A stretch of 64,000 nucleotides of DNA from assembly GCA_017163975.1 (NCBI GenBank), contig JAFFSR010000242.1:2753001-2817000 (forward strand), written 5' to 3'. This DNA is from Anastatus disparis (taxonomy: Eukaryota; Arthropoda; Insecta; Hymenoptera; Eupelmidae). A program made the translations under genes and the position numbers. Under the pieces are notes generated by a model. It saw nothing but the letters and a program-made list of their open reading frames with translations. It searched no databases and was not told where the DNA came from. Shown here one piece after another: positions 1 to 64,000 of the stretch (position 1 is its first letter; each line of letters begins with the position of its first letter).

Positions 1-215
1 TAGCTACACCTCCGCTTGCATGGTTAGATAGACGGTTTGTGTAGTAGCATTTGTAGCCTCTGAGATTGGCGTGTTGGTCGAGTTTGAAGTGCGTTTCTTG
101 AAGGCATAGTAAAGCTGGGTGTCTCTCATATATAATTTTTTGTAGATTTTCCAATCGTTTATAATATCCATTGCGGTTCCACTGCAGTATTATTTTTTTT
201 ATTATAATGCGCCAT
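1..215 (-). pseudogene. Non-LTR retrotransposon ORF2, N-terminal endonuclease fragment (cut by window edge)
   Basis: On the minus strand the frame from about 204 down to base 1 is open and reads as the start of the AP-endonuclease (EEP) domain of a jockey/I-type ORF2. It has the opening LQWNRNGYYKRLENLQ and then LLCLQETHFK, whose Glu corresponds to the metal-binding Glu of the family. It ends in ASGGVA at the window edge. A possible start codon lies at 213-215, but a run of eight A's puts it out of frame, so the 5' end looks frameshifted. It follows directly on ORF1, the normal order for such elements. The reverse transcriptase, if present, lies outside the window. Domain identity is by motif recognition. 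Confidence 0.8.
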
Positions 216-228
216 TTATTGCGTTTTA

Positions 229-2280
229 TTATTGGGTGCTTGGTTTTATCGTGTGGTCGGTAGAGTAGTCAATAGGGAGATCTCGTTCCAATTTTTTGAT
301 AGTTTTTGTGAATCTACTTTTCATACCTTTGGTTTCCAAGTGAGGGTACAGAGTTTGTAGCATTGTTATTAAATCCACTGTATTCGGTGTATGCTCCTTT
401 GCTATTTCTGAAATATGTTGGCTGGAGTAAGTTTTGTCGAGGAAACTTTTAAAGTTTAAAAAACTTACTAGAAGAGTATCAGACCTCCGGATCATGGATT
501 TTGCTCAAACTTTGTGATAAGTTTTCAGACGTCAAAATATGAAAGGAAACAGAATTTTAGATCCCAACGCTCAATATTTCCCTAGTTACAGGCAATTAAA
601 GAAAATCACTAAAAAAGTTACTAGATTTTCAAACGCATATAGTTCCTTAGCATTGATAGGTAGGAGCTTGAAACTTTTTTTAAATGAAAGCTGAACTCAA
701 ATCCTTTCGAAATAGTAGTTATAACATGTCAAAATATTATTTTTTCCCAAAGTTATAGCGTAATAAACATTAGACCCAATTTCAGCTTTTTTTATTAAAT
801 AAGGTTTTAAAAAGAAAAATCAGGTCCAATGTTTATTACGCTATAACTTTTAGAAAAAATATTTTGACATGTTATAACTACTATTTCGAAAGGATTTGAG
901 CGCAGCTTTCATTTAAAAAAAGTTTCAAGCTCCTACCTATCAATGCTAAGGAACTATATGCGTTTGAAAATCTAGTAACTTTTTTAGTGATTTTCTTTAA
1001 TTGCCTGTAACTAGGGAAATATTGAGCGTTGGGATCTAAAATTCTGTTTCCTTTCATATTTTGACATCTGAAAACTTATCACAAAGTTTGAGCAAAATCC
1101 GTGATCCGGAGGTCTGATATTCTCCTAGTTAGAGGAAATTCTTGCGGTTTGTCATTTATTATTTTTTCTAGTAGTAACAGTAGATCGTTTAAGTTAGGTG
1201 GGGTAGATAACGTAGTGGAACGTTTAAATTTTTTCTTAGTTTTTTTGATTTTTACAATCACCTCGGTAGTAATGTATGACTATGAAGATGTTAAAAACTC
1301 TGGGTATGGTCTTTTAAATGTAACACTATCAGTCTGCATATTGTTGTCTGAATTATCTACTGTAGAATTAACTTGAACGTTTGGAGAGAGTGTTGGGTTT
1401 TGAAGATTAGTGTTTACCTTTTCGGAGACGTTTGTAACGATGACTGGGTTTTCTATATTGGTGAGGTCATTCATAGAGTTCGACGAGTTTGAATTTCCAT
1501 TAGATTGACTGATGTTATTTACTATTTGGATTGGATCCTCTATTACCGCTGTTTCATTGAATGAGCCTTGAGAAGAGGGGATTTGGCTGTTGAGTTGACA
1601 AGCCTTTGCGATATGTCCCTCTTGTTTACAGACAAAGCACTTGATGATGTCGATACTCGGAAAAATAAAATATGTATCCTCTTCATATAAGACTTTCAGG
1701 ATTTCGGGAAATTTAGAGACGTCTTCTGGGTCTACATAAACTTTTCTTCTATCGCTTAAAATATGTTTGTAGTTATCATTAGATATTGCAGCTTTTAGTG
1801 TAATTACGGGAGAGTCTCTCTTTATATTTAAGCCGTCAATAAAGTCCTCTAATACGTAGTGAGGAATGCTGGGACAGATATTAGATAAGATGATTCTTGT
1901 TAATTTGGTCACCAAAGGCCTTATTGGAACTTTTTTTCGTTGATTGTTAAATACTTGAATTCATCTGTTAATTTTTTCACGTGATCTTTATTTGTTAGAT
2001 ACATTCTAACGCGATTTTTCGATATTCTTGATGAGTATATTACATTTTGGGCTTGTACTATGCTGCCGACGGCTACAGTATAGTCGGTCAAATTCAAACC
2101 ATCGACGCAATCCAACAAAAGGCCTTGGTCTTTCTTTGGAAAAAGATTGCGCTGCATGGTTCTTGAATAACTTTGGTTGGCACTGATTGAACTATCTAAA
2201 TTTTTTTCACTAGCACTATTTACTGTGGAATTATTTCAACTAACATTTTTTGGAACACTATTATTTGTTACTAAACTCAT
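229..2280 (-). pseudogene. Non-LTR retrotransposon ORF1 (zinc-knuckle, gag-like), interrupted
   Basis: The reading starts at ATG 2280-2278 and would encode the nucleic-acid-binding ORF1 protein of a jockey/I-type element. A segment reading RIILSNICPSIPHYVLEDF (below 1910) matches the usual ORF1 RNA-binding region. It is followed by one CCHC zinc knuckle, CFVCKQEGHIAKAC (CX2CX4HX4C, near 1600-1645). Three lesions break it: a TGA in frame 15 codons after the ATG; a one-base loss in an A run near 1930 that ends the first part at 1921; and the MITE at 468-1128, which splits the C-terminal part. Removing one TTA copy plus the MITE rejoins the frame from LLLLEKIIND to SFLNFKSFLD. ORF1 ends near 229, next to ORF2. 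Copies this damaged cannot be autonomous. Confidence 0.85.
468..1128. mobile_element. Palindromic MITE with TTA target duplication (family H1)
   Basis: The ends are CTAGAAGAGTATCAG and its near-complement CTGATATTCTCCTAG. The left half is repeated in reverse complement over about 320 bp, leaving a short centre near 800. TTA flanks both sides (465-467, 1129-1131). A 3-bp TWA duplication is typical of PIF/Harbinger. It has no coding capacity, and it lies inside retrotransposon ORF1. Related copies are at 42884 and, more distantly, 16431. Confidence 0.85.
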
Positions 2281-2475
2281 AGTAAGTTGAACGATCCGGT
2301 TTAAGGATCGTTCGACGCCTTTGATTAATTGCTAAGCCCTATATACTCGCGATGGAGCAGTATGGGCCGAAGCCCTGTATACTGTATTCACTATGAGAAT
2401 GCTTTGTTTACTTAGCATGGAGAGCCACCGGAAACACGTCTACTCTCCGTGGGATCACAGAGTGAACTGATTTGT
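2281..2475 (-). other. Probable 5' UTR/promoter of the non-LTR retrotransposon
   Basis: This stretch directly upstream of the ORF1 start is less AT-rich than the DNA beyond 2476 and contains a perfect hairpin (GAACGATCC ... GGATCGTTC, 2289-2312). The composition break near 2475 is the likely 5' end. No target duplication can be called, because the 3' end is outside the window. Confidence 0.5.
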
Positions 2476-2737
2476 TTATTGTTTCTGATGTGTTAAACTA
2501 ATAAAATTATGTAAAAATTATGTAAAAATTAATTTAATTAATTATTACAATTTTTTAAGAGAATTTAATTATGCCATTGTTGATTTAAAAAAAAGTAATA
2601 AATCGGTAAAAACTATTATTTATGTTAACTGTATAAAATGTTTATATTTTCTAAAATGTTAAATTAATACAATAATAAAGAAAATAAACTGAATCAACCA
2701 ATAAAAAAGCACTTATATAATTAGCTATACACCTTAC

Positions 2738-3395
2738 TTAAGGTAGTTGGCATGTTACAGTCAGTGTCAAAAGTATAACGTGAAATATAGACGGCGTGGC
2801 GTATACACAATCGCTTGTTTTGTAAAGAACTTTTTGTCTGTGACTATACAGTTTAATCGCACCAATACATGTTTACGCTGTATAGGTATACGTGAACACA
2901 AGCTTAAACGCAATGTACCATAAAAGTGGCAACGCTGCGATTATAGCTCTGTATATTTTCTTAACCCCATTTTATTTGAGAGTTTAAATTCACGTTCTCT
3001 GTTTGCAGCGGCGTTGCCATGATTCTCCGTTTCTGTCCTCATTCATTTTTCAGAAGCGAAAATTTAGAAACTTCTATTTACAATAACTAAATAACTATAC
3101 GGTTGAGCATTTTCATTTTCTTACATAATATTTTATACATAATTTAAAATATCATATTAGTTTTTTGAAAAGATCTGAATGGTGGGTTTTTAGTTATGTC
3201 TTAAAATGTACTGTTTGAAACAGCTTACTATATGAATCACGTGTTAAATGTTGCAACTTTAAAGCTCTATATCTCGCTTTTGGTACGGGGAATCTTTCTG
3301 AAAATTTAATATGATGTGTAGAATAATATAATTTAAAAGTAGTCTAAATTTTAAAAAAATCTGATTGCAAGTGAATTTCATGCCAACTACCTTAA
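2738..3395. mobile_element. Short-TIR element with TTAA (or TA) ends
   Basis: The ends TTAAGGTAGTTGGCATG and CATGCCAACTACCTTAA are perfect inverted repeats, and the interior is not palindromic. The boundary is ambiguous: either a TTAA duplication around a GG-starting element (piggyBac/Kolobok-type) or a TA duplication around AGG (mariner-type). There is no transposase ORF in its 658 bp, so it is non-autonomous. Confidence 0.65.
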
Positions 3396-3409
3396 ATAAA
3401 TCCTTATAA

Positions 3410-3785
3410 AAAAAGTTGATTTTGTCCACGTTCATTTTTCGAACGTTTATAACTCCGCACGAAACGTAGAAGAAAGTTGCTGGATATCAAAGTTTTAGGA
3501 AATTTGCTCTTCTTTAAAATGCTTTGCACATTTTTTTGATCCAGTAATTTCCCAAAAAGTTACAAATGATTGATTGAAAAAAGAATTTTGTTTAATAATA
3601 CGTCAAAATATTATATTTCTTAATAAAAAATGGCAGTGCACCTGACATAAATCGATAGTATTTATCGAGATCTTTCAAAATCTTTTTTACTTTTTTCAAT
3701 CGGTCAAACCGTTTCGGAGTTATGACCTTTTAAAGTTCGACTGGTTTCAATAAATATGTTTCCGAACTTTTGAGCGGTACTGTAT
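3410..3785. repeat. Mariner-like repeat fragment, copy 1 (end GAGCGGTACTGTA)
   Basis: About 375 bp of moderately conserved sequence ends in CGAACTTTTGAGCGGTACTG then TA, a Tc1/mariner-type terminal repeat in reverse orientation. It shares several blocks (AAAAAGTTAC, TTGATTGATTGAAA, a GTTTCGGAGTTATGACC-like block) with 6061-6408. No matching opposite end was found. Confidence 0.5.
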
Positions 3786-4433
3786 GTAGATATATACTTT
3801 ATGCAAATAAATTTATAGATACATTTTTTTTCTTCAACGGAGAGAATTTCTTTACAAAAATTAACTTGCTAACACAGTAAATCATTTTCATGTACAAGAT
3901 CATTGATTCTTAATCATGCAATAATTGTATGATTAATCACGTTGATCACAATTAAATTGGCTGATTCAATGATACAGCTTATGATGGTTTTAATTAATCA
4001 CCCCAAAAAGAGGTGATGTCGAAGCCCGGTAACTTGAAATCATTCTCTCATTTATTGAACACAGACACCCAAATAACATATGATGATGTTCGACGTTTAT
4101 GATTACGATTACAAAAGTAAATAAGGTGAATCATTTTACAGGTTACTGAATTTTTATTTTTACATTAAAATAAACCCTGAAAGTGACTTACAGTGAATAC
4201 GGCAAAGTTAAAACGGGTCAGAAAAAGCGTAAAAATTATGTTACAGCATGGTAAGATGGTAGAGATTTTAAATAAATATTTTAGAGATTTAAGGTTAGTT
4301 CTCAGGTTACCATGACTCTGTTTTAACCTTACCTTGCAAGTACGCTAAAAGAGAGTGAGAGAGAAAGAGAAAACGAGGAAGAGAGAGGAAAAGCGTTAGA
4401 GTTTCCAAAACTTGAGAGAACTGCAAAACAGAC
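3786..4433. other. AT-rich intergenic DNA, no gene seen
   Basis: I see no coding signal here. There is a cluster of ATTGATTCTTAATCATG-like imperfect palindromes at 3890-4010 and a purine-rich run (GAGAGAGAAAGAGAAAACGA, near 4350-4395). Confidence 0.5.
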
Positions 4434-4598
4434 CAGGGTTGGTTTCTGAAAGGCTCTACGCTCACAGTTCATGACTGTAAGCTTGAAAATAGTAGGTTGT
4501 AGTAGTTAACAAATAAGTCGTCGCAGCGCTATAAACACTAAATCTTTACACTGACAGTCATGAACTGTGAGCGTAGAGCCTTTCAGAAACCAACCCTG
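4434..4598. mobile_element. hAT-type MITE with 8-bp target duplication
   Basis: Inverted ends of about 45 bp begin CAGGGTTGGTTTCTGAAAGG and end with the complement. Perfect 8-bp direct repeats AAACAGAC flank it (4426-4433, 4599-4606). CAGGG-type ends plus 8-bp duplications are the hAT signature. The 165-bp element has no ORF. An eroded relative (AATAAGTCGTCGTGGCGCTA, then CAGTCATGAACGT) is at 10520-10565. Confidence 0.9.
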
Positions 4599-6434
4599 AA
4601 ACAGACACTAATTAATATAATAGTTCATTTTTTGAAAAGTATGGAGTCCACAAATAAGAAAAGAAAATTTAAATAAAAAGGAAGAAAATAGACTAATGTA
4701 TCAAGTCAATAAGTTTAACAAGTCTATTGAAAAAGAGTAGAAAAGTGTAAAATTTGAGGTTAGTAAAAACAGTGTAAACAATGATTGCAGTGAAAATGAA
4801 CTGTTCAAGAAAGCTGTGATATAATTCTCAAGACTGTGATTTAGAAAAAATTTGTCAACCACACTAACTGATGTAATATCATGAATGGGATACATAAATT
4901 AAATTTTTTCATCGAACTCGTTTCTCATTACAAATAATCTATGAAAGTTATATTTGCGGTTCCAAATTTTATTTAATATTAATATTGTTTCATAATTTAG
5001 TATAATATTTAAAAATAAAAATAAATGAATGTATTATTTATTATAGTAAAACAATAAAATTATCGATCATACTTATAACAGTTTTTGACTATTAACCATA
5101 CTCAATAAGCGGATAAATTAGTTATTTCTTGATCATTTTTTCTAAAACTCATCAAAATACGACCAAATTCTAGTGAAATTTTCTACCAGGGTACAACAAA
5201 ATTTAGTTTTAGCCAAAACTTAAATTTGTCGAAGTATGTCTCAGTACCTGAACAATAGTATGCTTAAAATTTATTTAAAAAATAAACTCAACATTTAAAA
5301 TCAAATTCTATTTTGCGGTGATACATTTATGGCCTTTTAAATAATTAATTCGTTTCCAAGTTTTTATATAATAACATTTCGGTCAATGAAAAACTCAAAT
5401 TAGATCCAATAGTCTCAAACTCATAAAAAAATTTGAATTTGAGATTTGATATTTGATAAGATCTTAGCATCGATATTTTAAAAGCTTTGTATTATAAAAA
5501 AAATTTTATTACTTGTATTTTGACCTCCTCGGCGAGTTTTTCTTCTTTTAGGAGCTGTAGCTGTAAGAATAAAAAATATTTAAATTTAAAAATATTTTTC
5601 GATTTCATTATAAACTAATATCAATTTTTTTATAGTCATTAGAATTTCTTCAAGGAATATAAAATTTATAACATATGAGACTAGAGGCTAATCAAAATAA
5701 ATTTTTCAGTTATTATGTATATTGCCACAATATTTTAAAATATTTTGAAATTATGTTACTTATTATAATATAATTCATAATAAATTTATGAAATCTAAAT
5801 AATAATTAACTAGTAAAAATATAAATCAAATTTTATTACAATTATTATAATAATTTATAATTATTTATCATTTATAAATGATAGTGTCCTTTTTTTGAAT
5901 AAATTAAAGTTATTTACAAATTTGATTCTTCGTATGTATATACGAACTACAGATTTGAACACATGCTGAAATGTAAACAAAAATAGACCCGTGTTATTGG
6001 AAAATATTATCATATCTAAAACTGATTTTCTTGTACTTTCCATTTTTGCGTATTTTTAGCTACACGCAGGAAATAGATACAAAAAAATCATTAAACATAA
6101 AGATTTAGGAAATTCACTCTACTTTTCAGTCGCGTTCGAATTTTTTAATTTTATCAATTTCTTAAAAAGTTACATTTGATTGATTGAAATTTAAAAATTC
6201 GTAAAAATAAAAAATTTTTCTATCATTATAAATAGAGTTAAAAAAAGAGATAAAAATATTTGGCAGGATACAAAAAGATAGTATTTTGTCTGATCTTTCA
6301 AACGCCGTCCGGATTTTTCAAATTCATCGAGCTGTTTCCGAAATATTGCAGTTTGAAGTTGAGTTAAAAAAAAAAAAAAATTTTACGAACTTTTGAGTGG
6401 TACTGTAGAAGGCGAATGGTTTGACGTAAAATTT
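4599..6434. other. AT-rich intergenic DNA with a second mariner-like fragment
   Basis: The small open frames here have no recognisable features and look random. The segment 6061-6408 resembles 3410-3785 and ends CGAACTTTTGAGTGGTACTG then TA. I find nothing else. Confidence 0.45.
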
Positions 6435-6947
6435 CTAAACAATTGTAAAAATTATATCTTTATTTTGTAATAAAATAAAATTAAGGCGATAAATAAGATT
6501 ATTATATTTACCTATATTTTCTGTATGAACGCGTTCTTGTAACTGGTTATCATCAAGATCTCTCAGTATTTCTCCATTGACATTCTCTTCTCTTATAACC
6601 TCTTCATTAGCTGACGGTTCAAATGCTATTCTTATACAATTTAATATTTCTTCTCTGGATCCTCCTCTTATTATTACTTCTCTTTCTTCTACTATTTCTT
6701 CATTTTCCTCTTCCTCAGTTATTCCCGCAGGAAGTATGCCTGGCTGTGCTATTTGAGGTTCTTCGGTATGGTGAAGAACTTGTCGATCTAACTCGTTCAT
6801 TTCTGCATCACTTACTATTTCTACTCTTGCTTCTTCTGCCACCTCTTCAACGAATTCAGCATGTTCACCCATGACTTCTTCTTTTGTTTCTACTACTGAT
6901 TCTTTGTTTTCCATTCTTACATTGATTTCCATAGGCGGTTCATCCAT
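6435..6947 (-). CDS. Unidentified acidic protein exon or degraded ORF (170 codons)
   Basis: A minus-strand open frame of 170 codons starts MDEPPMEINVRMENKESVVE and is rich in Glu/Val, with several acidic runs (EEEENEEIVEEREV near residues 78-91). I do not recognise a domain. Two things suggest real coding ancestry. Just upstream (7060-6955) another frame reads KREHVYRPDDEFIPLVVNEK and would join this ORF if an A run near 6960 were one base longer. Near the end, the sequence ATAG followed by GTAAATA looks like a splice donor (after GENIG-like residues HTENIG), so the last 19 or so codons may be intron. It may be one exon of a host gene or a decayed transposon ORF; the acidic low complexity also allows chance. 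Confidence 0.35.
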   Translation of the reverse strand: MDEPPMEINVRMENKESVVETKEEVMGEHAEFVEEVAEEARVEIVSDAEMNELDRQVLHHTEEPQIAQPGILPAGITEEEENEEIVEEREVIIRGGSREEILNCIRIAFEPSANEEVIREENVNGEILRDLDDNQLQERVHTENIGKYNNLIYRLNFILLQNKDIIFTIV

Positions 6948-7199
6948 TACTTTCTGAATTATTTTTCTCTTACTACTTCTTTAACCGCAATATTTCTATA
7001 AACTTTTTCATTTACCACAAGAGGTATAAATTCATCATCTGGTCTGTAGACATGTTCCCTCTTCTTGTAGCTGTATTTTCTGCATTTCTAATAGGAGATC
7101 TGCCTTACCTCCGTAAATCTTTTGATCGGTTTCTGGTGGCGCTTGTTATTCCGGTATCTGTTCATAATAATGAACAGAAACAGAAAAATTATTCTTATC

Positions 7200-9310
7200 A
7201 TTCTTATTTAATTAATATACACTGAAAAGGCGATGGTAGAACGATTGTGTTAAAAAACATAACCAATCACATTTAAAAAACTGATGCGCTATACTTTGAA
7301 TTTGCATAAATAGTTTTTCAGTTTTGGTAGAATTTTTGTACCACAACGTAAAGCTATTGCGCCAAAATAAAGTAAAGAAGCATATGGTATGTGACAGACC
7401 GTCATCACGAGTGCTTTATATTAATATTTTAATGGATTATTTAAATGAATATTTAAAATGGATGCTTTTTTGCAACATACGGAAACTTAATTATACATTT
7501 TAATATTTATCAATTCATTATCACATTTATAATAACAATTTTTACGTATATAAGCTTAGCATGACCTAATTTTAATTCTATTAAAAAAATTGACAGTCAT
7601 TGAAGTATCCATTAATAATTTAAAGTTTTGATCTATGAAAAAAATTTTTTTTTACTCACTCCTTATTTTTAAGTTGTTTTTATATTTTTAAGCAGTTCAA
7701 ACGGCAGTAATTATACAGTGTCACTTATTTTTTTTATAAACGCTATTTTATATCGGGAAAGAAAAACGCTCTTTCTCTTTATTAACTGAAAAAAAGGAAT
7801 ATAAACCAATTTTTTTTCGAAAATCTGTAAATCTAATGTATTTTATATTTTTTAATGCAAAAACCATTAAGTGACACCAATCAAAATTCTCGTACGATAT
7901 TTTTCTACATTTCTTTGATATGTAAAAATTTCTTTTATTCATAAATTATATTAAATTCATAGGTTTTCTTTAAAGTTAGTTAATTATTAAAAATAGCACG
8001 ATATTATTCTTCTATAAAAATAATATTAAAAAATGTACAGTTTTATGAAAAAAATAATTAATCTAATATAAAATAAAACAAATATAATGAAAAATTTTTA
8101 TTCTTATTTATTATTATTAATAATAAAAAGAACCATAACAATTTTTCCTTATTTCAAATATTTGCCTTATGAAAAATTCTGTAGTTCTTACTACACAGAA
8201 GCTGTAGTAAATAAACTTTAAGTGTAATGGTACTACAGAAATTTCTGTAGTAAATTCTGATTACTGTTTGAACAACATAACAAAACCTACATATTAAATA
8301 AATTATAACAGGAATTCTGTAGTTACTATAACAGTTTTAGAGTGAATTTCACCACAGATAGGGTGTAATTATTTTATTAGCATTATTTAAACTAATTTGT
8401 TAAAAGTAAGTCTTTAAAAAATTCATTGTCTTAAGAATGTTTTCACATTTTTATTACAATTTAAAAATATCTATCTAAATAGATTCCAAATTGAGATACA
8501 GAACTATAAAATTAAAATTTTGAATAAATTCACGTTTTAATTGCAATTTTGAAGTTCCCTATCTCAATTTCTAAATAAAAACCGATTCTAAACAGTGAAT
8601 CGTTTCGAAATTTTCACCACTTATTTATGATGTTTGTTTTTAAATTAAAATAAGAATTTGAAAGTATTTTTAAGACAATTAATTTTTTAAGATGTAAAAC
8701 TAGTATTAAACTACCTTAAAACTTTACAAAATAATACCTGGAAAATTATAACAAAAAACGAGATGAACCACGTAGTATCAGCTTTATGAAGAACGAAGAG
8801 TTTTTATGAATCAACAGAGAGTGTTTTGGTCTTATATATCTTAGTGTTCGAAATTCGTATCAGAGATCATAAAACTTTAAAAAGCACCTAGTAACTCAAA
8901 GTTGAATTGATTACTCTATACTAGTTTGGTGATTATTTAAGTTTTGTAATCATTAATATAAATTTTGAAGACGCGGATATATAAGGCCAGAACAATTTTA
9001 GTTAAATCGTAAAAACTCTTGATTTTTTGAGGAACTGATACTACGAGATTCACTCCGATTTACGATTTTTATTTGACCGGGAAATAACTTTTGAGATATT
9101 ATTATTAGTAAAGTTTTTAATCCTCTAAAACTTATTGCTATTTTTGTTTACCATATTTTTGAGTGTAGGGTACTATTCTCAAGTTACTATTTCTTAGTAT
9201 AGGACTTTAAAAAATACAAAACCAAACAAAAAATTTAAGTTTTTTTGTTAAAAAATATAATGACATATTTCAATTATTTTGAAATTGAAAATTCTGAAAA
9301 ATTACCTATA
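7200..9310. other. AT-rich intergenic DNA, no gene seen
   Basis: There is no convincing coding frame. A cluster of TGTAGT/ACTACA words lies at 8170-8340. The segment 7560-7760 is a diverged inverted copy of 10228-10430 (shared words GCAGTTCAAA, GTGACAC, GATCTATGAAAAAAA). Confidence 0.4.
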
Positions 9311-10220
9311 GGGGAGACCAGGGCTATACTATTAACATTTTTTAAAAAAGTATCTCTATTTTTTAATCCACGCATTTTTTATTGTTCCACCTATCGTATA
9401 TGCTAGTAATTTTACTTCAGCTATGATTTAGTGCAAGAACTTCTAAAAAATCATCAATAGATTTTTTAGGAGGGAATTTATTAAAAAAGTTTCCGTGTTA
9501 ACGTTTACCCCGCGTTCGGGGTAAGTATTAACATCGCATTTTTTATTATAAAAATGCAATTTAATAATAAATACAAGTATTTAATTAATGCAAACAAGAA
9601 TTATGTACTTTTTAATGTACATCCAGATAACAAATAAATTATAAAAAACAAAATTTTAACAAAATATGAAAAAATGATTTTTTTCTTTTTGAAAGTAAAA
9701 ATAACATCAATTTTTGTCTTATATAAAGATCGTAACTAGAAACATCATATAAGGTTATGAAAAAGATTTCAGTAAAGTTTTTATTAAATTAATTTTTTTT
9801 CCATCGCATTTCGTCATTCTTTTCATATATATCCTTACGTATTAACAGTGTTAATATTTACCCCAGCAGATACATTTTTTGTTTAAATATCGTTAAAAAA
9901 ATATTTTAAAATAATTTTTAAAATATTAATGCGGTTATTACAATTGTTTTTAGAGTAGATTAACATAAAATAATTTTAATTCTATTAATTACATTAAATG
10001 AAATAAAAAAGAAGCATTTAAGTAGGTGGAAATTTTTTCAAAAAAATCGCTACGTCGCACGTTTTTCCTCTGCGATGTACTACAAAGTACTGGATAAGTT
10101 TACATGCCAAAAGCAATTATATTAAATGTATTAAGTCAACTACAGAACCTGTTGGACTGTTTGCATCGCTATAAATTGACTGTTAATTCTTACCCCTGTT
10201 ACTTTTAACCTTGATCTCCC
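9311..10220. mobile_element. GGGGAGACC-ended transposon, copy A
   Basis: The element starts GGGGAGACCAGGGCTA and ends CTTGATCTCCC. A second copy lies reversed at 25473-26829, which supports the boundaries. The motif TTAACA/TTTACCCC recurs at both ends and inside (for example near 9505-9535 and 9845-9865), like subterminal repeats. TA flanks the left side (9309-9310) and a degenerate TT the right, suggesting a mariner-like TA duplication. No transposase is recognisable. Confidence 0.7.
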
Positions 10221-11180
10221 TTACAAAAAAATTTTTCTTGAAAAAAATGAGTGACACCATCTAATTGTTAGCATTTGAACTGCTTCAAAATGCAAAAACA
10301 AATTTAAAATAAGGTGCTAGTAAACAAATTTTTTCTCTATTGGTCAAATATTAAAAATTTTACCGAACCTGTCATAGATGTTTCAATCATTTTAACGTTA
10401 GATCAATGAAAAAAAATTTGTTAATAAATAAAATTATAAGTTAGAAGAAATTAAAGAAATATGTTATATTGCAATAGTAAATTACAATAGATTTCGAATT
10501 TAAATTTCGTTTCCATAGGTTAGTTAAAAAATAAGTCGTCGTGGCGCTACTACAGTCATGAACGTAAGTACTGTAAACGGTTACTCTTCCTTGACCAACT
10601 CTGATAATAAATATCCAAATATCGACCGAAAAAATAGTGTTTCAAGAAAAACGCTTTTCAAATTTTAATAAATTTTTTGTATAAAATTGTACTTACAGTA
10701 AGCGTCTATCCTTCGATGTAACTGTGCTCCAAAATAAATGTATACTAATAAACAGGTAGACCTTTTAGTAATCGCAAAGGTATAAGATGCTTGAAGCAGG
10801 TATAAAGATAAAGTGCAAATAATAGAGAGGTTCGGCCTTTTACAGCTGCCGAGTGGCTCAGCGCGCGCAACTACAAGGCGCTCTCGTATATGTGCTATAA
10901 CTTTGTCAATATTTTGAATTTCGGTCAAAAATTTTTACAGTATATTCTAACATAGAAAGAAATTTGACAATAGATTATTACCATTTTCTGATCGTTTATA
11001 ATTTCAAAACCAATCAAAATAATATATTATAAATTTGGAAAAGCGTTTTAAAATTTTAATATACCGTTTCAAGAAGCTTCGAAATATTGTATGCTGTTTG
11101 ATATCGTACATTTCCAGAGTTGAAATCATCGTGTAAGAGGACGAAGAAAAAATTGCAATGTAACTGTACTTTGTTTTTCA
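10221..11180. other. Intergenic DNA with hAT-MITE relic and a GC-richer patch
   Basis: 10228-10430 is the inverted diverged partner of 7560-7760. 10520-10565 is a relic of the 4434-4598 hAT MITE. 10835-10900 is unusually GC-rich (GCTGCCGAGTGGCTCAGCGC) and reminiscent of a tRNA-like A-box region, but no B box was found. The 87-codon minus-strand frame at 10665-10928 crossing it shows no domain. Confidence 0.4.
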
Positions 11181-11788
11181 CAGAGTTCTGAATTTTTTAA
11201 TTAAAAAATATTTAATCAATAACTAGAAATTAGTTATCAATTTAAAAAAAATCTAATTAATAACTTAAATTTAATTATCAATTAAAAAAAATCTAATTAA
11301 TAACTAAAACTTAGTTATCGATAAGTAAAATTATGTGCTTTTACATTATTCCAAAAGTTATCAAAAGTATACATCCCTGGTAGAAATTACACCATGATGT
11401 CACAATAATATGATAAGTTAGCATTGTTGATCATCATATTATGGCGATATTATGGTGAATTTCCTACTTGGGATTTTATTTGAGTATATTTAGTAATTAT
11501 TTAATGATTCGCATAATTAATAACTAAATTTTAGCTATTAATTAGATTTTTTTTAATCGACAACTAAATTTTAGTTATTAATTAGATTTTTTTTAAATTG
11601 ATAACTAAATTTTAGTTATTAATTATTTTTTTAATTGATAACTAAATTTTAGTTATTATATAATTTTTTTTTAATTAATAACTAAATTTCAGTTATTAAT
11701 TAGATCTTTTTTAATTAATTTTAATTATTAATTAATTTTATTTTAATTGATAATTACCAAGTTAATTAGTCAACTCTTCAGAACCCTG
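11181..11788. mobile_element. hAT-type non-autonomous element with internal AT tandem repeats
   Basis: The ends CAGAGTTCTGAA and TTCAGAACCCTG are near-perfect inverted repeats. The flanks are identical 8-bp repeats GTTTTTCA (11173-11180, 11789-11796), diagnostic of hAT. Inside, both arms are built from tandem copies of a unit reading TAACTAAATTTTAGTTATTA plus a T/A run, facing each other around a unique centre at 11335-11470. There is no coding capacity. Confidence 0.9.
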
Positions 11789-12261
11789 GTTTTTCACACA
11801 CATAATATCATATACATGTAGAACTCTACTAGGGACGCAATGACGTATAGCCAGCGGTTCTAATATATAAATATACCAATTTCCTGAAGAGTGGGTATCA
11901 ATCTGTTTACTTCTCTTTTTTTATAGCGTATTAGAGAAAAGGAATCACATAACTCAGTATAATTAGATGACGACGGATTGAATCTTATATTACAAGAATC
12001 CTTAAATTGATAAAATACTAAATTTTTCATTTACACAGTGAATTTATTTTGTATTTCAAAAAATATTGAAGTCTCCTATTGCCAAATTTTTTTCTGTGCA
12101 ATATATAATATTTTCGAAATATTTTTAAAAAATTACGATTTTACCAAATGATTCAGAATTGAATGAATTTCAAAATTGTGAGTCAATGCATGTTGATGAA
12201 ACATTTAATGCCCAGCCCAAGATTTACAAACGTGAAAAATTATTATAAAAATTATTTATAA
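11789..12261. other. AT-rich spacer between transposons
   Basis: This stretch contains no gene or repeat that I can identify. It ends in the ATAA (12258-12261) that duplicates the right flank of the next element. Confidence 0.5.
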
Positions 12262-12873
12262 GGCTGATTCCATTTCAAATCGAACAGTCAGTATACACTC
12301 AAGTCACCAATTACTGCGCTAATGGAGTATGTTATTCTACCCTAAAAATAAGGGTATACGTATTTTTTTATTTTGCTGAAATATCAAAATTGCATCAGAT
12401 ACTTTTGAAAATTGCATACAAAAACTAAATGTTAAAACTGAAAATGTTGAGAATAACTTTAGAGAGCTATCGTTTTACCAATTTCCAATGAATTTTGATA
12501 AACCTTTTTTTATTTTATTTCGTTTTGAGCCCTCTTCAACTCCGTGCAAGAAATTTAAAAAAAAAACTAAAAAATGACTGAGATATATGCATTTTACCAA
12601 AAAATGCACTTTTTATGCACATGCATTTTTCTCGAAAAGGCCATTTTTTTTTTGCTGAAATTTTTTTTGCTGATAGAGGACCAAAATACCTATCTAATAG
12701 TACTTGTTTGATCCCGGCTTTTTTGGTTTGGAGCGAGAAAAAAATTCACAAATTTTGTTGGTGAAAAATGCTTGTATATACGTTCGGAAGTCTTAAGCAG
12801 TCTGCATTCAAACACTGTCGTATGCTTGGCTCATCATTTGTTTACATTTGTATGCATGTATATAGCATCAATA

Positions 12874-12876
<3 letters not shown>

Positions 12877-12945
<69 letters not shown>
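12877..12945. repeat. (AT)n microsatellite
   Basis: This is an uninterrupted AT dinucleotide run inside the long-TIR transposon. Frames of Tyr-Ile repeats crossing it are artefacts. Confidence 0.95.
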
Positions 12946-12948
<3 letters not shown>

Positions 12949-13181
12949 AAATTCGTAATATAAAAATAAATATTTAAACATGAAAAAAAGAATTCTATTC
13001 GTGTATATCTATATTATGTATGTTTCGATGTACAAACAATAGGAGGCTAACTCATGGACAAATACATCGTGTAACCAAAACAGCATATTAGAACTGTTAT
13101 ATAGAAGCTAGTTATTTTTACGGCTGCTTTGAAAGGTGCTTCTCGGGCTTGTGAAAAATTCAACAAAATTGTGAAATAACA

Positions 13182-14213
13182 ATGTCCGAAATTTACTCTT
13201 CTAAAAGAATTTCATGTCCTGATTTTTTTCAAATGCATAAAAAGGTAGTTTATATGAGCAGTAATTCACGTTTTAGACCGTTGGAAGATTTAGCCATTAA
13301 TTTGGCACAGCTTCATCCAGATTTAAATATATTGCCATCTACTAATGTATGTAAAAATTGCCATAAACGCATATCAAAAATGATTTTAAGTGATCTTGAG
13401 TCTATATCTGAAAATGAAATCACTGAACTTTTTAGCGGAAGAGATGATGATTTTATTCCGAAGTCACCCGAACGAATAGAGGAATTAAACGAGAGTATTA
13501 ATTCAGTTTTACCTGAATGCATCTCACCCCTAAAAAGAAAAACTGCAATACCTGAAAATTTTAGAGGAAATTACGTATCTAAAAAGAAAAAATCCTTAAT
13601 TTCAGCTTTTTCTGCTACTGTTGGAAGTAAATTAGAAGATGCGTATGGCATTTCAGTTGAATCAATAGAATCGGACGAAAATTCCACTGAAAACTATTGG
13701 AATGAATTTTTAGAAAATTTTAAATTGGCTTTAGAAAAATGCTCTTCTATTTCGGAGAAAATAAAACTTCTAACTCTACTACCTTCAAAATTAAGCAAAA
13801 TAAAAGTTTGCTCACTATTCCCGAATATAAGCGAGTATATGATAAATAAATCAAGAAATCTCGTGAAAAATAAAGGAGTTAATTCGGAGCCAGATTTATA
13901 TACTGGTCATCCTATTGATGAAAGCACAAAAAATATCGTTATGGAATATTTTCATGAAGAATCGATACAAAATGCTAACGATTTTATAAATTGGGTTCAA
14001 AGTTACACCAATGCAATAAAAATCATTTTACTACCAATAAATGAGATTGAAAGATTTAGAAAAAAGAAAAATATTGAATGGAGTGAGGTTTCTAAATATA
14101 ATGGAATTCAAAAAAGTCATATGTGGTTAAAAAAACTTGGGGAATTAAAATCACATATATTTATTGGCAGGACAGTTATACATGCACTAAATGAAATGAA
14201 AAACAAGAAATAA
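13182..14213 (+). CDS. Transposon-borne protein of unknown family (343 aa)
   Basis: An intact 343-codon ORF lies in the middle of the long-TIR transposon. Residues 12-66 hold spaced Cys/His (SCPDFF, then VCKNCHKRI), a possible zinc-binding region. Residues 115-140 are basic (KRKT, SKKKK), a possible nuclear signal. Around residues 193-240 there is LLTLLPSKLSKIKVCSLFPN then ISEYMINKSRNLV. From memory this resembles a motif (LLP ... K ... F ... S.Y....A..L) in uncharacterised transposon-like animal proteins, where it looks like a helix-turn-helix followed by a longer catalytic part. Here the protein stops at 343 aa with no obvious DDE residues, so it may be a truncated transposase or an accessory DNA-binding protein. 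The TIRs and the intact frame support recent activity; the function is inferred. Confidence 0.75.
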   Translation: MSEIYSSKRISCPDFFQMHKKVVYMSSNSRFRPLEDLAINLAQLHPDLNILPSTNVCKNCHKRISKMILSDLESISENEITELFSGRDDDFIPKSPERIEELNESINSVLPECISPLKRKTAIPENFRGNYVSKKKKSLISAFSATVGSKLEDAYGISVESIESDENSTENYWNEFLENFKLALEKCSSISEKIKLLTLLPSKLSKIKVCSLFPNISEYMINKSRNLVKNKGVNSEPDLYTGHPIDESTKNIVMEYFHEESIQNANDFINWVQSYTNAIKIILLPINEIERFRKKKNIEWSEVSKYNGIQKSHMWLKKLGELKSHIFIGRTVIHALNEMKNKK

Positions 14214-14312
14214 AAGTCAAGCGTCGTGAGACTACATTTAAAACTAAAAATAATAAGCGCAAAAATAAAAAAAAATAATTATCTATAATTATTTTTTTGA
14301 CGCATCCCAACA

Positions 14313-14402
14313 GTGAGAGGCAAGGGGAACTCACTCTAAAAAAGCACCCCGAAGGGAACAGAATCCTTCTACGTCCACGTCGTTGTTCCTGGATAATGCT
14401 AA
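14313..14402 (+). ncRNA. Candidate structured RNA module, copy in the long-TIR transposon
   Basis: This 90-bp block aligns almost gap-free with 33348-33437 in the piggyBac element. GTGAG/CTCAC can pair around AGGCAAGGGGAA, GGGG can pair with the CCCC of AAGCACCCC, and GGGAAC (14354-14359) pairs with GTTCCT (14385-14390). The piggyBac copy has GGAGAC/GTCTCT in the same stem, so two pairs have changed on both strands. It sits about 100 bp after the ORF stop and just before the right TIR. It could be a self-cleaving RNA, an mRNA 3'-end element or a DNA site; the class is unknown. Confidence 0.55.
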
Positions 14403-15493
14403 ACGAAGGATAATATTTAAATGTCGACTGCTTAAGACTTCCGAACGTATATACAAGCATTTTTCACCAACAAAATTTGTGAATTTTTTTCTCGCTCCAA
14501 ACCAAAAAAGCCGGGATCAAACAAGTACTATTAGATAGGTATTTTGGTCCTCTATCAGCAAAAAAAATTTCAACAAAAAAAAAATGGCCTTTTCGAGAAA
14601 AATGCATGTGCATAAAAAGTGCATTTTTTGGTAAAATGCATATATCTCAGTCATTTTTTAGTTTTTTTTTTAAATTTCTTGCACGGAGTTGAAGAGGGCT
14701 CAAAACGAAATAAAATAAAAAAAGGTTTATCAAAATTCATTGGAAATTGGTAAAACGATAGCTCTCTAAAGTTATTCTCAACATTTTCAGTTTTAACATT
14801 TAGTTTTTGTATGCAATTTTCAAAAGTATCTGATGCAATTTTGATATTTCAGCAAAATAAAAAAATACGTATACCCTTATTTTTAGGGTAGAATAACATA
14901 CTCCATTAGCGCAGTAATTGGTGACTTGAGTGTATACTGACTGTTCGATTTGAAATGGAATCAGCCATAAGTTAAAAAATTGAAAAGCTTATAATGAATA
15001 AAAGTTATTGATAGACATTTGCCAAATGTTAAAATTTCTAATTTCAACTATTTGATAAAACAAAAATTTATTTTATTTTATTTATTTAACGAAGAATGAC
15101 TGTTTATAAGACATTCTTAAAAATTTAACAACTGTCCATATTCATACTTTTTATTAAATCTTGAATTATAAGTGACATGCTTCAACAATTTATTTTTCAT
15201 TGAACTTCCTAGAAAAATTAATAGATTAATATATGCCAATGTTAATGCTGTTGAATTGTTTCTATCAAAAGTCTTGATTTAATAGTTTGTATACGACTGT
15301 TAAAACCTGTAATGATACACTGAGAAAGATGATGTATAAAAAGTTAACACAATTCACATAAAAATTACTATAATTCATGTGTGGGTGAAGTTTACCTCGG
15401 GGATACCTCGGAATTTTTTCATTGCGGAAACATTTAGAAAATCGTTTGTAGAATCTATTCCAATGTATGAACATTCACCCTGGGTCCTCCATA

Positions 15494-16354
15494 AGGGTCA
15501 AAGGCGCTCTTAAATAGGTTTTTATTTTTTTTTAGGTTTTCCCAACATTATACCTCACTAAATTTAGTGAAATCTTAAAGATTATATAGAAATACATATT
15601 TCTAATTTTTTTAGCGGGGTTCATTGCTGGGAAAGTAATAAGGATCAATGAAAATATAACCTCAACAGAGAAAATATTTTTTTTCACATCTTCCCAACAT
15701 TGTACTCTGCTAAACTTTTAATATTACAAAAGTCTTACAAAAATACAATTTTTTGCATTTTTTTTAGTTCGATAAATTACTGAGAAAGTAATAAAAGTGC
15801 TAAAAATACAACTTTCTATACAGACTTTATTTTTTTTCAGCTCTCCCCAACCATGTAATCCACTGAACTTTTAAGATTATAAAAATCATAGAAAAATACA
15901 TATCAATAAATTGCCAGCAGTGTACCTTACTGAAAAAATTATGGATATGTATTTTTCTATGATTTTTATAATCTCAAAAATTTAGCGGGGTACAAGGCTG
16001 GGAGAACTGAAAAAAATAAAGTCCATACAGGTAGTTGTCTTTTTAGCACTTTTATTACTTTCACAATAATTTATCAAACAAAACAAAATTGCAAAAGTGT
16101 ATTTTTGTAAGATTTTTTTAATATTATAAAAGTTTAGCGGGGTGCAATGTAGAGAAGATCTGAAAAAAAATATTTTCTCTATTGTGGTTATATTTTTATT
16201 GATTTTTATTACTTTCCCAACAATTAACCTAGCTCAAAAAATAAGAGATACCGATTTCTACATAATCTACAAGATTTTACCAAATTTAGCAGGGTATAAT
16301 ACTGGGAAAATTAAGAAAATAAATAAAAACCTATTCAAGGGCGCATCTGACCCT
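15494..16354. mobile_element. Palindromic MITE built of repeated inverted subunits, TA-flanked
   Basis: The ends AGGGTCAAAGGCGC and GCGCATCTGACCCT are flanked by TA (15492-15493, 16355-16356). The interior repeats a subunit of about 150-190 bp in both orientations, recognisable by TTCCCAACATT.TAC.. and TTTAGCGGGGT. This makes a multi-hairpin structure. The open frame at 16142-16483 crosses the right end and is not a gene. Confidence 0.8.
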
Positions 16355-16430
16355 TATTTCTTAAGTTGCGTGAGCTTTAGGGGCGATGCCAAATCCATAA
16401 CTGTCAATTATAAGTCGGACTGTTTTCTTA

Positions 16431-17124
16431 CCACGAGAGTGTCTGAGTTGCGGGTTACATATCTTGATGCAACTTCGGGATAAGTATTTAGGTACCAAAA
16501 TATGAGTAAAGCCACAGCGGTACGGTCAAACGCTTCGAAAAAGTGAAGTTATGGATGATTATAGTCCTATTTTCGGAAAAATATGAAAAAAGAACTCCTT
16601 ATTGAAGTGTAAATAATTCTGTCTGGAAATGTCTTTAATAAATTCACAATAACTTAAATGAAAGGAGAGAAAGCAAGCTTTAATTTGCTAGTTTCCGAAT
16701 TAAAAAATAATAATTAGAACTAAAGTTATGCTTGTTTAAAATTAAGCATCAAAAGAGTACTAAAAATCACCATCCTTCAAAATTTAGACTATTTTTAGTA
16801 CTTTCTTACTGCTCAACTTTAAAAAAGCATAACATTAGTTCTAATTATTATTTGTAGTTCGGAAACTAGCAAATTAAAGCTTGCTTTCTCTGCTTTCATT
16901 TAAGTTTGTGAATTTATTAAAGACATTTCTAGACAGAATTATTTACACTTCAATAAGGAGTTCTTTTTTCATATTTTTCCGAAAATAAGACTATAATCGT
17001 CCATAACTTCAGTTTTTCGAAGCATTAGACCGTACCGCTGTGGCTTTACTCATATTTTGGTACCTAAATACTTATTCCAAAGTTTCATCAAGATCTGTGA
17101 CCCGCAACTCAGACACTCTCCTGG
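16431..17124. mobile_element. Palindromic MITE with TTA target duplication (family H2)
   Basis: The arms of about 320 bp begin CCACGAGAGTGTCTGAGTTG and end with the complement ...GACACTCTCCTGG. TTA flanks both sides (16428-16430, 17125-17127). The terminal motif C(C/T)AGGAGAGTRTC is shared with the 468-1128 and 42884 elements, so these are related PIF/Harbinger-type families. Confidence 0.85.
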
Positions 17125-17127
17125 TTA

Positions 17128-19569
17128 GTTTACCAAATTCGTATCGAAATTATGTATTTTTAGCGCCAAAATGACTTCGTTAGTGTTAACACGTTAAAAA
17201 GAACATTTTAGGAAAATACGCAAGTTTTTTGTAAATTTCAAAAATTTTTGAAAAATACAGAATCTTAAAAAAAATTGTTCTTATACGAATATGTTGAATT
17301 TAACATTTTCTGAACTGAAAATCAGACCATTATTATCTTATTATAATTAGCATTTTTCTAAAGTAATGATGAATACTACAAGATTGAAAAAAGTGTATTT
17401 GCTACGGATTTGTTTAAAAATGTTTAAGAAAAAATTGTGGCTTAATAAAATTAACGTTGTTGAAAAGAGAAACAAAACACTTTAATTTTTGTGTATTAAT
17501 ACACTGAAAATTTTTTTAAAATATTGACAAATAGTAAACATAAATTTCAGAAACATTAAAAATTTTAATTAAAAATAATGTAATGAAACCAAACAAATTT
17601 GATAAAACCATTAAATTAACATTTTTTTTCATAAAGTTAAGAATTTATAAAAGAAAAAATGTTTGCTTTGGATTAAGAATAAGTATATACTCAAATGAAT
17701 TATTTTTGAAAAAAAAATTTCTTTTGTATGATAATTTATTATTTATATTGAAAAAATGTATGCATCTATAATAAAAAATAATTTATTTAAGTTGTTACAT
17801 CTGTATATATTACCCTTATTATTATTTCTATTATCTCTTAAGACTGTAATATCATACTGAGTAATTCTATTTTTATTGTGCAATATTATTTATGCATTTT
17901 ATGTTTTTTTTTTAATTTAATTGTATATTACACGTTTTTTTGTACATATATTACAAAATAAAAATATATCTATCTATATACGTGAATGTATCTTTTTCAA
18001 ATATAAAATAATGCAATATAATTATTTCAATATAAATTTATAATCGATATCTTAGTTCACACTCCTAATAATATCTTCGAAGCATGTATAAAAAAAAATT
18101 TTATGAGAAAAATATTATTTTTTGAGCTAATAATTATTATATGAATAAGTGTTTACTTTTAATTTCTTTCTATAGTTTGTAAGAGCGAAGTTGTAATTCG
18201 GCTAGGTGCAAGCGCTACCTCAGCGTTTTAAGCGCGATATGAAGATATCCTGTCAGAAATGCGAATGTTAGAAGAGTTTCTCACGGTCCAAATGGTTAAC
18301 AAGTTTTTAAGACGCATGCAGTTTTTTTTTATCTTACCTTCTTGATGTGAAATAATTTTTTAGTCAGTCTGTAACTAACCCTTTCAAGATCGACTCCTTC
18401 CTTGATCTACGGTATAAACAACATAAAAGTCAATCGTCAAAAAAAAGCTAGTTGTATGCGCGCCTAAGATTATTAAAATAAAAATTTTTATAGAACCAAA
18501 ATAGGGTCAAATTTGATCGCGCGCTTAAATTAGCAAGTGTATAGAGAGATTTTCTTCTGCAATAATTAATCCAATTGTGATAATTATTTCAATAGTAATA
18601 TTATTACAAATTTAAATAAATTATCGGCAGAAATATTTTCAAAGGTTTTTATTTCTGGGTGACTCGTTTCTGTAACATCAATAATTCAAATATATTAAAA
18701 ATTATAAATGAATAACTAAATTGAAATCAATATTTGTGACAGTGCGTATTTATTTAATTCAACCTCAGAGACACTACGCCCACTTTAGCATAAAAAGAAA
18801 AATCTTCGACACGCGAGCCATACCGTATTAAATTAACTGATTTAGCCTCCCTACCATGAAAACCATTATTGATTAGAAATATTCCACAAATAATAAATAA
18901 AATTTAATACGTCCAAGAAAACCAAAAAAAAGTGACTGAACGTAACACATGTATTTACTTATTCTTAACCGAAAAATAAACAATTTTTCTGTCTGGAGTT
19001 ATTTTCTACAGCTCGTAGATTTAGAGATAATCAAACCTGAAAAAAGTGATTTTTTAACGATAATCAACATAACTTCCGACCGGCTTAATCTAAATCCATC
19101 ATATAGCTCTTATTTTTAAAAAGAGTCAAATAAGAATTTTTTCCATTTTGTTGTATTAATATCCATTGACTTTTTCAAAAATTACACAATTTTTTTTGAG
19201 GCGAGAAAAAATGTTTCTTTATTTTTATTATTCTATTGTAGAATACCTTAATATTGTAGAAAATTTTAATTATTTTTACTAAAACCAATGGAAAATAAAA
19301 GATATTACTTAACTCTTTAAAACTTACTTTGGTTTTTTGAGATTCATGAATTATTTTTGTCGGTGATATAAAATTTTAAAGATTAGCTAAATTGTATTTT
19401 TTGGCCAGAAACTTATGCACGCCACTGTAAATATTGACCTAATTTGATGATTTTTAAATTAATTTGCAATGATACTTATCTTTATTAAAATGAATTGAGA
19501 TATTCCAAAAGATTATAGCTTCATCACTGGGTTTTTTTAATGTAAATGTCAGGATCATATCCTGGAAAA
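17128..19569. other. AT-rich intergenic DNA with one mariner-type terminus
   Basis: No gene is seen. The segment 19020-19435 ends GGCCAGAAACTTATGCACGC then CACTG and TA, a mariner-type end whose relatives lie near 23920 and 35460. A GC-richer stretch at 18180-18300 (AAGTTGTAATTCGGCTAGGT) is unexplained. Confidence 0.4.
19395..19433 (-). repeat. Terminus of the GCATAAGTTTCTGGCC repeat family
   Basis: Read on the minus strand this starts CAGTGGCGTGCATAAGTTTC and continues TGGCC. Diverged relatives occur at 23921-24000 (forward) and 35110-35475 (reverse). CAGTGGC next to TA is typical of Tc1/mariner ends. Confidence 0.6.
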
Positions 19570-19576
19570 GCAATAT

Positions 19577-21068
19577 CAACGAAGATAGATCCTAATAGAA
19601 GCGCAGAACCCCAAGGCGCTTTGAAGCTAGAAATATATATTTCTATACATATGTAGTTAAATACATATGTAGTTGGTACCCCGACCAGACGCGGCGTTAA
19701 CGTCGCTTTCAGTAGGTAAATGATAACGACCGGTCGGTAAATGAACGGCAGTCATCATTGCTATTTATTCTGATTATATTTGATAACTATAATAAAGTTA
19801 AAAAAATATAATGGAACCCCATGTAATTATGAAAAAAATAAAATTAAGAGATTGAAATAATGAAAAACAATTTAAGTGAAACTTAAACTGTTATTCTTAA
19901 ACCCCAAAAGGCGAACAATGTATATACTACATTCTTGGATCTGAAATTTATAATCAGCTGTGGCGTAGTGGCTAAGTCGTTCGTTCGACAATCTTTTTGA
20001 TGTCGATTCAATTCCCGATCAGGTTCTTTTTTCTTTTCTTTTTTTTCTTTTGCAATTTGTATTAATAAAAGCAAATGTATGAAAAATTAAAATTTTTGTA
20101 AAATTAAATTTTTTTAATATTTAATTTTGATAAAAATTACATTCTTTTTATTAATAATTTTGATAAAATTAAATTTTTTTAATATTTAATTTTGATAAAA
20201 CTTAAATTGTTTTAATATTTAATTTTATTAATAAACTATGATTTTTATTTTTTTTAATGCATACAATTTAAAAAATGAATAAAATAAATCTGGAAGTGAG
20301 TAAAATCAAATATGTTTTTTTGTTTTGAAAATAAGAAAAATATTCTTTTGAAAAAAAATTATGAAAAATTTGTATTTTACTCACTTCCAGATTTATTTTA
20401 TTCATTTTTTAAATTGTATGCATTAAAAAAACAATAAAAATCACAGTTATTAATAAAATTAAATATTAAAACAATTTAATTTTATCTAAATTAAATATTA
20501 AAAAAATTTAATTTTATCAAAATTATTAATAAAAAGAATTTAATTTTTATCAAAATTAAATATTAAAAAAATTTAATTTTACAAAAATTTTAATTTTTCA
20601 TACACTTGCTTTTATTAATACAAATTGCAAAAGAAAAAAAAAAAAGAGAAAAAAAAAACCTGATCGGGAATTGAATCAAAAAGATTTTGTCGAGCGAACG
20701 ACTTAGCCACTACGCCACAGCTGATTATAAATTTCAGACACAAGAATGTAGTATATAAATTGTTCGCCTTTTGGGATTTAAGAATAACAGTTTAAGTTTC
20801 ACTTAAATTGTTTTTCATTATTTCAATCTCTTAATTTTATTTTTTTATAATTACATGGGGTTCCATTATATTTTTTTAACTTTATTATAGTTATCAAATA
20901 TAATCTGAATAAATAGCAATGATAACTGCCGTTCATTTACCGACCGGTCGTTATCATTTACTTACTGAAAGCGACGTTAACGCCGCGTCTGGTCGGGGTA
21001 CCAACTACATATTTCTAGCTTCAAAGCGCCTTGGGATTCTGCGCTTCTATTAGGATCTATCTTCGTTG
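19577..21068. mobile_element. 1.5-kb near-perfect palindromic element with tRNA-like segments in both arms
   Basis: The arms of about 740 bp begin CAACGAAGATAGATCC and mirror each other to a centre near 20340. GCAATAT flanks both sides (19570-19576, 21069-21075), a 7-bp or slightly eroded longer duplication. Each arm contains a tRNA-like A box (GGCGTAGTGGCTAAG) and B box (GATTCAATTCC) at 19957-20033 and 20660-20730, so the palindrome probably arose by inverted duplication of a SINE-bearing segment. There is no coding capacity. Confidence 0.85.
19957..20033 (+). repeat. tRNA-derived SINE-like segment in palindrome arm
   Basis: A pol III type A box (TGGCGTAGTGGCTAAGTCG) is followed about 40 bp later by GATTCAATTCCCGATC, a B-box-like sequence, and then a pyrimidine-rich stretch. 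A clean cloverleaf does not fold, so this is not a functional tRNA. The mirror copy is on the other arm. Confidence 0.55.
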
Positions 21069-21075
21069 GCAATAT

Positions 21076-23120
21076 ATCATCTGCACGTATATAAATAAGT
21101 ATACGTATTTTACACATAGCATATATTTTCTTAATAATTTATTTAAACAACATTTTTCTAAATCAATTAATATTACTTCAGCAAGAATGGAATTTACGGA
21201 ACTAACTATTGCATAACCAAATGTTTGTAACAATTATTGTTGTGAAAAAATTATTGTACCATAAATTGCACAATATTAAGAAATTCATGTGTGTTAAAAA
21301 GTCAAGTATCTTAAAAAATTTCACTAGATTTCCTGTAACTGCATTAACATTATTAAAAAACCATTTATCTTAGATTATGTATTTTAGTATTGATGATCAG
21401 TAAATATAATGATTGTTTTGATTTACTCAAGACAAATAAACTTGTTACAATTTCATGTAGATAAAACAACAAAATTTTAATTTGAATGAAAAATTATCAA
21501 AAATCTGATTAAAAAATTATTAATGTGCTTATTGACATAATAGATTAATAAAGTTTTTAAAAAGTCAACATTTCTATAGAAAAAATTAGATTGTTTACAA
21601 ATGTCAACAGCATTTCTTTTTAAATTTATTTATGAAAAATGTTTTAAGTTAAAACAAAAATTAAATTGCAAACTGATTGCACCTCTTTATATTAATGCAT
21701 TATTACTATTGTATTAACCATATTAATAAAAATTATTAAATGCCAATTAACTATTTCATCAATAAATCATTGTTAAAATTGTATAAACACAAATTCTTAT
21801 TTCAATCACCACTGCCTTCGTCAAAATGAATTATGAATACGTCACAAAGAAAACATTTTTTCAATCATAAATTGGTCATTGATTATAAAGAAGCATAATT
21901 CAATTGAATTGAATCAACCATAAATGATCAATTAGGTTGAGAAAACGAGCGAGAAAGAAAAATTAACATAAAGAATTAAAGTTCATTATTGCGATTATTG
22001 TTTATCAATTAAAATTACGTAAGATACATTAAACAAATAATCAAGTCATAAAAATAAAAAAAGTTTTAATTAAATGTATTTCAATAATTGGAGCATTAAA
22101 GTATTTTAAAATCTATAAAATACTTATTTTTGTGAATTCTGAAAATAATTAAGTATGTGTGCTCAATGAATTAATACTAACACTGATTTGTTTATAAATT
22201 AAATACAATTTTAAAACTTGTTGCATATTATAATTTATTTTAATTTCATCTATTTTCAGTGTAGTTCATAATACTATTTTAAAAATTTGAATCATTGAAT
22301 TTTGCAATAATAAAATTATAATAAAAAATAATTTTAGCCCTAATAAATGAAATATTTTAAAACTCTAATTTAATTGTAAATTCTAATTTACAATTATATT
22401 ATCTCTGCATAATATTGATAACTGAAATCATGAATTCAAAAAAGAATTTTCCAGCTAAACGAGAAAATTTCTTTTTAAAATAATTTTTCTGTTAACCATA
22501 ATCAAAAATATTCAAAATTGTTTTAAAAATCATAATTCACTAGCATATGGAACACATAACTCATGAGACTGAGTTTAATTCTTGTTCTTGCAAAATTCTT
22601 GTTTTTGCAAAATTTACCGCGTCTGAGATTGAGTAACACCAGTATTAAAATATATGTTTTAATAAAAGGCAATCAGTTGTTAAGAACTTGATCAAATCAT
22701 AATAATAGTAACAAAAACAGTGATAGTACTTAAAATAAGTTATTTAAAGAACTTAATTATTTTGTAAAAATATTACTATTATGATGTAATTTTTTAAAGA
22801 AGATTAAGATGCAACTAATGAAATACAAATATAATAATAATTATACATATCAGAATATTTCTTAATCAAAAACATCTATTGTAATAGTGTTTACTCTTGC
22901 GATCTCTGACGCAAAACGCATTCAAATTGCAAATGAAGACAACTTTTATTTGAACGATGAATAGAAATCATATCAAAATGAAATTTCAAAGAAACGAATG
23001 ACAAATGAATTAATATCGGATTAGATAATTTGTTTGAAATAAATTATCATCAAATCGTAATTTATTATTACGATTAGGGCATCGAAGTTTATTTTGAATT
23101 GCAAATTATCAAAATACTCA
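21076..23120. other. AT-rich DNA upstream of protease gene 1
   Basis: I see no coding frame or bounded repeat. The 22900-23120 part, next to the promoter, has several GAATTGCAAAT-like words. Distal control elements may lie here but cannot be read from sequence alone. Confidence 0.4.
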
Positions 23121-23121
23121 G

Positions 23122-23130
23122 TATAAATAA
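23122..23130 (+). promoter_or_regulatory. TATA box of protease gene 1
   Basis: TATAAATAA lies about 65 bp before the start codon. The context CTCAGTATAAATAAGAAC matches TTCAGTATATATAAAAG at gene 2, supporting a shared promoter. Confidence 0.7.
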
Positions 23131-23192
23131 GAACTCCAAATGTTTTTCAAACATACCATTGCTATCGGTGGGATATACAAGATAATATCAAC

Positions 23193-24212
23193 ATGAACAA
23201 AATTGGTATTTTGTTACTTACCGTTTTGGTGATTGGTAAGTTTAAATAATATATTTAAAATTATTTCATTTTAAAAGCGACTACAGAAGTTGGGTTGAAT
23301 TCCATTTCGTGTTACTCTTATAGTTTAAAAAATTTGTTGGACTTTTAAGTTTACCAATTTAAGGGATTTTAAAAAATGGTAGAGAATTAAAAGTTTTGAT
23401 AAATTTTACATACTAAGAGTATGATTTGTAAATTAAAAAATTAAACTTGACTTAATCTTTATTTAGAATTCAGGGAAGGAAAGTATGAAACGTCTGAGAC
23501 GTTGAGAGCATTGGTCAATGATTTTAAAAAAATTAATAGCTCGTATTAAATTATTAATTATATTCCATTTTCTCATACATAAAGTTTTGTACTTGTAAAA
23601 TTTTTCTTTTCATTTTATAAAACTAGCAATTTTAAGCGCGCTGCGCGCGCCTTGTTTTATTTGTTTATTAGTTAACATAATTCATTGAAATTTCAAAATT
23701 TTTTTCTAAATTTCAAATTTTTGTCACTTGTTTTATTTTAACCAATCAAAACTGTCTTATCGTGATGACAGAGTTTATCCATCACTTTTTTAAAAGAGGA
23801 ATAAATATTGCAGATTTTTTATATGCAAATAATTGAAAAATAATATTTTTAAAACAATCAACGATAAAAATTCAATCAAATGATAGAAAATTTCTATAAA
23901 AAGTTGAAATATAATTACGTGCATAAGTTTCTGGCCACCTCATATCAAAATCTTCGAATATTCAAAGTTTCTGTTTCTTAAAAAATCAGACTAGCCAAAA
24001 ATCAAAGATGGTTTTAAAGTGCAAAGTTTATATCCTGTTGTACGTTTTTTGCAGTAAAAAAGTGAATGTTTTTTTTCCCATTCTTCTTCCCACAAAGTTA
24101 ACGGATTTTATAAAAATAAAATGAAATAGAATAAGTAACTACTATAAGAAATTTAAAAAAATAAATAAACTGGTGTGGCAGTCGTGGGGACTGGTCGACA
24201 GAAGCTATGCTT

Positions 24213-24270
<58 letters not shown>

Positions 24271-27200
24271 TAGGGAGTGTGCCTCTTGCGAAAATCATAA
24301 TTATTTTTTTATTAGAATTAGGGTAAGTGTGCCAGTTATCGTTGCCCCCCCGACTACCGTGCTCCTTCGATATTTTAATGCATTAATATAGGTTTAAGCC
24401 TTAATCAATAATACAAAAAAATTTTTTTAATATTTTTGAAGTATAATTTAACTATTAGAAAAATAAAAATTTAATTTATCGACATTTTATATTGTATAAA
24501 TAATGTTTGAAATTTTTGTAACGTGATTTATGCATTTTTAGTGCGCGCGTTATCAAAAAGCTTAAGGATTGCATGTTTAATTCAATCATTTAAAGTATTA
24601 AAAAATGTATATTAATAATATGTATATGCATTTTACTATAACAAAATACTTACAAATTTCGAAAAAACTTACAATTTGCGTTTTTAAATTATTTTTTATT
24701 ATTTATTTATAAAATATAGTAACTGGAACAGATTTAAGCATATGATTCAATTATCGTGCACGATAACTAAACCAATTTTTTGGTATAATCTTAGTTATCG
24801 TGCCCTCTAACATGTGAGCATCGAAGAAAACATAACCTCAAAAAAAGAGAAATCGACGAAAAATGCACGGTGTTCGACGCTCGATATTTGGTCGAGGGCT
24901 TGCTTACTGACAAAACGCATTTAGTTGGGGGCGCGGAAACTGACACACGGTATAGAAATCTGAAAATTGAACAACACGGTATTTGACGCATGCATCAATT
25001 CTTATATTTTTAATAATATTTCAAATATTTTTCTATACATAATTAATCAATCATGCTTATTAAATAAAAGATGCTTCAACGTTTATAACTGATATCAATA
25101 GTTATCGAGCATTAATAGAAAAATCTGTTTAATTTGATAAAATCTGTAAGAGGTTACGTTAAACCCACGGTAACTGGCACATTTACCCTATTTATTTTTA
25201 CCTGATGTATTTTCGTATTAAAAAAAATACAAATAATGAAATTGATTTATATTAATATTAAAAAAAACAAGGAAGTGTGGTACTTGAGAAAATTATAATT
25301 ATTTTTTTAATAGAATTGAATATTTTTCATTTGATGTATTATTTATTTAAAAATAATAATAATGAAGTTTATTAACAATCAATTATTAAAAAAATATATA
25401 TTTAATTTAAGTACGCGTGATTGTGATAACGTGAATAATAAACAGATACACACAAATTAATTTTATAAATAGAGGAGGCCCGAGTCAAAAGTAACAGGGG
25501 TAAGAATTAACAGTCAATTTATAGCGACGCAAACAGTCCTACAGGTTCTGCAGTTGACTTAATACGTTTAATATAATTGCTTCTGGCATATAAACATATT
25601 CAGTACCTTGCAGTACATCGCAGAGAAAAAGCGTGCGACGTAGCAATTTTTTTGACAGAAACAAAAAAATTTTCACCTTATTTAAATGCTTGTTTTTTAT
25701 TTCATTTGATGTAATCAATAGAATTAAAATTATTTTATGTTAATGTACTCTAAAATAATTAACAATTACATTAATATTTAAAGAATTTTTTAAAATATTT
25801 TTAAAAAATGTGTCTGCTGGGATAAGTATTAACAAATCTTTGAGGCAAATATTAACGCTGTTAATACGTAAGGATATATTTGAAAAGAATGACGAAATGC
25901 GATGGATGAAAAATTTATTTAATAAAGATTTCACTGAAATCTTTCTCATAACATTATATGAGGTTTCTAGTTATGATCTCTCTATAAGACAAAAATTGAT
26001 GTTATTTTTACTTTCAAAAAAGATAAAATAATCATTTTTAATATTTTTTAAAATTTTGTTTTTTATAATTTATTTGTTATGTGGATGTACACTTGGCGGA
26101 AAGGATATTTTTCCGAATGTGTACCTCAAATGGCAGCGCCGCATATTTTACCACAGACATAAGAAAACTTCGAATTATGCATTGAGTTTCGCATCATTAT
26201 TATTTTGTTTTTTCTTATAGGTTATTCATGCAAAATTCAAATAACAATTTAAATTTTATTGCTCATATAATTTAATTTCACAATATTAAATTCTATATGA
26301 TTATTGAACTAAGAAATAAAAATTTTATTTAATAAAATAATAATTCGAATCATGAAAAAAGAAAGTAATATTGTTTGTTTACTAAAATTATGTCATTAAG
26401 TAATGAGTAACGATGATGCGAAATTTGCTCTATAATTTGGAATTTTCTTATGCCTGTGGTAAAATATGCGATGTTGCCATTTGAGGTTAACATTCGGAAA
26501 AATATCCTTTCCTCTAAGTGTACATTAAAAAGTATATAATTCTTGTTTACATTAATTAAATACTTGAATTTATTATTAACTTGCATTTTTATAATAAAAA
26601 AATGTGATGTTAATACCTACCTCGAACGCGGGGTAAATATTAACACGGAAACTTTTTAATAAATTCCCTCCTAAAAACATCTATTGATGATTTTTTAGAA
26701 GTTCTTGCACTAAATCATAGCTGAAGTAAAATTACTAACATATACGATAGGTGGGACACTAAAAAAATACGTAGATTAAAAAATAGGGATACTTTTTTAA
26801 AAAATGTTAATACTAGTCCCGGTCTCCCCTAGTATCTCTTTCTCTTTTTCTATATTGCTTATAGTGATTAATAACACAACTATCTAGGGATATGAGAGAA
26901 AATAAAATAATATTGGAAAATTCATTACTAAAAAATGTATTAAGATCATAATGTAAATACGAATGCATACTTTACATACGTATAATTTATTGTAAATGAA
27001 AATGAAAAAATAGTATTTGCATAGTTTGCATATCTAATAATCGTATTTTATCTCAGAAACTATAGGTTTATGGTAACTAAAATAAGCTACATAAGTTTGT
27101 GATTCTATTTTTTTATATATTTGGATATACGTAATTGTGCTCATTTATTAGTTGAACAACTAACCTAAATCTACGCAAACATTTATGAACAGATGTGAAA

Positions 27201-29658
27201 TATAAGAGAAAGAAAGAGAGAAAGAGGGAGAAGCGAAGAAAAAAAACATGCTGTCAGAATCGTAACACACGGTTTTTATACGTTTAGTCCCGTCGGCCCA
27301 ACCGCACGCATAAGAAGCATATCTTCAAAAATCTTTTTGCGAAAATTTTTTTATGTAAAAAAACTTAATTTAATAGTAAAAAAAAATTTTGAATTATTTT
27401 AAGATTTTTTCACAAAAATATAAAATTGAAAATATTTTTTTATGTAAAAAACTTAATTTAATAGTAAAAAAAAATTTTGAATTATTTTAAAATTTTTTCA
27501 AAAAAATATAAAATTGAAAACTTTTTAACATATGTATTCAAATATTTTACTATTATATAAAAGGACAGCATTTGTTTGAATTTTCTCAAATATCTCAAAA
27601 ACTACTAAACCAATCGTTTTTAAATTTTAAATTTAGATTCTTTATAATGTGACGAGTGTCATAGGCTATATAAATATTAACTTTTTTAACCAATAATTGC
27701 AATAAAATAATTATAGACCTACATTATTAACGCGTAGGTAACTAAACTATATTTTTACGGCGTTTCTTGGTTGCCCAATAGGTGGCGATTAATTTTTTCG
27801 TTTACTTTATTAAATTGGCACGGTAGAAATATTTATATCATTAAGATATTCTGTAATCATACAACTCATTTACAATAAAGTTTATTGCATCCATATCCAT
27901 TTGTTTTCAATATTCCGCATGATTAATCCTATCAAGAAAGTTAGTGAAAAAAGAGATTTTAAAATTTATTTTCATAGTCTAATTTTTTATATTTTGAAAA
28001 AATTTTTATTTTTGTTCAAAATGTTTCATTTTGTAAATATTTTTTAGTTTTACATGAGGACTAAACATTTATTAGCTTATTAAAATTTAAGTTATAGATC
28101 AAAAATAAATTTTTTAACGCGTTGAAAGACATTTTTTGCTTTCTAAAATTTTTGTCTAAATCGAAATTAAAAAAAAATTTTGGTTTATTGATAAGGAAAT
28201 TCAAGTGAATTTTCCAAGATTCTATTTAAAGATATTTAAAAATATTTGTAGGAAAATAATTTTTTTTCAATCTTGCAAATATTTATAATTTTTCACAATA
28301 AAATGCTTATGATAAAATTTTTTTTTAGTAAGAAATATATTTAGAAAATTTGACATTTTTATATAACAAAAATTTTGTTTAAATTTCTTTATTTTTTCAA
28401 AAATTTTAAAAATTAAACAAAATTTACTTTTCATTTTTTTCCATTTTTTAAAAGAAAAATTGTAATGTGCTTTTCTTACAAATTTATCAACCAATTCGTA
28501 AAGAATACTCTTTTTTAACAACACATATATTTATTTTTTATTTTACAAAAAAATGCTCAACATGAAAATTGTCTTTTTCAGTGTAGAATATGTTTACGAA
28601 ATTTGTCATAATTTAACATAATAATTTATTTTTCCCAATTTCTTTATTTTTCAAAAATTTTGAAAATTAAAAGTTTTACAAATATTTCATAATTTGAAAT
28701 TTTTTAAGCAATTTTTTTAACATTTAGGGCGTAAAATTCAATATTTGGTGGCTATCAATAGGGGCTAAGATATCTCTTTTTTACCGTAGGGCAAAAAGTT
28801 TTTTCACATGTGTGATTGATTTTTTCCTGCAATAAGAAATTTACTTTTTATTTATTAAAGTTGTACTGAAAGGACGAGTCGATGTATAAATAAAATAATG
28901 AGTAGATTGATCAAAGAATTAATGGATAGTCCGATGAGCAAGTAGAGAAATATCTTAATATTTTGATGAATTGATGGATTGATTAATTTATGGGTCAATG
29001 GTTTGATAGGTGGATAAATAAATATGACCATGGATCAATGGTAGGATAAATAATTGTCAATGGATTAATGAGTTGATGGGCGGATAGTTAAATATGACAA
29101 TGGATTGACGTGCAGATAAATACTTATGTCAATGGGTTGATGAGTCAATATCGGATAGATTTATACGCCTATGGGTTGATGGATCGATTGGCGGATAAAT
29201 AAATTTTTGGTGGGTTCATAAATGGATTGATGAATTGGTTGATCGATTGATAGATGAGTCAAAGAATTGATGGGTGGATGGATTAACGGGTCGATGGGTT
29301 GATTTGTCGAGAGTTAATGGTTTGTTGGGTGGATTGAATAATAGGTCGATGGGTCAATGGGTTGATTAGTTGATAGATTAATGATTAATTTTATTAATTT
29401 TGTTTTTTTTTAGTTAAATGATTTTAATTAATGTTATTATAGAAAATTCATTTCATAATCTAAAAAAAATTTTTAATTTATTTAATATCCATTAAAGTTG
29501 TAGTTCCTATAAGATTACTCTGGGATTCAGGGCCGGATTAAGAAATTGAGGTCCTAGGCTGATTTCATTCCAAAGGCCCACCCCCCTCCTTTATTTTCAT
29601 AATTTTTCCAAATTCATATATTTACATTTACAATTTAAAATAAAATTAAAATTTTTAA

Positions 29659-29696
<38 letters not shown>

Positions 29697-29697
29697 T

Positions 29698-29752
<55 letters not shown>

Positions 29753-32700
29753 TACATATTAATGATTAAAAAGGACAATCACAAAAACATTATTAAGTTT
29801 TTACAAGATATTTTTATTTTTTAAAAGTAGAGAATGTTGTTTACATTACATAAATTTTTTTCTTATTTTGTTTTGAATAAAATCACGAATGATTTCATCA
29901 AAATTAATAAATTTCAAGATTTCATTCTCAATCGATATTCGTGCTAATGCTGATAAGCGATCGTCATTCATGGTGGATCTATAAGAATTTTTAATTCTTT
30001 TTAAAACGGAAAAGGACCTCCTAAATTTTTTAATAACATTTTCAATTAATCGATGGTATTGCATATTTTTGATTAATTTAAATTTATTACAAAAAATCTA
30101 TATTTTATTTTTGGTTCATAAAAAACGACAATTGTATTACCAAGTTATAAATATAAACATTGTTTTTGCCGTAAAAACTCATGTTAAATTTCTAATTTCT
30201 ATAATTTTTTTCTCTTTAATTGGTTCAATGACCTTATATTTTTAAAATTGCTATGAAACACCAGTAGATACTTTTTATAATATTTTTGTACTAAAAAACC
30301 TATTTTTTAGTTAAGTTTAACTGTTTTTCCGTTTCAGACTTCACTCGAAAACTAATGAAAATTTTATATTTTTTTATAGAATAGAATCGTTTACTCGTCC
30401 ATAAATCTATTGAGGCCTGCTCTTACTTTTGTTTAAAAATATTTAATTTATTAATAATAACGAAAATTTAGATTGGACTAGAACAGAACTATTCGGCCTC
30501 CTTTTGAGGATTTTATTTGATTCCATTCTAAAAATATTTTTTTAAATTATTAAATTACAAACAATACTTTTACTTTACGATATTTCGACGAATAAAAAAC
30601 ATTATAATAAAATAAAAATTTATTAGATAAAAGAAAATGGTTTTAAAATTATTAATATAAAATAAAATTCTGTTTATTAACCCATTAACGTCCAAAATGT
30701 CAAAATTTCTTGCACGTTTTCAAAGTGATTTTTTCCTATGTAATTGGCGTTGAAAAAATTCTTGAACCACATATTCTGATGTAAAATTTCATGCTCTTTC
30801 AGAATCCGTTGCCAGAATCATGATAAATTTTACAGGAAAAGAGATATACTCGATTGAAACATAAAAAAACACCTAAATTTTCGAAAAAAAAAATTTTTAG
30901 GATTTTTTTCGAAGTGTTACGGTGGAGATATCACCTTGCGACCGTGATCAAAGGTGATCATGGGAGTTGAAGTTTAACAGGGAATTTTTTTGTTGACCTT
31001 GAACCATCGCTTCTTTACAAAATGGCGGAAAAAACGAATTTTTTTTTTTCAATCTTCATCAATTTTTTTCTCAAAATCTATGGTCTTTAGAAAAAAATTC
31101 ATAAAAACAAAAATGCCTTAGAATCGCTTGAGGAATATTGTCAAATTTTTTCAGAATTTTTTGAGACATTTTTGAAAATCCCATTTCCCAAGTTTCCCGG
31201 AAAATCAAAAATTGTCTCAAAAAATTCTGAAAAAATTTGAGAATGTTCCTCGAGTGATTCTAAGACATTTTTGTTTCTATGAATTTTTCTCTAAAGTCCA
31301 TAGATTTCGAGAAAAAAATTGATAAAATTGAAAAATAAAAATTCGTTTCGGCCGATGTTTTGAAAACCTATTGGTAAAAAAACGTTCTGTCTACGAAAAC
31401 TCAGAAAAAATTTTACAATATTGCTCGAATGATTCTAACTTATTTTCATTCTTTTTTCAAAGACTTATAGATTCCGACAAAAATTTCATCCTTTATTTCC
31501 ATTTCATTTCGGCAGATAAGCGTAATTTTTGGTCTCATGTATTCATGAATATTCGTCTTTTTTTGTTCTCTTCTTTCGTGTTTTTGTACATACGGATGAG
31601 TGATAAATAAACGAAATCATTAATTTCATACATTATGTCGCGGAAACGTGTAAGATCTTCTGAATATGAATCAGATTCTTCAGATAGTGATTCAGAACGC
31701 AACGTATTGATTCCGGATCCTGGCTATTCAGGTTCCGATGATTCTGGTTCCGATTTTGATTCAGATTGCAAACATGAAATACCCAATATCACTTACAATA
31801 AAGCTCGTGCAAATTATTCTGAAAAACAAGATAAACTTGAAAAAGGTCATGAATTCACTTGGATTGAGGGTGAAAAGTTACACCCTGATTCTTGTGAAGA
31901 TAAAGTATTATTGTCCGAATCGCAAAAAAAGAAAATACGTAGGAGCGAACCTTTTCAATTGTTTGAAACCTTTTTTTCTATTGAAATGAAAAAATATATT
32001 ATTGATGCGTGTAAAGACAATGGTTATGATCTGAAATTGAAAGATCTTGATACTTTTATTGGAATAGTTATTTTTTCTACATTCAATCCCAGAAAATCAC
32101 AGAAAGATTACTGGTCATCTGATCCATATTTATCTAATGAAGTAGTTTCTTCTGCAATGTCTCGCCAACAATTTGAAATCACAAAATCTAACTTGAAGTT
32201 TTCAAAAAACAAAGACAAAGATTCAAATGATCGAGGATGGCGCGTTCGTTCTCTACTGAAACTTTTTCAAAATAACATCATGAAATTCGGAATATGGAGA
32301 AATGCTCTATCCGTTGATGAGATGATGGCCAAATCCTATGCAAAAACTGTTTTGAAACAATTTATTCGAGGAAAACCGATAAGATTTGGTTTGAAATTTT
32401 GGGGCTTGTGTACTTCGGACGGCTATCTACTGAATTTGGATCTTTATTGCGGTAAGAATTCTCAAATTGGAGATAAGTTATCTAAATGTGCTTTAGGTTC
32501 ACGAGTAGTATTATATTTATTACAACCATTTTTTCAAATAATAAGTTATAACAAAATTTCTCAATTTCATCTGTACTTTGACAACTTCTTCACGAACATG
32601 GATTTGGTATTACATTTGAAGAAATTGCGTTTGAAATGCACTGGTACTATCAGAGATAATCGAGTCAAAGAAAAAAATGTGCTTGATAAGAAAGCTCCAA

Positions 32701-35700
32701 GAGGGACATATGTGGTGAAGCACGACGTAAACAGTGGCATAAATTTCATTACTATCATGGATTCGAAGCCCGTCTCAATAGCTTCAACTGCAGCAGGTGT
32801 CAATCCTCTATCTATTTCAAAAAGATACAGCGCAGAGGCTAAATCTAAAATTGAAATACCTTTTCCGCAAGCTTTTCACCTATATAACAAATTCATGGGA
32901 GGTGTTGACCTGCATGACGGACATTGCAATGGCATACTCCCAAGTATACGATCAAAAAAATGGACATGGGTAGTTTTTATGAGACTTATACAGGCGTCTA
33001 TTACTAATTCTCTTGTAATTTTCAATGCTGCTAACGATGGAAAGAAAAAATATGGAATAAAAGAGTTCACTATTTCGATTGCCAAATACTACTTACAAAA
33101 AAGTAGTCGCAAAAGTAAAGCACATGAACGATCTAATAGTGACAAATTGAGGATTTGTTCGAATGGAAACTGTCCAATAAGAACAAAAATTTTCTGCAAA
33201 ACATGTAATTTAAATATTTGCAATAAATGTTGGCTAAAAAAGCACAACTAAAAGTATCAATAAGTGAGAGGCAAGGGGACTCACGGAAAACAAGCACCCC
33301 GAGACGTGAGAGGCAAGGGGACTCACGAAAAACAAGCACCCCGAGACGTGAGAGGCAAGGGGACTCACGAAAAACAAGCACCCCAAAGGAGACAGAATTT
33401 TACCACGTCCACGCCGTAGTCTCTGGGTAACGCTAAGAGTAAAAAAATTTTCCTAAAATTTGCACAGAAATCGTTTTTTACCAATAGGTTTTTAGAACAT
33501 AGCGGCCGAAACGAATTTTTATTTTTTCAACTTTATCAATTTTTTTCTCGAAATCTATGGACTTTAGAAAAAAATTCATAAGAATAAAAATGTCTTAGAA
33601 TCACTCGAGAAACATCCTAAAATTTTTTTAGAATTTTTGGAGACATTTTTGAAAATTCCATTTCCCAAGTTTCCCGGAAAATCAAAAATTGTCTCAAAAA
33701 ATTCTGAAAAAATTTGAGAATGTTCCTCGAGCGATTCTAAGGCATTTTTGTTTTTATGAATTTTTTTCTAAAGACCATAGATTTTGAGAAAAAAATTGAT
33801 GAAGATTGAAAAAAAAAAAATTCGTTTTTTCCGCCATTTTGTAAAGAAGCGATGGTTCAAGGTCAACAAAAAAATTCCCTGTTAAACTTCAACTCCCATG
33901 ATCACCTTTGATCACGGTCGCAAGGTGATATCTCCACCGTAACACTTCGAAAAAAAATCCTAAAAATTTTTTTTTTCGAAAATTTAGGTGTTTTTTATGT
34001 TTCAATCGAGTATATCTCTTTTCCTGTAAAATTTATCATGATTCTGGCAACGGATTCTGAAAGAGCATGAAATTTTACATCAGAATATGTGGTTCAAGAA
34101 TTTTTTCAACGCCAATTACATAGGAAAAAATCACTTTGAAAACGTGCAAGAAATTTTGACATTTTGGACGTTAATGGGTTAAAATATAATATGAAAATCC
34201 ATAAATAAATATTAAAAAATTGAATTTACATTTTTTTTGTTTATTTTACATTTAGTTCCAAAATTTCATCTTTAAAAATGAGGCCCCGCTTCAAAGCGGG
34301 GCCCGGAGCTCCAGCCTCCCTAGCCCCCCTTAATCCAGCGCTGCTGGGATTAATATATTAAACTCCCTAAAATTGTACAATGGTACTCAAGCATAGATGA
34401 AAGTTATGCGAAAGAATGTTATTGAAACTATTATTCTTACAGACTAACAATGGGAGAAATCGCCTAAATATCCCGTGAACTAATGATCCCTACTAATTTA
34501 CTTTTTCAACTTAAGAGACTTTAATTTTCAATCAAACTTTTATTTGGTATCATAATAAGGCTCAAGACCAAACATTCAAATATGTTAAAATGATTTGTAC
34601 ACCGATTGTTTTTCATATGGACAGTTGTATGTACGACTTTCAAGAACGGATAAATAAGAAAACCAAATCATTCTATTACCATATGGTTTACAAACAAAAA
34701 ATATTGTTTATTCTAAGTTTCTTCAAGAATAATATTTAATAAAAATAATAATTTCTGTGTATTTATTTCTATGTCTATCGAGTTCCACCAAGCTATAGCG
34801 CGGGCGAAGCCGCGACGGGGGATGCTAGTTTTGATATATTTTATAATTATTTTTTTAGAAACATTTACTAACTGAATTTTTGAAAATTAAGTTTAAATAT
34901 CGATTGGCTCTTTTTAAAAATAATTTTGTTAAAAAATAACTTGATCATGAATTTTGGGTAGAAAATATAAAAATAATTCAAAAGTTATATTTTTTTAATA
35001 ATAAATTAAATTCTTTACATAAAAAAGTTGTGACAAAAAATAAAAATAAAATTTTTTTCTAAAAGGATTAGTAGCTACTTTTTTGAAATGAAAAAACAAA
35101 CGTTTTTTTTCTTAGGAGTTTTTTTATGCAGCATATCGATCGAAGATACTAAAACTTGAAAAAGTAATTTTTTAAACAAAAATTGGCATAACTTTCGACT
35201 GATTCAATAAAAATGGACCATATTACACTTATTTCAAAGAAGAAACAAACACGCATCTATTCCATTTGTTTTTTTTTAAATCTGTAATTCTTTCAAAAGT
35301 CAAAAATTTTTTTTCCGGAAAAAAAATTAAAAATGACATTTAATTTTTTTACTGTTAGTAAGGCAATTTAAAATTATTTATACTAAATCCGATGGGATAT
35401 CAACTTTACGCTAAAACTATCTTTGATTTTTTAAGAAACAATTTTCGGCTGGCTAGAAACTTATGCGCGCAAAAACATTCTATTCTATTCGAATAAAAAA
35501 ATTAAACCTCATATTTTTAACAATAATTGTTAATTACATATGAATACATTTTCTTATTTAATGATTGTAGCCCGAACTTTTATACTTGAAAGTCAAAAAA
35601 ATATAATTATTTGTGTTGCTCATTTGAAGAACTCATTATTAAAATTCTAAAATTTGTTATTGATAATATATTTCTAGGTGCTCATGCGGATGAGCCCGAA

Positions 35701-37188
35701 AAGGAACAGCTTGTGGGTGCAGAAGCAGCTAAAATTGGAGAATTCCCATATCAGGTATCGTTGAAATTATATGGTACTACACACTTTTGTGCAGGAGCTC
35801 TTATAGATAAAAAACATATTCTCACTGCTGCTCATTGCATCTATGCTGCGCGCAAAGCTTTATTTGGTTCAGTATATGCAGTTGTCGGTACCAATACTAT
35901 TTCTTATGGAGGCAAGTCTTACCGTGTTGTGAAAATGGATCCACATCCAGGATTCGTTGACAGTGAAAATCCTGACTGGTCATATGATATTGGAATACTT
36001 ACTGTAAGTGAATTAAAAATTTATTTTTTCACACTTGATAATTTTCCTTTTTAAATATAATACTTTTTATTTAATCTTGTAAAAAGTTGTCACTGAAAAG
36101 AAATTTTTTTAATCGTTATTAATCGTTACAATTCAAATATATTAAATTTTTACTTCTCACAAATAGTACATTTTTCGTCGATGAGGATAGGTTTTTTTCA
36201 AAACTCGTTACAGCCTTCGCCTTCAGCTCCGGCCGTAAACTCCTCGTATCGAAAATAAAGCCTTTACTTACAAGTTAAAAAGCGTAATTTTCCCTCTGAG
36301 AGCCAAAAATATCAATTAAGTTGCGATTTTGATATTATAATAGAAGAAGGAAATATCGTTTATTTTTTAAAATTGATATACTGATATGGATCGGGAATTT
36401 AATTTTTTTTATTTTTGAATAATTGCATAACACTGATATAAAATGTTTGCTGCTTTTTAGATTTGTATTAGTTTAATTTTTCTTAGCAATAAATTTTATA
36501 AATTAATATTGATTTTACTTCTGTGTTATGGAATATACTATTACGTGAATTTTATTATCGATTATTATAAATATAAATCATTATATTTATTTATTATAAA
36601 TCAATCGAATTTTTATTTTATAATAGCTGAATAAGGTAGTTACTTTGTCAAAGCTTGTAAATACTGTTGATTTACCAAAAAAAGATGTAATTATTGGCTC
36701 GGAAGCTATTAGCACTGGATGGGGTGATAAGTATTTTAGTGGATCTGGTCTCTCTGTAAGTCTCCAAAAACTCACTCTGAAAATTGTTGATAATGATGCA
36801 TGCCGACGCAAGCTGGCTCGCCATGGTACTGTGGATGATTCTCATATCTGCACTTTTGTTAAAAGAGGAAAAGGCACTTGCTCTGTGAGTAAAACATTAT
36901 CAACTTTCAAATATAAAGCTTATAATTAAAGTATGAAATTTATAAATCCTTATTCTTATTTTTAAACTTGACTCATTTGTGAAAATTATTAGAATCACTA
37001 AATGAATATCCTTAGATTAAATAATTGTATGTGTTATGTAGGGTGATAGTGGCGGCCCATTGGTTCAGGATGGTATCATAATAGGTGTTGTATCTGGAGG
37101 TATCCCTTGTGCTGTTGGTTATCCTGATGTTTTCTCAAAAGTATACAAATACCTGGATTTCATTAAACAAATTACAGAGGAACATTAA
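23193..37188 (+). CDS. Chymotrypsin-like serine protease, gene 1 (four exons)
   Basis: Exons: 23193-23235, 35678-36003, 36627-36884, 37042-37188, all with GT-AG introns, giving 257 aa. Exon 1 encodes a signal peptide (MNKIGILLLTVLVIG). The protease domain starts at about residue 26 with [18 protein letters not shown]. The triad is His67 (LTAAHC), Asp118 (YDIGIL) and Ser212 (GDSGGP). Gly replaces Ser/Asp at the S1-pocket base (GKGTCSGDSGG), as in many insect chymotrypsins. Three cysteine pairs are conserved. It should be a secreted digestive or venom-type endopeptidase. Oddities: the residue before the mature N-terminus is Gln, not Arg/Lys, and intron 1 spans 12.4 kb filled with transposons, so the exon 1 link, though phase-compatible, is inferred from the paralog. 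Confidence 0.85.
23930..24110 (+). repeat. GCATAAGTTTCTGGCC repeat family, forward copy (intron 1)
   Basis: The copy starts ACGTGCATAAGTTTCTGGCC (23919-) and continues with words shared with the 19 kb and 35.1-35.5 kb copies, such as GACTAGCCAAAAATCAAAGAT. It is fragmentary. Confidence 0.5.
24217..24268. repeat. (AT)n microsatellite
   Basis: A pure AT dinucleotide run in intron 1 of gene 1. Confidence 0.95.
24323..25188. mobile_element. MITE with GGGTAAGTGTGCCAGTTA ends, TA-flanked
   Basis: The ends GGGTAAGTGTGCCAGTTATC and its diverged complement (GGTAACTGGCACATTTACCC) are bracketed by TA (24321-24322, 25189-25190). The core 24790-24990 is GC-richer (GGTCGAGGGCTTGCTTACTG), but its open frame is not protein-like. 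A segment of about 55 bp just left of the element (24283-24320) recurs just right of it (25276-25322), so it inserted into an older tandem duplication. Confidence 0.7.
25473..26829. mobile_element. GGGGAGACC-ended transposon, copy B (reverse orientation)
   Basis: This is the reverse complement of 9311-10220, running from GAGGAGGCCCGAGTCAAAAG to CCCGGTCTCCCC, with TA on both sides (25471-25472, 26830-26831 approx.). It is longer than copy A only because a second element is inserted at 26090-26520. The 73-codon frame at 25810-26031 has no recognisable domain. Confidence 0.75.
26090..26520. mobile_element. Nested MITE with a readable empty site in copy A
   Basis: The ends CACTTGGCGGAAAGGATATT and AATATCCTTTCCTCTAAGTG are inverted repeats whose similarity continues for about 110 bp. 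Copy A (reverse complement of about 9605-9630) has the uninterrupted GGATGTACATTAAAAAGTAC. Here it reads GGATGTA, element, TACATTAAAA. The insertion therefore duplicated TA (or GTAC if the terminal C/G is not part of the element). Confidence 0.85.
26832..27346. other. Intron 1 DNA, no bounded feature
   Basis: Contains a purine-rich run (27205-27245) and AT-rich sequence. Nothing further can be assigned. Confidence 0.4.
27347..27532. repeat. Two tandem copies of a 92-bp AT-rich unit
   Basis: The unit starting TTTTTTTATGTAAAAAA and ending ATATAAAATTGAAAA occurs twice head to tail with few differences. Confidence 0.75.
27533..28875. other. Possible Helitron interior, otherwise featureless
   Basis: At 27575-27660 the sequence TCTCAAATATCTCAAAAACT and ACTAAACCAAT resembles stretches often seen near Helitron 5' regions. 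With the Helitron 3' end at 34828 on the same strand, this may belong to one element, but no 5' terminus is defined. The rest is AT-rich with no gene. Confidence 0.3.
28880..29390. repeat. Degenerate tandem array of GATGGATTGATGGG-like units
   Basis: Roughly 500 bp are composed of short words such as GATGGGTTGATGAGTCAAT, GGATAAATAAAT and GGATTGATG repeated with drift and no fixed register. This is minisatellite-like DNA in intron 1. Confidence 0.75.
29661..29749. repeat. (AT)n microsatellite, two blocks
   Basis: Two AT runs (29664-29693, 29701-29749) are separated by TTCATTAA inside the hAT element. Confidence 0.95.
29846..30064 (-). pseudogene. hAT transposase, C-terminal dimerisation-domain fragment
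   Basis: A 72-codon minus-strand frame contains FRRSFSVLKRIKNSYRSTM, then DDRLSALARISIENEILK and FDEIIRDFIQNK. This matches the order of conserved blocks in the hATC dimerisation domain (usual ERSFS.LK..K..LRS, then RL..LA.LSIE). Only this 3' part survives; the zinc finger and RNase-H-like catalytic part are missing. The Glu normally starting ERSFS is Arg here. The orientation fits the surrounding hAT element. Confidence 0.85.
31635..33251 (+). CDS. piggyBac transposase (DDE, 538 aa), intact
   Basis: This cut-and-paste transposase acts on TTAA sites. The N-terminal 50 residues are acidic and serine-rich (SDSSDSDSE), as in the family. The DDE_Tnp_1_7 domain runs from about 105 to 465. Conserved acidic residues are Asp228 (SVDEMM), Asp316 (YFDNFFT) and Asp425/Asp428 (GGVDLHD), the usual catalytic positions. 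The C-terminal cysteine-rich region (residues 508-537: CSNGNCPIRT, CKTCNLNICNKCW) is the zinc-binding domain that recognises the element ends. The ORF has no interruption, its length is in the family range, and the TIRs are complete, so it is potentially active. The start at 31635 lies shortly after the left TIR. Confidence 0.95.
   Translation: MSRKRVRSSEYESDSSDSDSERNVLIPDPGYSGSDDSGSDFDSDCKHEIPNITYNKARANYSEKQDKLEKGHEFTWIEGEKLHPDSCEDKVLLSESQKKKIRRSEPFQLFETFFSIEMKKYIIDACKDNGYDLKLKDLDTFIGIVIFSTFNPRKSQKDYWSSDPYLSNEVVSSAMSRQQFEITKSNLKFSKNKDKDSNDRGWRVRSLLKLFQNNIMKFGIWRNALSVDEMMAKSYAKTVLKQFIRGKPIRFGLKFWGLCTSDGYLLNLDLYCGKNSQIGDKLSKCALGSRVVLYLLQPFFQIISYNKISQFHLYFDNFFTNMDLVLHLKKLRLKCTGTIRDNRVKEKNVLDKKAPRGTYVVKHDVNSGINFITIMDSKPVSIASTAAGVNPLSISKRYSAEAKSKIEIPFPQAFHLYNKFMGGVDLHDGHCNGILPSIRSKKWTWVVFMRLIQASITNSLVIFNAANDGKKKYGIKEFTISIAKYYLQKSSRKSKAHERSNSDKLRICSNGNCPIRTKIFCKTCNLNICNKCWLKKHN
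33264..33440 (+). ncRNA. Candidate structured RNA module with three 42-bp repeats, in the piggyBac element
   Basis: Twelve bases after the transposase stop, a 42-bp unit (GTGAGAGGCAAGGGGACTCA then C..AAAACAAGCACCCC) starts at 33264, 33306 and 33348. The third copy continues into a block with GGAGAC (33388-33393) pairing to GTCTCT (33419-33424) around a conserved ACGTCCACG loop, then GGGTAACGCTAA. The single-copy version at 14313-14402 in an unrelated transposon conserves the layout with compensatory stem changes. It ends just before the right TIR. A role in the transposase mRNA 3' end, or self-cleavage, is speculation. Confidence 0.6.
34740..34828 (+). mobile_element. Helitron 3' terminus
   Basis: A hairpin GCGGGCGAAGCCGC (34801-34814 approx.) is followed by GACGGGGGATG and then CTAG at 34825-34828, next to a T. 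This hairpin-spacer-CTRR layout with the host T defines Helitron 3' ends. The 5' end is not located; it may lie near 27.5 kb, in which case the hAT/piggyBac nest sits inside it. Confidence 0.75.
34829..35677. other. End of intron 1 of gene 1 with a repeat-family copy
   Basis: 35110-35475 is a diverged reverse copy of the GCATAAGTTTCTGGCC family (GGCTAGAAACTTATGCGCGC). The last bases form the polypyrimidine tract and TTTCTAG acceptor of exon 2. Confidence 0.55.
36170..36370. repeat. Hairpin-repeat relative in intron 2 of gene 1
   Basis: The words CCGTAAACTCCTCGTATCG, AAAGCCTTT, CTGAGAGCCAA and AAGTTGCGATTTTG occur in the same order as at 48140-48260, so this is a diverged copy of that repeat. 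The rest of the 623-bp intron is AT-rich and featureless. Confidence 0.65.
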
Positions 37189-37651
37189 AAGAAATTTTCA
37201 GTTCCTTAAACACCAACAATAGCTTATTTATTCATAAATTATAATGAGATCGAGATCATTTTAATGTGTTTTTTTTGGTTCAACCATTGGACCAAAATCT
37301 TTATATTATTAAATTAACAATGATAAAAAAATGTTAATTTTTAATATTTTTATAATAAAATCAATTTTATGCTGAAATATGATTTAAATTATTTTTCATC
37401 ACCTTTGTGCCTAAAGTACATCATATCGTTATCACTAAGAGGGTCTAAAATGGTTAATATAATCTGATATTTTACAAGTATAAAATTCCAATTTATTTTT
37501 TTAAATCAATCACTATTTTTATCAACGAAATTTTTTTTGTTTCATAACAGGATTAGCCACCTATTATCTTTTCTTTATCGTAATCCTACTTTTACACTTT
37601 TGCTGTCTATTTCTTGTTCTGTTGTCTATTCATTGGACAATTTATACAATT
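37189..37651. other. 3' flank of protease gene 1
   Basis: This should hold the 3' UTR. No canonical AATAAA lies close to the stop; ATTAAA at about 37311 is the nearest variant. No other gene is seen. Confidence 0.4.
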
Positions 37652-37835
37652 TTATAAATGTAATTTGTATAGATTGCCTAAGGTTCTACAAATTGTGTAG
37701 TTGATTTGATCCACTTTCGGGTCTTTTCTATGTTGTACAGCCCATCTCACAGCGCAGGGTTGACATACTGAATGTCCGCATGGGATGAATACCATATTTG
37801 GCATGCTGCTACGAAAAAAACATGACATTCTCTCT
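37652..37835 (-). pseudogene. Broken RING-finger exon
   Basis: On the minus strand, after a good acceptor (TTCTTTTTACAG, ending 37836), the sequence reads REC-H and then, in another frame, RSSMPNMVFIPCGHSVCQPC and further YTICRT. MVFIPCGHSVCQPC is the second half of a RING finger as in E3 ubiquitin ligases. A run of T's replaces the expected second Cys and shifts the frame. The final Cys-X2-Cys has become YTIC, so one zinc ligand is lost. Two independent lesions argue for a relic of a ligase gene, not a working exon. It lies tail-to-tail with protease gene 1. The parent gene cannot be named. Confidence 0.6.
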
Positions 37836-37869
37836 CTGTAAAAAGAATTAACACATATTATATTCAAAA

Positions 37870-40800
37870 AATAAAAATCTTATGGTTGGTAAAAATAAAA
37901 ACAAGCGATAATTAAAAATAATACAAAATTAATATAAACGCTTTTTAAAAATATTAATTGGTAATAATTCAATATTTCAAGTTGCATTGAATATAATTTA
38001 ATTTAAAAGTAAATAAGATATTAAAGGTTGTTGTATCATTAAGTAAGTGGCCAATTGGAATTGGAAAGTGTTAATCAATAAATCTATCATACAAAGAAAA
38101 TAAAAAATTTTTATTTAAAATTTAAAAATTATATATTTATGTATAAGTCATATCATATTTCGGAAAAATGAATATTTTCCATTTTATCTACGGGACTTAC
38201 TTTCATCTGTATAAAGCTTATTATTCATGTCTAATCAACTAATATGTGCAAACAAAAATTTACTTGGCGTTCATCGAATGTTTACTGTACGTATAATTAT
38301 TTTTATTATATTTACTATATAAATAGTAATTTCATATACGAAATTAAGTTCGTTCCAAGATTGCAATGTAATATAGTAATATTTCCTACATAGTGTATCC
38401 CTACGTATTATCATTGATTTTGTAGATAACGGAAAAACTGAGTTTTTCAGTTTAAACACTTTTAGTGAAGCGTTTTTAACCTCAAACTGTCGTCATATAA
38501 GTTCATTTTGAATATGATATGATTGTAATATTATTGATTTTCTGGATCATGTGAACGAGATTATCAACTTAAACGCTTTGAGTGAAGCGTTTTTAACCTC
38601 AAACTCTTGTATTATGACTTCAATTTAGAAATAAATCTTTTTGAAAAATTACTTCTTTTTCTTGCAGATCAACTACCGTTTCCTTAAACGCTGTGAGGCG
38701 CAGTCCTCAAATATGAAATGTTTTTGAATTACGTTTACAAACCTCAAATTCTACAAATTTGTCAGTCTGCATTGGGAGTTCGTTAGTTATCCAAAAAATT
38801 TATCAAATAAATAAAAAGTTTCATAAACTAATTTAATATTTAAAGTTATATTGACTACTTGATATAATTCAAAAGTTGATGAAATATTTAACGCGATTAT
38901 ATTCTTAATTTTGTAAGTTGCCAATTTGAGTGTTCAAATTAATAAATCTATCAGTACGAAATTCAAGAATTTTTATTTAAAAGTTAAATTTATTCGTTGT
39001 TCAGCGAATGTTTACTGTACATGTAGGTATATTTATCATATTAATAGTAATTTTGTATACAAAATCAAGTTTTTTCCATGGTTACAATATAATATACTAA
39101 TGTTTGCGATATAATTTTCCTCCATATATTAGCAATGAGTTTGTAAATATTGCAAAGACTGAGTATGAAAGTTTAAACACTTTTTTTGTTTATTTCTTTT
39201 AGCCTTTCTTGATACTATATGATTACAAAATTGTATTAATATTTTTTTTTGGTTAACTTTAACTTATATTATTTTAAATACTTACATTTTGGCCTAGGAT
39301 CTTTTTTAGTCACGATATAGACCGGTTCATGAAATTATTTAAAATTATGAACGAATCACTATTGGGTGATAACAATCAACGATAATATAGTCTACTCTCT
39401 GATTATGATATCAAAATTCTTCAATATGAGTAAATAGAAAGCAATGGATGCAGGTAGTTATGTCGCGTGATTTAAAAATAAAATAAAAATAATAGGAAAG
39501 AATATATTACAGTTGAACGATATAAGTTATTTAAAAGAATACGCTACGTGATCAGTAATTAATTAAGTATTAGTATAAACGATAAATAAGTTTAAACAAA
39601 TTGAAATATTTACAAAGATAAAATACTAAAAAAAGAATGCACCTTCATTAATTTTAGTTTACAAAAAATGATTAATATTGAAAATTTTTATGTAAAATTT
39701 TACGCGTAAGTATTCAAAATTAACATAAATCTTTTTGTAAAGCTAAAAAATCTATAAAGTATTTTTAAACAATAATATTTTGTTAAATTTTCATAATTCA
39801 AATTGTCTCATAACTTGAAATTACTCATGCTACTAATTAGAATTTTGCTATATTAATAATTTTTTTTTATTTTAATTTTTAATTCTCGCAAAAATTATTT
39901 GTAAATTTTGACAAAAAAAATTGTCTCCTGCCTAAAACACTTATGTGTGTTGAAAAAAAAAATTATTTTTACAGTGTAGTATGATTTAGCGCTTGAACGC
40001 TAAGCTTCGGGATTACATGTAGAATGTCTCATACATCGTTTCCAAAAATATCAGGTGTTATACTAATTTAAAAGTAAATATTAACAAAAATTAAATAATC
40101 AATGAATAATACATGCGTATCTTATACACGTACCATTATTAATAGTATCTATTTACACGGAAATAATATTTGTAAAAATTTAAAAAAACAAAACGATTAT
40201 TTAAAATTTAAAAAAATTAGTTTACTGTTTACAATTCAAATGTAGTTTAAACATTTTTGATGAACAAAATTTACAAATTTTTATTTTAAAAATGAAATAA
40301 AATATATTATAATGAATATACATATGATTTTAAGGTACTTGCTCAATTTTAAATATTTTTGCAATTTTTGCAATAGTTAAAATAAAAAACGTGATTGCAT
40401 ACTTAAATTGAACTCTGAGTTTAATACATGTTTTTGAGAACATTACAACTCATTATAGGCTATTAGATAAAAAAGTAAAATTATAAATATAGTTTTTGAT
40501 TATACTTTTTAATATAAAAAATAAAAAGTTTACAATTAACATAAATTTAATTCTTAAAGAGTAAGTAGCTGTGAAAGTGTAAGTTAAATAAATAATACAA
40601 GAATATAAAATAAAGTATATGATACTATTTAAGTTAGGAGAGTAAAAAGATACTAAATATTCAATTGCAGTATACCATTTTCTACAAATCAGTAAGGCAA
40701 TATTTATTTATGAAAAACAATACATTCATATTTTTGTCCGAAATTAATATTTATACATTTTATGCTATTTTATTAAAAACTTTTTATACAAATTTTAAAT

Positions 40801-41170
40801 CGTAATTATTAAACTTATTGATTTTGAATATCTTTATATTCAAGTATTTTTTGAGAATTAATTTGTTTTACTTTAATTTTTTTTAAACATAATTTTTAAA
40901 TAACGTTAGTCTTTTTGTTAACTACCCTATGATTCAATGACCGTGAACATTAATAAAAATTGTATCTACGAAAAGAAAAAGATCTGGCAAATATTACGAC
41001 ACTGCTTATATCTTACAAATGTAGTACGTAATTATTTGATTAGTTATTCACTTAGCAAATTATTAGGTTCAAATATCGTAATCAATATAATTTTAATTCA
41101 ACCAGAAATGAATTTTTTATTAAAAATTATTTATGCGTGAGAATCGACATAAAATATATGTGAAAAAATC
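37870..41170. other. AT-rich intergenic DNA with a diverged tandem duplication
   Basis: 38030-38460 and 38880-39185 are diverged direct copies (shared GCGAATGTTTACTGTAC-like block, AATAAATCTATCA, GTTTAAACACTTTT). A word AGTGAAGCGTTTTTAACCTC also occurs at 38465 and 38582. No gene is recognised in the rest. Confidence 0.5.
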
Positions 41171-41255
41171 ATATAAAAAGTTCAGAAATATGAAAATTTT
41201 TTATCATTAATAAGTTACGATTCGATTCGGGAAAGTAAACCGTATAGTAATTAAA

Positions 41256-41328
41256 ATGCGGACTTTTACGTTTTGTGTTGTCTCGCTGACTTTATTATTA
41301 ACTGTTTCAGCAACATTAATAAAAAAAA
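41256..41328 (+). CDS. Candidate first exon of a secreted protein (signal peptide)
   Basis: ATG 41256 opens MRTFTFCVVSLTLLLTVSAT then LIKK, a textbook signal peptide with a likely cut after VSA. It is followed at once by GTACGTA, an acceptable splice donor. ATATAAAAAG lies about 85 bp upstream, as at the two protease genes. No downstream exon could be recognised; the next 3.5 kb is a transposon nest in the presumed intron. It may be a small secreted (for example gland or venom) protein gene or an orphaned exon. Confidence 0.4.
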
Positions 41329-41617
41329 GTACGTATTTATAAAAAAATAAAATTTTATGAATAATAGAAGTAAATAATTATGTTATTTTTATCTTTGAAT
41401 TAGTAAATTTTGTAAAATAAATAATTAAAATTACTTTTATATAAAAATTTAAATTAGAATATTAATTCTTTAAAGATCTTTTTCGAATACACGCACACAC
41501 ACATATATATTTGAAAAATCCAATTTTTAGGTATTTTTTTGTACACTGGTTTTAGAATATTAAGGTTTTATGGACTATACAGTCTGTATAAAAAGTTAGT
41601 TTTTTAGAAAATCGTTT

Positions 41618-42841
41618 CCCTACTAGAACAGGACGTTATAAAGACGTCATTAAGACGTTTTAAAAATCACGAGAAAACGTCCATTTTAAATGTATAAAAT
41701 GACGTTCAGAAAACGTCTTTTAAACGTTATTTTGGCCGCGGTATTTTTCACAAAAAAGTTGACAGATAGGTATAGAGACGTATTAAAGACGTTTTAAAAA
41801 CGTATATACTACGAGTGATGGACGTTATTCGTACGAGACGTTATCAAAACGTCTTTTAAACGTCTTAAAAAGATTCTTAGAGACGTTTTCAAAACGTCTT
41901 TTAAACGTCTTTAGAACGTCCCTAAATATGTGTAAAAAAATTTTAATAGATTACATTACTTTTATTCACATATATGACACAGAACGTAAAATAATAATTA
42001 GAGGTTATATATTTATTATTAGGAAAAGAAATATAAAAAAGTAAGGATGATTTTACTTATCTTATTGAATCCGTAATGATTTCAGCCTTCATTACAGGAC
42101 GGATCAACAATATAAATATTTAATTCATACATTAATTTTTATAACTTTTTGAACTTATGCTGTCCCATCTTTCCGAATGCCTAATCATCTTGTTTGTTTA
42201 TTGGTTACTAACGAATTTTTATCTATCACCTTTCTCTTTAATAACGGATAAACAGTCAATTTGAAGATGATAAGGCAGTTGAAAATCTGGGACAGCATCA
42301 GTTGCAGCAAAAAGTTATAAAAATTAATGTATGAATTAAATATTTATATTGTTGATCCGTCCTGTAATGAAGGCTGAAATCATTACGGATTCAATAAGAT
42401 AAGTAAAATTATCCTTACTTTTTTATATTTCTTTTCCTAATAATAAATATATAACCTCTAATTATTATTTTACGTTCTGTGTCATATATGTGAATAAAAG
42501 TAATGTAATCTATTAAAATTTTTTTACACATATTTAGGGACGTTCTAAAGACGTTTAAAAGACGTTTTGAAAACGTCTCTAAGAATCTTTTTAAGACGTT
42601 TAAAAGACGTTTTGAAAACGTCTCGTACGAATAACGTCCATCACTCGTAGTATATACGTTTTTAAAACGTCTTTAATACGTCTCTATACCTATCTGTCAA
42701 CTTTTTTGTGAAAAATACCGCGGCCAAAATAACGTTTAAAAGACGTTTTCTGAACGTCATTTTATACATTTAAAATGGACGTTTTCTCGTGATTTTTAAA
42801 ACGTCTTAATGACGTCTTTATAACGTCCTGTTCTAGCAGGG
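41618..42841. mobile_element. 1.2-kb palindromic element packed with AACGTC/GACGTT motifs
   Basis: The ends CCCTACTAGAACAGGACG and CGTCCTGTTCTAGCAGGG bound two arms of about 560 bp around a short centre (42190-42285). GACGTTTT and AAAACGTC recur dozens of times in the outer 300 bp of each arm. Comparison with the opposite arm of the enclosing element gives the empty site CGTTTATATTTTTT, so the insertion duplicated only TT. A CCC start and a 2-bp duplication would suit CACTA/EnSpm-like elements, tentatively. Confidence 0.8.
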
Positions 42842-42883
42842 TTATATTTTTTTGTGAAAAGTAATAATCCAATTTTTAGCTTA

Positions 42884-43430
42884 CTAGGAGAGTATCACAT
42901 CTCCGGATCACGGATTTTGCTTTAACTTTGAGATAGGTTTTCAGATGTCAAAATATGGAAAAAGCCAGAGTTATAGACCCCAACGCTCAATATTTCTCTA
43001 GTTGCAGGCAATTAAAGAAAATCACTAAAAAAGTTACTATTTTCAAACGCTTATAATTCTTTAGCATTAACAGCTAGACGCTTGTAACTGTTTTTAAATG
43101 AAAGCTACGTTCAAATCCTTTCGAAAAAGCATCTAGCATATCAGATATATCAAAATATTATTTTTTCCCAAAGTTACAGCGTTATAAGAATTTGAGCTGA
43201 ATTTCCTTTTAAAAATATTAATTAATGATAAATGTTAAAATGTAGTACAATTTTCACAATGCTGTAACTTTAGAAAAAAATGCTATGCTACAGATGCTTT
43301 TTCGAAAGGATTTGAACGTAGCTTTCATTTAAAAATAGTTTCAAGCTTCTAGCTATCAATGCTTAAGAATTATATGCGTTTAAAAATCTAGTAACTTTTT
43401 TAGTGTTTTTCTTTAATTGCCTGCAACTAG
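42884..43430. mobile_element. H1-family MITE, truncated at the right
   Basis: It starts CTAGGAGAGTATCACATCTC after TTA and aligns with both arms of 468-1128. The right arm stops at GCCTGCAACTAG, lacking the last 110 bp or so, so no right-hand TTA can be assigned. Confidence 0.8.
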
Positions 43431-43631
43431 TAGTCCAGTCAAATTAGATTTTTTCATGTAAAAAAATATATAAAAAAATAATAATATATAATAATAATAT
43501 ATATAATAAATAATATATAAAACAAACTAATCTCATTTGATAATATTACATTATCGTTCAAAGACGAACGTAAACGAATGATTACGAAAAGAGCCGATCA
43601 TTTTTTAATATGAGTACATCATAGGAATAGA

Positions 43632-43835
43632 GCCGGTTAGTAGCTCAGTCAGTAGAGCGTTGGATTCGTAATCTCGGGGTTCTGAGTTCGAATCCCGCTC
43701 TCGGCAACCGATTGATAGAAGCACCACTGTACGTTACATGTGCTTTGTTCACAAACACACTAACGAGCTCCTCTGTTGCTGATTAACATCACAAATAGCA
43801 TAAATTTAGCGATGTTAAAGAAGAAAAAAAAAATC
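43632..43835 (+). repeat. tRNA-derived SINE
   Basis: The head (43632-43707) is tRNA-like: A box TAGCTCAGTCAG, an anticodon-loop-like TTCGTAA (CGT, threonine-like) and B box GAGTTCGAATCCC, with GCCG.../...CGGC partly pairing as an acceptor stem. Mismatches in acceptor, anticodon and T stems exclude a working tRNA. About 105 bp of unrelated body and an A-rich tail (43817-43833) follow, the classical SINE layout. Confidence 0.75.
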
Positions 43836-43852
43836 ACAAATTTTTGGAGTTA

Positions 43853-44242
43853 CAAAAGGAGTTCATGACATTTGAGTCTCAGATTTTCTTTTAACTTTGA
43901 GATATTTTTTCTTATATAAAATTATGAAAAAAGACTTATTTCTAAGGTGCTACTCTCGATTTTTGCCAAATTATCAGCAAATTTATCTAAATTTTTAAAA
44001 ATTTGCATCTTTTTTATAATTATACTTTGTTTAAAGAAATTATTCTAGGTTTTTATTTCATCACGTGAGATCTCATGTGAATTCTCATATGACATCTCAT
44101 TTTTTTTAATAGGGAACTGCTGATAATTTGGCAAAAATCGAGAGTTGAACCTTAGCAATAAGGCTTTTTTCATAATTTTATATAAAAAAAAATATCTCAA
44201 AGTTAGGAGAAAATTCGAGATCCAAATGTCATGGACTCCTTG
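43853..44242. mobile_element. Palindromic MITE with TTA target duplication (family H3)
   Basis: The ends CAAAAGGAGTTCATGACATT and AATGTCATGGACTCCTTG form arms of about 150 bp. TTA flanks both sides (43850-43852, 44243-44245). It inserted immediately downstream of the SINE tail. Confidence 0.85.
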
Positions 44243-44335
44243 TTAGCAGAAATTAATATTTACAAACTAAAATTTATCTCGTATTTAAGGCATTTTTATT
44301 TCATAAAATAATAATAATGCTGATATTGGCATTAC

Positions 44336-44378
44336 AACTCGCGTCTTCTGCTAACTGAAAATACATTTGTTTATATCT

Positions 44379-44441
<63 letters not shown>

Positions 44442-44716
44442 CATGGCCGTTTGATATAAGATAAATATGCAGAAACCTATGGAGAATATTTAGTTTTAGT
44501 TGATTATTTTACTAATTAAAAATCCGATTGATGAAAATCCGATTTAAAATGGTACAACTAACAAATATGCATATTATAGTCATTTACGATTGCATTTTTT
44601 AAAATAATAAGTTAAATAATCAATTAAAATTTAATATTCTCCATAGGTTTCTGCATATTTTTCCTACATTGAGCAGCCATTTTTTAGTTAGCAAAAGGTG
44701 CGACTTGTAATGCCAA
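44336..44716. mobile_element. Palindromic MITE with TTGGCATTACAA ends, TA-flanked
   Basis: TTGGCATTACAACTCGC and GCGACTTGTAATGCCAA are inverted ends bracketed by TA (44334-44335, 44717-44718). The arms are about 120 bp. An (AT)n run (44376-44433) grew inside the left arm. Confidence 0.8.
44376..44433. repeat. (AT)n microsatellite
   Basis: An AT dinucleotide run with one AA interruption inside the preceding MITE. Confidence 0.95.
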
Positions 44717-45064
44717 TATAATTATTATAAGTATGAGATTATTTGAATAACTAAGTACACACATGTTTGTAAAAATAACAAACTCCGTGTGTTAATTCTA
44801 CAAAAATTTTTGTGTTGATTTTAAAAGTACACAAACATTTTTAAATTACAAAAATTTTTATGTTGATTTTACAAAGATGTTTGTAAAATTTTAACACAAA
44901 AATTTTTGTACAAAAAAAAAATTGACGAATTACACAAAATTTTTTACAGTGTATTATTTAATAAGTTACCAAGTTAAAAATTGGATAATTACTTTTCACC
45001 AAAAAATATAAACGATTTTCTAAAAAACTAACTTTTTATACAGACTGTATAGCCCATACAACCT

Positions 45065-47190
45065 TAATTGTTTCAACAACTTTTTAAATACATTATGATA
45101 AAAATAATACTTTATATGATTTTATTACTAAACCTTAATTTTATATTTACATTAAAGTTTAGACACCTAAGTATTTAACATTAACTTTTCTTCTCTTAAG
45201 AGTATAAGATTTTTGAAATACTTGAAATTCACTGTTGATAATCATTTAACTTGGTCTTTTTTATATGTTCTTTAACACCTTTTGAGATAATTTTAAATTT
45301 TCGGTAATGAGAAAAGTAAACCTATTAATTTCATGTATTTTAAAATTGAAAGAACTTATATTTTATATGAATTATATGATTAATATTTTGTTTTTATGTA
45401 CAATTTTTTTACAATTTTATAACATTACAAGGTATTTGATTCAATTCATCTATCATTTTTTAAATTTCAAATACTTGTTATGCCCGTTTTTTGATAATTG
45501 AGAGGGCGCATATATTAAAAATGACGATTTCACAGATTATGTTTAGAAAAAATTAAAATATTAAATTATCATCGAATTAATATATACATATTATTTTATT
45601 AAAAAATTTGAAAGATTTCATATGGTCGATTTATAAATGGATAATAAAACTTATTTTATACCACGAGAGCCGAATAATCATATTAAAGTTATGATTTTGA
45701 GGTTAGAGTGGTATAAAATATCTTTCAATTTTTTGAAAAATGTACGAATATTTTCTTACGACTACAAAATAAATAATTATAATTTATTACAAATAATAAT
45801 TATTCTTATTTATAAAACACTTAACCACTTTTTGATGATTTCATTACTTTGATTACGAAAAAATTATAATCATCCCAAAACGTTTTGAAGAGCATGTAAA
45901 AAGAGACTTAATATCAAATAATTGATAACAATGAATTAACATTTTTTTTAGATATTTGAGCTTTATTTTTAATGTAAAATTAGAATCATTAATAAAATTG
46001 TATGGTTCATTATTTTTATCATAACATCTTTAAAAAAGTTTTTATAATATTAATTCGATTTTAGCGTTTAAAAAATTAAGTTTGATTTTGGACAAATAAA
46101 GTTTTGGTTAACAAAACTAAAGTCAATAGTTAACAGACTTTGATGATTTTCACCAAAAATTTAATCGCTATAATCATAACACATTTTGATTTATTTTCAA
46201 ATGACTATTTATTTTGGTTATCGGAACAAAATATTTTACTACGATAAGTAAAATCTGGCAACTAATAACTTTTGATGTGATTACTAAAGTATTCTTTTGC
46301 TAAAGCAAGTTAAATAATTTGCTTTTGACAACTGATTGCGAACTAACTAAATATTTTGGCCATCACAACTAAATTATTTTTTCCGTGTATAAATTTAAAA
46401 AAAATGTTTGAATTATGAATATTCTAAACTTATTTATACTGGAAAAACTTAAAAATCGTATTTTTTTAATTAACGATCATAAAATAAATTAAAAAAAAAA
46501 AATTTCTTGAATACACCTGGGATAGATTTTTATTAAATTACAGATAAACAAACATGTATTGGAGAAATCGTTGCGATCATATTTTTTATAGAATTAATTT
46601 CTATTTATAAAGAAAAGAAAGAAATTCATAATATTTTCAAAGTTGGAGATAAAATAATCTCAATATGCTTATTCTCATGATTGTAAAAAGTAATTTTTGT
46701 GTAAGTTGCTATTAGCAGTCTTCGTAAAATCGTCACATAAATTAATAATAATATTATTATTTCATTAATAACATTTTTATTATTTCAAGCAGGTTATATA
46801 TAATATATAACCATTTATAAATGTAAAAACGCTGTCAAGTGCTTTGGCGCAATGCTTTCTCATAGAGCTCGTTATGTTAGAGTGATTTGATTTGATTTTT
46901 TTAAATGTGCTTTCAATGTAAAAAACATAATTTCTATTCAAGTAAAATTAAGAAGTAAAATTAAAAGGAAAAATGAGTGTCAGGGTGATATAGAAGGAAA
47001 GAGAGGAACTGAGGAAGAAAGAAAAGAGTTAGTGAGAACATTAGATAAAAAATCAGAAGTGATTGAAGAGCTACGCTAAGAAAATTATTATTCAAAAACT
47101 TTTCTTATAAAGATAGTAGCGAATAACTTGTATACAATTTCTAGAGCAAATCTATCGAGTAGCTGACGTAAAATAGAAAAAAATGGAAAT
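45065..47190. other. AT-rich intergenic DNA, no gene seen
   Basis: Two short open frames (45307-45501, 45637-45852) are Ile/Phe/Leu-rich and show no domain. I could not tie either to the signal-peptide exon at 41256. Nothing else stands out. Confidence 0.4.
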
Positions 47191-47194
47191 AGTA

Positions 47195-47430
47195 CATTAC
47201 GCAACTAGTGCGCGAAACAGGTGATTCACGCACGAATCAAGTTTTTCGCCCGAGTGAAGCGAGGGCGAAAAAAAAGACGAGTGCGTGGATCACCTGTACC
47301 GCGCACGTGTTGCGTATACTATTTTTTAACACATCGTGAGCGAAACACGATTATTTTTGTGATTACTTACCGAGTGGAGCGAGACGAGTCAATTTGTCAC
47401 CCTCGCTACGCTCGGGTGACAATTAGACGA
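47195..47430. repeat. CpG-rich hairpin island
   Basis: In AT-rich surroundings this block holds several perfect hairpins: TTTTTCGCCC/GGGCGAAAAA (about 47249-47277) and TTGTCACC/GGTGACAA around CTCGCTACGCTC (47391-47421). GTGATTCACGCACGAATC partly mirrors GTGCGTGGATCAC. The 75-codon frame across it is very Arg-rich and probably fortuitous. The flank AATAGTACATTACGCAACTAG recurs at 57935. Confidence 0.65.
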
Positions 47431-48094
47431 GTAAATAATAAAAATTAAATGATAAATCATAAATATTTACAACTGCATCATTAATGCAATAAATATTTTT
47501 ATGTTTGCGAATAAAAACTTATTAGAACAGTTTCTGGAATTAACTGTCAAAAAAGTTGAATTTTTTTTCAAGAAAATTCTTTAAAAAAAATTAAACATTC
47601 ATACTTGAAAAATTTAATTTTTTTTTAATTCTATGATATATGTTATATAGTAAAAGTGACATATATGTTATATATATGTTACTCTTATATCTGATATATG
47701 TTATATTTTAAAAGTGACTAAATATTTTACATCAATTCTACCTGTGGAAAACATTATGAGTAAATATTTACTATCTAAATCAACTTTATAATTGATAAAA
47801 GTAAAATCTTTTTGAAAAATATCATTTAACCACTTTTTTACATATGAAACAATTCCCCCTTTTTATTTTTGGTAATAAAAAATTTTTTTTCCAATTTCCT
47901 GTCAAAATAACCTTATATCACATAAATATCGAGGCTAAGTCCGCAAAACAATTGTGAATCTTGTCGTCTAAAAAAAAACAAACATGGCGTACATGTTTCG
48001 CACATTATGAAAAAATATTAGGTTTCGCACACGGAAAACAAGCATGAGAAGCCGTGTTTCGCGTACGGAGTGTTAAAATCGTATATTTTGTAAC

Positions 48095-48260
48095 GGGTAT
48101 GAAAAGGCTTTATTTACGAAACGAGAAGTTTACGACTCTCACCTTCGGCTCGGGTCGTAAACTTCTCGTTTCGTAAAAAGCCTTTTCATACCAGTTGCAA
48201 ACCGTACTTTTTGCCATGAGAGCCAAGAAAGAGCAACGAAGTTGCGATTTTGGAGTTAAA
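48095..48260. repeat. 100-bp perfect hairpin repeat
   Basis: GGTATGAAAAGGCTTT, TTTACGAAACGAGAAGTTTA and CGAC pair almost perfectly with their complements ending near 48200, around the loop TCTCACCTTCGGCTCGGG. The following AGAGCCAAGAAAGAGCAACG then AAGTTGCGATTTT is shared with 36280-36340. Confidence 0.75.
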
Positions 48261-49803
48261 ATGGCAAAAATGAAATTTTTTAAATAAATTTTTTAAATTT
48301 TCTAATATTAAAAGTACACTAAGAAAACCAATTTTCTATAGCTTCCCGCCTAGTTAGAAAAAAAAGATTGATTGCTTAAATTGAAGCGAATACATCGAGT
48401 AGTTTTCGAGATCTAAGTGGCTAAGTAAATACAATTTCTTTTTAAAATTTTCAAAATGCTCAAAAATTTATACTACGCTAGGAAAATCAGTTTTAAAAAT
48501 TTTCCTTTTTTGGCAGTCGCAAGATTAATAAAATAAATAGAATATTAAAATAGTTTTTTTATCGTATAAATAATGTACACAAATCCACTAACTTCTAGGT
48601 GGTCGAGATCGTACCGTTTCTGATCACTAATTTTAACTGAATAAAATTTAAAAAAGATTTTTTCGATTAATAAATAGTATTGTTTTTAACATTCAACTTA
48701 TCGCGAAAGTATCAGGATTTTGGATCAGAGTTACTATCAAAATTGCGATCGATATCACCTTTTTCTAAAAAAATTAGAATTATCATATCCAACACTTTAT
48801 AAATTCGAAGCTAACACAAACCCTCGATTTTTTTTCTAATTTTGGGATATTTTTTTTACATAAAATTATAAAATAAGCTGCGTCTATTCGGTCTTAAGCT
48901 TAATTTTTTGAAAGTTATGAACATTTTCGTCAGGATTTGAAGCATTAATTTTAATAACATAAGCATATTTTAGTTTATCATAAATTTATTAAACCAAATT
49001 TCAAATATGAAACTTTTACGTTGATTATAATTCATCACATGTTTTATTCAAACCAATCAAAACAATCTTACCTGGGTGATAGAATTTAATGATTAATTTT
49101 TTTAAAAAGGAGTTATTTAACTTACCATTATAATTGATTTAATGAATGATCAGTTAAAATAATTGAAATAATAACAACATTTTAATTGCATTAATTTTCA
49201 TAAATGTAATCGTCTTTGATTTCACTAACTTATTCGTCACATGTTTGAATTAAACCAATCAAATTAATCTTGCTGTAATAAAGTAGCCATCAATTTTCAA
49301 AGAGGGGATTATTTTAGTACAAAACATTTGTTGATTAAATTGATATAATGGCTTAAATGAAATTATAATCAAAGATTCTGTCATTGACAATATTTTTTAA
49401 CAATTAACATTAAATTAAGATTATTACATAAATGAAAAGTCAAACTAAATACATAATTACTTCTGTAAAGTAGTATTCTAGTATTTTTTAAATTAGCGCA
49501 TAGTGTTTATAAATTTGATGTATTACATAATTATTTGTGTTCGGTGCACGTAATATGATCGTCACATAATCATAGATGAACTTAATATTTTGTTATGATT
49601 TTTTATCCTGGAAAATTAATATTCAATCTTTTCAATGAACAAAAATTATGTCTGAATATAATTTTAAGCAATAAACGAACTATGAATGAACATTTGATGT
49701 TAACACATTGCTGAAGCAATTTAGTGTTAAAACCCAATTATCTAATCACTTTATTCTATCAATTAATGTTTAATTAAACGCATAAAATATCAAAGAATTC
49801 AGT
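48261..49803. other. AT-rich DNA upstream of protease gene 2
   Basis: No gene or bounded repeat is seen. Parts near 49030 and 49240 share ATGTTT..AAACCAATCAAA-like words with each other. Distal control regions of gene 2 may lie here. Confidence 0.4.
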
Positions 49804-49813
49804 ATATATAAAA
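49804..49813 (+). promoter_or_regulatory. TATA box of protease gene 2
   Basis: TATATAAAAG lies about 75 bp before the start codon, in the context TTCAGTATATATAAAAG, which matches gene 1. Confidence 0.7.
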
Positions 49814-49881
49814 GTTTTGGATGTTTTTTGAAAGTATATTCTGTCTATGATACACGATTCGATACAATTGATAATAACAAC

Positions 49882-55952
<6,071 letters not shown>

Positions 55953-57646
55953 TGTGATTTTGAAATTTATTTATTTAATAAATTATTATTAAAACCTATT
56001 TCATTGACGTAGTTACTTTCTAATTTTGGCGAATGTATTAAATCTATTTTTAAACATCTTTTATTGATTAATAACTAAATATATAACTAAGATTAAAGTA
56101 TTTTATAGCACTGCGTGACATAAATTCGCACTTATACCACGCTTCTACGTATTATAAATAGCCTATTGTTTAACAGTGAAAAAAAAGAACTGTGAAAAAT
56201 TTGTAACTTTTTTGTTCAATAAAGAGAGACTAATTTTAGATGTGCCTTAACACTTGATCAACAAGGAACGTCAATATAATAAGCAATAATTTGATATTTT
56301 GATTATTTTATCAAGTTTTCATTAATAATTATAAGGTGTAGATTATTACAACTTATTTATATTAACAATTTTAAAATTAAATAACAATTATAAGCAAGTA
56401 AAATACGAGTAAAACTAAAATTGATAGTAGCGTAACATGCAAAGCGAAGAGGTATAGTCATTTCGGCGTTGTATTATAAAATGCTTCGGGGAATCCCCTG
56501 TTACTACGCACGATTGCTATTGCTATACTATACATAAGTTACCTCCTTACCGCTCCTACGACGCTAATACATACGTGAAACAAAATTCAAATTTATGACT
56601 TTATAAAAGATAATTTCAACAAATAATTTCACATAATATCAATTATATTGATTAAAATTAATTATTATTACACATTTTAAGTATATTTTTAAAATTATAA
56701 TTTTTTAAGATCTTTTTCGATTCATCATTCACAGAGTGTTTAGTTTTGGCTCATATATAGTTTTCGCTTTCTTTTTTTAAATTTATCATTCACGGAACGC
56801 CTAGTACTTGCTTTTTTACAGTTTTCGTTTTTATTTTTGGAATTATCATTTGTGAAGTGCATAGTTTTTGTTTGTTATTGTTTTTCATTAGTACAGATTT
56901 AATATGGCGAATTTATATCACTCGAGCTATAAAATAGTATAAGATACTCATGACTTCAGTGGCCCATTATTTCAAGGCGTTTAGCAGCCTCGCTACGCTC
57001 TGCTGCTAATCTCACGCCGTCAAATAATGGACCACTTATGTCACTTGTATCTAATGTATTATTTTAGAAAATATGTTAGACACAATCTTTTATATGGTTT
57101 GAATGTCTTTGAAAAATTTCAAAAGATGCTTACTTTTGTCAAAATCCCGCATAAAGAATATAAACTATAGCTAACGTATTGCCAAGGAAATCGCCACTGT
57201 GACGACAACCATATAGTAAATATATTCAAACAATAACCGGTAATATATCAATAGAGCGCAAAACTTTGTCTAGCCCAATATTTCAAATAGTTACATTTAA
57301 ATTACTTGCCGAATATTGCTAATATATTTGTAATAGTTAGATTTAAGGATGTTTCCCTGTCATGATTATTTTTCAGTAGTAATCTAAATTATCGACATTT
57401 AGTTTAAACTTGGCAACATTGTTCGTTATTCATTTTTTTGCTTGACAATGTAAACATATTTTATAGGCTATAGATATTTATACACTATCACCGTATATAT
57501 CCGATTAATGTGTAATGCTTCATAAATTTTTATAAATAAAAATGTTACATTTTTTATAATGAAATTAATGCTTACCCTATAAAATGATTTCACAATAATC
57601 AAAATACTTTTATTTTTGTTGATAAATTATTATTTAGAATATTTTT
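55953..57646. other. 3' flank of gene 2 and intergenic DNA
   Basis: It holds the AATAAA of gene 2 (55977-55982). 56425-56570 is GC-richer and unexplained (CTTCGGGGAATCCCCTG). No gene is seen. Confidence 0.4.
56951..57040. repeat. Hairpin element with CTCGCTACGCTC loop
   Basis: AGTGGCCCATTATTT, GGCGT and AGCAGC pair with GCTGCT, ACGCC and AAATAATGGACCACT around CTCGCTACGCTCT. The loop word recurs at 47402. Confidence 0.7.
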
Positions 57647-57856
57647 TTATTCATCATCAAAAAATTGTTTGAATATGTCATTTCTAAGCGGTTTCATTGA
57701 TGATTTCAAACGTGATTCCGTATAACCACGTGTTAAACCTCCTATTTTTTCCTCATATTTCTCAGTTATTAGTATTATAATGTATGTCAAAAAGACGCGT
57801 GTAAGTTCAAAATACTCTAAACTATCATAATTCCCAATTTCAGCAATTGCTGTCAT
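57647..57856 (-). CDS. Unidentified 69-codon frame, possible exon or relic
   Basis: The minus-strand frame ends RNDIFKQFFDDE-stop and contains YDSLEYFELTRVFLTYIIIL, then KIGGLTRGYTESRLKSSMKP. The pattern (aliphatic helix, then EKIGGLT..Y) is reminiscent of uncharacterised transposon-associated proteins reading NRRR.GEV..L. Similarity is by eye only. No splice acceptor or upstream continuation was established. Confidence 0.25.
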   Translation of the reverse strand: MTAIAEIGNYDSLEYFELTRVFLTYIIILITEKYEEKIGGLTRGYTESRLKSSMKPLRNDIFKQFFDDE

Positions 57857-57934
57857 TATTTTATTTGACGGGGCAACGTCCTTAAATCACTCGTTAAATA
57901 TTATACCAATATATTGACGAACAGTTAATTAATA

Positions 57935-58040
57935 GTACATTATGCAACTAGAGAGTAAAGTAGCATATTTCTTCCGAGGGTAGTAAATTCCCGAGGGAGG
58001 AATAGACTTTACTCTTGTGTTGCATATTTTACTTTATTTC
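57935..58040. repeat. Hairpin repeat related to 47195
   Basis: AATAGTACATTATGCAACTA matches the left edge of the 47.2-kb island. AGAGTAAAGT...TTCC pairs with GGAA..GACTTTACTCT around CGAGGGTAGTAAATTCCCG. Confidence 0.55.
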
Positions 58041-59012
58041 TACCTCAACCGGTGCCACTTTATTAAATTCAAAAAAGCGGGCCCAATTAAAAAAATTAAT
58101 ATATAAATTAACTTAATAATCACATATTGTTGGAAATTATGAACATAAATTGTCATGAGAATAAATATTTGATGAGAAAAAATTTCTTTTTTATTTCAAA
58201 TATTTTAAAACTTTAATAATAAAATTTTATAATTTTTTCGAAATATTAATTTTTATTGAAATATATTTTTTTAAAACTTTATTCAGTAAGGGCCTAGTCG
58301 GGTAAGATGATAAAAAGTGGCCTTAGCGCTTTTGGAAACTGATTAGAACGAACTTGTATATCATAAAAAAAGTCATTCAGCCAAATTTTTAGACGTCTAG
58401 CTGGTCGCGTGATATCACAGAGTCATTTTTGTAATTTTCTGTTACTTTAGTACATCTCTGTCAATTTTAAAGCTTTTATCAAAATTCGAAGATGAGGTTA
58501 AAGGGTATATAAACGCACGTACATCCAAACTTTTTCAGAATTTTTTGTGCCGAATTCAGAGTTTGAGAAACGCTTAAAAATTTTAAATAATCATAAAACA
58601 AAAACTAGGACCTACTCAATCACGAAAATATTTTATTTCATGTATTTTAATATAAAAAATCACCATACATTTTTTCAGATCTTTAAAATTGGTAAAAGTG
58701 ATACAAATAACAAAAACTCATTTATTTATTGTTTTTCTTGATTTTTTGAAACCGTAAATACAAAATTAACATTATTGTAGAAACAAAATAAAACTTTATG
58801 TTTGATATAAATGTTATATACTACTTCTGATACTTGGGAATGATGAAACGTGGAACAAAAATGGAAAATTTATTTATTTTCACGTTTTTCTGTATTTTTT
58901 TGTTATGCCCTGACCTTGTTCCATAGAGTATAAGGTCATAGATTGACTCTCTACTAAAGAGTTTATTAACTTAAAAGATGACGTAACGTGGCAGGTGGGA
59001 ACGTTAGCCCAA
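58041..59012. other. AT-rich intergenic DNA, no gene seen
   Basis: The small frames here lack any domain. Nothing bounded was found. Confidence 0.4.
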
Positions 59013-59394
59013 TTAAGGAGATGTGAAACGGACACTACACCTGTACTTATAGATATTAGCTTCCTTTCCATTTTATTGCTGAATTTCCAGAAAAGAAATG
59101 CATTAGCTTGTATTATGTACCATGATGATTATTTAGATAAATTTTCAAATAAATTCATCCATCAGCTTTTAAGGTATTTGGATTCCTGTGCAAAATTGAA
59201 AAATTTTAATAAATAATTTTGGAACCCAAAATTCTCAATAACTAATGAATAAATTTATTTAAAAATTTAACCGAATAATCTTCATGGTACATACTACAAG
59301 CTAATACATTTTTTTACTGAATATTTTGCAATAAAATGTAAAGATAGTCAATATTTATGAGTACAGGTGTAGTGTCCATTTTACATCTCCTTAA
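59013..59394. mobile_element. Small MITE with TTAAGGAGATGT ends
   Basis: TTAAGGAGATGTGAAACGGA and TCCATTTTACATCTCCTTAA are inverted ends. The arms continue through ACACTACACCTGTAC and TGCATTAGCTTGTA for about 110 bp. TTAA or TA target duplication, as at 2738. Confidence 0.75.
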
Positions 59395-59397
59395 GAG

Positions 59398-60017
59398 TGG
59401 AACTTAAGGAGTCTTAAATAAATAACACTTGGTTTGTTTAAATTACTGTACTTTATTTAATATAAGATTCTGAGTTAAAATAGACTTTAGAAGTAACATT
59501 GATGTAAGATCCCTGCCAGATGATCTGTACTCAAGTGCGCCTTCCTTTCAGGTAGGCCGCTTCTTATATCAATCTTCTTATCTTCTTATTGGATATTGTT
59601 TTCCCCCACTCTGGAGTACCTCTTATTTGATTGGCCTGGTTTCATTTGTTTATCGATTTCATCATCCCTGGTTCCGTTGTTTCGTATTTCATTTGTTTGC
59701 TAGCGGTGTCATCTTCGTTATTCAATTATTTGTTCCATTATTATGTTATTCAATTGTTTTGCTTTAGTCAACTGTTTATCGCATCATTGCGTTATTTAGT
59801 TGTCTGTTGCGTCATCGCGTTATTCAAATGTCTATTGCATCATTTTATTGTTTTGTTTGTTGCGTCATCTGTTCCTTTGTTTTGATTCTTGGAATTATCT
59901 ACTTACCTGTCTGAACTAGTTACCTTTACTTAATTATTTATTTACCTAATTAGCATGTGCTCATCTTACCCATGCCTGTCTACCTATAACCTATGGTTTT
60001 AGGGTGAGGTCATAACA
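59398..60017 (-). mobile_element. LTR of a decayed LTR retrotransposon
   Basis: On the minus strand a polypurine tract (GGGAAGAGGGGGGG, 60033-60020) precedes TGTTATGACCTCACCC, the likely LTR start. AATAAAGTACAG (near 59455) is a poly(A) signal, and the LTR probably ends ...AAGTTCCA at 59398. The U3-like part carries several copies of TTATTCAATTGT..GTTGCGTCAT on the plus strand. About 120 bp of internal sequence survives up to the (AT)n at 60145. No gag or pol is present. Confidence 0.55.
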
Positions 60018-60141
60018 GTCCCCCCCTCTTCCCTAAAGAAAAATGTGGAACCATGTTTTAGCTTAAAAATACTTTTAGCTCTCGATGTCTGCCCTGGGTA
60101 CCCTAAAAGCTTCTTAAATATATTAATATTGTGCGATTCCT

Positions 60142-60144
<3 letters not shown>

Positions 60145-60178
<34 letters not shown>
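60145..60178. repeat. (AT)n microsatellite
   Basis: An AT run at the junction between the LTR element remnant and a sequence starting GGGACATTTCACGCCAACTG. Confidence 0.95.
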
Positions 60179-60180
<2 letters not shown>

Positions 60181-61074
60181 GACATTTCACGCCAACTGAT
60201 AAAGCAAAAAAATAAAAATCGTTGAAACTCTGAGAATTTATTCTTTTTACTACCCAAAATATGTAAAAAAATTTTTCAAGGATCTAGATTAAAAAGATCA
60301 AGAGTTACAGGACCTTGAAATTTGAGAATTTTTCAAAATTTTTGGAAAAGTCCCAACTTTATCATTTTTTTTCTGAAAATCCTGATGTTTTAGAGAAAAA
60401 TGCATGATAACACTTCTTGTTGTAAATGAAGAAGAGAGTTAGCAGGATTTTTTACAGACCTGGATCTCGCAGTTTTCTGATTGGCTCTTATATGTATAAC
60501 ATGGTTATTGAAATTATTTAATGTTCGCCAGTGCAAAAATTGACTTTCAAAGGCTTATTTTTTTCTATTTTTTATTAACTTTAAAATAAATTTTGGTTCG
60601 TGTAAGCAAAAGTCACCAATGAGGAGTTATGACCATTTAAAATATATATTTTCAAGTATTATTTCTCTTATTGAAAATAGCCTGTTACATACTAAACATG
60701 AGCATCTGGTTTTAATACTCAAAAACTATTAAAATAAGTTTAAAAATCATTTAGTAAAATGTCATTTATCAATTATAAGCCTAATTATTAATTAAACAAC
60801 ACTCGTTATTATTATAATTACAATTAATTTCAAAGGAAAATAAGAGTTATCCCAAAATTAAATAAATATTTTTCAATAAGAATTTACTTATTTCAAAGAA
60901 TTGATTCATCAATAAAAAAGAATAATTAAATAATCACTATTTTCCCTGCCTTAACTTTCTATAAAAAGTATCAGTAAAATGGAAAATGATATCATTTTGG
61001 AACATACGCTTAAAAGAAATGATAGAGGCTTTTATTACAATGAATTACATTAAATGAGCTGTTATAATTAGAAT
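60179..61074. other. AT-rich DNA, possible repeat start
   Basis: The first 250 bp (GGGACATTTCACGCC, then TTTTTGGAAAAGTCCCAACT) looks like transposon DNA, but I found no second end. No gene is seen. Confidence 0.4.
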
Positions 61075-62005
61075 ACTGATTTTTAGATTAGCATTATTAA
61101 TTTCATTAATATAAGGTACATCTTGAGTAATGTTCATAGGTGCTACACGAGCAAAATGAAAAGTTTTCAAGGTTATTCAAGTACCAGGTCCTCTAATACT
61201 TTGTGCAGTCAAAGCACCAACTGCAGTTACTGGTTCAATTTTTGCTTTCATATATTTTTTCTCACTTGTATGAATAAGTTCAAGAAATGACACAGTTAAA
61301 CGTATAATATACCTGTAAACTGGGATATCTGGTTTTATATGTTGTCTAATCCTAGCAATTATAATTGCAACTGTTTTCAAAAATTAAGCTGATTCTTGCT
61401 TAAATTCTTAACTTACACAAGAATATTTCTCTGACATCAAAAGTTCAGGGGTTACTTTAATAATACTAGGGCTGTCTAATGGATTTTCAATTTTGTACGT
61501 TGATGTAGATTTAATATATCATCAAGAACTCTTTTATAATCAATAAAATAGTCTTTGCCTTCCATATACGTTGGATCCATAGAATCTACACGATAAATAA
61601 TTTAAACAATATCAACAAAAGAATTTTCAACTGTCATATCATAATGTAAACTAAGATCTTCTAAACTCTTATCATTCTTCTTTGCGTGTATCCAGTTTCA
61701 GCAATTTTAACAGCTGTATCTACAAGACTTTCTCTTCCACTAATAGAAAAAAAATTCTGTTGAAGTCAACCAGAATAAAAAGAATTTTCAACAAAACTTT
61801 TTGCAGGTAGAATTTTATAATATTTTTCAAAGTTAAATAAAGTTGTGTCTTCAAATCCATTAGACATACGATGACCACTATTAGCTTGTTGTTCTGCAGA
61901 AGCAATCATTTGTGAAATATTAATAAAATTTCCCTTGGATCCTGATAATGCCATAACTAAGGGACTGTTACTAGGATGAAGTTCTTTCAAACAGACTTTG
62001 TATAC
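61075..62005 (-). pseudogene. RNA polymerase III largest subunit (POLR3A/RPC1) retropseudogene fragment
   Basis: Minus-strand reading begins [20 protein letters not shown] and continues [48 protein letters not shown], then after a stop [46 protein letters not shown]. Later come AVGALTAQSIRGPGT and [16 protein letters not shown]. This order matches the bridge-helix/trigger-loop part of the Pol III largest subunit. There are no introns but several stops and frameshifts, and the trigger-loop-adjacent GEPGTQ has become RGPGT-stop. About 0.9 kb of a gene of over 4 kb remains. It is nonfunctional; the absence of introns suggests a retrocopy. Confidence 0.85.
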
Positions 62006-63044
62006 TTAGTACACTTTACATTGTCATTTTTAAGTAATTCTTGTTTTGTTTTTAATAAACTGTGTCAAGAAAATGTTATTTGATTCCAGAATCAAGTAAA
62101 ATTTTTGTTCTATATGTTACTGTCGAATGTTACTAGCAACTATAATTTTATCAATAATATTTTGTATGAAATTGAGAATTTTTCATTCGTAAACAGTAAC
62201 ATCATAGTGAACAGTAATTATTGTCTCTTTTCATGTAAACAATATCCAGTACTTGTTTCTCAAAATATTATTCATATCTTGCTGATTTAATTTTTATATA
62301 CTATAGACTATTGGCAAGTAAAAACATAACCTTGGTAAAGCAACACGCGAGGGGTTGCTCCTGAACGATATACCATATATTGCTGTCTTTGTTTAGCGCA
62401 TTGATTTCATACTGCGATAAACTAACTATATCATTTGGGAGCAACCCTGCTGTATCGTGTAAGGGTACAACCAACTAATTCTTCGCGATTAAGTTACATA
62501 ATTCAATAAAAAAATGCTGAAAACTTTAAAAAAATATGAATTTTCAAGTAAAAAACTAGCTCAATTATTTACTGAATAACATTACTTCCTTATGGGCTCG
62601 AATTTAAAGTCGATGCTCATACTCAATCTCAAACCTCATTCTGTCTTTGTCTATGTCATGATAAAACCTCATTCTATCCTTGTCTCTTGAGATTGAGACA
62701 CAACTATAAATTCCAGTCATTGTCATGAACTATACACGTAGAGTTTTTCTTAAACCAATGGTGCTATCTAAATATTTAAAAAAAACGAATCATTTATTTG
62801 TCAAGCAAATAATAAGCATTCGTTTGTAATAATAATATTTCGGATTACAAAGAATTAGAAACTCCACTATTTAGTGCATACATAGACGCCCTGGTAACAC
62901 AATCTGTTGCAAGCACGATTGCGCAGAACTTGCGTGGTCTGTTTCCTCATTTTAATGCATATCTGCTGAAATTTAATTGCGACTGAAACGTGCGTCAGAT
63001 TTGTTACAGATTGCCAATCGAAACATGCGATTCTAAAATAAGAA
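62006..63044. other. Intergenic DNA, GC-richer patch, no gene seen
   Basis: 62338-62480 has GGGGTTGCTCCTGAACGATA facing GGGAGCAACCCTGCTGTATC, an imperfect inverted pair about 110 bp apart (GGTTGCTCC/GGAGCAACC). No gene is recognised. Confidence 0.4.
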
Positions 63045-63455
63045 TAAACACGCAAACTTGTAGCAGAATCGAAGCAGTCTTCCGTAAGAATCTTACAGCA
63101 GCACTTTACTCCAGAATTACACAAGAATGACATAAGTTGAGTGCAATTATATGACGAGGATAAACACGCAATTTTGCAGCAGAATCGAAGCAGTCTTCTG
63201 TAAGAATCTTGCAGCAGCACTTTACCCCAGAATTACATAAGAATGACATAAGTTGAGCGCAATTATATGACGAGAATAAACACGCAAACTTGCAGCAGAA
63301 TCGAAGCAGTCTTCCGTAAGAATCTTGCAGCAGCACTTTACTCCAGAATTACATAAGAATGACATAAGTTGAGCGCAATTATATGACGAGAATAAACACG
63401 TAAACTTGTAGCAGAATCGAAGCAGTCTTCAGTAAGAATTTTGCAGCAGCACAGT
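63045..63455. repeat. 116-bp tandem repeat, about 3.5 copies
   Basis: The unit starting TAAACACGCAAACTTG(T/C)AGC begins at 63045, 63161, 63277 and 63393, exactly 116 bp apart. Each contains GAATCGAAGCAGTCTTC and GCAGCAGCACTTTAC, and ends ATTATATGACGAG. It is richer in GC than its surroundings. Because 116 is not a multiple of three, the repeated frames that cross it (residues LLQDSY.RLLRFCCK) shift between units and are not a gene. Confidence 0.9.
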
Positions 63456-64000
63456 TTATAGAATTTCAAAGTTAATTAATAGTTCAAAAATTGAAGTCAC
63501 TTTATAGAATAAAGATAATACATTGTATTTTAATAAAAAATTTTCATTGTGAATATTATTAACATTCAACTAACGAGAACATGTTCATAAGAGTTGCTGA
63601 CAGATTTTAAGAAAGCAAATGTTGAATTTAAAAATTATAATTTATAATTTAATGAAAATATAATAATTTATAATTGCGATACATTTAATGCATTTCTTTA
63701 AACTTTATGTGTTCTTACTACCAATGCCTACACCTATAGGCACATTTTGGCTAAAAGAAAAAAGAAGAAACGCAAAAAACAATCAACATATATACACAAA
63801 GGGGTGGGCGCTGATGTTATAGTATAAAATTATATACATGTAGACATTGGGGAGAAGAGAGGAGACCATTGCAGCCAACTGTTAAATATAAAAAACGTAG
63901 ATAAAAAATTTTTATAATATCTAAGAAAAGTTTTAAATAAATTTCTATCAGTAAAAGATGATAAATATTTTGATTCTACATTCATACGTAATTCTGTAGT
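63456..64000. other. AT-rich DNA at the window edge
   Basis: No coding or repeat structure is recognised up to the end of the window. Confidence 0.4.

Follow-up and report, generated by a model that had tools for sequence, protein, structure and literature searches.

Why would two unrelated DNA transposons share a compact block between the end of their reading frame and the right inverted repeat, and what could such a block do? The question arises from a 64,000-nt stretch of the Anastatus disparis genome (GCA_017163975.1, JAFFSR010000242.1, positions 2,753,001-2,817,000, forward strand), hereafter the window, in which the two elements, e1 and e2, lie as follows.

12262-14966, + strand: e1, a DNA transposon with long inverted repeats and ATAA flanks (self-BLAST; ends and flanks read)
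12262-12812, + strand: left inverted repeat of e1 (self-BLAST)
13182-14213, + strand: e1 ORF, 343 aa (ORF list, protein comparison)
14416-14966, - strand: right inverted repeat of e1, beginning 4 nt past the predicted stem P2 (self-BLAST)
30681-34178, + strand: e2, a piggyBac transposon with TTAA flanks (self-BLAST, Pfam, ends read)
30681-31390, + strand: left inverted repeat of e2 (self-BLAST)
31635-33251, + strand: piggyBac transposase of e2, 538 aa, PF13843 (Pfam E 1.2e-57)
33464-34178, - strand: right inverted repeat of e2 (self-BLAST)

With its DDE_Tnp_1_7 transposase (PF13843), TTAA target site and inverted repeats (about 710-715 bp, 93.5% identical to each other), e2 is a piggyBac element. 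The inverted repeats of e1 are about 551 bp long and share 99% identity. A Pfam search of the e1 ORF gave no match, and the frame looks internally deleted, its N-terminal part resembling P0001-P0003 and its C-terminal part P0004 in protein comparison. Compared by BLASTN, e1 and e2 are most alike over the block itself, at 80% across 90 bp (E 2e-13), and the additional e2 repeat units give the next matches, in agreement with a first-pass annotation that had confined the likeness of the two elements to a block at 14313-14402 and 33264-33440. The layout described there, GTGAG..CTCAC and GGGG..CCCC, is present in both elements, and the first half is indeed triplicated in the piggyBac copy, with units beginning at 33264, 33306 and 33348.

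Read from its sequence, the 3' half of the block has the nested double pseudoknot fold of HDV-like self-cleaving ribozymes, here in a form without P4 (type A).

14354-14411, + strand: HDV-like ribozyme of e1, type A, predicted cut 14353/14354 (descriptor, alignment, covariation); P1 14354-14360/14384-14390, P2 14363-14369/14405-14411, P3 14371-14373/14381-14383; L3 14374-14380, P1.1 GG 14391-14392, GCTAA 14398-14402
33388-33444, + strand: HDV-like ribozyme of e2, type A, predicted cut 33387/33388 (descriptor, alignment, model); P1 33388-33393/33419-33424, P2 33398-33403/33439-33444, P3 33405-33407/33415-33417; L3 33408-33414, P1.1 GG 33425-33426, GCTAA 33432-33436

The 6-bp stem that the first-pass annotation had singled out is P1 of this double pseudoknot. 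Its two compensatory changes (GGGAAC/GTTCCT in e1 versus GGAGAC/GTCTCT in e2) are real, but the stem does not stand alone: the fold reaches 14411 and 33444, and P2 had been missed. Of the seven P2 pairs, e1 and e2 differ at both positions in three and agree in three; the remaining one is lost in e2, which also lacks the seventh P1 pair. A descriptor written for this fold matches only the e1 and e2 sites on both strands of the window, against one match in 100 Markov-regenerated windows. No ORF of at least 150 aa was seen 3' of the predicted cut in either element. A new ribozyme class is rejected because the fold is HDV-like, and two plain hairpins are rejected because P2 crosses P1 and S2 of the upstream half would cross S1.

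That 5' half fits an H-type pseudoknot, which occurs once in e1 and as an array in e2.

14313-14350, + strand: H-type pseudoknot unit of e1, S1 GTGAG 14313-14317/CTCAC 14330-14334, S2 GGGG 14324-14327/CCCC 14347-14350 (sequence, unit comparison)
33264-33387, + strand: array of three pseudoknot units of e2, the first beginning 12 nt past the stop codon (sequence, unit comparison)

The number of tandem units ranges from 1 to 14 across the 22 elements examined. In eleven loci the frame end and the array are 3-23 nt apart, and in type A elements the array ends 3 nt 5' of the predicted cut. Among 104 units, S2 is paired in 95-102, and the outer pair of S1 is C-G in 80 and A-T in 7, the latter drawn from three families. 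The single double-change cell in S2 falls in an L051 unit whose stem is otherwise broken, and the other S2 departures break the pair or yield G-U.

We aligned 14 type A copies of distinct sequence, all taken from the host genome. Pairing holds in 94.9% of cells (37.5-57.0% in slid controls), and 20 cells carry double changes against a shuffle mean of 6.8, with eight pairs showing such changes; further pair types, one of five covariation measures, did not rise above shuffles in these copies. Nearly every cell of P1, P2 and P3 is paired, compensatory changes fall in P1 and P2, and the three stems of the nested double pseudoknot come in HDV order. The earlier suggestion that covariation implies a selected folded RNA is supported, and the evidence as a whole favours a block that acts as a folded RNA under selection, common to unrelated transposons.

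The essential residues of HDV-like ribozymes lie in the L3 core, P1.1 and the catalytic C in J4/2. P1.1 is paired and GC[TA]AA present in 14/14 type A rows, and L019, L021 and L048, the last a right-hand copy, show single-position changes in the L3 core. L056 has ACTAA in place of GC[TA]AA; a P1+P3 model whose training set did not include it recovers it at 83.5 bits. There is no P4 helix in type A, where e1 and e2 could form at most one pair.

Inverted repeats of 276-616 bp bracket the type A module at 16 of the 19 loci examined, for which reason an ordinary interspersed repeat is rejected; the scattering outside transposons that would have counted against the first-pass reading is not what we see. 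Wherever a transposase frame was recognised, the module lies 3' of it on the sense strand. In piggyBac, Tc1/mariner-like and two unclassified transposon groups, more than the two groups originally claimed, it is placed at the right inverted repeat or within it. The L041 protein scores above cut-off for PF16087, a likeness to Tc1/mariner as PF13843, TTAA and the inverted repeats of e2 are to piggyBac; no transposase frame was recognised in L042 or L039. Of the 40 top-ranking type A places, 14 lie downstream of mariner matches on the same strand and none on the opposite strand. L040 and L042 have a ribozyme facing outward at both ends of the repeat, and in one mariner family the inverted copies at the left end have lost P1/P3 pairs while those past the ORF have largely kept them. 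Three pattern scans of viral contigs returned 0, 4 and 0 stretches, and the four failed the descriptor. In 20 of 22 elements an AATAAA follows the ribozyme at a distance of up to about 840 nt, which is unsurprising in AT-rich DNA, so ordinary polyadenylation past the cut could still take place.

Other piggyBac families of the host carry an HDV-like ribozyme with P4 (type B), preceded by an A tract instead of pseudoknots. The descriptor matches 15 of 28 piggyBac flanks (one of them type A) and none on the reverse strand, against 0.015 matches per shuffled set of 28. Four further flanks contain a ribozyme read by eye, some damaged, and nine yielded none to descriptor or eye, one of these keeping a pseudoknot array. 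The P4 hairpin of type B was read by hand and is also visible in the four RF02682 alignments displayed; in L066 and L076 the descriptor's automatic choice of J4/2 and P2' differs from the hand reading. In all 14 type B descriptor matches the 100 nt before the cut are 65-83% A, and the available sequence past the cut is 29-50% A; as background, 1 of 6390 100-nt segments of the window reaches 65% A or T. A-rich 3' UTRs are present also in the ribozyme-less flanks L055, L063, L073 and L075. Across the host genome the ribozyme pattern has 181 matches, versus 0 for the reversed pattern, and among the 100 of these that were listed, 13 distinct piggyBac genes have a match 127-417 bp downstream on the same strand and none on the opposite strand. 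Ten outward-facing pairs, 1.2-2.2 kb apart, occur among the pattern matches listed.

Both types share with the known HDV-like ribozymes (RF00094, RF01787 drz-agam-1, RF02682) the nested double pseudoknot, a P1 opening with G, the L3 TCC.CG core, P1.1 and the catalytic C in J4/2. Fourteen piggyBac flanks, chosen because a ribozyme had already been read there, were scanned with Rfam. RF02682 matched nine of them where, and on the strand, predicted (E <= 0.0043), and two of the nine exceed the gathering score. Of the type A copies, e1 reaches 15.1 bits to RF01787 against a cut-off of 37, and e2, L056 and seven other loci give no match. Type A differs from the Rfam families in lacking P4 and in being missed by their models, and the present ribozymes lie past a transposase frame in DNA transposons. 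P4 is variable in length according to passages of PMC8256844, and minimal HDV-like forms have been reported, going by a title cited in PMC4908430. Ribozymes of R2, L1Tc/ingi and other non-LTR retrotransposons likewise place an HDV-like fold on mobile elements, but passages of PMC8256844 and PMC4035085 put them at the element's 5' end; the present ones do not occupy that position: at loci with a recognised transposase frame they come after it, and their host elements have inverted repeats. Among the titles and abstract openings listed in a literature search, there was neither a ribozyme 3'-end module of piggyBac or Tc1/mariner nor an HDV-like ribozyme in a DNA transposon; one paper mentions both HDV-like ribozymes and transposase.

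These features favour putative self-cleavage or mRNA 3'-end formation as the role of the block, and we propose that it may be a 3'-end module of transposase mRNAs. The HDV-like ribozyme would cut the transcript at its own 5' edge, at a point that follows the 3' UTR and either precedes the right inverted repeat or lies just within it. The resulting transposase mRNA would lack both a normal poly(A) tail and the right repeat. In type A elements, e1 and e2 included, the array of 1 to 14 H-type pseudoknots would stand in for the tail, and in type B piggyBac elements the genome-encoded A-rich tract would do so, either one protecting the cut RNA in cells and supporting its translation. As a whole, this mechanism of putative self-cleavage with an A tract or pseudoknot array replacing poly(A) is probably correct. 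Laboratory designs end a transcript with an encoded poly(A) or MALAT1-type triplex followed by a ribozyme; those are engineered, and the same logic of a stabilised 3' end and then self-cleavage would here be natural. The pseudoknots of the tobamovirus upstream pseudoknot domain, in the viral 3' UTR, have a reported role in translation and replication. They are H-type knots in tandem, and the RNA that carries them has no poly(A). A ribozyme follows the array here and a tRNA-like end there, and we claim no sequence likeness.

The length of the inverted repeats, 276-616 bp at the bracketed loci, about 551 bp in e1 and about 710-715 bp in e2, invites a second reading of the same cut, quite possible if somewhat short of an even chance: the ribozyme's main job may be to remove the right repeat from the transcript, preventing fold-back dsRNA and RNA interference, while knots or A tract merely keep the cut RNA alive. 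The ribozyme's place at or inside that repeat and the outward ribozymes, at both ends of L040 and L042 and in the ten pairs among the matches listed, speak for it. Long repeats alone, however, need neither an A tract nor a pseudoknot array, and this reading is compatible with the 3'-end module and not separable from it. Self-cleavage in a 3' UTR is expected to lower mRNA, and e1 copies are numerous, all 40 scored block matches being identical; active ribozymes might thus be negative regulators that destroy most transposase mRNA and limit copy number. We regard this as unlikely, since an A tract or pseudoknot array placed immediately 5' of the cut suggests that the 5' product is protected, not removed.

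That the block works as DNA, through transposase binding sites or subterminal repeats, with RNA folding incidental, is very improbable. Tandem units by an inverted repeat do look like subterminal repeats, and some families have the block within the repeat itself, but the compensatory changes in P1 and P2, the HDV core, the Rfam matches of type B copies, the strand bias past ORFs and the sharing of the module by unrelated transposases all point to RNA. Least credible, at a very slim chance, is the role proposed for R2-like retrotransposons, in which the ribozyme would free an RNA 5' end or promote translation of an ORF further downstream: the family is known from 5' ends of non-LTR retrotransposons (in the passages of PMC8256844 and PMC4035085 noted above), yet here the ribozyme lies past the transposase frame and the right inverted repeat comes next downstream.

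Returning to the 3'-end module, we see an even chance that several DNA-transposon superfamilies end their mRNAs without cleavage-and-polyadenylation, through a ribozyme-made 3' end and a DNA-written tail, with unrelated transposons having exchanged the module and the cut also removing the dsRNA-forming inverted repeat. If true, the range of HDV-like ribozymes would grow from the 5' ends of retrotransposons to the 3' ends of DNA transposons, the A-rich 3' UTRs of transposons would be explained, and the modules would offer compact natural parts for RNA engineering. As far as is known, the 3' ends of animal mRNAs arise by cleavage and polyadenylation, replication-dependent histone mRNAs excepted. 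A ribozyme joined to an encoded tail or pseudoknot array, if used naturally and repeatedly, would offer a further way to make an mRNA 3' end, carried on mobile DNA and portable between elements.

The first-pass annotation singled out a covarying RNA-like block common to two unrelated DNA transposons. We located both blocks at the positions it gave, and the elements carrying them, hereafter e1 and e2, are indeed unlike, with different inverted repeats and flanks and a piggyBac transposase in e2 (PF13843, E = 1.2e-57):

12262-14966, e1, DNA transposon, inverted repeats ~551 bp, ATAA flanks
30681-34178, e2, piggyBac transposon, inverted repeats about 710-715 bp, TTAA flanks

When e1 is compared with e2, the top match is the block itself (80% over 90 bp, E = 2e-13). 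Named relatives of the e2 transposase, among 120 matches listed, are from ants and wasps; two public proteins near the e1 family (P0004, P0006) are labelled Escherichia coli, perhaps through contamination of these records with animal DNA. Elsewhere, the window holds minus-strand pieces of a PIF1-like helicase (51898-53419, PF05970), perhaps from a Helitron or related element, a minus-strand zinc-knuckle ORF (1283-1960, PF00098) that is perhaps a retroelement gag, and a plus-strand Trypsin domain (35590-36051, PF00089) of an ordinary host gene or gene piece.

The 3' half of each block, which lies 3' of the transposase frame, resembles an HDV-like ribozyme. At Rfam's own cut-offs the whole window gave no match; a relaxed scan placed the Anopheles HDV-like ribozyme drz-agam-1 at 14353-14409 in the e1 block (15.1 bits, E = 1.1; not significant alone) and matched nothing in the e2 block. 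The putative P1 is the stem described in the annotation, with seven pairs in e1, six in e2, and G opposite U at the first position. P2 is ATCCTTC/GAAGGAT in e1 and TTTTAC/GTAAAA in e2, and both copies contain P3 (ACG/CGT), L3 (TCCACG followed by T or C), P1.1 (GG) and J4/2 (GCTAA). Run over both strands of the 64 kb, a descriptor of this fold matched the e1 and e2 places only, compared with 1 match per 100 shuffled windows.

Searching the 939-Mb host genome recovered many copies of both blocks. The e1 block is identical at all 40 scored places (of 1233 candidates), and the e2 block gave 76 matches, many diverged, from 40 scored of 1180 candidates. In an alignment of 14 distinct ribozymes, with identical and near-duplicate copies left out, 94.9% of 272 cells are paired (37.5-57.0% in slid controls), with double changes in eight pairs. 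The proposed covariation persists on this wider alignment, with 20 double-change cells versus 6.8 in shuffles, a control that ignores relatedness; further pair types show no excess (11 versus 10.7). A P1+P3 model scored a copy absent from its building set (L056) at 83.5 bits, e2 at 90 and e1 at 81.1.

The commonest unit of the 5' half, GTGAG-AGGC(A/G)A-GGGG-A-CTCAC-(10-12 nt, nearly always with GCA at the end)-CCCC, has the layout of an H-type pseudoknot with stems S1 and S2. Twenty-two elements hold 105 units, 1 to 14 per array. In the 104 that could be parsed, each of the five S1 pairs is formed 102-104 times and each of the four S2 pairs 95-102 times. The outer pair of S1 reads C-G in 80 units and A-T in 7 (three families), and 9 units leave it unpaired. 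Judged from sequence, a pseudoknot here is likely, though less firmly shown than the ribozyme because S2 has a single double-change cell. CCCC ends three nucleotides 5' of the predicted cut in 14/14 aligned copies, and the array starts 3-23 nt 3' of the transposase frame at eleven loci (L033, L034, L037, L038, L041, L044-L047, L049, L052), 12 nt in e2 and about 100 nt in e1.

At the loci examined the block goes with transposons rather than being a scattered repeat. Twenty 10-kb loci were picked for diversity from genome matches of the e2 block, and in 16 of the 19 inspected for inverted repeats the arms bracket frame and module; L035, L039 and L044 are ambiguous, and the motif employed did not pick up L048. 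Carriers include piggyBac elements (L033 by PF13843; L034 and L035 by reading), Tc1/mariner-like elements (the L041 family, PF16087 above cut-off and PF01498 below; L040, HTH_29 above cut-off; L036/L051 by reading), a group whose zf-AD match is weak and falls short of the cut-off (L037, L038, L044, L049, L050) and e1's group, while in L039 and L042 the module is present with no transposase frame recognised. Among the 40 best e2-block places, 14 lie downstream of L041-protein matches on the same strand, all within 520 bp except one at 1.7 kb, and the opposite strand has no such case, using 85 of 114 protein matches.

In L040 and L042 the module sits inside the inverted repeat, placing an outward-facing copy at both ends. 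The L041 family also has a left-end copy, complete in five loci (L041, L043, L046, L047, L048) and partial in L045 and L052, whose P1 and P3 pairs are broken while those of the copy 3' of the ORF are kept; in L048 the latter has an altered L3 core. The broken pairs are probably one ancestral event, but left-end decay beside a kept copy 3' of the ORF is what one would expect of selection confined to the latter position.

The e2 transposase has 85 genome matches, and we read 350-400 nt downstream of 28 chosen ones that extend to at least residue 529 of 538 (some are near-duplicates: L058/L060, L057/L064, L066/L074, L069/L078, L062/L072). A strict descriptor found HDV-like ribozymes in 15 flanks: L056, which like e1 and e2 lacks P4 (type A), and 14 with P4 and an upstream A tract (type B). 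The reverse strand gave no match, and shuffled sets averaged 0.015. Visual reading added four further flanks: L059, whose ribozyme carries an insertion, L062, truncated where the piece ends, and L067 and L074, both damaged. No ribozyme was seen in the remaining nine: L053, which has a pseudoknot array, L055/L063/L073 (one family), L065/L080 (another), L070, L071 and, less certainly, L075, which is A-rich up to the end of the piece read.

An Rfam scan of 14 flanks whose ribozyme had already been read matched RF02682 (HDV ribozyme) in nine at the predicted place and strand (E <= 0.0043), two passing the gathering score of 44 (L064, 48.8; L058, 48.6); L077 and L079 gave weak matches, and L056, L059 and L066 no HDV-type match. 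Twenty hand-chosen ribozymes of both types have 15 distinct P1 5' strands, which pair with their own partner at a mean of 6.95/7 positions and with foreign partners at 4.02 (44 of 370 foreign combinations fully paired). Under the type A model no type B copy exceeds 13.1 bits (E 0.68), and type A looks like type B minus the P4 hairpin, GGGCAACG...CGGCTAA to GGGTAACGCTAA. Two ribozymes extend the HDV fold unusually: in L079 a long, hairpin-like insert separates P1 from P2, and in L059 an insert follows L3.

In the 14 type B descriptor matches, A makes up 65-83% and T 5-22% of the 100 nt that precede the predicted cut, and the sequence 3' of the ribozyme is 29-50% A (up to 100 nt; L072 and L077, whose pieces extend hardly beyond it, left out). 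A 21-A run ends at the predicted cut in L054, and a 42-A run 5 nt before it in L059. As a control, 65% A or T is reached by 1 of 6390 100-nt stretches of our window. Five ribozyme-less flanks are A-rich too (L055, L063, L070, L073, L075; A content 51-69% over their first 200 nt).

Genome-wide, a type-B-like pattern gave 88 + 93 matches and its reversal 0 + 0. Among the first 100 places listed, it lies 127-417 bp downstream of 13 distinct piggyBac genes on the same strand, with about 0.02 expected (a script counted 15 matches, but two of these are further pieces of genes already included), and on the opposite strand of none; among listed places, none falls within 1 kb downstream of 85 mariner matches compared. 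Ten outward-facing pairs, 1.2-2.2 kb apart, are among the places listed, and one pair encloses a piggyBac gene (C23). The outward pairs of ribozyme-core matches on contigs C7, C12, C31, C61, C107, C116, C117, C269 and C272, spaced about 1.2-2 kb, may represent an element that carries a ribozyme at either end.

Published accounts report HDV-like ribozymes from the 5' regions of retrotransposons and from scattered sites in genomes (PMC8256844, PMC4035085); our literature searches, which did not extend to preprints or to most subscription papers, listed none in a DNA transposon. HDV-like ribozymes are described as cleaving at P1's first nucleotide (PMC4908430), and therefore the transposase mRNA would have as its 3' end either the A tract or the array of pseudoknots. 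The strongest argument for such a 3'-end role is that these are two unlike answers to poly(A) loss, each directly before a ribozyme. Putative cleavage, with the RNA ends, protection and translation it may bring, could have a second, compatible benefit: the right inverted repeat would be taken off the transcript.
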